From NCBI GenBank assembly GCA_015067885.1, contig SVLO01000017.1, positions 1-43,984 on the forward strand: a DNA stretch of 43,984 bases, written 5' to 3'. Below are positions 1 to 43,984 of this stretch, piece after piece; positions within the stretch are counted from its first letter, which is position 1, and each line of letters starts with the position of its first letter. The notes under the pieces were generated by a model. That model had not been told where the DNA came from, did no database searches, and saw only the letters and a program-made list of their open reading frames with translations. Source of the stretch: Oscillospiraceae bacterium. GTDB lineage: Bacteria > Bacillota > Clostridia > Oscillospirales > Oscillospiraceae. A program made the translations under genes and the position numbers.

Positions 1-937
1 CACTGCCTGGATGCTGAACAACTTCTTGTTCATGGACGACTATCGTCAGTGGAACGCCGAGGACGGCCAGCTCTACTCCCCCTACACCAGCGACGCCTAT
101 CGCGAGGGTCTGATTGCCCTGAACCAGCTGGTGAGCGAGGATCTGCTGTCCACCTCCACCTGGACCATGACCTCCGGCACCGAGCTGGGCGCCGTGTGGA
201 CCCCCGCCGATAACGTGGCCCGTGCCGGTGTCATCTCCGGCTCCCTCGCCGCCCGCTCCACTTTGGACAGCCCCGTGGCTCTGGAGTACGTGGCTCTGCC
301 CCCCTTCAACTACGCTCCCATGAAGGCCACCTACAACGTGCCTAACGCCTACACCTTCATTACCGAGGACTGTGACGATCCCGTCCTGGCCTTTGACTTC
401 CTGATGCTGAACGCCAGCGAGGAGGCCTCCTACCGCGCCACCATCGGTGTGGAGGGCGAGAACTGGGTGTGGGCCGAGGATGACTCCCCCGCCGGCATGG
501 GCTATCTGTGCATCAACTATCCCACCGCCCCCCACCACGCCACCTGGCACACCAACAACTGCACCATGTCCCTGGACAGCCAGGAGACCAAGCGTCACAC
601 CGTTCGCGATCCCGAGGACGTCTGGACCAACACCGTGGGCGACATCTTCCGCGAGCACGAGCGTCTGTACGAGGAAGCGGCCGACGCCAACAACCCCAAG
701 GAGATCGTGGATAAGATCATCTACACTCCCGAGGAGTCTGAGGAGCTGGACGTGCGTCCCGCCGAGATGCTCATCTACATCAAGGAGGCCCGCGCCAAGT
801 TCGCCGTGGGTCAGCCCGGCTTCGATCCCAGCAACGACGCCGATTGGCAGACCTATCTGACCAACCTGGACAACATGGGTATGCAGGATTGGCTGCGCAT
901 TTCTCAGCAGGCCTACGACCGCATGAACGGCAAATAA
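1..937 (+). CDS. Extracellular solute-binding protein, C-terminal part (5' end outside window)
   Basis: The frame is open from the first bases of the window, so the true start lies upstream and only about the last 310 residues are visible. The sequence resembles the C-terminal lobe of large (500-plus residue) family 1 solute-binding lipoproteins of ABC importers, with a long acidic, aromatic-rich domain and an ending typical of such proteins (SQQAYDRMNG). By family these bind oligosaccharides or related solutes outside the membrane and pass them to a permease pair. The substrate cannot be read from this piece, and the signal peptide and any permease genes lie outside the window. A strong terminator follows directly, so this is the last gene of its operon. 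Family assignment is moderately sure; substrate unknown. Confidence 0.65.
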   Translation, partial: TAWMLNNFLFMDDYRQWNAEDGQLYSPYTSDAYREGLIALNQLVSEDLLSTSTWTMTSGTELGAVWTPADNVARAGVISGSLAARSTLDSPVALEYVALPPFNYAPMKATYNVPNAYTFITEDCDDPVLAFDFLMLNASEEASYRATIGVEGENWVWAEDDSPAGMGYLCINYPTAPHHATWHTNNCTMSLDSQETKRHTVRDPEDVWTNTVGDIFREHERLYEEAADANNPKEIVDKIIYTPEESEELDVRPAEMLIYIKEARAKFAVGQPGFDPSNDADWQTYLTNLDNMGMQDWLRISQQAYDRMNGK

Positions 938-947
938 TTCGCCTACC

Positions 948-985
948 TAAAACAGGGGCAGTCATCCGACTGCCCCTGTTTTTCT
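948..985 (+). terminator. Rho-independent terminator after the solute-binding protein gene
   Basis: A perfect inverted repeat with arms AACAGGGGCAGTC and GACTGCCCCTGTT around a 4-base loop is followed by a run of T. It begins about 12 bases after the stop codon. Confidence 0.9.
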
Positions 986-1016
986 ATGCTGACCGCCCGG
1001 AAAAACCTGTCGAGTC

Positions 1017-1045
1017 TTGACAAATGTCAACGTTCCGCTTATAAT
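1017..1045 (+). promoter_or_regulatory. Perfect-consensus sigma-A promoter
   Basis: TTGACA at 1017-1022 and TATAAT at 1040-1045 are separated by exactly 17 bases, a full match to the housekeeping consensus. The expected start of transcription is near 1052, giving a leader of about 55 bases before the zinc-ribbon protein gene. Confidence 0.9.
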
Positions 1046-1106
1046 TGTCCTTGGTTAAAACTGGAAACCCAGTTCGCCACCAAACCAACTCGAGGAGGAA
1101 ATTGTC

Positions 1107-1493
1107 ATGATTTGTAAGAAATGCGGCACCCAGCTGGCTGACGGCACCGTCTTTTGCCAGACCTGCGGCGCTCCCGTCGCCACTCCCGCTCCCGCGCCGG
1201 CTGCGGCTCCCGTTGTCGCCCCCGTGTTTGTTCAGCCCACCGCCAACACCATTCCCCCGGAAAACCGCCCCCTCAGCCCCTGGGCCTACTGGGGTCTGCA
1301 GATTCTGTACGCGGTTCCCATCGTTGGCTTCATTTTCCTGATCATCCACTCCTGCAGCGGTACCAACATCAACCGCCGCAACTTTGCCCGTTCCTACTGG
1401 TGCAGCCTGATTTTGGTTGGCGTTATCGGTTTGATCTATCTGATCGTCGCCCTGATCGCCGGCGGCGCCATCTACTCCTCTTACTACTACTAA
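1107..1493 (+). CDS. Small zinc-ribbon membrane protein
   Basis: The 128-residue product opens with a zinc ribbon made of two CxxC pairs (CKKC at 3-6 and CQTC at 17-20). An Ala/Pro-rich linker of about 30 residues follows, then two hydrophobic segments near residues 62-82 and 98-122. The protein ends in an unusual Ser-Tyr-Tyr-Tyr tail. It belongs to the loose group of zinc-ribbon membrane proteins common in Firmicutes, mostly of unknown role. The start is set by GAGGAGG about 8 bases upstream. The gene stands alone: its own consensus promoter lies upstream and a terminator follows, so it is probably well expressed. No specific function can be assigned. Confidence 0.8.
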   Translation: MICKKCGTQLADGTVFCQTCGAPVATPAPAPAAAPVVAPVFVQPTANTIPPENRPLSPWAYWGLQILYAVPIVGFIFLIIHSCSGTNINRRNFARSYWCSLILVGVIGLIYLIVALIAGGAIYSSYYY

Positions 1494-1504
1494 TGCCTAA
1501 CGTT

Positions 1505-1543
1505 AACGACCCCTCTGTCACCGGACAGAGGGGTCGTTCTTTT
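1505..1543 (+). terminator. Terminator after the zinc-ribbon gene
   Basis: Inverted repeat with arms CGACCCCTCTGTC and GACAGAGGGGTCG, loop ACCG region, followed by TTCTTTT. It starts about 12 bases after the stop codon. Confidence 0.9.
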
Positions 1544-1581
1544 CATTGTGATAATTTTGGAGCGTGCCGCCGTCGGACCCC

Positions 1582-1610
1582 GCGGGCGGCCAAAGGCCGC
1601 CCCTGCGACA
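1582..1610 (+). repeat. GC-rich palindromic interspersed repeat
   Basis: The palindrome GGGCGGCC-AAA-GGCCGCCC is followed by CTGCGACA. Close relatives occur at 15873-15900 and 16033-16060. All three are intergenic and next to the sequence type TCTATCTC/TCCTATCTC, suggesting one dispersed element family. Confidence 0.6.
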
Positions 1611-1634
1611 TTTCTGATCCCTATCTCGTATCTC

Positions 1635-1668
1635 AAAAAATCTCCCGCCGAGAGGCGGGAGATTTTTT
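1635..1668 (-). terminator. Terminator of secA
   Basis: Arms TCTCCCGCC and GGCGGGAGA with a 4-base loop are flanked by A6 on one side and T6 on the other, so it can work in both directions. It begins 2 bases beyond the secA stop. Confidence 0.9.
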
Positions 1669-1669
1669 A

Positions 1670-4423
<2,754 letters not shown>

Positions 4424-4467
4424 ATCAAAACACCTCACGGATATGGGTATCCAAAATAAATCAGTTT

Positions 4468-4496
4468 AGTATATCACATTTCCGCCCAACTGAAAA
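4468..4496 (-). promoter_or_regulatory. Probable secA promoter
   Basis: On the minus strand, TTTTCA (4491-4496) and TATACT (4468-4473) are 17 bases apart, about 45 bases upstream of the secA start. The -10 is strong and the -35 matches four of six positions. Confidence 0.6.
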
Positions 4497-4526
4497 GCAC
4501 ATTTTATAAATATTATCAGACCGATA

Positions 4527-4555
4527 TTGACAAAGTTTCCCCAATGTGGTACTGT
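4527..4555 (+). promoter_or_regulatory. Promoter of the riboswitch-symporter unit
   Basis: TTGACA at 4527-4532 and TACTGT at 4550-4555 have a 17-base spacer. Transcription would begin near 4562, just before the glycine riboswitch. Confidence 0.75.
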
Positions 4556-4572
4556 AATGCGGTAAATTGAAC

Positions 4573-4757
4573 AGGACAGATGAAACGCGCAGGACCCACG
4601 AACTGTGCGTGGATGTAACTCTGGAGAAGCTCGCTACACGAGTGCCGAAGGGGCAACGCGGTGCAAACCGCCAATCTCTCAGGCAAAAGGACAGAGATGG
4701 CAATTTGGACCATTGCCTTACTTTGTGCCGTGGAGCGTGTGTTCCGCGGTTCTTTTT
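4573..4757 (+). ncRNA. Glycine riboswitch (single aptamer) with downstream terminator
   Basis: The core aptamer spans about 4617-4695. It starts with CTCTGGAGA, contains GTGCCGAAGGGGCAA and ends with CTCTCAGGCAAAAGG and ACAGAG; the outer CTCTG and CAGAG close the P1 stem. Only one complete aptamer is present. Before it lies a short hairpin (CCACG 4596-4600 with CGTGG 4608-4612) where a tandem riboswitch would have its first aptamer, resembling the ghost aptamer of singlet glycine riboswitches. After it come a small hairpin (GGCAAT 4699-4704 with ATTGCC 4712-4717) and a terminator-like stem (CCGTGGA 4728-4734 with TCCGCGG 4743-4749, one G-U pair) followed by TTCTTTTTT. Transcriptional control of the downstream symporter by glycine is therefore likely; the sign of control is inferred. 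Confidence 0.93.
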
Positions 4758-4785
4758 TGTCCTGTAAAGGAGAGAAAGCTATCAA

Positions 4786-6327
4786 ATGGAAGAAATTCAA
4801 GCCTTGCAAGCTTCGGTCTACCAGTTGACTCAGGATGTACAGGCCCTTACGGCCACCGTTGAGCAGCTCACCGAAGCAAACAGCACTCCCCTGTTCCTGC
4901 GCCTTTGGAATGAATTTATCGCGTTCCTCACCGGCCCCCTGAATGACTTTGCCTGGGGTCCCATCATGCTGTTCCTGCTCATCGGCACCGGCGTGTATCT
5001 GACCTTCCGCACCCGCTGCCTGCAGGTGACCAAGTTCGGCTACATCATGAAGCATACCATCGGTTCCCTGTTCACTAAGAAGGAAAAGGGCGACGGTAAG
5101 AACCTGACCGCCTTCCAGGCCGTGTCCACCGCCATGGCCGGCACCGTGGGTACCGGCAACATCGCCGGCGTCACCGGCGCTCTTTTCATCGGCGGCCCCG
5201 GCGCCGTGTTCTGGATGTGGGTGTCCGCCTTCTTCGGTATGTGTACCAAGTACTGCGAGATCGCCCTGTCCATGAAGTTCCGTGAGCAGAAGAACGGCGT
5301 CAACTACGGCGGTCCCATGTACGCCATCGAAAAGGGTCTTGGCAAGCACTGGAAGTGGCTGGCCGTTGTCTTCGCCCTGCTGGGCGGCCTGACCTCCTTC
5401 GGTATCGGCAACATCGCCCAGTCCAGCGAGATCGCCGGCGCCATCAACAGCCTGTCCGGCGGCCGTATCCCCCTGCTGTGGGCCGGCATCGGCCTGGCCG
5501 TCCTGGTGGCCATCGTGGTGCTGGGCGGTGCCAAGCGCATCGGCCAGGTCACCAGCTACCTGGTCCCCTTCATGTCCGTGTTCTACCTGCTGGCCGGTAT
5601 TGCCGTCATTGTCCTGCGCATCACCGACGTGCCCGACGCCTTCGCCGCCATCTTCAAGGGCGCTTTCAGCTTTAAGGCTGCCGCCGGCGGCGCCACCGGT
5701 TACATCATCATGGTCGCCATGCGTCAGGGCTTTGCCCGCGGCGTCTTCTCCAACGAGGCCGGTATGGGTTCCGCTCCCATCGCCCACTCCGCCAGCGAGA
5801 CCAAGGAGCCTGCCGAGCAGGCCATGTGGGGCGTGTTCGAGGTGTTCTTTGACACCATCGTCATCTGCTCCATCACCGCGCTGACCGTGGTGCTGGCCAG
5901 CATGACCCCGGCCGGTCAGGCTGTGGGCATCGTGCTGGATCAGGGCGTTATGGCCGACTTCCCCTCCAAGGGCGCTGCCGCCGTCGCCGCCTTCAACTCC
6001 ATCCTGCCCGGCACTCTGGGCGGTACCATCATCCAGATCAGCCTGATCTTCTTCGCCCTGTCCACCATCCTGAGCTGGAGCTACTACGGCGAGCGCTGCT
6101 GGGGCTACCTGACCAAGGACAACAAGGCTTTCAACCTGTTCTACAAGCTCGTCTTCGTGCTGGTCTGCGTGGTGGGTGCCACCAACGCCGGCGACCTGAT
6201 GTGGAACATCTCCGATACCCTGAACGGTCTGATGGCTCTGCCCAACCTGGTGTCCCTGCTGCTGCTGTCCGGCATCGTTGCCAAGCTCACCAAGGACTAC
6301 TTCTTCTCCGGCAAACTGAAAAAGTAA
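4786..6327 (+). CDS. Sodium:alanine/glycine symporter with N-terminal leucine zipper
   Basis: This is an AgcS/AlsT-family inner-membrane symporter that imports alanine or glycine with sodium. The transporter body (from about residue 38) carries family segments such as GTVGTGNIAGV, NYGGPMYAIEKGLG and FSNEAGMGSAPI with about ten or more hydrophobic segments; total length is 513. GAAAGGAGAG-type ribosome site lies 10-15 bases before the ATG. The glycine riboswitch upstream points to glycine as a substrate. Oddly, residues 1-30 form a clean heptad pattern: Ile4/Val11/Val18/Val25 and Leu7/Leu14/Leu21/Leu28, a leucine zipper not normally part of this family. A terminator follows, so the gene is monocistronic. 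Confidence 0.93.
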   Translation: MEEIQALQASVYQLTQDVQALTATVEQLTEANSTPLFLRLWNEFIAFLTGPLNDFAWGPIMLFLLIGTGVYLTFRTRCLQVTKFGYIMKHTIGSLFTKKEKGDGKNLTAFQAVSTAMAGTVGTGNIAGVTGALFIGGPGAVFWMWVSAFFGMCTKYCEIALSMKFREQKNGVNYGGPMYAIEKGLGKHWKWLAVVFALLGGLTSFGIGNIAQSSEIAGAINSLSGGRIPLLWAGIGLAVLVAIVVLGGAKRIGQVTSYLVPFMSVFYLLAGIAVIVLRITDVPDAFAAIFKGAFSFKAAAGGATGYIIMVAMRQGFARGVFSNEAGMGSAPIAHSASETKEPAEQAMWGVFEVFFDTIVICSITALTVVLASMTPAGQAVGIVLDQGVMADFPSKGAAAVAAFNSILPGTLGGTIIQISLIFFALSTILSWSYYGERCWGYLTKDNKAFNLFYKLVFVLVCVVGATNAGDLMWNISDTLNGLMALPNLVSLLLLSGIVAKLTKDYFFSGKLKK

Positions 6328-6341
6328 TTTCTCCCCCTTCG

Positions 6342-6382
6342 AAATCGCCCGGATGCTTGCCATCCGGGCGATTTTCTGTTTT
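6342..6382 (+). terminator. Terminator after the symporter gene
   Basis: Arms AAATCGCCCGGATG (6342-6355) and CATCCGGGCGATTT (6361-6374) form a perfect 14-base-pair stem, followed by TTCTGTTTT. Confidence 0.92.
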
Positions 6383-6418
6383 AATATAGGGGAACAACTG
6401 GAAGGGAGGGCAACCGCC

Positions 6419-7786
6419 ATGCCCCAGTGGAAAAAGAACGACCTCTGCACTTTGGACATCACCGGTTATACCAGCGACGGCATGGGCGTGGCCCGGCTGG
6501 AGGGCCTTGTGGTCTTCGTCCCTCGCACCATCCGGGGGGAGCGCTGGCAAGTCCAACTGCTGAAAGTGAATAAGAATGTAGCCTGGGGCCGTGGGGTAGA
6601 GCTTTTGACCCCCTCCCCCGCCCGTATGGACTCCGATTGTCCCCACTTCGGCCCCTGCGGCGGCTGTCAGTTCCGCCACATGGACTACGCCGAGGAGCTG
6701 GACGCCAAGCGCCGGCAGGTGGAGGACGCCCTGCGCCGCATCGGCGGTGCGGAGGTGACTGTGGATGTCATCCACGGCGCCGCCGACACCTGCCGCTACC
6801 GCAACAAGGTGCAGTTCCCCGTGGCAGGGGGCGTGGGCGAGGTGCGCCTGGGCCTGTTCCGCAGCCGCAGCCACCAGGTACTGGACGTTCCCGACTGCCT
6901 GCTGCAGAGTGAGGGTGCCAACCGCCTGGGCCGCACCTTGAAAGAATGGATGGAGCAGAAGTCCATCGCCCCCTACGACGAAACCACCGGTCAGGGGCTG
7001 GTGCGTCACCTGTTTGTCCGCTCCAATCGTGCGGGCCAGCATTTGGCCTGCGTGGTGGTCAACGGCAAAAAACTGCCCGACGAGGGCGGTATGGTGGCCG
7101 CCCTGCGCTCCGCCGAGCCGGGACTTGCGGGCGTGGTGCTGAACGTCAACCGGGAGGATACCAACGTGGTGCTGGGCAGCCAATACCGCACCCTGTGGGG
7201 TGAGGATCGGCTGGAACAGACTCTGTGCGGCAAGAAATTCCGCCTGTCCGTCCCCTCCTTCTTCCAAATCAATCCCAATCAGACCGAGGTGCTGTACAGC
7301 CGCGCGGTGGACTTTGCCCAGCTGACCGGCACGGAAACCGTGCTGGACCTCTATTGCGGCATCGGCACCATCAGCCTGGCCCTGGCTGACCGGGCCGGTC
7401 GCGTCATCGGCGCGGAGATCGTGCCGGAGGCCATTGCTGACGCCAAGGAAAACGCCGCCCGCAACGGCGTGACCAACGCAGAATTTTTCTGCGGCGACGC
7501 GGGCGAGATCGCCCAAAAGCTGGCCGCCGATGGGGTGCGCCCCGACGTCATCTGCGTGGACCCGCCCCGCAAGGGCCTTGCCCCCGGGGTGACGGACGTT
7601 TTGGCGGATATGGACCCCAAGCGCATCGTCTACGTGTCCTGTGATCCGGCCACCCTGGCCCGGGACGTGAAGCGGCTGGCCCAGCGTGGCTATGGGCTTG
7701 TAAGGGCCGAGGCGGTGGACCTGTTCCCCCGGACGCATCATATAGAGAGCGTGGTACTGCTGGAACGGAGGTCAGATTTTGTATGA
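6419..7786 (+). CDS. 23S rRNA (uracil-5-)-methyltransferase, RlmD/RlmC (TrmA) family
   Basis: The enzyme transfers a methyl group from S-adenosylmethionine to C5 of a uridine in 23S rRNA. The 455-residue product has an N-terminal TRAM RNA-binding domain (about 1-65) and four iron-sulfur cysteines at 74, 80, 83 and 160 in the C-x5-C-x2-C ... C pattern of RumA. FFQIN lies at 281-285, the cofactor loop LDLYCGIGTISL at 309-320, DPPRKG at 381-386 and the catalytic cysteine at 408 in SCDPATLARD. The start at 6419 follows GGGAGGG at a good distance; the longer frame from 6353 would begin inside the terminator. Its stop overlaps the next start (ATGA). Which uridine (U1939, U747) is modified cannot be told from motifs. 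Confidence 0.93.
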   Translation: MPQWKKNDLCTLDITGYTSDGMGVARLEGLVVFVPRTIRGERWQVQLLKVNKNVAWGRGVELLTPSPARMDSDCPHFGPCGGCQFRHMDYAEELDAKRRQVEDALRRIGGAEVTVDVIHGAADTCRYRNKVQFPVAGGVGEVRLGLFRSRSHQVLDVPDCLLQSEGANRLGRTLKEWMEQKSIAPYDETTGQGLVRHLFVRSNRAGQHLACVVVNGKKLPDEGGMVAALRSAEPGLAGVVLNVNREDTNVVLGSQYRTLWGEDRLEQTLCGKKFRLSVPSFFQINPNQTEVLYSRAVDFAQLTGTETVLDLYCGIGTISLALADRAGRVIGAEIVPEAIADAKENAARNGVTNAEFFCGDAGEIAQKLAADGVRPDVICVDPPRKGLAPGVTDVLADMDPKRIVYVSCDPATLARDVKRLAQRGYGLVRAEAVDLFPRTHHIESVVLLERRSDFV

Positions 7787-8187
7787 ACTACTCCATCACC
7801 GACGACAAGAACAACCTCCCCCTTGCCGACGTCATAGCCCTGCTGAAGCAGACCTACTGGGCGGACAATCGCACCCCCGAGCAGGTCCGGCGGTCCATGG
7901 ACAACTCCCGCTGCTACGGCGTGTACTTGGCCGACTGTAAAAAGCTCGTGGGCTTTGCCCGGGTCATTTCCGATTTTGCCACCACCTATTATCTGTGCGA
8001 CGTGGTCATTGACAACGACTATCAGCACCGGGGGCTTGGCAAAGCCCTTGTGTCTTACATTGAAAATTCCCCCGAATACCAGGGTCTGCGGGGTATTTTG
8101 ATCACCCGGGACGCCCATGCTCTTTACGAAAAATTCGGCTACCGGCCCCTGGACGGAAGGGCCATGGTCAAAGGTCTGAATTGTTAA
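7783..8187 (+). CDS. GNAT-family N-acetyltransferase
   Basis: The 134-residue product has the single GNAT fold with the acetyl-CoA pyrophosphate loop HRGLGKAL near residues 85-92 and the C-terminal ALYEKFGYRPL strand-turn typical of the family. These enzymes move an acetyl group from acetyl-CoA to an amine; the acceptor here is unknown. The small size and the YLCDVVIDNDYQ strand before the loop resemble stand-alone GNATs found in many Firmicutes. The gene is translationally coupled to the methyltransferase gene through an ATGA overlap, and the next gene follows 32 bases later, so the three probably form one operon. Confidence 0.9.
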   Translation: MNYSITDDKNNLPLADVIALLKQTYWADNRTPEQVRRSMDNSRCYGVYLADCKKLVGFARVISDFATTYYLCDVVIDNDYQHRGLGKALVSYIENSPEYQGLRGILITRDAHALYEKFGYRPLDGRAMVKGLNC

Positions 8188-8219
8188 GTAAAACGCTCGC
8201 GGACAGGAGAGATTCTTCT

Positions 8220-8801
8220 ATGGACAAACCCAGGAAAAGCGGCCCGGCCATCTTTATGTACGCGGCCATCATCCTCATGCTGCTTGTGTCCGGCATCTGT
8301 TTCTTCTTTTACTACAGCGGCCGGACGACCAAGGATGCGGTGCTGTGGTCCGGTATCGTGGCCTTCATGATCGTGTACCACTTTTGGGTGCGCCTGATCG
8401 TGGGCAACCTGTCCAAACTGATCCCCATCGACCCAAACCATTGGTGGTTCAAGGAGCGTTTTTTTGAACCGCCACTGTACCGTCTGCTGCAGGTCAGGCG
8501 CTGGAAGGACAAGGCTTTGACCTACAACCCCGAACAGTTCGACCTGAAGACCCGCTCCCTGGAGCAGATCGCCCATACCATGGCCAAGTCCGAGGTGGAC
8601 CACTGGCTCAATCAACTCATCTCCCTGTCCAGCATTTTATTCTGTCTGCTGTGGGGACAATTTTGGATTTTTCTCGCCACGGCGGTGGCCGCCATGCTCT
8701 TTGACGGACAATTCATCCTCATCCAGCGCTGCAACCGCCCCAAACTCATGCGAATTTTGGCCCGCAAGCAGCGGCTTACCTCCCGCACGGCCACTGTATA
8801 A
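8220..8801 (+). CDS. CrtO-like membrane acyltransferase (glycosyl-diaponeurosporenoate acyltransferase family)
   Basis: The 193-residue product has hydrophobic segments near residues 10-32, 45-68 and 134-160, and the family signature region NHWWFKERFFEPPLYRLLQVRRWKD ends (residues about 78-100) plus the QRCNRPKLMRIL motif near the C-terminus. In staphylococci this family esterifies the glucose of a carotenoid with a fatty acid. No carotenoid gene is present in this window, so another lipid or glycolipid acceptor is likely. The start at 8220 has AGGAGAG upstream; the longer frame from 8181 would overlap the acetyltransferase gene and lacks a site. It is the last gene of a three-gene operon ending in a terminator. 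Family fairly sure, substrate unknown. Confidence 0.7.
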   Translation: MDKPRKSGPAIFMYAAIILMLLVSGICFFFYYSGRTTKDAVLWSGIVAFMIVYHFWVRLIVGNLSKLIPIDPNHWWFKERFFEPPLYRLLQVRRWKDKALTYNPEQFDLKTRSLEQIAHTMAKSEVDHWLNQLISLSSILFCLLWGQFWIFLATAVAAMLFDGQFILIQRCNRPKLMRILARKQRLTSRTATV

Positions 8802-8811
8802 TGTCCCAACC

Positions 8812-8844
8812 ACAGCCCCGATGCAGTCGGGGCTGTTTTCTTTG
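8812..8844 (+). terminator. Terminator of the methyltransferase-acetyltransferase-CrtO-like operon
   Basis: Arms ACAGCCCCGA and TCGGGGCTGT around a 5-base loop, followed by TTTCTTT, 10 bases after the stop codon. Confidence 0.9.
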
Positions 8845-8874
8845 CGGAAACCGTGTTTTTTACGCAATTCGGGG

Positions 8875-8903
8875 TTGTTAAATTTTAGAAACTGTGGTAT
8901 CCT
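8875..8903 (+). promoter_or_regulatory. Promoter of the NSS transporter gene
   Basis: TTGTTA at 8875-8880 and TATCCT at 8898-8903 with a 17-base spacer. The predicted transcript starts near 8910, downstream of the longer in-frame start at 8894, which supports translation from 8963. Confidence 0.65.
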
Positions 8904-8962
8904 TTCTAACAGTGTTGCGCGTATCCGCGCCTTCAGACCAAAGAAATGGCAGGTATTTGACT

Positions 8963-10384
8963 ATGAGTGAGAACAGAAGCAGCTTTTCCGGCCGCATCGG
9001 CTTTGTACTGGCCGCGGCAGGCAGCGCGGTGGGTCTTGGCAACCTGTGGCGTTTCCCCTATTTGGCCGCGCAGTACGGCGGCGGCATTTTTGTCCTGTGT
9101 TATATTATTTTGGCCTTGACCTTCGGCTTTGCCCTGATGACCACGGAAATCGCCATCGGCCGCAAGACCGGTCTGAGCTGTATCGGCGCGTACAAAAAGC
9201 TCAGCAGCAAGTTCTCTTTCCTGGGCTACATCGCGTGGGTGGTCCCCATCATCATCCTGCCCTACTACTCCGTCATCGGCGGCTGGGTGTGCAAGTACGT
9301 GGCCGTATACCTGACCGGTCAGCACAACGCTGCCGCCGAGGCAACCTTTTTCAAGAATTTTGCCATGAACCCCACCTCCTGGGTGGAGCCGACAGGTTGG
9401 TTCCTCCTGTTTTTGGCCCTGACCGCTGCGGCTGTTTTGCTGGGCGTGGAAAAGGGCGTGGAGCGTGTCAGCAAGATTATGATGCCCATTTTGATCGTGC
9501 TGATGGTCGCCATCAGTATCTTTGTCCTTACCCTGAAGCACGAGGTGCTGGATTCCAACGGCAATCCCACCGGCGAAGTCCGCACCGCACTCCAGGGTCT
9601 GCGTTACTACTTGGTCCCCGATCTGAGCGGTTTCACCTTCAAAACCGCAGTGAAAACAGTTTGCGCCGCCATGAGCCAGTTGTTCTACTCCATGAGCCTG
9701 GCCATGGGCATTATGATCACCTACGGCTCCTACACCAAAAAGGACACCGATTTGGTCAAGTCCGTCAACCAAATCGAGCTGTTTGACACCGGCGTGGCCC
9801 TGCTGGCCGGTCTGATGATCATCCCCTCCATGTTCGCCTTCAAGGGTGCTGAGGGTCTCGCCGCCAACGGCCCCTCCCTCATGTTCATCTCCCTGCCCGA
9901 GGTGTTTGCGCAGATGCCTTTGGGCCGCTTTGTGGGTCTTGTTTTCTTTGTTTTGGTGTTCTTCGCCGCCATTACCAGCTCCATTTCCCTGATGGAAACC
10001 ATCGTTTCCATGGTTATGGACCGCACCCGCCTGGGCCGTACCGCCGCTTGTATCATCATATTCCTGGTGTGTCTGGCGGTCGGCATCCCCTCCGCGCTGG
10101 GCTATGGTGTTTGGGACGGTGTCCGGCTGCTGGGACTTCAGTTCCTGGACTTCTTCGACTTCATCAGCAACAGTGTGATCATGCCCATCGTGGCTCTGCT
10201 GACCTGCATTTTGATCGGCTGGATCATCGGCACCAAAACCATCACCGACGAGGTCTGCCGCAACGGCGAGAAGTTTGGCCGCAAGGCGCTGTACGAGTTC
10301 ATGGTCAAGTACCTGGCCCCCATCTTCCTGGTGGTCATTCTGGTCTTCTCCGTGTTGAGCGCATTCAAAATCATCGAGGTATAA
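8963..10384 (+). CDS. Sodium-dependent neurotransmitter:sodium symporter (NSS/SNF) family transporter
   Basis: The 473-residue product is a LeuT-fold inner-membrane protein that would import an amino acid or related amine with sodium. It opens with the family hallmark GRIGFVLAAAGSAVGLGNLW followed by RFPYLA in membrane segment 1 (residues 9-34), has the FFAAITSSISLMETIVS segment of helix 8 with the sodium-binding serines, and about eleven or twelve hydrophobic helices in all. LeuT-like bacterial members have about 450-510 residues, so this is full length. The start at 8963 is taken because the segment encoded upstream is not family-like and lies before the likely transcript start; the ribosome site is weak. 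Substrate not readable. Monocistronic, or read through into the MATE gene. Confidence 0.92.
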   Translation: MSENRSSFSGRIGFVLAAAGSAVGLGNLWRFPYLAAQYGGGIFVLCYIILALTFGFALMTTEIAIGRKTGLSCIGAYKKLSSKFSFLGYIAWVVPIIILPYYSVIGGWVCKYVAVYLTGQHNAAAEATFFKNFAMNPTSWVEPTGWFLLFLALTAAAVLLGVEKGVERVSKIMMPILIVLMVAISIFVLTLKHEVLDSNGNPTGEVRTALQGLRYYLVPDLSGFTFKTAVKTVCAAMSQLFYSMSLAMGIMITYGSYTKKDTDLVKSVNQIELFDTGVALLAGLMIIPSMFAFKGAEGLAANGPSLMFISLPEVFAQMPLGRFVGLVFFVLVFFAAITSSISLMETIVSMVMDRTRLGRTAACIIIFLVCLAVGIPSALGYGVWDGVRLLGLQFLDFFDFISNSVIMPIVALLTCILIGWIIGTKTITDEVCRNGEKFGRKALYEFMVKYLAPIFLVVILVFSVLSAFKIIEV

Positions 10385-10393
10385 TATGAACGC

Positions 10394-10426
10394 AAACCCG
10401 CAGGCCGCACACCGGTCTGCGGGTTT
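10394..10426 (+). terminator. Possible weak terminator between the NSS and MATE genes
   Basis: Arms AAACCCGCAG and CTGCGGGTTT form a perfect 10-base-pair stem, but only three T follow the arm, so read-through to the MATE gene is plausible. Confidence 0.6.
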
Positions 10427-10452
10427 CACACACAGGGAAAGGCGGTTGCATT

Positions 10453-11811
10453 ATGGCCTTAAAACATCGTGAAGTGGATATGCTGGGCGGCTCCCTGCCC
10501 CGCAATCTGCTGCGCTTTGTCCTGCCGCTGATGCTGGCGGGCATGCTGCAGCAGGCTTTTAATACCGCCGACGTCATTGTAGTGGGCAAGTTCGTGGGCG
10601 ACAACGCCCTGGCCGCCGTCAGCTCCAACGGCGCACTGATCGGCCTGCTGGTCAATGTGTTCGTCTGCCTGTCCATCGGTCTGAACGCCGACATAGCCAA
10701 CGCCGTGGGTCGGGGCGACCACCGGCGCATGGAACAGTCCCTCCACACCGGTCTGCTTTTGGGCCTGTTGGGCGGCATCTTCCTGGCTGCCTTCGGCTGG
10801 CTCGTCGCCCCCACCCTGCTGCGGTGGACCGGGGCGCCGGACTCCGTATTTGATTCGGCGGTACTCTATCTGCGTGTCTATCTGCTGGGCGCCCCGGCAG
10901 GTCTTGTGTACAACTTCGGCGCCGCCGCCCTGCGCGGCACCGGCGACACCCAGCGCCCCCTGCGCTTTTTAACCATCGCCGGGGTGGTCAACGTGATACT
11001 GAATTTGTTCTTCGTCATCGTGCTGCACTGGGGCGTGGCCGGCGTGGCCGCCGCCACCTCCATCTCCCAGTTGATCTCCGCCGGACTGGTGCTGCGCTGT
11101 CTGTCCCACGAGAGCGGCCCGCTCCACTTCGACCCCCGCAGACTGCGTATCGTCCCGGCCAGCCTGGGCCGCATCTGCGCCGTGGGCATCCCCGCCGCCT
11201 GTCAGGGCGTGGTGGTTTCCCTGTCCAACACCATCATTCAATCCTCCGTCAATTCTTTGGGCGAGGTGTTCATGGCCGCTTCCGGCGCCGCTTCCAATAT
11301 CGAAAACTTCGTTTGGATCGCCATGAACACCTTTCACCAGGCCGCCATCACCTTCGTCAGCGCCGCCCGGGGCGCCGGTCAGACCCGCCGCACGGACAAG
11401 ATCGTGGGCTGGAACCTGCTGCTAGTCACGCTTTTCGGTCTTTCTCTCGGCGCGCTGTCCACCCTGTTCGGTCCGTGGCTGCTGAGCCTGTTTACCGACA
11501 CACCGGCGGCCATTTCCCAGGGCCACGTCCGCCTGATGATCGTGTGTCTGCCCTACTTCCTCTACGGCATGACCGACGTACTCACCGGCGCCCTGCGCGG
11601 ATTTGGCAAGTCTATCGCCCCTATGCTGGTCACCATTTTGGGTATGTGCGGCCTGCGCTTTGTCTGGTGTACCGCCATCTTCCCCCTGCACCGCACCGGT
11701 CCCATGCTGATGGTGTGCTACCCCATCACCTGGGTCATCGCCCTGACCGCGCTGGTGGTCTGCTTCCTCCTGGTCCGGCACCGGGTCTATAAGCGGGAGG
11801 GCCTCCTGTAA
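10453..11811 (+). CDS. MATE-family multidrug/sodium efflux protein
   Basis: The 452-residue integral membrane protein has two homologous MatE halves of about six helices each. The first half starts at LPRNLLRFVLPLMLAGMLQQ and has the NTADVIVVGKFVGDNALAAVS segment; the second half has the FMAASGAASNIENFVWIAMNTF and SAARGAGQ segments. The family exports cationic drugs, dyes or metabolites in exchange for sodium or protons. Length matches the usual 440-470. An AGGGAAAGG site precedes the ATG. It ends at a strong bidirectional terminator shared with rpiB. The exported substrate cannot be deduced. Confidence 0.93.
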   Translation: MALKHREVDMLGGSLPRNLLRFVLPLMLAGMLQQAFNTADVIVVGKFVGDNALAAVSSNGALIGLLVNVFVCLSIGLNADIANAVGRGDHRRMEQSLHTGLLLGLLGGIFLAAFGWLVAPTLLRWTGAPDSVFDSAVLYLRVYLLGAPAGLVYNFGAAALRGTGDTQRPLRFLTIAGVVNVILNLFFVIVLHWGVAGVAAATSISQLISAGLVLRCLSHESGPLHFDPRRLRIVPASLGRICAVGIPAACQGVVVSLSNTIIQSSVNSLGEVFMAASGAASNIENFVWIAMNTFHQAAITFVSAARGAGQTRRTDKIVGWNLLLVTLFGLSLGALSTLFGPWLLSLFTDTPAAISQGHVRLMIVCLPYFLYGMTDVLTGALRGFGKSIAPMLVTILGMCGLRFVWCTAIFPLHRTGPMLMVCYPITWVIALTALVVCFLLVRHRVYKREGLL

Positions 11812-11816
11812 ACGCA

Positions 11817-11853
11817 AAAACACCCTGCAGCCCACGGCTGCAGGGTGTTTTTC
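11817..11853. terminator. Bidirectional terminator between the MATE gene and rpiB
   Basis: Arms of 17 bases containing CACCCTGCAGCC and GGCTGCAGGGTG with a 3-base loop, flanked by A5 and T5, lie between two convergent stop codons. Confidence 0.92.
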
Positions 11854-11862
11854 TGCTTTGAA

Positions 11863-12300
11863 TTACCCCTCAATGGCGGTGATACCGTCCACGCGGCGCT
11901 GATGGCGGCCACCCTCAAACTCGGTGGTCAGGAACACGTCCACCAGCCGCTCGGCCATGTTGGGGCCGGTCATGCCCGCGCCCATGGCCAGCATATTGGC
12001 GTTGTTGTGGCGGCGGGTCATCTCGGCGGACAGGGGTTCGGAACACAGGGCGCAGCGGATACCCTTGACCTTGTTGGCGCTGATGGAGATGCCGATGCCA
12101 CTGGTGCAAACGACGATACCGCGCTCACACTCACCACTGGCAACGGCCCGGGCGGCGGCGGCACCGAACTCAGGGTAGTCGCAGCTGTCCAGGCTGTGGC
12201 AGCCGCAGTCCACCACCTCGTGGCCCTTGTCGGTCAGGTACTTCTTGACGTGCTCCTTCAGCAGGTAGCCGCCGTGGTCACAACCCATAGAGATCTTCAT
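11863..12300 (-). CDS. rpiB: Ribose-5-phosphate isomerase B
   Basis: The enzyme interconverts ribose 5-phosphate and ribulose 5-phosphate in the pentose phosphate pathway. The 145-residue product opens with ISMGCDHGGYLLK and carries the catalytic cysteine at 65 in the loop VVCTSGIGISISANK; family members usually have CGTGIG here, so a serine replaces the first loop glycine-threonine pair partly. The RRHNNANMLAMG segment supplies the conserved histidine and asparagine. The start at 12300 has AGGAGG 7-8 bases upstream. It lies 19 bases after the PHP gene and is probably cotranscribed with it. The related LacA/LacB galactose-6-phosphate isomerases are an alternative, but the RpiB motifs fit better. 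Confidence 0.92.
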   Translation of the reverse strand: MKISMGCDHGGYLLKEHVKKYLTDKGHEVVDCGCHSLDSCDYPEFGAAAARAVASGECERGIVVCTSGIGISISANKVKGIRCALCSEPLSAEMTRRHNNANMLAMGAGMTGPNMAERLVDVFLTTEFEGGRHQRRVDGITAIEG

Positions 12301-12319
12301 AGTCAATATCCTCCTAAAT

Positions 12320-13153
12320 TCAAAGTGGTATGAATTCCGGCTTACGCCGGCGATACACGGTGTAATAGCGGAAGCCAAGCTCCCCGACGAGCCGGGCCGC
12401 CCCCTCAATTCCCTTGCCGATATCCTCCGGCAGGTGGGAATCGGAGCCCAGGGCCACGATCTCTCCCCCCAGGCGGCGGTACATCTGCAAAATCGGGCGG
12501 TAGACCTCCAGCGTTTTGCCCCGGTTGGTGTTCACCTCAATGCCCGCGCCCCGGTGAATGAGGGTCTTGAGAATGACCTCCAGCCGGTCGTCATACCGCT
12601 CCAGGGTAACGCGGTTGCCGTCCCGGTCGTTCATGTAGCGCAGAACGTAGGGAATGTGGGCCAGCACATCGATAAATTCCAGCTTGGAAATGGCCAGCAG
12701 TTCGTCAAAATAGTCGTCCAGCGCCTTGTGGCACAGCGGCTCGTTATCCCGATAGTCCCACAGGACAAAGTCCTTCCGTCCGCAAGCCTCGCTCATATTA
12801 TGGGCCGAACCCACCACCATGTCAAGAGGGGCTTGGGCCAGCAAGTTTCGCACCCGGTCCGTAAACTGGTGCGGCACGTTCACCTCGCCGCCCAGACACA
12901 GCTCCACCCCTTTGGGACCATGCTCCTGCCAGTAGCGGTGCTGGGCCAGCAGCGGCTCCCAGTCCCAGTCCGGCCACAGAACGCCGTCCCGGCTGATAAG
13001 GTCCAGGTGGTCGGTGGTACACACCATGGACAGGCCCACCTTGGCCGCCCGGGCCAAAATCTGTCCCAAATCAGCGTCGCTGTCCGGAGAACAACCTGTG
13101 TGGTTGTGGCAATCGGCCAAATACACAGCCTTCACTTCCTTTTTTAACCTCAC
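12320..13153 (-). CDS. PHP-domain phosphatase, histidinol-phosphatase-like
   Basis: The 277-residue product is a metal-dependent phosphoesterase of the PHP superfamily. Metal ligands are visible in HNHTGCSPDSD near residues 16-26, TDHLD near 46-50, the GSAHNM segment, LAHIPY and the C-terminal LGSDSHLPEDIG. Gene length and the SPD motif resemble HisK-type histidinol-phosphatases, but no other histidine-biosynthesis gene is near, so another sugar or polyol phosphate is possible. The start used is GTG at 13153, with GGGAAAGG 8 bases upstream; a GTG six codons later is an alternative. rpiB follows by 19 bases, and an AraC-type gene precedes it by 53, so the three may be cotranscribed. Confidence 0.85.
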   Translation of the reverse strand: MRLKKEVKAVYLADCHNHTGCSPDSDADLGQILARAAKVGLSMVCTTDHLDLISRDGVLWPDWDWEPLLAQHRYWQEHGPKGVELCLGGEVNVPHQFTDRVRNLLAQAPLDMVVGSAHNMSEACGRKDFVLWDYRDNEPLCHKALDDYFDELLAISKLEFIDVLAHIPYVLRYMNDRDGNRVTLERYDDRLEVILKTLIHRGAGIEVNTNRGKTLEVYRPILQMYRRLGGEIVALGSDSHLPEDIGKGIEGAARLVGELGFRYYTVYRRRKPEFIPL

Positions 13154-13206
13154 ACATTGTAAGCCTTTCCCGCCCGCTTTGCAAGCACAAATTGCGTTTT
13201 TCCGCC

Positions 13207-13986
13207 TTATCGCATCTCTTTTCGGTATGCCCCGGGGGTCTTCCCGGTCACCGCCTTGAACTGGCGGATAAAGTGATACTGGTCGTTGTAGCCCAGCCGC
13301 TCGGCCACCTCGGTCAGGGTGGGGCGCTCGTCGGACAGCAGCAGGGACTGGGCGTAGCGTATCTTGGCCGCGATGGCGTCCTGCAGGGGCGAGGTGGCAA
13401 ACTGCGCCTTGTACAGGGCGTGGAACCGGGAGGGACTCAGGGAGGCCAGCCGGGCCATCTCCGCCACCGACCAGCTCCGTTCCGGCTGGGACAGGATGGT
13501 TTCCCGGGCAAGGCGCATTTTCTCACCGATCTGACGGGAAACCTGGATGGCCTGACCCTGCTGATGCAGCGCCCGGTGGAACCGAATGACGAACTCCTGA
13601 ATATACCCGTCCATCAACTCCCGGCGGTAGGGACTGTCGGAATAGAATTCCCGCTCCAGCTTTTGAAACAGCTCCGAAATGAACGCCGTGTCCCCCGGGT
13701 AAAGCAGAGTGTTCTCCGGAATTTCAAACCGCCGCAGCAGTTCGGAAAACTCCGGCCCCGGGTGCATCCAGTTGTTGATGAGTGGCCGGGGCGAATGGTA
13801 CCATTGTGGCTGGTTGACCCCATAAAATATGCAGGCCCCGGGCCGGGTCTGCACGTATTCCCCATCCAGCAGGATTTGAACCGGCACGCAAAAATGCACG
13901 AAGGTGCAGTACGGCAGGCCGTGTGGACGGGAAATGGTAAACCCGGCCTTCTCCGGCCAATTGTGTCGCACGCTGTCCAAAATCAT
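13207..13986 (-). CDS. AraC-family transcriptional regulator
   Basis: The 259-residue product has an N-terminal cupin-like sensing domain (about 1-140, with a FVHFCVPVQILLDG strand pair) and a C-terminal double helix-turn-helix (about 160-257). The second helix-turn-helix carries the family signature LGYNDQYHFIRQFKAVTGKTPGAYR at its end. Such proteins sense sugars and activate nearby catabolic genes. It is divergent from the GH2 glycosidase gene 130 bases away, which is therefore its likely target. It has its own excellent promoter, with the predicted transcript start only about 12 bases before the ATG, leaving an unusually short leader. The ligand is unknown. Confidence 0.9.
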   Translation of the reverse strand: MILDSVRHNWPEKAGFTISRPHGLPYCTFVHFCVPVQILLDGEYVQTRPGACIFYGVNQPQWYHSPRPLINNWMHPGPEFSELLRRFEIPENTLLYPGDTAFISELFQKLEREFYSDSPYRRELMDGYIQEFVIRFHRALHQQGQAIQVSRQIGEKMRLARETILSQPERSWSVAEMARLASLSPSRFHALYKAQFATSPLQDAIAAKIRYAQSLLLSDERPTLTEVAERLGYNDQYHFIRQFKAVTGKTPGAYRKEMR

Positions 13987-14004
13987 ATTTCATCACCACC
14001 GCCC

Positions 14005-14032
14005 ATTATAGCAAAGCAGTAGGATATGTCAA
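14005..14032 (-). promoter_or_regulatory. Promoter of the AraC-type regulator gene
   Basis: On the minus strand TTGACA (14027-14032) and TATAAT (14005-14010) both match consensus perfectly with a 16-base spacer. Transcription should start near 13998. Confidence 0.85.
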
Positions 14033-14037
14033 CTTTC

Positions 14038-14081
14038 AAATATAAATCGGTATTTATTTTCGTCCCGACCGACCCTATTCT
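14038..14081 (+). promoter_or_regulatory. Putative operator and weak promoter of the GH2 gene
   Basis: An AT-rich inverted repeat (AAATATAAAT 14038-14047 and ATTTATTTT 14052-14060) overlaps a poor -35 (TTTATT 14053-14058), followed after 17 bases by a good -10 (TATTCT 14076-14081). A weak -35 beside a palindrome fits an activator-dependent promoter. The site also adjoins the -35 of the divergent regulator gene, so one protein could control both. Inference only. Confidence 0.45.
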
Positions 14082-14116
14082 TTATGCATAAACAGCACAT
14101 AAAGAGGTGTTATGTT

Positions 14117-15859
14117 ATGAATATCCCAAGAATTGAACATCCCCGCCCCGGTTTCGTCCGCCCCAACTGGCGCAATCTGAATGGTCAATGGCAGTTCGAG
14201 ATCGACAACGGCCGCAGCGGCGAGGCCCGGGGACTTCATAAGGCGGGTACCCCCCTCAGCGGCAGCATCACGGTCCCCTTCTGTCCGGAAAGTCCCCTGT
14301 CCGGCGTGGGCAACCGGGACTTTATGTACGGCGTGTGGTACAAGCGCACCGTGGAGCTGGACGCGCCCTCCGGCCGGGTGCTGCTGCACTTCGGCGCGGT
14401 GGACTACCGCTGCAAGGTGTTCGTCAACGGCACGTCCGTGGGCGAGCATAAGGGCGGCTACACCTCCTTCTCCTTCGACGTCACCGCCGCCCTGCGCCCG
14501 GGCGAAAATGAAATCGCCGTCTACGCCGAGGACGACACCCGCGACCTACTCATCCCCTCCGGCAAACAGTCCGAACGATACAACTCCTGGGGCTGCTACT
14601 ACACCCGCACTACCGGCATTTGGCAGACGGTGTGGCTGGAGTTTGTGCCGGAGGCCCACATCATTTGCGTCAAATATTATCCCAACATTGCCGACTCCAG
14701 CGTCACCATGGAGGTGGCCCTGCGTGGGTCCGCCGACTTCTCCTGTCAGGTGTCCTTTGCCGGCCGCCCCGTGGGCGGCTACACCGCCGGGAACGCAAGC
14801 GGCCTGCTGCACTTCACCGTCCCCCTGACCGAGCGGCACCTGTGGGACGTGGGACAGGGGAACCTGTACGACGTGGTCTTCACCTTCGGCGAGGACCGGG
14901 TGGACAGCTACTTCGGTCTGCGCCAGGTGCGCCTTGACGGCCACAAGGTCCTGCTCAACGACCGCCCGGTGTTCCAGCGGTTGGTGCTGGACCAGGGGTA
15001 CTACCCCGACGGCATCTACACCGCCCCCTCCGATGCCGATTTGGTCCGCGACATCGAGCTTTCCATGTCCATGGGCTTCAACGGCGCCCGGCTCCACGAA
15101 AAGGTCTTTGAGGAGCGGTTTTTATACCACGCCGACCGGCTGGGTTACCTGGTCTGGGGCGAGTATCCGGATTGGGGCCTGGACCACAGCGACCCCCACC
15201 ACGTCTACGCCATGCTGCCGGAGTGGATGGAGGCGGTGGACCGGGACTTCAACCACCCTGCCATCGTGGGCTGGTGTCCCCACAACGAAACCTGGGACCA
15301 AAACGGCCGCAAGCAGTACGACCCCGCCATCGCCCTGATTTACGACGTGACCAAGGCCCTGGACCCCACCCGTCCCTGCATCGACACCAGCGGCAACTTT
15401 CACGTCAAAACCGACATCTACGACGTCCACGACTACGAGCAGGACCCTGCCATCTTCAGGGAACATTACGACAAACTGATGACCGACGGCGCCCTGTACG
15501 AGGTCTTTGACCCCCCACAGAGCTTGGGCGGCCGTTATGAGCGCCGCCAGCGCTACCCCGGCAATATCCCCGTTTTCGTCAGCGAGTACGGCGGCGCCTA
15601 TTGGACAACGAAGCCCGACGCCTCCGGTGGCTGGGGCTACGGTGAAAACGTCCGTGATGCGGAGGAATTCCTCACCCGCCTGCGGGGCCTGACCGACGCC
15701 CTGCTGGACAACGAGCGAATGTTCGCTTTCTGCTACACCCAGCTCACCGACGTGGAGCAGGAGCAAAACGGCCTGTACACCTTTGGCCGGCAGCCCAAGT
15801 TTGACCCCCGGGCCATCCACGCCATCCTCTCCCGCCCCGCCGCCATTGAAAAAAACTGA
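14117..15859 (+). CDS. Glycoside hydrolase family 2 enzyme (beta-galactosidase/beta-glucuronidase type)
   Basis: The 580-residue product has the GH2 order: a jelly-roll sugar-binding domain (about 1-170, with RPNWRNLNGQW and DYRCKVFVNG), an immunoglobulin-like domain (about 175-275) and a TIM barrel. The acid/base glutamate is E391 in CPHNETWDQNG and the nucleophile is E490 in VFVSEYGG. GH2 enzymes remove terminal beta-linked galactose, glucuronate or mannose; 580 residues is close to the short beta-glucuronidase type, but the loop motifs seen do not fix the substrate. No signal peptide is present, so it acts in the cytoplasm. The start at 14117 has GAGGTG 8 bases upstream. It is divergent from an AraC regulator. 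Confidence 0.9.
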   Translation: MNIPRIEHPRPGFVRPNWRNLNGQWQFEIDNGRSGEARGLHKAGTPLSGSITVPFCPESPLSGVGNRDFMYGVWYKRTVELDAPSGRVLLHFGAVDYRCKVFVNGTSVGEHKGGYTSFSFDVTAALRPGENEIAVYAEDDTRDLLIPSGKQSERYNSWGCYYTRTTGIWQTVWLEFVPEAHIICVKYYPNIADSSVTMEVALRGSADFSCQVSFAGRPVGGYTAGNASGLLHFTVPLTERHLWDVGQGNLYDVVFTFGEDRVDSYFGLRQVRLDGHKVLLNDRPVFQRLVLDQGYYPDGIYTAPSDADLVRDIELSMSMGFNGARLHEKVFEERFLYHADRLGYLVWGEYPDWGLDHSDPHHVYAMLPEWMEAVDRDFNHPAIVGWCPHNETWDQNGRKQYDPAIALIYDVTKALDPTRPCIDTSGNFHVKTDIYDVHDYEQDPAIFREHYDKLMTDGALYEVFDPPQSLGGRYERRQRYPGNIPVFVSEYGGAYWTTKPDASGGWGYGENVRDAEEFLTRLRGLTDALLDNERMFAFCYTQLTDVEQEQNGLYTFGRQPKFDPRAIHAILSRPAAIEKN

Positions 15860-16094
15860 CTGCCGCCCGCCTGCGGGCGCATGGTATGCGCCCCTGCACC
15901 AAGGCCGACGTCCTTCCGTCGGGGCCGGCGCTCCCGACGTTCCTATGACATTCCTCATTCCTAACTCCCATCTCCTTCGCCACCGCCCCTGCACCCCCCT
16001 CCCCGATGGGTAGGCGGGGGCTTGCCCCCGCCGCGGGCGGCCACAGGCCGCCCCTACAACCCCCACCCACATCGGTTAGGGCGTGGTTTTCTGC
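15860..16094. repeat. Intergenic island of GC-rich palindromic repeats
   Basis: No gene is seen here. The region contains two copies of the repeat also found at 1582-1610: one at 15873-15900 (GGGCGCATGGTATGCGCCC core) and one at 16033-16060 (GGGCGGCCACAGGCCGCCC core), each followed by CTGCACC or CTACAAC. A separate hairpin CCGACG-TCCTTC-CGTCGG lies at 15905-15922. The run TTCCTCATTCCTAACTCCC near 15950-15969 resembles tracts beside the other repeat copies. Confidence 0.6.
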
Positions 16095-16130
16095 AAAAAA
16101 GGACCTGACACAAACGTGTCAGGTCCTTTT
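16095..16130 (-). terminator. Terminator of glgP
   Basis: Arms GGACCTGACA (16101-16110) and TGTCAGGTCC (16117-16126), 6-base loop, with six U on the minus-strand transcript side. It starts about 13 bases beyond the glgP stop. Confidence 0.92.
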
Positions 16131-16142
16131 CGTTACATGATA

Positions 16143-18560
16143 TTACTTCCGGGTCGGCACGTGCCAGATGTCCTTTGCGTAGTCCCGGATGGAGCGGTCG
16201 GCGGCAAAGATGCCGGACCGGGCGATGTTGGTCAGCGCCATCTGATTCCACAGGGTGCGGTCGGTGTAGGTCCGGCCGGCCCGCTCCTGGGCCTGGCGGT
16301 AGCTCTCAAAGTCGGCCAGCAGCATATACTCATCGCCGCCAAACAGCAGGCGGTTGGTCAGGCTGTCGTAGGCCACGCCGTCGTCAAAGCCGCAGGCAAT
16401 GCGGTCGATGACCTCCTTCAGGGCGGGGTTGTGGTTGTAGTACTCGTAGGCGTAATAGCCCTGGCGTTTCTTCTCCTCCACCTCGTCGGCGGTCAGGCCG
16501 AACAGGAAGATGTTGTCGTCCCCCACCTGCTGGTGCATCTCCACGTTGGCGCCGTCCAGGGTACCGATGGTCAGGGCGCCGTTCATCATGAACTTCATGT
16601 TGCCGGTACCGCTGGCCTCCTTGCCGGCGGTGGAGATCTGCTCGGACAGTTCGCTGGCGGGCATCAGCCGCTCGGCCAGGGATACCCGGTAGTTCTCCAG
16701 GAACACCACCTGCAGCCGATCCTTGCACACGGGGTCGGCGTTGATGGTGGCGGCCAGGGAGTTGATCAGATGGATGATCTCCTTGGCCACGTAGTAGCCG
16801 GGGGCGGCCTTTGCACCAAAGAGGAACACCCGGGGAGTCATCTCGAAGTTGGGGTTACTCTTAAGCTGCTGATAGAGATGCACGATGTGCAACACGTTCA
16901 GCAGTTGGCGCTTGTACTCGTGCAGGCGCTTGACCTGCACGTCAAACATGGCGTCGGTGTTCAGCAGGATGCCGGTCTCGCTGGCCACGTAGCCGGCAAA
17001 GCGGCGCTTGTTCTCCTGCTTGATGGCGTCCAGCTCGGCCAGCACCGCCTTGTCGTCCCGGTACTTCTCCAGCCCCAGCAGCGTGTCGGGCTTGAGCAGA
17101 TAGTCCTTTCCGCCGGTGCAGCTGCAGATGAGCTTGTCGAGTCGGGGGTTGATCTCGGCCAGCCAGCGGCGGTGGTCAATGCCGTTGGTCACGTTTTTGA
17201 ACTTATCCGGTTCAATGGCGCAGGCGTCACGGAACACGTCCCGGCGCAGAATGTCGGAGTGCAGCGCGGACACGCCGTTCACCGCCTGACAGGCGCAGAT
17301 ACACAGGTTGGCCATGCGCACCTGATTGTCCCAAATGATGGCCATGTGTGCCACCTTGCCCGGGTCGTTGGGGAACTTCTGCTCCAGCTCGTACTGATAC
17401 CGGCCGGCGATCTCCACCAAAATCATCCAAATGCGGGGCAGCAGGGTCTGGATCAGCTCCTGGGGCCAGCGCTCCAGCGCCTCGGCCAGTACGGTGTGGT
17501 TGGTGTAACACACGCAATTGGTCACAATGTGCCAGGACTCCTCCCAGCCGTAGCCCTCCTCGTCAATAAGAATACGCATCAGCTCGGGGATGACCAGGGT
17601 GGGGTGTGTATCGTTGATTTGAATGACGTGTTTTTGATGGAAGTTACGCAGAGTGCCGTACTGTGCCTTGTGCTGGCGGCAGATGGACTGCACCGTGGCA
17701 GACACGAAGAAATACTGCTGCTTCAGTCGCAAAGACTTGCCCTCATAGTGGTCGTCGGCGGGGTAAAGTACCTTAGCAATGACCTCGGCCATAGCTTTTT
17801 TCTCCACCGCCTTGAGATACTCGCCGGAGGAGTAGTACTGCATCTCCACGGGGACAGGACTCTTGGCGTCCCACAGACGCAGGGTGTTGGTGTGGTCGGT
17901 GCCGTAACCGGCAATGATCATGTCACGGGGTACGGCCAGCACCTCGGTTCCGCCGGTGTGGGTGACGGTGGCGTGGTCATTCTCCCACTGCACGTCCACG
18001 TGGCCGCCGAACCGAACCGTCTGCACCTCGTCCATCTTGTTGATGAGCCATGCCTCGCCGGGTTCCAGCCAGTTGTCGGGCAGCTCCACCTGCTGACCGT
18101 CGATGATCTTCTGCTTGAAAATACCCAGCTCGTAGCAGATGGAATAGCCCGTGGCGGGAATTTCCAGCGTGGTCATGGAGTCTAGATAGCAGGCCGCCAA
18201 ACGGCCCAGACCGCCGTTGCCCAAACCGGCATCCGGCTCCAGCTCAAAAATGTCGGCAGCGGCAAAACCCATATCCTCCAGGGCGCCGGTCAGTTCCTTG
18301 AGCAGACCCAGGTTGTAGGCGTTCTTCATCAGCGAACGGCCCATCAAAAACTCCAAAGACAGGTAGTGGACCTGCCGCTGACCCTCCTTGCGGACCTTAC
18401 GGATGGTCTCCCCCTGATGGGTGTTCATAATGTCACGCAGCACCAACGCGCAGCTCTTGAACACCTGGGTGGGGGACGCGGTCTCCACACTGCGGCCAAA
18501 ATGGCGGCTCAACTTACCCACAAGCAGCTCTTTGAGCTGTTTTTTCGTATATTCAGCCAT
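16143..18560 (-). CDS. glgP: Glycogen/starch phosphorylase
   Basis: GlgP cleaves terminal alpha-1,4-glucose units of glycogen with phosphate, giving glucose 1-phosphate. The 805-residue length matches bacterial phosphorylases. Visible family segments are HYLSLEFLMGR near residue 70, the LGNGGLGRLAACYLDS loop near 120-137, and the pyridoxal-phosphate site with Lys656 in ASGTGNMKFMMNGALTIGTLDG. The start has GGGAGG about 8 bases upstream. The gene has its own promoter and terminator and lies 16 kb from glgBCDA, to which it is functionally tied. Maltodextrin phosphorylase activity cannot be excluded from sequence alone. Confidence 0.96.
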   Translation of the reverse strand: MAEYTKKQLKELLVGKLSRHFGRSVETASPTQVFKSCALVLRDIMNTHQGETIRKVRKEGQRQVHYLSLEFLMGRSLMKNAYNLGLLKELTGALEDMGFAAADIFELEPDAGLGNGGLGRLAACYLDSMTTLEIPATGYSICYELGIFKQKIIDGQQVELPDNWLEPGEAWLINKMDEVQTVRFGGHVDVQWENDHATVTHTGGTEVLAVPRDMIIAGYGTDHTNTLRLWDAKSPVPVEMQYYSSGEYLKAVEKKAMAEVIAKVLYPADDHYEGKSLRLKQQYFFVSATVQSICRQHKAQYGTLRNFHQKHVIQINDTHPTLVIPELMRILIDEEGYGWEESWHIVTNCVCYTNHTVLAEALERWPQELIQTLLPRIWMILVEIAGRYQYELEQKFPNDPGKVAHMAIIWDNQVRMANLCICACQAVNGVSALHSDILRRDVFRDACAIEPDKFKNVTNGIDHRRWLAEINPRLDKLICSCTGGKDYLLKPDTLLGLEKYRDDKAVLAELDAIKQENKRRFAGYVASETGILLNTDAMFDVQVKRLHEYKRQLLNVLHIVHLYQQLKSNPNFEMTPRVFLFGAKAAPGYYVAKEIIHLINSLAATINADPVCKDRLQVVFLENYRVSLAERLMPASELSEQISTAGKEASGTGNMKFMMNGALTIGTLDGANVEMHQQVGDDNIFLFGLTADEVEEKKRQGYYAYEYYNHNPALKEVIDRIACGFDDGVAYDSLTNRLLFGGDEYMLLADFESYRQAQERAGRTYTDRTLWNQMALTNIARSGIFAADRSIRDYAKDIWHVPTRK

Positions 18561-18621
18561 GAAAAATACCTCCCGGCAAATGGTTCTCCCCTCTTAAAAA
18601 AGAGAAAAATAATTAAGATAC

Positions 18622-18650
18622 ATTATACCAACTTCTCTATCCTGCGTCAA
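18622..18650 (-). promoter_or_regulatory. Promoter of glgP
   Basis: On the minus strand TTGACG (18645-18650) and TATAAT (18622-18627) are 17 bases apart. The same -35, spacing and -10 occur before glgB at 34714-34742. The leader is about 55 bases. Confidence 0.85.
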
Positions 18651-18664
18651 TAAAAGGCTTTTAT

Positions 18665-19561
18665 TCATTCCACCAAAAAAGTCATGTCCGAAGGCATATT
18701 TTTTTCAAAAGCCATCGATTGTTCCGTAATGGGGTGACGAAACCGCAATCGACAGGCGTGCAGCGCCGTCCGCCCGATCAGCTCCGGCTGCTCCGTGCCA
18801 TACAGGAAATCCCCCACCAGGGGATGTCCGATATGGGCCATGTGTACCCGGATTTGGTGGGTGCGCCCGGTGTCCAGTACCAGCCGCACCAAACTGCGGT
18901 CATTGACCGTTTTCAACACCTCATAACGGGTCCGGGCGGGCTTTCCGTCGGCCCGCACCTGCTGTGCCATCAGCGACCCGGGCGCCGGGCCAATGGGCGC
19001 GTCGATTATCCCCGCCCCCGGCTTCGGCACCCCCTCACACACAGCCAAATAGGTGCGTACAAAGTCCGGCGTATGCAACTGCATCTTCAGCCGCTCCTGA
19101 GCGTGGGCGTGCTTGGCACACACCAGCAGCCCGGAGGTCCCACGATCCAACCGATGGACCGGATGAAAATCCGCCTGCTGACCGGTTTGAATGAAATGGT
19201 GTACCAAAAAGTTGCCCAGCGTATCATCGTAATGCCCCGGTCCCGGGTGGACGGACACCCCGGCGGCCTTATTGACCACCACGAGGTCCTCGTCCTCATA
19301 CACCATGTCCACATCCCCCGCCGCAGGCACAACACCACTTCGCCGCACCGGGTCAGAAAGCCGGACAGACAGTGTTTGCCCCACTCGGGGAATAAATCGG
19401 GTGTTCACCCGCGCCCCATCCACCAAAATGCCGTCCTCCAGCCATTTCACGCGCTTGATGACCGTACCGGACAGGTGCAGACGGCTGCGCAGCAGAGTGT
19501 CCACCCGCACCCCTTCGCAATCCCGCGTTACCACAAATTCCAGTCTGCGTTCCCGCTCCAT
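18665..19561 (-). CDS. RluA-family ribosomal large-subunit pseudouridine synthase
   Basis: The enzyme isomerises uridine to pseudouridine in 23S rRNA. The 298-residue product has an N-terminal S4-like RNA-binding part (about 10-70, VDTLLRSRLHLSGTVIKRVKW) and the catalytic RluA domain with the active-site aspartate D139 in VHRLDRGTSGLLV. The TGRTHQIRVHMAHIGHPLVGD segment follows near residues 225-246. These features place it with RluA/C/D enzymes; the exact uridine is not readable. The start at 19561 has GGGGAGG 9 bases upstream. An in-frame ATG at 19588 coincides with the predicted first transcribed base and has no ribosome site. It may read on into the glgP promoter region, as no clear terminator follows. 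Confidence 0.92.
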   Translation of the reverse strand: MERERRLEFVVTRDCEGVRVDTLLRSRLHLSGTVIKRVKWLEDGILVDGARVNTRFIPRVGQTLSVRLSDPVRRSGVVPAAGDVDMVYEDEDLVVVNKAAGVSVHPGPGHYDDTLGNFLVHHFIQTGQQADFHPVHRLDRGTSGLLVCAKHAHAQERLKMQLHTPDFVRTYLAVCEGVPKPGAGIIDAPIGPAPGSLMAQQVRADGKPARTRYEVLKTVNDRSLVRLVLDTGRTHQIRVHMAHIGHPLVGDFLYGTEQPELIGRTALHACRLRFRHPITEQSMAFEKNMPSDMTFLVE

Positions 19562-19594
19562 GCCGCCGCACCTCCCCGCAAAATTCATAGTTCA

Positions 19595-19623
19595 AGAATA
19601 ACACGCCCCGTCCCCGGTTTCAA
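19595..19623 (-). promoter_or_regulatory. Promoter of the pseudouridine synthase gene
   Basis: On the minus strand TTGAAA (19618-19623) and TATTCT (19595-19600) have a 17-base spacer. Its -35 directly abuts the -35 of the divergent hemW promoter. Confidence 0.75.
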
Positions 19624-19652
19624 TTGCAATTTTCCCGTCCTTTCGCTATAAT
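19624..19652 (+). promoter_or_regulatory. Promoter of hemW
   Basis: TTGCAA (19624-19629) and TATAAT (19647-19652) have a 17-base spacer; transcription would begin near 19659, about 28 bases before the ATG. Confidence 0.78.
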
Positions 19653-19686
19653 GACAGCATAGACTTTCGCAAAGGACGTGGTTCCA

Positions 19687-20889
19687 ATGTCCGACCAACT
19701 GGGCATCTATATCCATATTCCCTTCTGCCGCAGCAAGTGCGACTACTGCGACTTCTACTCCCTGTCCGGGCGCGAGGCGGACATGGACCGCTATCAAAAG
19801 GCCCTGCTGGCCCATATCAAAGAAACCGCCCCCCACGCCAAAGGCAACGAGGTGGATACTATCTACTTCGGCGGCGGCACCCCCAGCTATTACGGCGCCC
19901 ATCGTCTGAAAATCCTGCTCACCACCCTGCGCAAGCATTTCCGGGTCTGTAAAGACGCCGAGATCACCTTGGAGGCCAACCCCGACAGCGTGGACCTGCG
20001 TTCCCTGAAACAGTTACGCCGGGCCGGGTTTAACCGCATTTCCCTCGGTGTCCAGTCCGCCTGTGATGCCCACCTGCGCGATCTGCACCGCCCTCACGAC
20101 TTCCAACAGACTCAGGATGCCGTCGCCGCCGCCCGCGGGGCCGGCTTTGACAACCTGAGCCTGGACCTCATCTACGGCCTGCCCGGTCAGGACATGACCG
20201 CCTGGCAGGACACCCTGGAGCAGGTCCTTGCTTTGGGACCCGACCATCTGTCCTGTTACGGCCTGAAGGTGGAAGACGGCACCCCCCTCTCCCACCGGGT
20301 GGCCCATGGCCTTGCACTGCCCGACGACGACCTGCAGGCAGATATGTACCTCTACACCGTGGACCGACTGGCCCAGGCGGGCTTTGCCCAGTACGAGATC
20401 TCCAACTTCGCCCAACCGGGCCGGGAGTCCCGCCATAACCTGCGTTACTGGTTCACCCGCCCCTATATCGGCTTTGGTCCCGGCGCCCACTCCGACTTCG
20501 GCGGCCGCCGCTATAGCTTCGTGCGGGATTTGGACGCCTATATCGACGGCGTGCTGAACGGTTCCAATATCATCGACTCCTCCGACCTCATCCCCCAGCG
20601 GGAACGCAGCGGTGAGTACCTGATGCTCCGCCTGCGCACGACCCACGGTATCGAGGAATGGGAATACCGCCGCACCTACTATATGAACTTCGCCCCCCTG
20701 GAGGAACTGCTCCTGTCCTACCGGCGTCTTGGCTTCACTGTTCAGGAAAACGGCCGCTGGCGTTTGACACCAAAGGGGTTCCTCCTATCCAACCAGCTCA
20801 TCGGCCTGCTCATGGAGCGGCAGGAGCAATCCAGTTTGGAAACCCTCCTGCCCCGCCTGCGCCGCGAGCCGCTGTCCAATAAAGAATAA
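19687..20889 (+). CDS. hemW: HemW-type radical SAM heme chaperone
   Basis: HemW is a radical S-adenosylmethionine protein of the HemN family thought to carry heme into respiratory enzymes rather than oxidise coproporphyrinogen. The 400-residue product carries the 4Fe-4S cysteines C14, C18 and C21 in PFCRSKCDYCDF, the GGGTPS loop near residues 60-65, the LEANPDSV strand, and the C-terminal HemW domain (about 300-390). The C-x3-C-x2-C spacing without the extra cysteine of HemN supports HemW. The ATG at 19687 has AAAGGA 10 bases upstream; a GTG three codons earlier is too close to that site. It converges on the phage block with a shared terminator. Confidence 0.93.
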   Translation: MSDQLGIYIHIPFCRSKCDYCDFYSLSGREADMDRYQKALLAHIKETAPHAKGNEVDTIYFGGGTPSYYGAHRLKILLTTLRKHFRVCKDAEITLEANPDSVDLRSLKQLRRAGFNRISLGVQSACDAHLRDLHRPHDFQQTQDAVAAARGAGFDNLSLDLIYGLPGQDMTAWQDTLEQVLALGPDHLSCYGLKVEDGTPLSHRVAHGLALPDDDLQADMYLYTVDRLAQAGFAQYEISNFAQPGRESRHNLRYWFTRPYIGFGPGAHSDFGGRRYSFVRDLDAYIDGVLNGSNIIDSSDLIPQRERSGEYLMLRLRTTHGIEEWEYRRTYYMNFAPLEELLLSYRRLGFTVQENGRWRLTPKGFLLSNQLIGLLMERQEQSSLETLLPRLRREPLSNKE

Positions 20890-20923
20890 AAACATCCCCG
20901 ACCGGCGGTCGGGGATGTTTTTA
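20889..20923. terminator. Bidirectional terminator between hemW and the phage block
   Basis: Arms AAACATCCCCGACC and GGTCGGGGATGTTT with a 3-base loop, flanked by A and T runs. It touches the hemW stop on one side and the stop of the last tail gene on the other, so it ends both units. Confidence 0.92.
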
Positions 20924-21481
20924 TTCCACCATCTTCTCCAAATCGTCCCATCGCAGCTCCTGCAGGTCCTGCCAGGTCATCTGCCGCTGCTCCACCTGTC
21001 CCCAGGTCTGGTACCAAAACAGATACCGCACCAGCAAATGGGCGGGCAATATGTCCTCCACCAGTACCCGTATTCGCTCAAATTCCTCCGGAATACCGGG
21101 TACATCCGGAAACCGAACGTCCACCGTGTTGACCAGTCCTGTCTCCCGCACCATGACGTTCAGGCCGCAGCCGGCCAGCGTATCGTTCAGCGCCCTATGG
21201 GTAAATCCGTCCCCACCAATGCGCAGCAGCGCCATCAGCGCCCACGCCAGTTGTTCCGACTCTTGGGCAGCCGGACGGCGCGCAAACAGCCGTGCCACCT
21301 GTTCCAGCCCCTGGTCCCGGGCCGTCACCAGGCACATCTCTCGCTGTATCTGTTCCAGTTCCGCCTCCATCCGATCCAGCGCCCCGCCAATACACTCCAA
21401 TTCCGCCCCCAAATAGGAGTGTTCCAGCTTGTATATGCCCAGCGGCCGCAGCAGTTGCTTTATATGCTCCGCGTTACTCAT
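20921..21481 (-). CDS. Phage tail protein I-like (XkdU/DUF2313 family)
   Basis: The 186-residue product matches the P2 gpI / XkdU / YmfQ position and style: an N-terminal helical segment (HIKQLLRPLGIYKLE), a conserved middle with FARRPAAQESEQLAWALMALLR, and a C-terminal beta part with VDVRFPDVPGI. It forms part of the baseplate wedge, next to baseplate J. The C-terminus has two similar 8-residue units, TWQDLQEL and RWDDLEKM. It is the last gene of the block: only a terminator follows, whereas most phages have tail fibre genes here. Start overlaps the J stop (ATGA). Confidence 0.82.
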   Translation of the reverse strand: MSNAEHIKQLLRPLGIYKLEHSYLGAELECIGGALDRMEAELEQIQREMCLVTARDQGLEQVARLFARRPAAQESEQLAWALMALLRIGGDGFTHRALNDTLAGCGLNVMVRETGLVNTVDVRFPDVPGIPEEFERIRVLVEDILPAHLLVRYLFWYQTWGQVEQRQMTWQDLQELRWDDLEKMVE

Positions 21482-22524
21482 GCCATGGCCTCCACTGTCA
21501 ACTCACCCAGCACCGGCATCTGACCCATCTCAACGGACACATCCTTCTCCGGCTTCACCAACACATAGTTCTCCACCCCTGCAATCGTGTAGATCAGGTT
21601 ACCCAGCTTCGCTCGCAATACGTCCTGTCCCAACAGTTGTCCGGTAAAATACCCGCGCACCGCCTGCTCCACCTGCGGACAAACCAGGTCAAAATCCTGC
21701 GCCGCGATCTGTACCGACACATCCACCGTCACCGTCTCCGGTCCGGTTACCGCCACATCCACCGCGATCTCACGGTTTTTCTCCATCTGCCGGCCGATCT
21801 CGTCCAAAAGCGCCTGCTCCGGCACTCCATTTTGAGTGGCAACCACCACGTCCACCGTGCCGACCCCTCGTCTTTTCGGCAGCGCCACTGCCGCCACCAC
21901 CGCCTCAAAGGCCTCCGCGACCTGCTCGTAGTAGGCGCAGTTGGCTCCGTTTGGCAGCCGGGCAAAGCTGTCCAAAACTCGCTGGCGCAGCAGCTCATCG
22001 CTCTCCCGGTCCGCACCGCCGGTCATGGCCGTGGGATTTCTGCAGCCGGTAACTCCAACCGGCGCAGCCGCCAGCAGTGTCACGCTGCCCGCCGCCACAT
22101 TTCCCGCGTTTCCGGCCTGCTGGGCCTGAACGGGGACGTCCACGTACGTTGCCCCCACCGCCAGCACGCCGGCCTCCAGCGTGGCAAAACGCACATACCC
22201 CTGGGTCATGCACACCGTCCCCGCGGGAATGGTCCGCTCCGCTTCTCCGGCCCCATCGCTGTAAAAGCGCACCACACCCCTGGCGTATTCCGCCGCCTTG
22301 CGCTCCAGCCCACGCAACTGTGCGTGATAATCCAAATACTCCCCGGTCGCCGTCTGCGGAAAGCACTGTCGGTTCACCCAGTCCCCCTGTACGTACAGCG
22401 CGTAGATCTGCGCCGCCACCGCATATAACCGGGCGGATAGGTCGCCGCCCTCGGCTACCTCCATCCCCGTGCGCGCAGTAAAATCCGCCAGCATCTCGGC
22501 ATAAAGCTCCTCAACCGTTTTCAT
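21478..22524 (-). CDS. Baseplate assembly protein J (XkdT family)
   Basis: The 348-residue product is a Baseplate J-like wedge protein of contractile tails. It has the N-terminal helical region (VEELYAEMLADFTARTGMEV), the YLDYHAQLRGLERKAA motif, the AGNAGNVAAGSVTLL strand and the GGADRESDELLRQRVLDSF segment, all characteristic of the family. The ring of these proteins triggers sheath contraction. The gene overlaps the W-like gene by ATGA and the I-like gene by ATGA, with GGAGGAG upstream of the start. Length is in the usual 340-390 range. Confidence 0.93.
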   Translation of the reverse strand: MKTVEELYAEMLADFTARTGMEVAEGGDLSARLYAVAAQIYALYVQGDWVNRQCFPQTATGEYLDYHAQLRGLERKAAEYARGVVRFYSDGAGEAERTIPAGTVCMTQGYVRFATLEAGVLAVGATYVDVPVQAQQAGNAGNVAAGSVTLLAAAPVGVTGCRNPTAMTGGADRESDELLRQRVLDSFARLPNGANCAYYEQVAEAFEAVVAAVALPKRRGVGTVDVVVATQNGVPEQALLDEIGRQMEKNREIAVDVAVTGPETVTVDVSVQIAAQDFDLVCPQVEQAVRGYFTGQLLGQDVLRAKLGNLIYTIAGVENYVLVKPEKDVSVEMGQMPVLGELTVEAMA

Positions 22525-22877
22525 CCATTCTCCTCCAATCGCGCCGTAACCACGCTGTCCTTGCCCTGCCAGTTCAAATGCACCGTCACTTGACCGACGT
22601 CCCCCTCCTCGGCATACTCCACATCGGTCACCGTCACATCCTCACCCTCCAGCGCCTGTGCAACGTAGCTTGCGCACAGACTTGGCCGCGCACTCGGCTT
22701 CTCCCTGTACAGCAAATGCAGTTCACTGCCCAGTTCCGGCAAAAAAGGAAGGGCGCCCCGCCGTGCCATCAGCTTAAATAATACCCGCTGCAGCACCGCC
22801 GCCTCCCCCTGCAGCCGCACAAAGCCCCCCGCGCCGTCAGGAACCAGATCCCCATCCTTCATGCTCCACTCTGTCAT
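22521..22877 (-). CDS. Baseplate wedge protein W / gp25-like (XkdS position)
   Basis: The 118-residue product fits the gp25/W/XkdS lysozyme-like wedge family in size and place, between spike and J. It shows the central LFKLMARRGALPFLPELGSE region with a short helix and loop, then a conserved YREKPSARPS stretch and C-terminal beta strands (VTDVEYAEEGD). These proteins hold the sheath to the baseplate. The start has GGAGGG upstream and the gene overlaps J by ATGA. The call rests partly on gene order. Confidence 0.75.
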   Translation of the reverse strand: MTEWSMKDGDLVPDGAGGFVRLQGEAAVLQRVLFKLMARRGALPFLPELGSELHLLYREKPSARPSLCASYVAQALEGEDVTVTDVEYAEEGDVGQVTVHLNWQGKDSVVTARLEENG

Positions 22878-23288
22878 TTATGTTCCCTCCTGTCCGGCCA
22901 GCGCTTGCAGCACCGCCGCTTCGATCACGGCTTCCAGGCTCACACCGTTGACCAGCACCTCTCCCTTCAGCCGCACCTGTCCATCCCCGCTCAGACGGAT
23001 GGAGCAGCCATCTGCAAACAGCTCCAGCTCACCGGGATTCAGGTCGTTGTCCGCGGACTCCCGTTGGGCCACGATGCAGGCCGCCTCGCCATCCACGCCG
23101 GACTTCATCACCAGCACCTGCTGGCCGTTTTTCGGTTTCCAGCGGTAACCTCCCGGCGCCGCCACCGGCAGCAAACGCTGGCATCCTTCCGCGTACACGC
23201 CGGTCCGTTCTCCCTGGGCGGTTACAACTCCCATCTGGATGGTTCGTCCCTGCCCCTGAGCGCCTTTGCCCTGTTGTGAAATCCACAT
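22878..23288 (-). CDS. Baseplate spike protein, gpV-like OB fold
   Basis: The 137-residue product resembles the baseplate V spike of small contractile tails: an OB fold (about 10-85, TIQMGVVTAQGERTGVYAEG, then KPKNGQQVLVMK) followed by a short beta stretch (SIRLSGDGQVRLKGEVLVNG) that would form the trimeric needle. In phages this trimer tips the tube and pierces the target envelope. The C-terminal part is short, with no metal-binding apex motif seen. The start at 23288 has GAGGTGAGAG upstream. It sits between hub and W genes, as expected. Confidence 0.78.
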   Translation of the reverse strand: MWISQQGKGAQGQGRTIQMGVVTAQGERTGVYAEGCQRLLPVAAPGGYRWKPKNGQQVLVMKSGVDGEAACIVAQRESADNDLNPGELELFADGCSIRLSGDGQVRLKGEVLVNGVSLEAVIEAAVLQALAGQEGT

Positions 23289-23298
23289 CTCTCTCACC

Positions 23299-24252
23299 TC
23301 ACAGCATGATGTCCGGGGGCAGCAACTCCAATCGCGTTCGGTAGCCGCCATCATCCATGCTCACCACCGCCCGGGCCACGCGCCACGTCCCGTCAACAGC
23401 CGCGTCCCCTCGGGCCACCTCGACCAATTCCCCCGGCCAGGCCGCAAAGACCACCGGCAGTTCCAGCTCCAGCTCCACCTGTCGCTGGCGGGACTTCTCC
23501 AACTGATACTGTCCTTGATAGCGCATGGCCTGATAATCGCTCTTCTCCGGCATGGTGATCATCCTGCGGCTCTGTCCGCCGACATCCTTAAAAGCCTGAT
23601 CCACAACCTTCTCCACCTTGGCCGACTTCCCGCGATCCCATACCCAAACCTCGCTGAGTACTCCGTACCGGCAAAATTTGATGATCTGCGCTGTGACCGC
23701 CGTCTTCCCATCGACCTTTCGCGTCACACTGTCGTCCCACCCGGCCAAAATCAGCCTGCCCTTCCGGTCAAACCGTGGGGTAATGCCGCCGTAAAACCGT
23801 GCAAACTGGTACAGCACCGACCACTCACTGCTGCCTGCGGATATGGCAAACCCCCGCACCGCGGGAAGGGCGTCCTGCCTGGCCACCTCAATGCCGTAGG
23901 GCCGCACGTGATCACGCAAAATATCCTCCGGCGTGGCTGCCGCGTACTCCGCGCTCTGGGCCTCGTTGTCCAGCAGCAGCGCCGCCAGCCCCCGTCCACT
24001 GATCTCCAACCGCTCTCCGCCGTCCGCCCGGGTCACCACGCACTCGTCCACCACGCCTACAAACACAGTTTCCTCTCCTTCACAGGCCTCAAACCGCACC
24101 GCTCCCGCCAGCAGTCGCTCCTGCCCCGCGCTCCACAAGCAGACCACCCGAAAGCTGTCACAGGGCGTGGCGCAGCCGTAGTCCAGCTCCCACTCCAGCA
24201 TGGCGGGCAGCTCCCAGCGCTTTCCATCTGCCGTTAACAGCCACCCATTCAC
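23299..24252 (-). CDS. Tail hub protein (XkdQ / gpD-gp27 family)
   Basis: The 318-residue product corresponds to the XkdQ/YqbQ hub that joins the tail tube to the spike. Visible parts are an N-terminal beta barrel (ADGKRWELPAMLEWELDYG), the SEWSVLYQFARFYGGITPRFDRKGRLIL region and the C-terminal RYQGQYQLEKSRQRQVELEL and WRVARAVVSMDDGGYRT strands. The start is GTG at 24252 in a GTGA overlap with the LysM gene stop; a longer upstream frame crosses that gene and is rejected. Length matches PBSX XkdQ closely. Confidence 0.8.
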   Translation of the reverse strand: MNGWLLTADGKRWELPAMLEWELDYGCATPCDSFRVVCLWSAGQERLLAGAVRFEACEGEETVFVGVVDECVVTRADGGERLEISGRGLAALLLDNEAQSAEYAAATPEDILRDHVRPYGIEVARQDALPAVRGFAISAGSSEWSVLYQFARFYGGITPRFDRKGRLILAGWDDSVTRKVDGKTAVTAQIIKFCRYGVLSEVWVWDRGKSAKVEKVVDQAFKDVGGQSRRMITMPEKSDYQAMRYQGQYQLEKSRQRQVELELELPVVFAAWPGELVEVARGDAAVDGTWRVARAVVSMDDGGYRTRLELLPPDIML

Positions 24253-24806
24253 TTGATCACCACTTTCTGCCCGGGCCAGATCTTGTTGGGATTTTTGATG
24301 TCCGGGTTCTTCTTGAGAAGCTGCTCCAGTGTCACTCCGTAGCGCTTTGCAATGGCCCACAGGGTGTCCCCCTTCACCACCGTGTGTACCACACCGTCCT
24401 GCTGCTCGGACTGTTGGGCCTTCTGCGCCACCTCTTTCAGCTTGCCGTCATAACAGCCCAGATCCTCCCAAAAGGTAAAGCTGTAGCTCACATAGTCGGG
24501 CCGCGGCTCCTGCTTCAGCCTCAGCTCCACAAAGTGGGCATTGGCCGTCTGCCATAGGGGGTGGATCAGTTTCCCCGGCCCCTCCCGGTAGAACACATTG
24601 GCCAAGGCACCAAATTGGGCGTAGGCATTCTTGCCCACAAACTCGCCCTCCCCCCGCATCACGCGCCGGGTCCTGCCCAGATCCTGCAGCCGATACACTC
24701 CAAAGGGAACCTTGTCCACCGCCACCTGCCGCTGGTAGTCGATGGTATAAACCCTTGGATTGTGCGGCCAGGTATAGTTCTTGTATTTCATCGGGCTCAA
24801 TTTCAT
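24249..24806 (-). CDS. LysM-domain tail protein (XkdP family)
   Basis: The 185-residue product has an N-terminal beta-rich domain (FGVYRLQDLGRTRRVMRGEG) of the XkdP/gp53-like type and a C-terminal LysM domain (about 139-185: HTVVKGDTLWAIAKRYGV and NPNKIWPGQKVVIK). LysM binds peptidoglycan; in phage tails this protein lies at the baseplate around the hub. The ATG at 24806 has GAGGTG 6 bases upstream; a GTG three codons earlier lies inside that site. In PBSX the gene before this one is the tape measure; here it is the 152-residue gene. Confidence 0.87.
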   Translation of the reverse strand: MKLSPMKYKNYTWPHNPRVYTIDYQRQVAVDKVPFGVYRLQDLGRTRRVMRGEGEFVGKNAYAQFGALANVFYREGPGKLIHPLWQTANAHFVELRLKQEPRPDYVSYSFTFWEDLGCYDGKLKEVAQKAQQSEQQDGVVHTVVKGDTLWAIAKRYGVTLEQLLKKNPDIKNPNKIWPGQKVVIK

Positions 24807-24833
24807 CTTCGTCACCTCTGCCCCATTATCTCA

Positions 24834-25292
24834 TCAAAACAGCCGCAGGGGGCCGTCATACCTCCGGGCGTCCCGTTCAAAGGCCGCGTCCAGCTCCCCG
24901 GCCAGCTCTCGCCGCACCCCCGACCGCATATCCTCCGCGCTCCGGTCCCCTCGACGCTCCGCCTCACGGGTGTCCTCCGCCCGGCGCAAACGCAGTCCTC
25001 TGCTCTGCCCGACCGTTTCCGCTCTCCCACGGACCACCGCCCGCTCCAGCGCCGCCAACCGCTCCATGGGGCCTGCCCGCTTTCCGTCCTCCGATACAGC
25101 CTCCCCGCCGTGCGTTTTTGCGTCCGCCGCCCATTCCCCCTGCTCCGGAGCAGTGTCCCGGCGCGTGGTCTGCCCCATTTCCTCTTTCTTCTCCCCACCG
25201 GGCCGGACCACCCACCGCCGCCACATAAACGCGTCGTCCTCGTCCTCCCGCTCCTGCACCGGCTCCAGCAGCAGTTCCAAATAGTCGGTCAC
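24834..25292 (-). CDS. Charged helical 152-residue protein in the tape-measure position
   Basis: I do not recognise the family. The protein occupies the slot of the tape-measure gene, between the frameshifted tail chaperone and the LysM protein. The N-terminus (MTDYLELLLEPV) is followed by an acidic patch, a disordered-looking middle (40-75) and an Arg/Glu-rich, helix-prone C-terminal half (75-140), ending in ELDAAFERDARRYDGPLRLF at the limit of the frame. No membrane segments or peptidase motifs are seen. Tape-measure proteins are usually 500 residues or more, so this would set a very short tail, or be another tail component. The start is GTG in a GTGA overlap with the chaperone extension. 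Confidence 0.6.
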   Translation of the reverse strand: MTDYLELLLEPVQEREDEDDAFMWRRWVVRPGGEKKEEMGQTTRRDTAPEQGEWAADAKTHGGEAVSEDGKRAGPMERLAALERAVVRGRAETVGQSRGLRLRRAEDTREAERRGDRSAEDMRSGVRRELAGELDAAFERDARRYDGPLRLF

Positions 25293-25917
25293 TTCCGTAA
25301 CCCCCGTTTCATCCGTTCAAATCGTTCCCGGTCAAACCCCTGGTTGACCGACTCCTCCCACGTAGCCAGCGGCGCCCCGCAACTGACGCACCGCTCCTCC
25401 ATGGCCTTGTCCCTGCAGCCGGGACACAAACCCGCCAGTTCTTCCTCATCGTCCAATATCAGGTTCAACGCGCACCACAAAAACTCCCGGTCCGTCATGC
25501 TCCGGACCCGGTCCTCCGTGGGCAGGGCTGAGAAGGTTCGCAGCACGCGCCAGTACAGCCGCTCCTCCCGGGCGTGCCCCAGGCTTTTTTTAGCCTGTCC
25601 GCCTCCTCCTCATCCATCCCCGGACCGGGATTGACCCGTCGGTTAAACTCCATCCACAGCCGGGCCAACCCTCCGATCTGCTCCGCCGTCAGTTCCCTCA
25701 AAACCTGCTCTCCGTCCCGGAACTTAGGCGCGCCGTGGCATAAAACCGCCCTGGCCAGCAGGCACGCGTTGGCACACAGGGCCATCTCCCGCTCCTCACC
25801 TGCCAAACTGCGGGCCTCCGCCCTGGCCTGCAGCACCTCAAACGCACTCAGTAACCGCAGCTGCTGCCCATGCTCCAGCTTCAGCCGTTCCGGCCCGCTC
25901 AACAGCCCCCAATCCAT
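25289..25917 (-). CDS. Tail assembly chaperone, with programmed -1 frameshift extension
   Basis: Frame zero starts at 25917 and encodes 140 residues, ending at 25495. At 25585-25591 there is an A-AAA-AAA heptamer placed exactly in the zero frame; a -1 slip joins 111 residues of frame zero to 98 residues of the -1 frame, ending at 25289, for a 209-residue product. The -1 frame is fully open and reads like real protein (LYWRVLRTFSALPTEDRV), whereas the zero-frame tail after the slip is low-complexity and rich in Gly, Cys and Pro. Lambda gpG/gpGT and other phages use this to make two tail chaperones that load the tape measure. The extension holds a zinc-ribbon pattern. No good start exists for the second frame alone apart from a weak GTG. 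Confidence 0.85.
25585..25591 (-). other. Slippery heptamer for -1 ribosomal frameshifting
   Basis: On the minus strand A-AAA-AAA is in phase with codons CTA-AAA-AAA-GCC. A 6-base-pair stem, CCTGGG with CCCGGG around GCACG, begins 1 base after it and could assist slippage, although the spacer is shorter than the usual 5-9 bases. Confidence 0.85.
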
Positions 25918-25919
25918 GC

Positions 25920-26309
25920 TCACACCGCCGTCACAATGCGCTTGGAGGCCACTACCTTCACCTTCTCCAGCACCATGGTGCCCAAACCGGCCTCCTCGCT
26001 GATGTTGCTCCACTGGCAGTCGGAATAAATGATACGTTTGTCCGGCTTGACGATCACCAGCGAAAAGCCCTCCAGCTTGTAAAAATCAATGCCGTCCTGA
26101 AGCGCCTCGTCGGTGGCATAAAGCCGTGCCAGCTCCAGCTCGTGCTTGACCGAGCCGGCCATGGTAGCCACCGGCTCCTTCTCACCAAAGGCCTCCACCG
26201 TGCCGCTGGTCTTGGTCGCCTTGGCGCTGTAGCTCTGCACCACGGCCACCTTTTTACCTCCCACCTCCAGGTAAATATCATTGCTGGTGGGAAATCCTGT
26301 CACCGTCAT
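25920..26309 (-). CDS. Tail tube protein (XkdM family)
   Basis: The 129-residue product lies directly after the sheath gene and resembles XkdM-like tube proteins in size and in its beta-rich sequence (GFPTSNDIYLEVGGKKVAVV, then SGTVEAFGEKEPVA and MVLEKVKVVAS). Rings of such subunits form the rigid inner tube through which DNA or the spike passes. The ATG at 26309 has a strong AAGGAGGG upstream, consistent with a high-copy structural protein; the longer frame from 26396 overlaps the sheath gene. The gene ends 2 bases before the chaperone start. Confidence 0.85.
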   Translation of the reverse strand: MTVTGFPTSNDIYLEVGGKKVAVVQSYSAKATKTSGTVEAFGEKEPVATMAGSVKHELELARLYATDEALQDGIDFYKLEGFSLVIVKPDKRIIYSDCQWSNISEEAGLGTMVLEKVKVVASKRIVTAV

Positions 26310-26320
26310 CCTGTCCCTCC

Positions 26321-27373
26321 TTAAACCGTAATGTGGGCGCTCAGCCAAATCTGATTGATGCCATGGGTCACCGTAAAGGCAAAGTCCACCAGGCATCTGG
26401 TAGGCTCCTGACTATCCTGTACCACGCTGACGCCGTCATAGGCCGTGATGATCTCCCGGCTGAGCTTGTTCTCCAGCTCCAGCACCACCTGAGAGCGGAT
26501 AGCCCCCCGGCTCTGGGCCGTATTCTTTGCCCGGCGGAACCGGCTTTTCAGGGCATTGCGAATGGTGGGAATAACGTCATCCACCACCAAAATCGCCGCC
26601 AGATCTTTCCAGGTACCGTCCGCCGCACCCGCCGTGGTGGTCCGCGTGGTCACCCCACGCACCACACTCACCGCGCCGGCCACCCGCTCCGCCACCGTCA
26701 CACCGCCGCGAATCAGCACGTCCAGTTCCTCATCGCTGTATGCCGCCGCCAAACCGTACAGACCCATCAGCTGCGCACCGCCAAGGGGAACCGCAGGATC
26801 GCTCAGCCCCGCGATCGCTCCGGCCACCGCCGCCGCCAGCGCCACTGCGGAACCGACCGTTCCCTCTTCATCCACGCAGCCGGGGGCCACCAGCACCACG
26901 CGCTCGCTGTTCAGCCCGGTCGCCCGGGCCACCAGTTCCTCCACACGCTCCTCCGCGGCGCCCGCCGCCACGGCAATGCGCTCTCGCTGGGCCGCCGAAG
27001 CCGCCGCCACACTGTCCCGCAGCGCCTGCTGCACCGCCAAATCGGTGCTGTCGCACAGCACCACCGCCAGATCCTCCGTAGCCGCCATAGCCGCAAAGGC
27101 TTCGGCATAGTCCTGGTCCACCACAGGGAATACCGTCACCTGGGCCGCGCCATTCTGCAGCAGCAGCCGCACCAGCGCCGTGGCATCCTCCCCCTGTTCG
27201 GCGCCAAAAGCCTCCACCGCCTGTTCATAACGGGTAATGGTCCATACCGACTGGGCCGGGTCCGTCAGCTTCACTGCCAAACCCACATTCTTTCTCCCCG
27301 CAGACCCGCTCACCGCGGTCGCCGCCTCATACTCGGTATAGACTCCCGGTCTTTCATGGGCCGTAATACTCAT
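26321..27373 (-). CDS. Contractile tail sheath protein (XkdK family)
   Basis: The 350-residue product is the sheath that contracts around the tail tube. The N-terminus (HERPGVYTEYEAATAVSGSAG) and the C-terminal strands (EPTRCLVDFAFTVTHGINQIWLSAHITV, residues about 322-349) match the handshake interactions known for sheath proteins; the middle has an Ala-rich domain with VVLCDSTDLAVQQALRDSV. The short length fits XkdK-like sheaths rather than T4 gp18. The start is ATG at 27373 in an ATGA overlap; a TTG three codons earlier is too near the GAGGGGA site. Confidence 0.93.
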   Translation of the reverse strand: MSITAHERPGVYTEYEAATAVSGSAGRKNVGLAVKLTDPAQSVWTITRYEQAVEAFGAEQGEDATALVRLLLQNGAAQVTVFPVVDQDYAEAFAAMAATEDLAVVLCDSTDLAVQQALRDSVAAASAAQRERIAVAAGAAEERVEELVARATGLNSERVVLVAPGCVDEEGTVGSAVALAAAVAGAIAGLSDPAVPLGGAQLMGLYGLAAAYSDEELDVLIRGGVTVAERVAGAVSVVRGVTTRTTTAGAADGTWKDLAAILVVDDVIPTIRNALKSRFRRAKNTAQSRGAIRSQVVLELENKLSREIITAYDGVSVVQDSQEPTRCLVDFAFTVTHGINQIWLSAHITV

Positions 27374-27867
27374 CCGTTCCAATCCCCTCTCAAGGTAAAA
27401 TCAAGGATGTCCGCCGCCTCGTCACCGCTGGCCCACACCCAGCCCTCGCAGCTTATGGCGCACTCCAGCCGCAGCAGCCCCTCCTTTTGGTCAAATTCGA
27501 TCTCCTTCGCCGTCAGCTTACGTACCGTCAACCCGTTGGGCCGCTTGCTGTGCAGCACCTGTACAAGTCGCTGCAGCAGTTGTCTGCACGCCTGCGCCCC
27601 CACCTCAGCCGGGGCCAAAATATCCAGCGCGAACTCCAGCGCCGCCTTGCGTCCGTACCACTCCACCACCCGGCCGGTTTCCTCATCCAGCCGTTGGCCC
27701 AAATAGTCCTGCAGCCCCACAGGCTGACATTCCAGCTTGTCCAGCCCCACCAGCACAACAGCCTCTCCGGGTCCTTGACGGCACCCCCTGGGCCAACTGG
27801 CCACCGCCGGGATCTCGTTGTCCCGCAGGAACTGTGCCATGCTCTCCTGTAACGCATCCGGTTTCAT
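27370..27867 (-). CDS. Phage tail completion protein, XkdJ position
   Basis: The 165-residue product is not recognised by motif. It lies between the second connector gene and the sheath, the place of xkdJ in PBSX, where a tail terminator or neck protein is expected. The first half has KPDALQESMAQFLRDNEI and WPRGCRQGPGEAVV, and the second half is alternating beta and helix, ending in GDWNG. ATGA overlaps both neighbours, so translation is coupled. Role inferred from order only. Confidence 0.6.
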   Translation of the reverse strand: MKPDALQESMAQFLRDNEIPAVASWPRGCRQGPGEAVVLVGLDKLECQPVGLQDYLGQRLDEETGRVVEWYGRKAALEFALDILAPAEVGAQACRQLLQRLVQVLHSKRPNGLTVRKLTAKEIEFDQKEGLLRLECAISCEGWVWASGDEAADILDFTLRGDWNG

Positions 27868-28187
27868 TCCCACGCCTCCTCCAGCACCGCCCACCAGTGT
27901 GTCAGTTCCCCGCCGGCGTATACCGGCCGCGCATTTCTCAGGCTGTATCGCACACCCTCCGCCTCCAGCCCGCATTTTCCTTCAAGGGGGACGTGCGCCG
28001 GTCCCAGGTAGATAAACCGCCCCTGCTTTTTCCACCCCAGCGGGGAGGGGACGGCCCTGGCCGTCCCCCGGGTCCTCTCCGGCTGAAGCATGACCTTCTC
28101 CACCGCACCTTCCGGATACTGTGGGGTGTACACCGTCACCGCGCGACCATACCGCTCCAGCTCCCTGTCGATGTTTTCTCGCATCAT
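27864..28187 (-). CDS. Phage head-tail connector protein, XkdI/XkdH position
   Basis: The 107-residue product is small and beta-rich, with ERYGRAVTVYTPQYPEG near the start and RFIYLGPAHVPLEG in the middle. This resembles minor head-tail joining proteins (stoppers) that follow the capsid gene in PBSX-like phages, although no diagnostic motif is seen. It overlaps the genes on both sides by ATGA. Two in-frame ATG codons stand next to each other at the start. Function inferred from position and size. Confidence 0.6.
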   Translation of the reverse strand: MMRENIDRELERYGRAVTVYTPQYPEGAVEKVMLQPERTRGTARAVPSPLGWKKQGRFIYLGPAHVPLEGKCGLEAEGVRYSLRNARPVYAGGELTHWWAVLEEAWE

Positions 28188-28543
28188 ACGCCATCCACTC
28201 CGCAGAACATAAATTTCTCATCCCGCAGCCAGCCGACCATCAGGTTCTCCGCCTGCCTGCGCAGCCGGTCGGCCCGCCGTCCGGCGTCGCCGGCCTGTAC
28301 GCTCATATCTCCGGCAGTAAACCGTTCCGCCTGACCCACTGCCCGGCTCACCTCCAGCCCGGCCAGAGCCATCCACGCCCCGGCCAGCACAAAGCACTGC
28401 CCGCAGTCCTCCGGCTTCACGCCCGGACGCAGCCGCTCCCGCATCTGCCGACAGGCCGCCTCACACAGGCCGTCCAGGGCGCCGTACTCCCGCTCCTCCA
28501 CCCGGCCCAAAGACCGGGCGATCTCCGCCATCTGCCGGACCAT
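28184..28543 (-). CDS. Phage head-tail adaptor protein, XkdH position
   Basis: The 119-residue product is mostly helical with four or five cysteines (CEAACRQ, EDCGQCFVLAG). It follows the major capsid gene, where the adaptor that docks on the portal is encoded in related phages; such adaptors are small helical proteins. No family motif is recognised. The start ATG overlaps the capsid stop (TAATG) and has AAGGTG upstream inside the capsid gene. Assignment by position. Confidence 0.58.
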   Translation of the reverse strand: MVRQMAEIARSLGRVEEREYGALDGLCEAACRQMRERLRPGVKPEDCGQCFVLAGAWMALAGLEVSRAVGQAERFTAGDMSVQAGDAGRRADRLRRQAENLMVGWLRDEKFMFCGVDGV

Positions 28544-29556
28544 TACACCTTCAGCACCTTGGCCGCATCACCGAACAGCTTGGCAAAACCGCTGGTGCTG
28601 GTAATGGCCGCGCGCTCCAGCTGGCGGTCAATGAGCTTGTCGTACTCGATCATCACGTCCCCGCCCTGCACCATCTCCAGGGCGTAATTGCGGTCCAGAC
28701 CGATCATGGTGTTGGCGGGCAGGGCGCTGGTGCGCAGCAGGGTGGCGCCCAGGGGCGTGGTCAGCTTGCCGGTACCCTGGAAGTTCAGGCCCGTGGCGGG
28801 GTTCTGGAACTCGGGCAGCTTGAGCATCTTGACCATCATATCGTTGCTCACCAGCAGAGTGTTCATCTCATAGGGGTCAAATTTGGCCCAGAAATCCACC
28901 AGATCCTCATAGGTCAGCACGCCCTCGCCCGCCGCCTGAAACACCTGCGCGGGATTGTTGTTGCCGTCGCCGTTGATCAGCACGTCGATGGCGTCCTCCA
29001 AATGCATACGGTTGATGTGGGCGCCGATCTGACGCAGGGTAACGGAAAACAGGTCCAGCTTCTGATGACGAATAGCCTCGTAGGAAGCCACCAGCATACG
29101 GCCTCGCTTGTGCAGCTGCACCAGATTGTCCTGCACCTTCACCGTGGTGGCGGGAATGGCAGCGCCCTCCTCCACCCGGCGCAGCTTCTTGGCGTCATCG
29201 CCGGTCTGGGCGGTGATGGAGCGGTAGTCCATGCCGTCAAACTTGGTCACCGCCGCGGTAATGGCGGGCAGCATATTCTGCTCCTCCATGCCCTGACGCA
29301 CGCTGCGTGCAATGTACTCGGGGAACAGCACAGCCGAGTCCGCCGTGCGGAAGAATTTCTCCACCACGTCGCTGCCCGCGCCCTTCACCTTGATATCAAA
29401 GCGCTTGAGCTGGCGTTGGAAGGCGTCCAGACCCTCCATAGCCGTACCCTTATACTGCTGGTCGGGGTCCATGCTCTCCAGCACCTGAGTAAAGCTCTTG
29501 CCCGCTTCATGGTACATACCCTTGTCCAGCTTCAAATTGTCAAACTGATATGCCAT
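28543..29556 (-). CDS. Major capsid protein (HK97 fold)
   Basis: The 337-residue product is the shell protein: an N-terminal arm with FDNLKLDKGMYHEAGKSF, a region around GMEEQNMLPAITAAVTKFDG, then the peripheral and axial domains with SYEAIRHQKLDLFSVTLRQIG and the TMIGLDRNYALEM strand near the end. These fit HK97-type capsids of PBSX-like phages. A strong GGGAGGAG site precedes the ATG, expected for a protein needed in hundreds of copies. The gene follows the decoration gene and protease gene, as in phages using an in-cluster maturation protease. Confidence 0.87.
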   Translation of the reverse strand: MAYQFDNLKLDKGMYHEAGKSFTQVLESMDPDQQYKGTAMEGLDAFQRQLKRFDIKVKGAGSDVVEKFFRTADSAVLFPEYIARSVRQGMEEQNMLPAITAAVTKFDGMDYRSITAQTGDDAKKLRRVEEGAAIPATTVKVQDNLVQLHKRGRMLVASYEAIRHQKLDLFSVTLRQIGAHINRMHLEDAIDVLINGDGNNNPAQVFQAAGEGVLTYEDLVDFWAKFDPYEMNTLLVSNDMMVKMLKLPEFQNPATGLNFQGTGKLTTPLGATLLRTSALPANTMIGLDRNYALEMVQGGDVMIEYDKLIDRQLERAAITSTSGFAKLFGDAAKVLKV

Positions 29557-29574
29557 CGTTCTCTCCTCCCTTTC

Positions 29575-29913
29575 TTACAGGCAGATAACGGCCTTGCCGT
29601 CCTGCTCCGTCTGAACCACCAGCGCCTCCACGCCGCTGTCATCGGCCTGCACGCCGCCCTTGCCGTCGGCAGCCAGCTTCACCCGGCCCAGGCCCACCTC
29701 ACCGGTGATGCCCACCTGCATAAAGCCGCCCACCTGCACCGCCACGGCGCCCTTTCGCGCCTGACCGGCCACACCGCAGAAGACGTCGCCCTGGGCGCAG
29801 GGGCCCACGGTCCCGTTGGCAGTCACCTTGACCACCTGACCATCCTCCACGCCTTCGTCGGCGTAAAAGGTGGCCATCACATTGCCAATGTCATCAAACG
29901 AAATCTTGCTCAT
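29575..29913 (-). CDS. Capsid decoration-like protein
   Basis: The 112-residue product is beta-rich and glycine-rich, with repeated GxV patterns (GQVVKVTANGTVGPCAQGDVFCG, then GGFMQVGITGEVG). This is typical of the capsid-stabilising decoration proteins (DUF2190 type) encoded just before the capsid gene in many phages. It lies between the protease and capsid genes with a strong CAGGAGGAG site. A small structural role is likely; identity is inferred from composition and place. Confidence 0.72.
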   Translation of the reverse strand: MSKISFDDIGNVMATFYADEGVEDGQVVKVTANGTVGPCAQGDVFCGVAGQARKGAVAVQVGGFMQVGITGEVGLGRVKLAADGKGGVQADDSGVEALVVQTEQDGKAVICL

Positions 29914-29970
29914 CCTTGCTCCTCCTGAATGTTATTTATCCGTAAGCGGTCATCCCGCCGGGATACAAAA

Positions 29971-30888
29971 TCAAATCAGAAACGCGCCGTCAGCCGGCTG
30001 TTCCCGCTCCTGCCCACCGTGACCCAGCTGCGTCATGACAGGATACCGCTTCGCCGCCTTTTCCGCGTAAACCCGCCGCAGCTCCAGCAGTTCCCCCTCA
30101 CCCAGCCTGTCCGCAATGCGCTCCATCACACCGTGTTCCACACCCTCGCCGGTCAGACCGTTCAGCCGCACCACCTCACGGCGCAGCGCCGCCAAATACC
30201 GCCTGCCCAGCTCCGCCTGTTTCTCCAACTGTTCCACGTCCTCGGCCCAGCCCTCCTTCCCGGCCAGTTCCTTCATAGCGTGATACCCCTTGTGCTTGAG
30301 TACCCCCGCCTTGGGCTGAGCCGGCACCGCCACAAAGGACCACTCAAAGGCATCCGCCGCCCCCCGCAGGCTGGTGTAGCACAGCTCGCCGTCGTAGATC
30401 TCGCCCTTCCTGTGGGCGCAGGCCCCCGCCTGCTTGCCGCACACGGAGCATACCGCCTGCTTTACCGCGCAGCCTACGCTGACCTCCCGCAGGATACCGC
30501 CCTCCAGCTGTGCAATAAGTTCCTCGTTGCCCGGGGTCCGCAGCACGTAGGCGTACCCCTTCAAAAAGCGGCCCATGTCCCCCGCCGCCGTCATCACGCC
30601 GGGTTCCTCCACCACCTCGGTGCGGTACAGCCGGGCAGTCTGCCCCGCCGCCGTCCACTGGTGGTCAAAAATGCCCGTCTTGCCCACAAACAGCTTCGCC
30701 AGTTCCTCCAGGGTGTCGGCCTCAAACCGTTCCCCGTCCCGGTCGATCTCGTTGTCGCACAGCCGCACCGCAAAGGTGTAGACCTCCTGTGCCTCCAGCG
30801 GTTTTCGGCTGAACCGGTTGATCAGCTCCAGCTCCCGGCTGTCCGGCTGCACCTGGGCCGTGCGGCCAACCTGCTTTTTTACGTTCAT
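29971..30888 (-). CDS. Putative capsid maturation protease / scaffold (XkdF-like)
   Basis: The 305-residue product has an N-terminal protease-like domain (about 35-200) with VRLCDNEIDRDGERF and a GIFDHQW segment carrying a candidate catalytic histidine, GGILREVSVGC with a candidate catalytic serine, and EWSFVAVPAQPKAG. The C-terminal third (205-275) is helical and may act as scaffold. In the middle lies a cysteine cluster, C-x2-C-x6-C-x-H (CSVCGKQAGACAH), likely zinc-binding. The gene follows the portal with ATGA overlap and a GGAGGAAGG site. Gene order (portal, protease, decoration, capsid) supports the call; catalytic residues are inferred. Confidence 0.75.
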   Translation of the reverse strand: MNVKKQVGRTAQVQPDSRELELINRFSRKPLEAQEVYTFAVRLCDNEIDRDGERFEADTLEELAKLFVGKTGIFDHQWTAAGQTARLYRTEVVEEPGVMTAAGDMGRFLKGYAYVLRTPGNEELIAQLEGGILREVSVGCAVKQAVCSVCGKQAGACAHRKGEIYDGELCYTSLRGAADAFEWSFVAVPAQPKAGVLKHKGYHAMKELAGKEGWAEDVEQLEKQAELGRRYLAALRREVVRLNGLTGEGVEHGVMERIADRLGEGELLELRRVYAEKAAKRYPVMTQLGHGGQEREQPADGAFLI

Positions 30889-32030
30889 CCTTCCTCCATG
30901 TCCCCTTTCAAATTTTCCGCCTGACGGCGATACAGCTCCGCCCTGGCCTGCTCCACCTCATCCTGCAGCTTGATTTGACTCCAGTTGACCTTCACGCTGC
31001 CACCAAAGCCGTTCAGCCGCAGCCAAGTCTCGCAGATCCGCTCCACCACCGGCTCCAGACTTCTGCGAATGGCCCCGATCTCACTGGTCATCAGGTCGGC
31101 CTGCTGGCTGCTCATACGCTCGGTGCTGGACCAGGACAGGCCCAGCATAAAGGGCGGGATACCCGTCCGGGCAATGAGCTGCTCCAAAATTTGTCGGACC
31201 GGTACCTCACTGTCCAGCACCTGATTGTCCGCCCCGATCACCCGGATATCCACGTCGCCCATGGCCACAAAGTCCCGCACACTGCCCTGACTTCCCGCCT
31301 GCATGGCCCGGCTCCACTCCCGGGCCACCTGCTGACAGCGTTCCCGGGCGTACAGCTCGTCCCCCTCGCCGTTTTTGCACACCACGGCAAAGCGCACGTT
31401 GCCCACCCGCTCCCAGTTCAGCCCGATGGCCTGATAGATCTTCATCAGAATTTCCGTCATAAAGGGCATAGACCGCAGCAGGGATACGCCGTAAGGGTTC
31501 CCCACCTCCGGCTGAAATGGGGTAAACAGCAGCAGTTCCTGATAGGGAAAGGGTTCCGGCTCTCCCACCCCCTGCTCACACAGCTCAAACTCCAACGGAG
31601 AGTCCCCCTGCCGGATGACCACCGCCGCCGGGTCGCACCACAAAAGGGCGGCCACATCCCGACCTTGCCGGTCCGGTACGATCTCGCCCACCGCTCTGCC
31701 GCAGGTCAGCATACTGTCCAAATACCCATCTAAAAAAGCCTGCAGCCCCCGCTGCCCTCGCCCGGCCGGCACCGTTCGCAAAAACAGATCCATCCCCTCC
31801 TGGGCCCGGCGGTCCTCCGTTTCCACCTCCACACCGCCGCACAGACGGATCAGCTTCAGGATAGCCGCGTCCACAATGGGTACAGCCTCCCGAATGGCCC
31901 GGTACAACCGGCTGTCCGCCGCCTGCAGCGGCACATAGTGTTCCAGCGCCCCAAAGGGGTGCTGTGGGTTGCTGCGCACCTGCACCGCCGCCCCCTGCAC
32001 CGGGGTGTGCTTCTTCTGAAATAATTTCAT
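30885..32030 (-). CDS. Phage portal protein (DUF935/XkdE type)
   Basis: The 381-residue product resembles DUF935/Mu gp29-type portals or XkdE: it has the PFGALEHYVPLQ opening, the DSMLTCGRAVGEIV segment, a ring-core region with QPEVGNPYGVSLLRSMPFMTE, and the C-terminal LGLSWSSTERMSSQQADLM motif common to portals. It forms the dodecameric gate at the capsid vertex. The chosen ATG at 32030 has AAAGGGAG 8 bases upstream; an ATG at 32048, overlapping the terminase stop, is a possible alternative start. A long upstream extension of this frame lies inside the terminase gene and is rejected. Confidence 0.85.
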   Translation of the reverse strand: MKLFQKKHTPVQGAAVQVRSNPQHPFGALEHYVPLQAADSRLYRAIREAVPIVDAAILKLIRLCGGVEVETEDRRAQEGMDLFLRTVPAGRGQRGLQAFLDGYLDSMLTCGRAVGEIVPDRQGRDVAALLWCDPAAVVIRQGDSPLEFELCEQGVGEPEPFPYQELLLFTPFQPEVGNPYGVSLLRSMPFMTEILMKIYQAIGLNWERVGNVRFAVVCKNGEGDELYARERCQQVAREWSRAMQAGSQGSVRDFVAMGDVDIRVIGADNQVLDSEVPVRQILEQLIARTGIPPFMLGLSWSSTERMSSQQADLMTSEIGAIRRSLEPVVERICETWLRLNGFGGSVKVNWSQIKLQDEVEQARAELYRRQAENLKGDMEEG

Positions 32031-32044
32031 CCACTCGCTCCCTT

Positions 32045-33343
32045 TCATATTCTGCCGGACCTCAGCACGCTTCCGGCAAATACCGGCGCCTGCCCGGTCT
32101 GTCCCGCCACCACCGTGGCGGCAAAATAGCGTATGTCGTCCATGGCGTGGTCGTCCTGCTTTCGCACCCGGTCTCCGGTCCCATCCTCCTGCCAGCGGTA
32201 CAGACCAAACTCCCGAATGGCGTCCCGGCACCCCTTGCAGATAACCAGTTTCCCTTTCCGCAGCAGCTCCGCCGTAATCCGAATTCCACTCAGCACGTCA
32301 TTCTTCGCCTTTATCACCCGCCAGCCCTCCCGCCGCAGCACTTCGATAAAGCTGGCCGCCGACGGGTCCACCACCACGCACCAGATGTCCCGCCCCTGGG
32401 CCAGCCTGCGCAGCCGTTCTGCATACTCCCCATCGGTCAGTTGCCGTCCGGACCGCTTGGAGTCGTAGTAGTACTCCCCCACCCGGTACCACACCCCATC
32501 CCGTAGCCCCCACAGGCCGAAGGACGCCGGATTGATGGTCCCGTAATCGCAGGAAATGCACCAGCGTTCCATGACTCCGCCGGGCGCCTCGGGACAATCC
32601 TTCTCCCGAAACTGGTCATAGACCAGGCCTTCTGCCGCCACCCATTCTCCCAGTACAAACCTGCGGTAAAAGGTCCCCTTAAACATCTGCGCGTATCGTT
32701 TCCGCACCTTCTCGGACAGGGCGGGGTTGTCCTTCATCGTAAAATGCAGATACAGCGCGTTTCGTTCCTGGGCTCTGCAGATCCACTCCTTGTAAAACCA
32801 ATGCTGCGGCCCCTCGGGATTGCAGGAAAACCACAGCTTCGCCCCCTCCACCGAGCAGCGGGCGCAGGCCTGCTCCACAAAGGACCGTGGCATCAGTACC
32901 ACCTCGTCCAGCAGCACCCCGGCCAGGGTCAATCCCTGTATCAGGTCGGCGCTCCCCTCGTCCTTGCCGCCAAACAGATAAAAAACGTTCTGCCGCTCCC
33001 CCAGCGTCACCGTCAGCTGACTTCGGCTGATCCGATGCTCACACACAAACCCCATCTCACCCAGGGCGGGCAGCAGCTCCCGCAGCAAATTGCGCCGCAC
33101 GGACCCCACTGTCTTGCCGCACAGGGCAAAGGCCTTTCCGTCAAACCGCTCCATGGCCCAGCAAAAGAAGGACAGCCCCAAACACGCCGTTTTGCCGCTT
33201 CGCACCGCGCCGTCGCAAATGATGGCGTCCCATTTCTTCCGGCTCCTCCACCAGCCCATCACCCGTTTCTGCTTCGGGGACAGCCGGGCGAACCGCCCTC
33301 CGGCGCCCCCCTCACAAGTTACGCCCGTCGTGTCCTTTCCCAT
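32045..33343 (-). CDS. Terminase large subunit (PBSX XtmB-like), intact ATPase and nuclease
   Basis: The 432-residue enzyme packages DNA into capsids. The ATPase has Walker A GAVRSGKT at 45-52 and Walker B LLDE at 144-147, and a coupling motif SCNPEG near 173-178. The nuclease has the acidic residues D266 (SCDYGT), D326 (VVDPSA) and D402/D403 (HAMDDIRY). All catalytic elements are present, so the packaging motor looks functional. The start has GAGGTG upstream. It is the first gene of the block: no small terminase gene precedes it, although nearly all headful-packaging systems have one. Confidence 0.93.
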   Translation of the reverse strand: MGKDTTGVTCEGGAGGRFARLSPKQKRVMGWWRSRKKWDAIICDGAVRSGKTACLGLSFFCWAMERFDGKAFALCGKTVGSVRRNLLRELLPALGEMGFVCEHRISRSQLTVTLGERQNVFYLFGGKDEGSADLIQGLTLAGVLLDEVVLMPRSFVEQACARCSVEGAKLWFSCNPEGPQHWFYKEWICRAQERNALYLHFTMKDNPALSEKVRKRYAQMFKGTFYRRFVLGEWVAAEGLVYDQFREKDCPEAPGGVMERWCISCDYGTINPASFGLWGLRDGVWYRVGEYYYDSKRSGRQLTDGEYAERLRRLAQGRDIWCVVVDPSAASFIEVLRREGWRVIKAKNDVLSGIRITAELLRKGKLVICKGCRDAIREFGLYRWQEDGTGDRVRKQDDHAMDDIRYFAATVVAGQTGQAPVFAGSVLRSGRI

Positions 33344-33356
33344 AAATTCACCTCAC

Positions 33357-33385
33357 ACAAGTGGTAAAATCAGGGCCAAACTTGT
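33357..33385. promoter_or_regulatory. Inverted repeat in the terminase-carboxypeptidase gap (possible operator)
   Basis: ACAAGT (33357-33362) and ACTTGT (33380-33385) are spaced 23 bases centre to centre, about two turns of DNA, in the region between the divergent terminase and carboxypeptidase genes. No convincing sigma-A promoter for the phage block is visible here, so control by a separate regulator is possible. Low confidence. Confidence 0.35.
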
Positions 33386-33503
33386 ACGTTTGCGTCCCTC
33401 TAAGTGAAAAATCCCCTCAAAAAATTTTCCATCGCCCGGCCCGCATAGTCCGTCTGCCCGCTCCACATCCTTTGTGCAGAACAAAATGTTTGGAGGAATT
33501 TCC

Positions 33504-34628
33504 ATGAAACGCACCCTGTCCATTCTCCTGGCCCTCACCCTGTTCGTCCTGCCCATCCATGCCGCCCCTAATGTCAACGCGCCCTGTACGGTCCTCATGG
33601 AAAAGGACTCCGGCACCGTGCTGCACGAAACCAACAGCCATGAACGCCGCGCCCCGGCCAGCGTCACCAAGGTCATGACCCTCCTGCTCATTATGGAGGC
33701 ACTCTCCTCCGGCCAAATCACCCCGGATACCGTGGTCACCGCCTCTGCCACCGCCGCCGGCATGGGCGGCTCCCAGGTCTACCTTGCCGAGGGGGAGCAG
33801 ATGAGCGTCCACGACCTGCTCAAATCCATCACCGTGTCCTCCGCCAACGACGCCTGCGTGGCCATGGCCGAGCATCTGTGCGGCAGTGAGGAGAGCTTCG
33901 TGGAGCAGATGAATACCCGGGCCGCCCAACTGGGCATGACCGATACCCATTTCGCAAATTGTACCGGCCTGCCCGCGGACAACCACTACTCCTCCGCCCA
34001 CGACATCGCCCTCATGTCCCGCCGGCTCATTTTGGACCACCCGGATATCCGCGACTACTCCACCATTTGGATGGACTCCATCCGGGACGGCTCCTTCGGC
34101 CTGTCCAATACCAACCGCCTCATCCGGTTCTACCCCGGTGCCACCGGCCTGAAAACCGGCTTCACCGACTCCGCCCTCTACTGCCTGTCCGCTACCGCCC
34201 AGCGTGACGGCATGGAACTCATTGCCGTGGTGCTGGGCGCCTCCACCTCCGAGGCCCGCTTTGAAACCGCCAAATCCCTGCTGGACCACGGCTTCGCCAA
34301 TTACGCCCTCACCGACGTCTATCCGGACTCCCCCCTGCCCCCCATCCCCGTCCTGCTGGGGCGGTCCGACCATGTTCAACCTCAGTTGGAGCGTAGCTGT
34401 CGCCTGCTCCTGCCCCGGGGCAGCACCGGCAGCATCACCACCGAACTGACCCTGGCTCAGGACGTTCAGGCCCCCGTGGATGTCGGCCAGCACCTTGGCT
34501 CCATGCGGGTTTTGGTAGACGGCGAACTGCGGGACACCGTCCCCATCGTGGCCTCCGCCGCCGTGGACCGTCTCACCTTCCCCTCCATCTTCTCCCACCT
34601 GCTGCGCCGCCTTTTCATGGCCGATTAA
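33504..34628 (+). CDS. D-alanyl-D-alanine carboxypeptidase (penicillin-binding protein 5 family)
   Basis: The enzyme trims the terminal D-alanine from peptidoglycan pentapeptides. The 374-residue product has a signal peptide (about 1-20, KRTLSILLALTLFVLP) and the three penicillin-binding motifs: SVTK with Ser53 and Lys56, SAN at 113-115 and KTG at 217-219. A C-terminal beta domain (about 290-370) and a C-terminal amphipathic end (FSHLLRRLFMAD) fit membrane-anchored DacA/DacF types. The ATG at 33504 has TGGAGGAAT upstream. The gene is divergent from the phage block and followed by a terminator. Sporulation-specific DacF versus vegetative DacA cannot be told apart here. Confidence 0.93.
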   Translation: MKRTLSILLALTLFVLPIHAAPNVNAPCTVLMEKDSGTVLHETNSHERRAPASVTKVMTLLLIMEALSSGQITPDTVVTASATAAGMGGSQVYLAEGEQMSVHDLLKSITVSSANDACVAMAEHLCGSEESFVEQMNTRAAQLGMTDTHFANCTGLPADNHYSSAHDIALMSRRLILDHPDIRDYSTIWMDSIRDGSFGLSNTNRLIRFYPGATGLKTGFTDSALYCLSATAQRDGMELIAVVLGASTSEARFETAKSLLDHGFANYALTDVYPDSPLPPIPVLLGRSDHVQPQLERSCRLLLPRGSTGSITTELTLAQDVQAPVDVGQHLGSMRVLVDGELRDTVPIVASAAVDRLTFPSIFSHLLRRLFMAD

Positions 34629-34635
34629 ATGGAAA

Positions 34636-34661
34636 CAGCGGCCGGGTATCCCCGGCCGCTG
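34636..34661 (+). terminator. Terminator after the carboxypeptidase gene
   Basis: Arms CAGCGGCCGGG and CCCGGCCGCTG with a 4-base loop, followed by CCATTTATT, 8 bases after the stop codon. The T-tract is interrupted. Confidence 0.8.
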
Positions 34662-34713
34662 CCATTTATTCTCGTAAATCCTTGAAATACTTATAAAAAC
34701 TTGCAATCCGCAC

Positions 34714-34742
34714 TTGACGGCGTCTTGTTTGGGTTGTATAAT
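34714..34742 (+). promoter_or_regulatory. Promoter of the glgBCD operon
   Basis: TTGACG (34714-34719), a 17-base spacer and TATAAT (34737-34742): identical in -35, spacing and -10 to the glgP promoter. The AT-rich leader of about 90 bases contains no recognised riboswitch. Confidence 0.85.
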
Positions 34743-34837
34743 TTATATAAATTGGAGTCATATTTTTTGGTTCAAACTTGTAATTTCTAACAGTACCCAT
34801 TGTCCCAATCACTTTTTCCGTGTTTTTAGGAGTATTT

Positions 34838-36766
34838 ATGGCAAAATCAAAGGATAACATGACATCATACGACCTCTATCTGGGGTTGGAGGCCTTTTCC
34901 GAGGGCCGCGCTACCCGTGCCTGGCGCTACTTCGGCGCCCACCCCCATACCCAGGACGGCCACTCCGGCTTCCGTTTCCGGGTCTGGGCGCCCAACGCGC
35001 ACCTGGTGGCCGTCTTCGGCCCCTTCAACGGCTGGGACCCCCGCTCCCATCCCCTGACGCGCCTTGAGGGCGGCATTTGGGAGGGGTTTGTCCCCGACCT
35101 AACCTGTGGGGATGCCTACCAGTACGCCGTTTGGTCCTCCGCTGACCACTACGTGGGCAAGGCAGACCCCTACGCCTTCCGTTCCACCCTCCGGCCGGAC
35201 ACCGCCAGCGTGCTGTACGACCTGTCCGGCTACCAATGGGGGGACAGCGCCTGGCTCCGCCGGCGGAAGAAAACGCCCCCCTACCACCAGCCCGTCAATA
35301 TTTACGAGGTACACCTCGGCTCCTGGCGCCGCACCGGGGAGGATGAATTCCTGACCTACCGTGACATTGCCCACTACCTCGTCCCCTATGTGAAAGAGAT
35401 GGGCTATACCCACGTGGAATTCCTTCCGGTCATGGAGCATCCCCTTGATATGTCCTGGGGCTACCAATGTACCGGCTACTTCTCCGCCACCAGCCGCTTC
35501 GGCACCCCTCACGATCTGATGTACCTCATCGACCAGCTCCATCAGGCCGGTGTGGGCGTCATCCTGGACTGGGTCCCCGCCCACTTCCCCCGGGACGCCT
35601 TCGCCCTCTACCACTTCGACGGCACCCCCACCTACGAGTATGCCGACTCCCGCAAGGGGGAGCATCCCGAATGGGGTACCAACTGCTTCGACCTTGGCCG
35701 GAACGAGGTGCGCTCCTTCCTTTTCTCCTCCGCCATGTTCTGGCTGGAGCAGTACCACGCCGACGGTCTGCGGGTAGATGCCGTGTCTTCCATGCTCTAT
35801 CTGGACTACGGCCGCCAGGGTGGCCAGTGGATGCCCAACGTCCACGGCGGCCACGAAAATCTGGAGGCTGTCGATTTCTTCCAAAAGCTGAATACCGCCA
35901 TCTTTGCCGACCACCCGGACGTGCTGATGATCGCGGAGGAGGCCACCTCCTGGCCCAAAGTGACCCACCCGGTGGACCAGGGCGGTCTGGGCTTCAACTT
36001 CAAGTGGAACATGGGCTGGATGAACGATGCCTGCCACTACCTGAAGATGGACCCCGTCTACCGCCAGTACCACCATACCGACCTGACCTTCTCCCTGATG
36101 TACGCCTTCTCGGAGAACTATATCCTGCCCATCTCCCACGACGAGGTCGTACACATGAAGGGTTCCCTCATGGGCAAAATGCCGGGTGACGACTGGCTGA
36201 AATTCGCCGGCGTCCGAACCTTCTACGCCTATATGCTCACCCACCCGGGCAAAAAGCTGATGATCATGGGCAGCGAGCTGGGCCAGTTCAACGAGTGGCA
36301 CTACGAACATTCTCTGGACTGGCACCTGCTGGACTACGAACCCCACCAAAAGATCCACGAATTTTTCAAATCCGCCAACCAATTCTACCTGACCCAGCCC
36401 GCCCTGTGGCAGCGGGACCGGGACTGGGGCGGCTTTGAGTGGCTGGAGGCGGACGACGCCTCGGGCAACATCGTCGCCTTCCTCCGCCGTGACAGCGCCG
36501 ACCGGGCGCTGGCAGTGGTCTGCAACTTCTCCCCCGTCCCCCGGCCGGGCTACCGCGTGGGCCTGCCCCACGCCGGCATCTACCAGTCGGCACTCAATAC
36601 CAACTGGTCCCGGTTCGGCGGCAGCGACCCCGGCGACCCCATCACCCTGCCCTCCCAACCCATCCCCTGGCAGAACCAGGCCCAATCTCTCCAGTTCGAC
36701 CTGCCTGCCATGTCCTGCGTCGTTTTCCGCTGTACCCGCAAAGCCCCCGTGAAAAAGAAATCTTGA
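34838..36766 (+). CDS. glgB: 1,4-alpha-glucan branching enzyme
   Basis: GlgB forms the alpha-1,6 branches of glycogen. The 642-residue product has the N-terminal CBM48 domain (about 45-140, [19 protein letters not shown]), the GH13 barrel with catalytic residues D314 ([10 protein letters not shown]), E367 (IAEEATSWP) and D435 (ISHDEV), and a C-terminal beta domain. Length matches the 630-730 family range. The start at 34838 has AGGAG 7 bases upstream; the longer frame from 34820 would place the start inside the ribosome site. The gene leads the glycogen-synthesis operon; glgC starts 10 bases after its stop. Confidence 0.97.
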
Positions 36767-36776
36767 GGTGACCGAA

Positions 36777-37981
<1,205 letters not shown>

Positions 37982-37985
<4 letters not shown>

Positions 37986-39097
37986 CCAACCTGCACGGCA
38001 TTATTTTTGCTTACCACTCCAACGACTCCCTGGGCGAGCTGTCCAAACCCCGCAACACCTGCTCCCTGCCCTACGGCGGCCGCTACCGCCTGATCGACTT
38101 CATGCTGTCCAATATGGTCAACGCCGGTATCAGCGACATTGGCCTCATCGTCCACGAGAATTACCAGTCCCTGCTGGACCATGTGGGTTCCGGCAAGGAT
38201 TGGGACCTGAGCCGTAAGCACGGCGGCCTGCGCATCCTGCCCCCCTTCAGCACGGCGGAAAGCGCCCACCGTACCTACTCCGGCACTTTGGACGCTCTGG
38301 CCGGCGTGTCCTCCTACCTCACCGGCATCAAGCAGGAACACGTGGTCCTGGCCTGGGGCGACATGGCTCTCAACGTCCCCCTTGCCCAGGTGTACCGCCA
38401 GCATATCAAACTGGGCAGCGACGTCACCATGGTCTGCTCCGACCGCCATTACGGTGTCCCCTCCGCCACCCAGTACCTGACCACCACCAACGACGGCCGG
38501 GTCATCGACGTGCTTACCAATCCCTCCACCGCCCCGGAGGCGGCAGAGTTTTTGAGCATCTGTATCCTGTCCAAATCCCTCCTGCTGGCTCTGATCGAGG
38601 ACTGCTCCACCCACGATGTACATACCTTCACCCGGGGCGCTCTCCTTCCCCGCCTGGGCGAGCTGAATATCCATACCTATACCCATACCGGCTATGTGGC
38701 CCGTTTTGACAGCGTCCGTGACTACTATGACCGCTCCATGGACCTGCTGGACCCCGCCGTGCGCCGTCAGTTGTTCCTGCCCGACGCCCCCATCCGCACC
38801 AAGGACCGCTCCGACCCCTCCACCTATTACAGCCCCGACTCCAAAGTCACCAACAGCCTCATCGCTGACGGCTGTGTCATTGAGGGCGAGGTGGAAAACT
38901 CCATCATCTTCCGCGGCGTGGTGGTGAAAAAGGGTGCCCACGTCCGTAACTGCATCCTCATGCAGGGTACCACCATCCAAATCGGCGCGGACCTTGCCTA
39001 CGCCGTTGTGGATAAAAACGTAACGGTGGAGGCGGGCCATTGCCTGCTGGGCAACGCCGCCTTCCCCATCGCCGTCGGCAAAAACTCCACCGTCTAA
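37982..39097 (+). CDS. glgD: GlgD-type regulatory subunit of glucose-1-phosphate adenylyltransferase
   Basis: GlgD is the GlgC paralogue of Firmicutes that joins GlgC in a heterotetramer and modulates it. The 371-residue product shares the GlgC fold ([32 protein letters not shown]) but lacks the catalytic GGxGxRL loop: the equivalent region reads [17 protein letters not shown]. The [10 protein letters not shown] segment replaces the SGDH metal site, so this subunit is probably not catalytic. A beta-helix closes the C-terminus. It overlaps glgC by ATGA. No clear terminator follows; a repeat island lies between it and glgA. Confidence 0.93.
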
Positions 39098-39118
39098 AGC
39101 CTTCCCCTTGAGGGCTGC

Positions 39119-39171
39119 ATAGCCGTTGGCGGCTTTGCCGCCTTACGGATATGGTGTGCCCCTTGCGGGTG
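39119..39171 (+). repeat. 53-base palindrome-containing repeat, copy 1 (before glgA)
   Basis: Begins with ATAGCCGTTGGCGGCTTTGC and contains the hairpin GGCGGC-TTT-GCCGCC. A direct copy at 40908-40959, about 87% alike by eye, lies after glgA. Confidence 0.75.
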
Positions 39172-39391
39172 AAAGGTGGCATTTGCGCAGCAAATGACGG
39201 ATGAGGTGTCCCGCCCCGGCGCACCACAAACGGCTCCCTTGTGTAAAGGGAGCTGTCAGCCGCAAGGCTGACTGAGGGATTGTCCTCAGTCCTCACATCT
39301 CACAAGCTTCGCCCCCTTCGTCTGACCACACCCCCACCCGTGGGGCGCGCCCATATCTCCTATCTCATATCTCTCAAAGCGAGGTAATCCT
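39172..39391. repeat. Structured intergenic repeat island between glgD and glgA
   Basis: No gene is seen. The island has a hairpin near 39180-39197 (CATTTGC with GCAAATG), then a stem GCTCCCTT (39233-39240) with AAGGGAGC (39246-39253) and a stem TCAGCC (39256-39261) with GGCTGA (39266-39271) closed by a GCAA tetraloop. The element ends in TCCTATCTCATATCTCTC (near 39356-39373), a tract type that also adjoins the repeats near 1611 and 15950. This looks like a small non-autonomous mobile repeat or MITE remnant. Confidence 0.6.
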
Positions 39392-40828
39392 ATGAACATT
39401 CTCTTCGCCGCATCGGAAGTGGCCCCCTTCATCAAAACCGGCGGCCTTGCCGATGTTGCCGGCTCCCTGCCCCCCGCCCTTGCCCGGGCCGGCCACGATG
39501 TCCACGTCATCCTGCCCCTGTACGAGGGCATCGGCCACGATTGGCGCAGCCAAATGACCTTCCTCAAGCATTTCAACGTCACCCTGGCCTGGCGCAGCGC
39601 CTACTGTGGCGTATTTGAACTGGTCCGGGACGGCGTCACCTACTGGTTCGTGGATAACGAGGGGTACTTCAAGCGCGATACCCTCTACGGCCACTACGAC
39701 GATTGCGAGCGGTTTGCCTTCTTCTCCCGTGCCGTGCTGGAGGCCGCCGGCCAGCTCAACTGGCCCGTGGACGTCATCCACTGCAACGACTGGCAGACCG
39801 CCCTCATCCCCGTCTACCTGCTGGAGGACCGTTACCGCATCCCCCAACTGTCCCACGCCAAAACCGTCTTCACCATCCATAACATCGAATATCAGGGCCG
39901 CTTCGGCAAGCAGGTCATGGATGACGTGCTGGGCCTGGACTGGAGCTATTACAACGACGGTATGCTGGCTTGCTACGAGGATATCAACCTCATGCGTGGC
40001 GCCATCATCGCCGCCGACTACATCACCACCGTCTCCCCCACCTACGCCCAGCAATTGCGCGACCCCTACTACGCCCACGGTATGGAGGGCATCCTCGGGG
40101 AAAACAGCCACAAAATGCAGGGCATCCTCAACGGTATCGATACTGTCCTTTACGACCCCGCCACCATGCCCGGCCTGGCCCAGAACTTCACCCCCCGGGC
40201 CCCCGTCACCGGCAAGCGGGCCTGTAAGGCCGCCCTACAAAAGGCGGTCGGCCTGACTCCTGACCCCAAGGTCCCCGTCATCGCCTGCGTGTCCCGCCTG
40301 GCCGGCCATAAGGGCTTCCACCTGGTCACCGAGGTGCTGGACCGGATCATGGCCCTGGACGTGCAGGTGGTGGTGCTGGGTACCGGCGAGCAGGAGTATG
40401 AGCAGGCCTTCCTGGACGCCCAGTCCCGCTACCCCGGTCGCTTCTCCGCCCAGATCATGTACTCCGCCGCCCTGTCCAACGTCATTTACGCCGGTGCCGA
40501 CCTGTTCCTGATGCCCTCGGTGTCCGAACCCTGCGGCCTGTCCCAAATGATCGCCATGCGCTTTGGCACCGTCCCCGTGGTGCGTGAGACCGGCGGCCTG
40601 CGTGACAGTGTCCCCCCCTATAACAAATACACCGGCGAGGGCCGGGGTTTCTCCTTTGCCAACGTGGACAGCGGCGACCTGCTCCACGTCCTCACCCAGG
40701 CGGTGGAACTCTACCACACCGATACCAAAGCATGGCGCAAGCTGCAAAAGGCCGGCATGACCGCCGACTTCACCTGGACCAACTCCGCCAAGCTGTATTT
40801 GGACATCTATCAGCAGCTTCTCGGCTGA
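39392..40828 (+). CDS. glgA: Glycogen synthase (ADP-glucose)
   Basis: GlgA adds glucose from ADP-glucose to growing alpha-1,4 chains. The 478-residue product is a GT5 enzyme: the N-terminal Rossmann half opens with EVAPFIKTGGLADV (Lys15 binds ADP-glucose) and the C-terminal half has the VSRLAGHKGFHLV and PSVSEPCGLSQMIAMRFG-type donor loop. Length matches the family. The ATG has GAGGT 6 bases upstream. The gene follows glgD by 294 bases containing repeats, so it may be the last gene of glgBCDA or have its own, unseen promoter. A terminator follows. Confidence 0.96.
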   Translation: MNILFAASEVAPFIKTGGLADVAGSLPPALARAGHDVHVILPLYEGIGHDWRSQMTFLKHFNVTLAWRSAYCGVFELVRDGVTYWFVDNEGYFKRDTLYGHYDDCERFAFFSRAVLEAAGQLNWPVDVIHCNDWQTALIPVYLLEDRYRIPQLSHAKTVFTIHNIEYQGRFGKQVMDDVLGLDWSYYNDGMLACYEDINLMRGAIIAADYITTVSPTYAQQLRDPYYAHGMEGILGENSHKMQGILNGIDTVLYDPATMPGLAQNFTPRAPVTGKRACKAALQKAVGLTPDPKVPVIACVSRLAGHKGFHLVTEVLDRIMALDVQVVVLGTGEQEYEQAFLDAQSRYPGRFSAQIMYSAALSNVIYAGADLFLMPSVSEPCGLSQMIAMRFGTVPVVRETGGLRDSVPPYNKYTGEGRGFSFANVDSGDLLHVLTQAVELYHTDTKAWRKLQKAGMTADFTWTNSAKLYLDIYQQLLG

Positions 40829-40840
40829 TCGCCCACAGCC

Positions 40841-40875
40841 AAACAGGCAGCGGTTGACACCGCTGCCTGTTTTTA
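40841..40875 (+). terminator. Terminator of the glgBCDA unit
   Basis: Arms AAACAGGCAGCGG and CCGCTGCCTGTTT, loop TTGACA, followed by TT and A. It begins 13 bases after the glgA stop. Confidence 0.92.
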
Positions 40876-40907
40876 TCGCGCAAATACGCGGGGGCGGCGC
40901 CCTCATC

Positions 40908-40959
40908 ATAGCCGTTGACGGCTTTGCCGCCTACGGATATGGCATACCCCTTGCAAGTG
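40908..40959 (+). repeat. 52-base palindrome-containing repeat, copy 2 (after glgA)
   Basis: Direct copy of 39119-39171, starting ATAGCCGTTGACGGCTTTGC; its GACGGC arm is less perfect. It is flanked on both sides by GGCGCC-type sequence (40896-40902 and 40962-40967). Confidence 0.75.
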
Positions 40960-41021
40960 CGGCGCCCCACTTGATAAACACCTCTGAAACAGCAAAAAAG
41001 CTGGCTTTTTTCATGCCTCTG

Positions 41022-41030
41022 TGCTATAAT
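41022..41030 (+). promoter_or_regulatory. Extended -10 promoter of the glycosidase gene
   Basis: TGC directly precedes TATAAT (41025-41030), an extended -10; the -35 region is poor. Transcription would start near 41037, about 25 bases before the ATG. Confidence 0.7.
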
Positions 41031-41061
41031 CCTCTCAACACACCCGCAAGGAGGTGACCCC

Positions 41062-42498
41062 ATGGACATCATCGAGCAATATGTCACGCAATTCAACGCC
41101 ACCGATAACGAGCGTTATGTAAACCACATCGACAATTCCCACGCCGCCCAATGGATGCGGGAAGAAGTCCCCCTGTTAGAGTGTCCCGACAAGGATATCG
41201 AGCGGGCGTACTACTTCCGTTGGTGGACGTACCGCAAGCACATCCGGGACACGGAGGACGGCTTTGTCATCTCCGAATTTTTGCCCGAAGTCCATTGGTC
41301 CGCCCGGCATAATATCATCAACGCCGCCACAGGTCATCACCTTGCCGAGGGTCGCTGGCTGAAGCACTCCCACCGGTATTTAGACAGCTACATCGACCTG
41401 CTTTTAAGCGGTGCCGAGGATGTCAAGGCGCACCGCTACAGCACGTGGCTCCTCTCTGCCCTATTGGATTTCTACCAGACCGCCGGTTTCGCCCCCGATC
41501 CCCATCGCATCCTGACCCAAGCCTGCCGCTACCACGAAGTTTGGGAATACAAACACCGGCTGCCCAACGGTATGTTCTGGTCGAAGGACTTGGCCGACGG
41601 CATGGAATACTCCATCAGCGGCCGGGCCGGCCTGACCGAAACCCGTGGCGTCCGCCCCACCCTGAACTGCTATATGTACGCCGACCGGGTCGCCATCGCC
41701 ACCCTCGCCCAGCAGCTCGGTGAAGAACAAATCGCCCGCGAATATTGTCAAAAAGCGGACCAACTGCGTGATTTGATTAACAAAAACCTCTATTCCGACG
41801 GTTTTTACCGCGCCTTCCATCCCACCAATGACGACCTGTCCCACCCCTTCGATTGCGACGGTTCCACCATCGTCCGGGAACTGCTGGGCTATATCCCTTG
41901 GATGTTCCAAATCCCGCAAACAACCGACGATGCCGCCTTCGATCTGTTGCTGAATAAGGCCGTGTTCCACGCTCCCTTCGGTCTGACCACCGCCGACCAG
42001 TCCCACCCCCGCTTCCTGTATGAGGCGGAACACATGTGTCTGTGGAACGGCTACGTGTGGCCCTTCGCCACGGCGCAGACGCTGACCGCTCTGCGCAACT
42101 ACTATTGGCACTATAACGGCGCGCAGACCTACAGGGATATGTTCGTGTCCCTCCTGCGCCAGTATGCCCAAAGCCATATTATGACCGCCGACGGCGCATC
42201 CATCCCCTGGGTGGACGAAATGCAGCACCCCTTCACCGGCGAGTGGAGTTCCCGCACTTGGCTGGAGTCCCGCCAAAAGCCCCCCGCAGAGCGGGGCCGG
42301 TACTACAACCACTCCACCTTCTGCGACCTCGTCATCACCGGCCTTGCCGGTGTGCGCACGGACAAAGCCGAGCTGTACCTCACCCCCAATCTCCCGGACA
42401 ACTGGGACTACTTCCGCCTGTCCAACCTGTGGGTACGCGGCCAGCGTTACACCATCGAATACAAAAAGGGACAGCCCATCTCCCTGCGCAACACGTAA
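41062..42498 (+). CDS. MGH1/GH63-like six-hairpin glycosidase
   Basis: The 478-residue product has the alpha/alpha toroid style of trehalase-like and mannosylglycerate-hydrolase-like (GH63) proteins: WSARHNIINAATGHHLAEGRW near the front, FWSKDLADGMEYSISGRAG in the middle and a barrel end with HMCLWNGYVWPFATAQTL and NHSTFCDLVITGLAGV. These bind and cleave alpha-glucosides or related sugars. No signal peptide, so probably cytoplasmic. GGAGGTGA lies 5 bases before the ATG. It follows glgA but has its own promoter; whether it serves glycogen or other oligosaccharide metabolism is not settled. The exact substrate and catalytic pair are not identified. Confidence 0.8.
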   Translation: MDIIEQYVTQFNATDNERYVNHIDNSHAAQWMREEVPLLECPDKDIERAYYFRWWTYRKHIRDTEDGFVISEFLPEVHWSARHNIINAATGHHLAEGRWLKHSHRYLDSYIDLLLSGAEDVKAHRYSTWLLSALLDFYQTAGFAPDPHRILTQACRYHEVWEYKHRLPNGMFWSKDLADGMEYSISGRAGLTETRGVRPTLNCYMYADRVAIATLAQQLGEEQIAREYCQKADQLRDLINKNLYSDGFYRAFHPTNDDLSHPFDCDGSTIVRELLGYIPWMFQIPQTTDDAAFDLLLNKAVFHAPFGLTTADQSHPRFLYEAEHMCLWNGYVWPFATAQTLTALRNYYWHYNGAQTYRDMFVSLLRQYAQSHIMTADGASIPWVDEMQHPFTGEWSSRTWLESRQKPPAERGRYYNHSTFCDLVITGLAGVRTDKAELYLTPNLPDNWDYFRLSNLWVRGQRYTIEYKKGQPISLRNT

Positions 42499-42511
42499 CT
42501 ACAACAAAATC

Positions 42512-42552
42512 GGCAAGGCCCCGCAGTCCGTCCGGACTGCGGGGCCTTGCCT
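42512..42552. terminator. Bidirectional terminator between the glycosidase and S-layer gene
   Basis: Arms GGCAAGGCCCCGCAGTCC and GGACTGCGGGGCCTTGCC around a 5-base loop give an unusually long perfect stem of 18 base pairs, placed between two convergent stop codons. Confidence 0.88.
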
Positions 42553-42576
42553 TTGGAAACACAAGAAGAAAGCAGA

Positions 42577-43984
42577 TCAGATGTTGCGCAGGTAGTTGGT
42601 CAAAATCTGCGCGGTCTGGGCGCGTGTGGCCTTCTCAGTGGCGCTGGTAAAGGGTACGCCGTCCAGCAGGCCCTTGTCCACCGCCCAGCGCAGGGCGTTG
42701 GCCGCCCAATCGCTGTGGTTGCCGACCTGGGAAAGGTCGCCGTAGCCTGTGGGGGTGTTGGAGTAGTTCCACAGGATGACCGCCACCTGCTCGATGGTCA
42801 CGGCGTCCTCGGGCTTGAACACGCCGCCGCCGAAGCCGCTGACAACGCCCCGGTTGCTGCCCCAGGTGACCGCGTTGTTGAACCATTGGCTGGTCGGCAC
42901 GTCGGAGAAGCTGTGCTTCATGCCGTTCAAAGCGGGCTGGCCCTCCTTGTTGTACAGCACCTGCACCACCATGGCCCGGTTCAGGGTATCGTTGGGGCCG
43001 AACTTGCCGGCGTTGTAGCCGGACATGATACCGTTGTTGACGGCGAAGTTCACCGCGTCAAAGTACCAGTCCCCCTGCTTGACGTCGTCAAAGGCGATGC
43101 CGTAGGTGCTGCGCTTGAGGGGGCTGGTCAGCTCCACGGCGTAGAAATCGTCCACGTACAGGCTGTCGCTCATGGAGTCGGTGGCCTTGACCTGATTGAA
43201 CTGCACGCAGGTGACCTCCTGAATGCCGTTCTCCATCTTGTACTCCTTGGGGCCGCCCTTCTCGTAGGGTGTCATGACCTGGGTGGTCTTCAGCTTGATG
43301 TCGCCCACCGCCTTGCCGTTGACATACAGCTTACCCATGTCGGCGGCGATGTCAAAGCTGATGGCGATGTCGTTCCACACCCCCACCGTCACCTTGGCCA
43401 CGGCGGTCTCGCCGCTGTCGGAGCAGATGCTGACGGTGCCGTCGGGGGCAAGCTCCACCGCCGCCAGGGTCAGCTTCATGTGGTCGTAGTTGTAGGCCGC
43501 CTTCAGCTCCAGGGCGAAGGGGTCCATGTTGCCCGCAGGGATCATCACCTTGGCACCCACGGTGCCGGACTTCATAGAGGGAACCTGGCGCAGGGCGTGG
43601 GCGGGCGCGCCGGCAGACACGTCCTCCACCTTCATGGAGTACATACCGGAGGCGGACTGCTCGGCGGACAGCACGATGGAGTGGCCGGAGTCACACAGCC
43701 AGCCCTGATACTTCAGCTTGTCCACCTCAAAGTCGTCGTAGCCGCCCTTGTTGTAGTGCATCACGTCGTCGAACTGATCCACCCGGAAGGCCATGGTACC
43801 CACCACGCCGCTGTGGTGCGGATTCACGCCGGGTGCAAAGGACACCCCATGGGGCATCCAGTAGTTGTCGTAGTAGGCAACCACGGCGGTGTTGCCGTCC
43901 TCGCTCACGGCAATACCGGGCTGGGTCATGCGGCTCTCCTCAATGCGCACCGTGTTCAGCGAGGTGCCGAAGGTCAGGTCCACG
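42577..43984 (-). CDS. S-layer-homology surface protein, C-terminal part (5' end outside window)
   Basis: The frame is open to the window edge, so the N-terminus is missing. The visible part has a concanavalin-like beta region (about 130-270, with DVSAGAPAHALRQVPSMKSG and GVWNDIAISFDIAADMGKLY) that resembles lectin/glucanase domains, then three S-layer homology repeats. The SLH units start at FDDVKQGDWYFDAVNFAV, FSDVPTSQWFNNAVTWGS and HSDWAANALRWAVDKG; SLH domains attach proteins to the cell wall. A large secreted, wall-bound carbohydrate-binding or -degrading protein is likely. It converges on the glycosidase gene with a shared terminator. Confidence 0.85.
   Translation of the reverse strand, partial: VDLTFGTSLNTVRIEESRMTQPGIAVSEDGNTAVVAYYDNYWMPHGVSFAPGVNPHHSGVVGTMAFRVDQFDDVMHYNKGGYDDFEVDKLKYQGWLCDSGHSIVLSAEQSASGMYSMKVEDVSAGAPAHALRQVPSMKSGTVGAKVMIPAGNMDPFALELKAAYNYDHMKLTLAAVELAPDGTVSICSDSGETAVAKVTVGVWNDIAISFDIAADMGKLYVNGKAVGDIKLKTTQVMTPYEKGGPKEYKMENGIQEVTCVQFNQVKATDSMSDSLYVDDFYAVELTSPLKRSTYGIAFDDVKQGDWYFDAVNFAVNNGIMSGYNAGKFGPNDTLNRAMVVQVLYNKEGQPALNGMKHSFSDVPTSQWFNNAVTWGSNRGVVSGFGGGVFKPEDAVTIEQVAVILWNYSNTPTGYGDLSQVGNHSDWAANALRWAVDKGLLDGVPFTSATEKATRAQTAQILTNYLRNI

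What the first reader, a model, noticed from the sequence alone, without database searches (positions are those of the whole stretch)
20921..33343. Compact PBSX-like head-tail block without integration, replication, lysis or tail-fibre genes: candidate gene transfer agent
Eighteen contiguous genes encode terminase large subunit, portal, protease, decoration protein, capsid, connectors and a contractile tail, in PBSX order and all intact. In the block and in the flanking host genes I see no integrase, repressor, replication gene, small terminase, endolysin, holin, tail fibre or flanking repeat. The block ends cleanly at a terminator shared with hemW and begins at a gap shared with a carboxypeptidase gene. 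Known gene transfer agents and PBSX-type particles are clusters of this size and content that package host DNA. Intact frames after loss of all mobility genes suggest selection to keep the particle. Domestication is inference; partial decay is the alternative.
Basis: partly seen in the sequence, partly recalled or inferred. Interest (0 to 1): 0.9.

Follow-up and report, generated by a model that had tools for sequence, protein, structure and literature searches.

The report
Inherited phage-like DNA-packaging particle genes
A gut bacterium carries a compact set of phage head-and-tail genes that its family, and in trimmed forms its wider order, appears to have passed down from parent to offspring and kept intact, which suggests an ancient and uncharacterised system for packaging, and perhaps sharing, the bacterium's own DNA.

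Summary
The block is real: 19 intact ORFs on the minus strand, 20921-33343, from terminase large subunit to a gp48-like baseplate protein. It is not a recent or decaying prophage. Its capsid gene is in 57 of 63 other genomes of the genus, and the carboxypeptidase gene dac borders the block in 42 of 46 genus loci fetched. At least 16 of the 19 genes occur in 34 of 40 one-per-genus family loci. Block and RpoB trees share 15 of 27 splits (random maximum 3, no strong conflict); a head-only set shares 18 of 26 across the order. dN/dS of the main structural genes is 0.04-0.15 in the six most informative pairs, like host neighbours. Terminase catalytic residues and a tail-chaperone frameshift site are conserved. 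Other order members lack the sheath or most of the tail. The small terminase has mostly lost its DNA-binding half and is absent in the window's lineage. Best reading: an ancient, vertically inherited GTA-like particle. DNA packaging and transfer are inferred, not measured; lysis and receptor-binding genes were not found here.

The parts
33378..33389 (-). promoter-like motif ACGTACAAGTTT, about 45 nt upstream of the TerL start
   Evidence: GTACNASTTT found upstream of the first block gene in 28 of 84 loci scanned; 48 matches in all in 1,566,048 bases of those loci; window position
32045..33343 (-). g01 terminase large subunit (TerL)
   Evidence: PF03237 1e-11, PF04466 2.3e-7; phrog_2; Walker and nuclease residues intact
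30885..32030 (-). g02 portal (ORF open to 32231; internal start chosen by comparison)
   Evidence: phrog_30703 portal 3.7e-160; Phage_portal 1.6e-8, below Pfam cut-off
29971..30888 (-). g03 putative head maturation protease or scaffold (by position)
   Evidence: phrog_16951, unknown function, 2.1e-113
29575..29913 (-). g04 decoration-like head protein
   Evidence: phrog_4588 virion structural protein
28543..29556 (-). g05 major capsid protein
   Evidence: PF25209 Phage_capsid_4 7e-16; phrog_3922 8e-114
28184..28543 (-). g06 connector-like protein (by position)
   Evidence: no family match; conserved in order
27864..28187 (-). g07 connector-like protein (by position)
   Evidence: no family match; conserved in order
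27370..27867 (-). g08 tail completion-like protein (by position)
   Evidence: phrog_25177, unknown function, 4.6e-31
26321..27382 (-). g09 contractile tail sheath
   Evidence: PF04984 1.7e-12, PF17482 5e-10; phrog_279
25920..26309 (-). g10 tail tube (by position; ORF open to 26396)
   Evidence: phrog_27038 (unknown) 2e-54, phrog_985 virion structural protein 3e-4
25495..25917 (-). g11 tail assembly chaperone-like, first part (ORF open to 26013)
   Evidence: position and -1 frameshift arrangement with g12
25584..25591 (-). slippery run AAAAAAAG for the putative -1 frameshift joining g11 to g12
   Evidence: 42 of 43 loci with separate g11/g12 ORFs have A6N in canonical phase; 35 such sites in 551,331 nt of the other block genes
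25289..25546 (-). g12 zinc-ribbon-like frameshift extension
   Evidence: weak DZR_2 match 0.004, below cut-off
24834..25292 (-). g13 short protein in the tape measure position
   Evidence: conserved ends (MTDYLExLLE; DxAFERDARRYDG) and hypervariable middle
24249..24815 (-). g14 LysM / DNA_circ_N baseplate hub-like protein
   Evidence: PF01476, PF07157
23299..24249 (-). g15 gp44-like baseplate hub (ORF open to 24360)
   Evidence: PF22255 4.5e-7; phrog_177 3e-41
22878..23288 (-). g16 spike-like protein (by position; ORF open to 23354)
   Evidence: phrog_25991, unknown function
22521..22877 (-). g17 gp25-like baseplate protein
   Evidence: phrog_975 baseplate 1.6e-5; weak PF10934 and PF07409 below cut-off
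21478..22524 (-). g18 baseplate J-like protein
   Evidence: PF04865 1.5e-52
20921..21481 (-). g19 gp48-like baseplate protein
   Evidence: PF10076 1.7e-4, below cut-off; phrog_521 8.5e-13
20884..20926 (.). terminator shared with hemW (20-pair stem)
33474..34628 (+). host dac (carboxypeptidase), conserved neighbour, not part of the particle
   Evidence: adjacent in 42 of 46 genus loci
19678..20889 (+). host hemW, neighbour in the window's subclade only (L042-L046)

Best explanation
The block is the main operon of a domesticated, vertically inherited phage particle of Oscillospiraceae that most likely works as a gene transfer agent: one promoter drives an operon that builds a capsid, the terminase fills it with cellular DNA without preference for its own genes, and a very short contractile tail with a complete baseplate delivers it. 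Shown here: gene set, intact frames, immobility in the genus, co-inheritance with the host, purifying selection, conserved terminase active sites, conserved frameshift signal, loss of the small terminase's DNA-binding half in most members and of the whole protein in the window's lineage. Inferred: that particles form, that they carry host DNA, that they deliver it, and that lysis and receptor binding are encoded elsewhere.
For: MCP in 57 of 63 other genus genomes, single match in 55 of them by the table apart from split or fragmentary MAG hits; dac beside the block in 42 of 46 loci. 26 of 46 genus loci show all 19 genes, 40 of 46 at least 16; in the family 22 of 40 show all 19 and 34 of 40 at least 16. 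RpoB and nine-gene block trees over 30 genera: 15 of 27 splits shared, maximum 3 in 2000 relabellings, Mantel r 0.83, no conflict between splits with support 95 or more. Order-wide head set, 29 genomes: 18 of 26 shared, maximum 3, no conflict at 90. dN/dS in the three closest pairs: TerL 0.08-0.09, portal 0.06-0.11, MCP 0.04-0.07, sheath 0.06-0.11, baseplate J 0.06-0.09; host dac 0.06-0.16. In the window's trio, which lacks TerS: TerL 0.11-0.15, portal 0.05-0.06, MCP 0.04-0.07. TerL Walker B and three nuclease aspartates in 111 of 111, Walker A lysine in 109 of 111 with two gaps from ORF starts. TerS lacks a detectable DNA-binding N-terminus in 73 of 80 family loci, as in RcGTA (PMC6854486, passages). 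A published virome study saw GTA-like packaging in Oscillospiraceae (Onthomonas, 3 of 25 events), searched its MAG, and named no operon for it (PMC12946183, sections 9, 10 and 26).
Against: No packaging or transfer was measured. No lysis gene, receptor-binding gene or TerS found for this genome, though it is 87% complete. MCP and TerL were the search queries, so lineages that kept a tail and lost the head would have been missed. Six of 63 other genus genomes lack the MCP and four show dac-glgB with no block beside it, so it is dispensable. TerS keeps an HTH-like N-terminus in 7 of 80 family loci, 4 of 12 f23 loci and 6 of 8 f26 loci. 12 of 27 and 8 of 26 splits are not shared between trees, and order-level Mantel r is only 0.52 (maximum permuted 0.32). 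More diverged pairs give higher ratios (for example TerL 0.48, g07 1.54 in L047-L110), where I distrust the simple dS estimate. g13 evolves fast (0.36-0.68 in the three closest pairs).
Confidence: 0.7

Rival explanations
1. A headed tailocin or PBSX-like killing particle: the host keeps it to puncture competitors, and the DNA in the head is incidental.
For: Complete contractile tail and baseplate in this family. PBSX carries random host DNA but does not transfer it (PMC7667829, passages; PMC12946183 discussion). Clostridium R-type tailocin prophages keep capsid genes (PMC10538166, passages).
Against: No sheath match in 13 of 13 f23 loci nor in 5 of 8 f26 loci while TerL, portal and MCP remain, the reverse of tailocin decay, although MCP was the query. 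Terminase catalytic residues and low TerL, portal and MCP dN/dS persist.
Confidence: 0.15
2. A prophage remnant recently inserted and now decaying.
For: No integrase, replication, lysis or TerS gene seen in the block; IMG/VR lists such blocks as proviruses, the window's own as a 12,423-bp record.
Against: Same site and gene order across the genus, congruent trees, dN/dS far below 1, intact frames.
Confidence: 0.03
3. A satellite or helper-dependent element packaged by another phage, or a structural donor for other prophages.
For: Lysis and receptor-binding genes are missing here; 55-kb record L329 has an integrase gene next to the block.
Against: Satellites normally carry integration and regulatory genes and few structural genes; here the content is structural only and vertically inherited.
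Confidence: 0.05
4. A domesticated particle with another role, such as a contractile injection device loaded with protein or a programmed-lysis system.
For: Short g13 implies an unusually short tail; lysis genes lie beside the block in 5 of 40 family loci (L105, L115, L123, L127, L132).
Against: Conserved DNA-packaging motor, portal and capsid.
Confidence: 0.07

Closest known systems
FpGTA of Faecalibacterium prausnitzii (PMC12946183; sections 9, 10 and 26 read)
   Same: Oscillospirales host, TerS without obvious DNA-binding domain, no replication genes, conserved in the genus, structural genes with lysis and receptor-binding genes at a second locus
   Different: FpGTA is described as podovirus-like with no visible tail; the window block has a sheath, tube and contractile baseplate. 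Sequence homology between the two could not be tested: no FpGTA sequence was available in the named collections I searched.
PBSX of Bacillus subtilis
   Same: Contractile tail, similar gene order (recalled), particles with random host DNA reported (PMC7667829 passages)
   Different: PBSX is a larger defective prophage with lysis genes (recalled); here the cluster is 12.4 kb, with a very short tape-measure-position gene, and co-inherited across a family
RcGTA of Rhodobacter capsulatus
   Same: Vertical inheritance, compact structural cluster, TerS lacking the N-terminal DNA-binding domain (PMC6854486 passages)
   Different: Siphovirus-like and alphaproteobacterial (recalled); different gene families; window lineage has no TerS at all
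R-type tailocin prophages of Clostridium (PMC10538166 passages)
   Same: Retained capsid genes and contractile tail cassette, domesticated
   Different: About 38-46 kb with integrase or resolvase; here 12.4 kb, none of these, and tail genes are what vary across the order

Membership tests
GTA (definition in PMC9662315, passages) | uses caudoviricete-derived proteins | tested here: met
GTA (definition in PMC9662315, passages) | genome fully endogenized in the host, often at several loci | tested here: met
   fixed chromosomal site in the genus; a second locus was not established
GTA (definition in PMC9662315, passages) | mostly vertical inheritance, co-diversifies with host | tested here: met
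   genus location
GTA (definition in PMC9662315, passages) | particles mostly hold random host DNA | not testable with these tools
   needs particle DNA sequencing; only indirect support from published Oscillospiraceae packaging
GTA (definition in PMC9662315, passages) | head too small for the GTA's own genome | not testable with these tools
   packaged length unknown
GTA (definition in PMC9662315, passages) | packaged DNA is delivered to other cells | not testable with these tools
   needs a transfer assay
Tailocin | capsid and DNA-packaging genes lost or unused | tested here: not met
   present, intact and under purifying selection
Recent or decaying prophage | patchy presence, mobility genes or broken frames, relaxed dN/dS | tested here: not met
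FpGTA | sequence homology to FpGTA I genes | not tested

The most novel reading that the evidence does not exclude
One GTA-like element has been inherited vertically since the common ancestor of the Oscillospirales families sampled here and has been pared down in parallel: full contractile tail in Oscillospiraceae and part of f26, sheath-less with a tube domain fused to a connector or no tube in f23, head plus hub in part of f26, head only elsewhere. The small terminase lost its DNA-recognition half repeatedly, and in the window's lineage disappeared altogether, so packaging would start without any small terminase. It would be the source of GTA-like packaging seen in gut Oscillospiraceae and perhaps an older relative of FpGTA.
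Probability: 0.45. Interest if true: 0.93.

Novelty: new variant of a known kind. Interest (0 to 1): 0.85.

Why it matters
If it packages and delivers DNA, a large part of a dominant gut and rumen family owns a heritable gene-exchange machine, giving a genetic handle on GTA-like packaging that virome sequencing detected in this family without an operon. It offers contractile, sheath-less, hub-only and head-only versions in related hosts, so the minimal parts of a GTA can be asked directly. It also shows that viral databases hold hundreds of such clusters as proviruses: 335 IMG/VR stretches encode relatives of the capsid protein, and 73 of the best 80 lie on records of 14.3 kb or less.

Tried and rejected
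Recent or decaying prophage: rejected on site conservation, trees and dN/dS. First RpoB tree: wrong ORFs were picked for part of the genomes (a long-branch group), so its result (4 of 27 splits, Mantel r about 0) was discarded and the tree remade with the RpoB frame chosen by phmmer. SOS control: GAACN4GTTC in 2 of 43 upstream regions and nowhere in the window, so not supported. Regulon search: AHGTACAACTTT gives 35 sites in 22 genomes, 18 of them at the block; the 17 others do not exceed the reversed-pattern control (20 sites). Four of the others lie inside recG, which is coincidence of coding. Two kinds recur in a promoter-like setting in two genomes each: a phage-family gene (phrog_19695) in G007 and G049, and a DUF6291 gene in G041 and G053. 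The phrog_19695 protein is in 8 of 28 block-carrying and 0 of 6 block-less genus genomes and 2 of 10 other genera, which is too few to prove linkage, and it is not in the window's genome. Endolysin of L127 in the window's genome: only its C-terminal domain matches. Virome records MT835769 and MT835508 turned out to be host scaffolds with the block or a head-only cluster; I could not tie them to a published VLP study: a search by accession found no paper, and PMC8361208 is only a likely source (passages). Structure prediction gave nothing: one job was unfinished; so tube, g08 and g16 are named by position. Literature: the searches in the PMC library showed no listed paper describing this cluster; only listings were seen apart from the papers named.
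Full report
What is there. The minus strand of 20921-33343 holds 19 intact, mostly overlapping ORFs in this order: TerL, portal, protease or scaffold, decoration protein, major capsid protein, three connector or completion proteins, sheath, tube, a two-ORF tail chaperone, a short protein where a tape measure gene is expected, LysM hub, gp44-like hub, spike-like protein, gp25-like protein, baseplate J and gp48-like protein. TerL, capsid, sheath, LysM, hub and baseplate J pass Pfam cut-offs; portal, decoration protein, gp25-like and gp48-like rest on PHROGs; tube, connectors, protease, g11-g13 and g16 rest on position. The block ends in a 20-pair terminator shared with the converging hemW gene and starts 130 bp from the diverging carboxypeptidase gene dac. 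It is single copy.

It does not move. A protein search with the capsid gene found it in 57 of 63 other genomes of the genus, at 73-96% identity apart from one 73-residue fragment (G056). Of 46 genus loci fetched, dac lies beside the block in 42; three loci end at a contig edge and in one (L068) the block lies elsewhere. On the other side hemW follows only in the five closest loci (L042-L046); elsewhere other host genes such as recG follow. 40 of 46 loci show at least 16 of the 19 genes and 26 show all; the six others are cut by contig ends. Block length from TerL to g19 is 12.0-13.4 kb where it could be measured. In G039, which lacks the block, rluD, hemW and further host genes lead to a dehydrogenase gene 114 bp from dac, so the site is empty; G037 and G042 show the same dehydrogenase-dac junction.

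It follows the host tree. A TerL search of 350 genomes of the family hit 178 of them, in 69 of 106 genera; some hits are other phages' terminases. I fetched 40 loci, nearly all from different genera and chosen from strong hits: 34 show at least 16 of the 19 genes and 22 all 19; two are cut short (L107, L118), two are reduced (L126, L135) and two hold only a TerL (L139, L140). For 30 genera I compared an RpoB tree with a tree of nine block proteins: 15 of 27 splits are shared, against a maximum of 3 in 2000 relabellings; distances correlate at r = 0.83; no pair of splits with support of 95 or more conflicts. A first attempt with wrong RpoB frames was thrown away. Only carriers are in these trees, so they say how the element travels where it is kept, not how often it was lost.

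It is under selection. Nei-Gojobori dN/dS in the three closest genus pairs is 0.08-0.09 for TerL, 0.06-0.11 for portal, 0.04-0.07 for capsid, 0.06-0.11 for sheath, 0.06-0.12 for tube and 0.06-0.09 for baseplate J, against 0.06-0.16 for dac and 0.03-0.06 for glgB; g13 is loose at 0.36-0.68. More diverged pairs give higher values for block and host genes alike, and I do not rely on them. Within the window and its two sisters TerL is 0.11-0.15, portal 0.05-0.06, capsid 0.04-0.07, sheath 0.10-0.14, dac 0.10-0.18 and hemW 0.10-0.12. In 111 TerL sequences (ORFs of 300 aa or less and two duplicate loci left out) Walker B and three nuclease aspartates never vary; the Walker A lysine is present in 109 and gapped in two whose ORF start is late. 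The g11/g12 pair is split by a -1 register in 43 of 43 loci where it is split, with an A-run in the slippery phase in 42 of 43, against 35 such sites in 551,331 nt of the other block genes; 24 loci have both matches in one ORF and 19 lack a pair. This is what a conserved -1 frameshift in a tail chaperone looks like (recalled from phage biology).

The small terminase. Directly upstream of TerL nearly all relatives carry a gene of about 95 codons. It matches Pfam Terminase_2 only over profile positions 58-130 of 141, with one of three examples over the cut-off, whereas the full-length protein of L162 matches 3-134. An N-terminal HTH-like region is detectable in 7 of 80 family TerS, 4 of 12 in f23, 6 of 8 in f26 and 4 of 5 others. 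RcGTA's TerS also lacks the DNA-binding domain, which its authors link to random packaging (PMC6854486, passages). The window genome and its two sisters have no TerS anywhere that the profile can see, while four of four control genomes do. TerL nevertheless stays under selection there.

Beyond the family. A capsid profile found relatives in 70 of 394 genomes of the order, in 42 of 168 genera; 69 of the 70 have exactly one match. In 20 more loci, with L092 and L093 from the earlier set, the clusters differ in their tails. Three of eight f26 loci have sheath and tube. The f7 locus has a sheath and ends at its contig edge. None of 13 f23 loci shows a sheath; in some a tube domain is fused behind a connector (clearest in L234 and L235), in others no tube is seen, and two are head-only. 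Five of eight f26 loci keep only head and hub. Head-set and RpoB trees over 29 genomes share 18 of 26 splits (random maximum 3), without conflict at support 90. Because capsid was the query, the opposite course (tail kept, head lost) could not have been seen.

Missing parts. Lysis genes sit directly after g19 in 5 of 40 family loci: a holin in L105 (PF05105), hemolysin-like and M15-peptidase genes in L132 and L115, and the peptidase in L127 and, cut short, in L123. A tail-fibre-like N-terminal motif, recalled rather than taken from a database, occurs beside the block in L092, L231, L237, L329 and L348. None of this was found for the window's genome, which is 87% complete. A promoter-like motif lies upstream of the first gene in 28 of 84 loci; its possible use at other loci is a lead, not a result.

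Mechanism and status. The parts that fill a capsid with DNA are what selection holds most tightly, the part that recognises a phage's own DNA is what was lost, and nothing for autonomous replication is there. That is the anatomy of a GTA. The published definition has six features (PMC9662315, passages): three were tested and met, three need particles. Independent virome work found GTA-like packaging in an Oscillospiraceae genus, searched its MAG, and reported an operon only for Faecalibacterium (PMC12946183, sections 9, 10 and 26).

Noticed in passing
L142 and IMG/VR loci: IMG/VR stores the block as an uncultivated provirus, in one case a 12,423-bp record with the same ends and a capsid gene 100% identical to the window's; 73 of the best 80 relatives lie on records of 14.3 kb or less.
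   Followed up: partly
L162, L163 (MT835508.1, MT835769.1): GenBank 'Bacteriophage sp.' scaffolds from human faeces look like bacterial scaffolds (ribosomal-protein operon; recG and thyA-like neighbours, by inspection) that carry a head-only cluster or the block.
   Followed up: partly
G007:C1:139469 and G049:C1:3869 (L278, L292, L304): A single-gene unit of a phage protein family (phrog_19695) preceded by the same ACGTACAACTTT motif as the block: possible receptor-binding locus.
   Followed up: partly
G041:C6:19243 and G053:C46:28464 (L303, L298): A DUF6291 gene next to a sigma-factor-like gene carries the same motif and spacing as the block promoter.
   Followed up: no
L329 18256-19428: A tyrosine-recombinase-like gene lies immediately after the block in a 55-kb IMG/VR record, apparently an unrelated element inserted next door.
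   Followed up: no
window 24834-25292 (g13): Tape-measure position filled by a hypervariable, low-complexity protein with two conserved ends; unlike a normal tape measure protein.
   Followed up: partly
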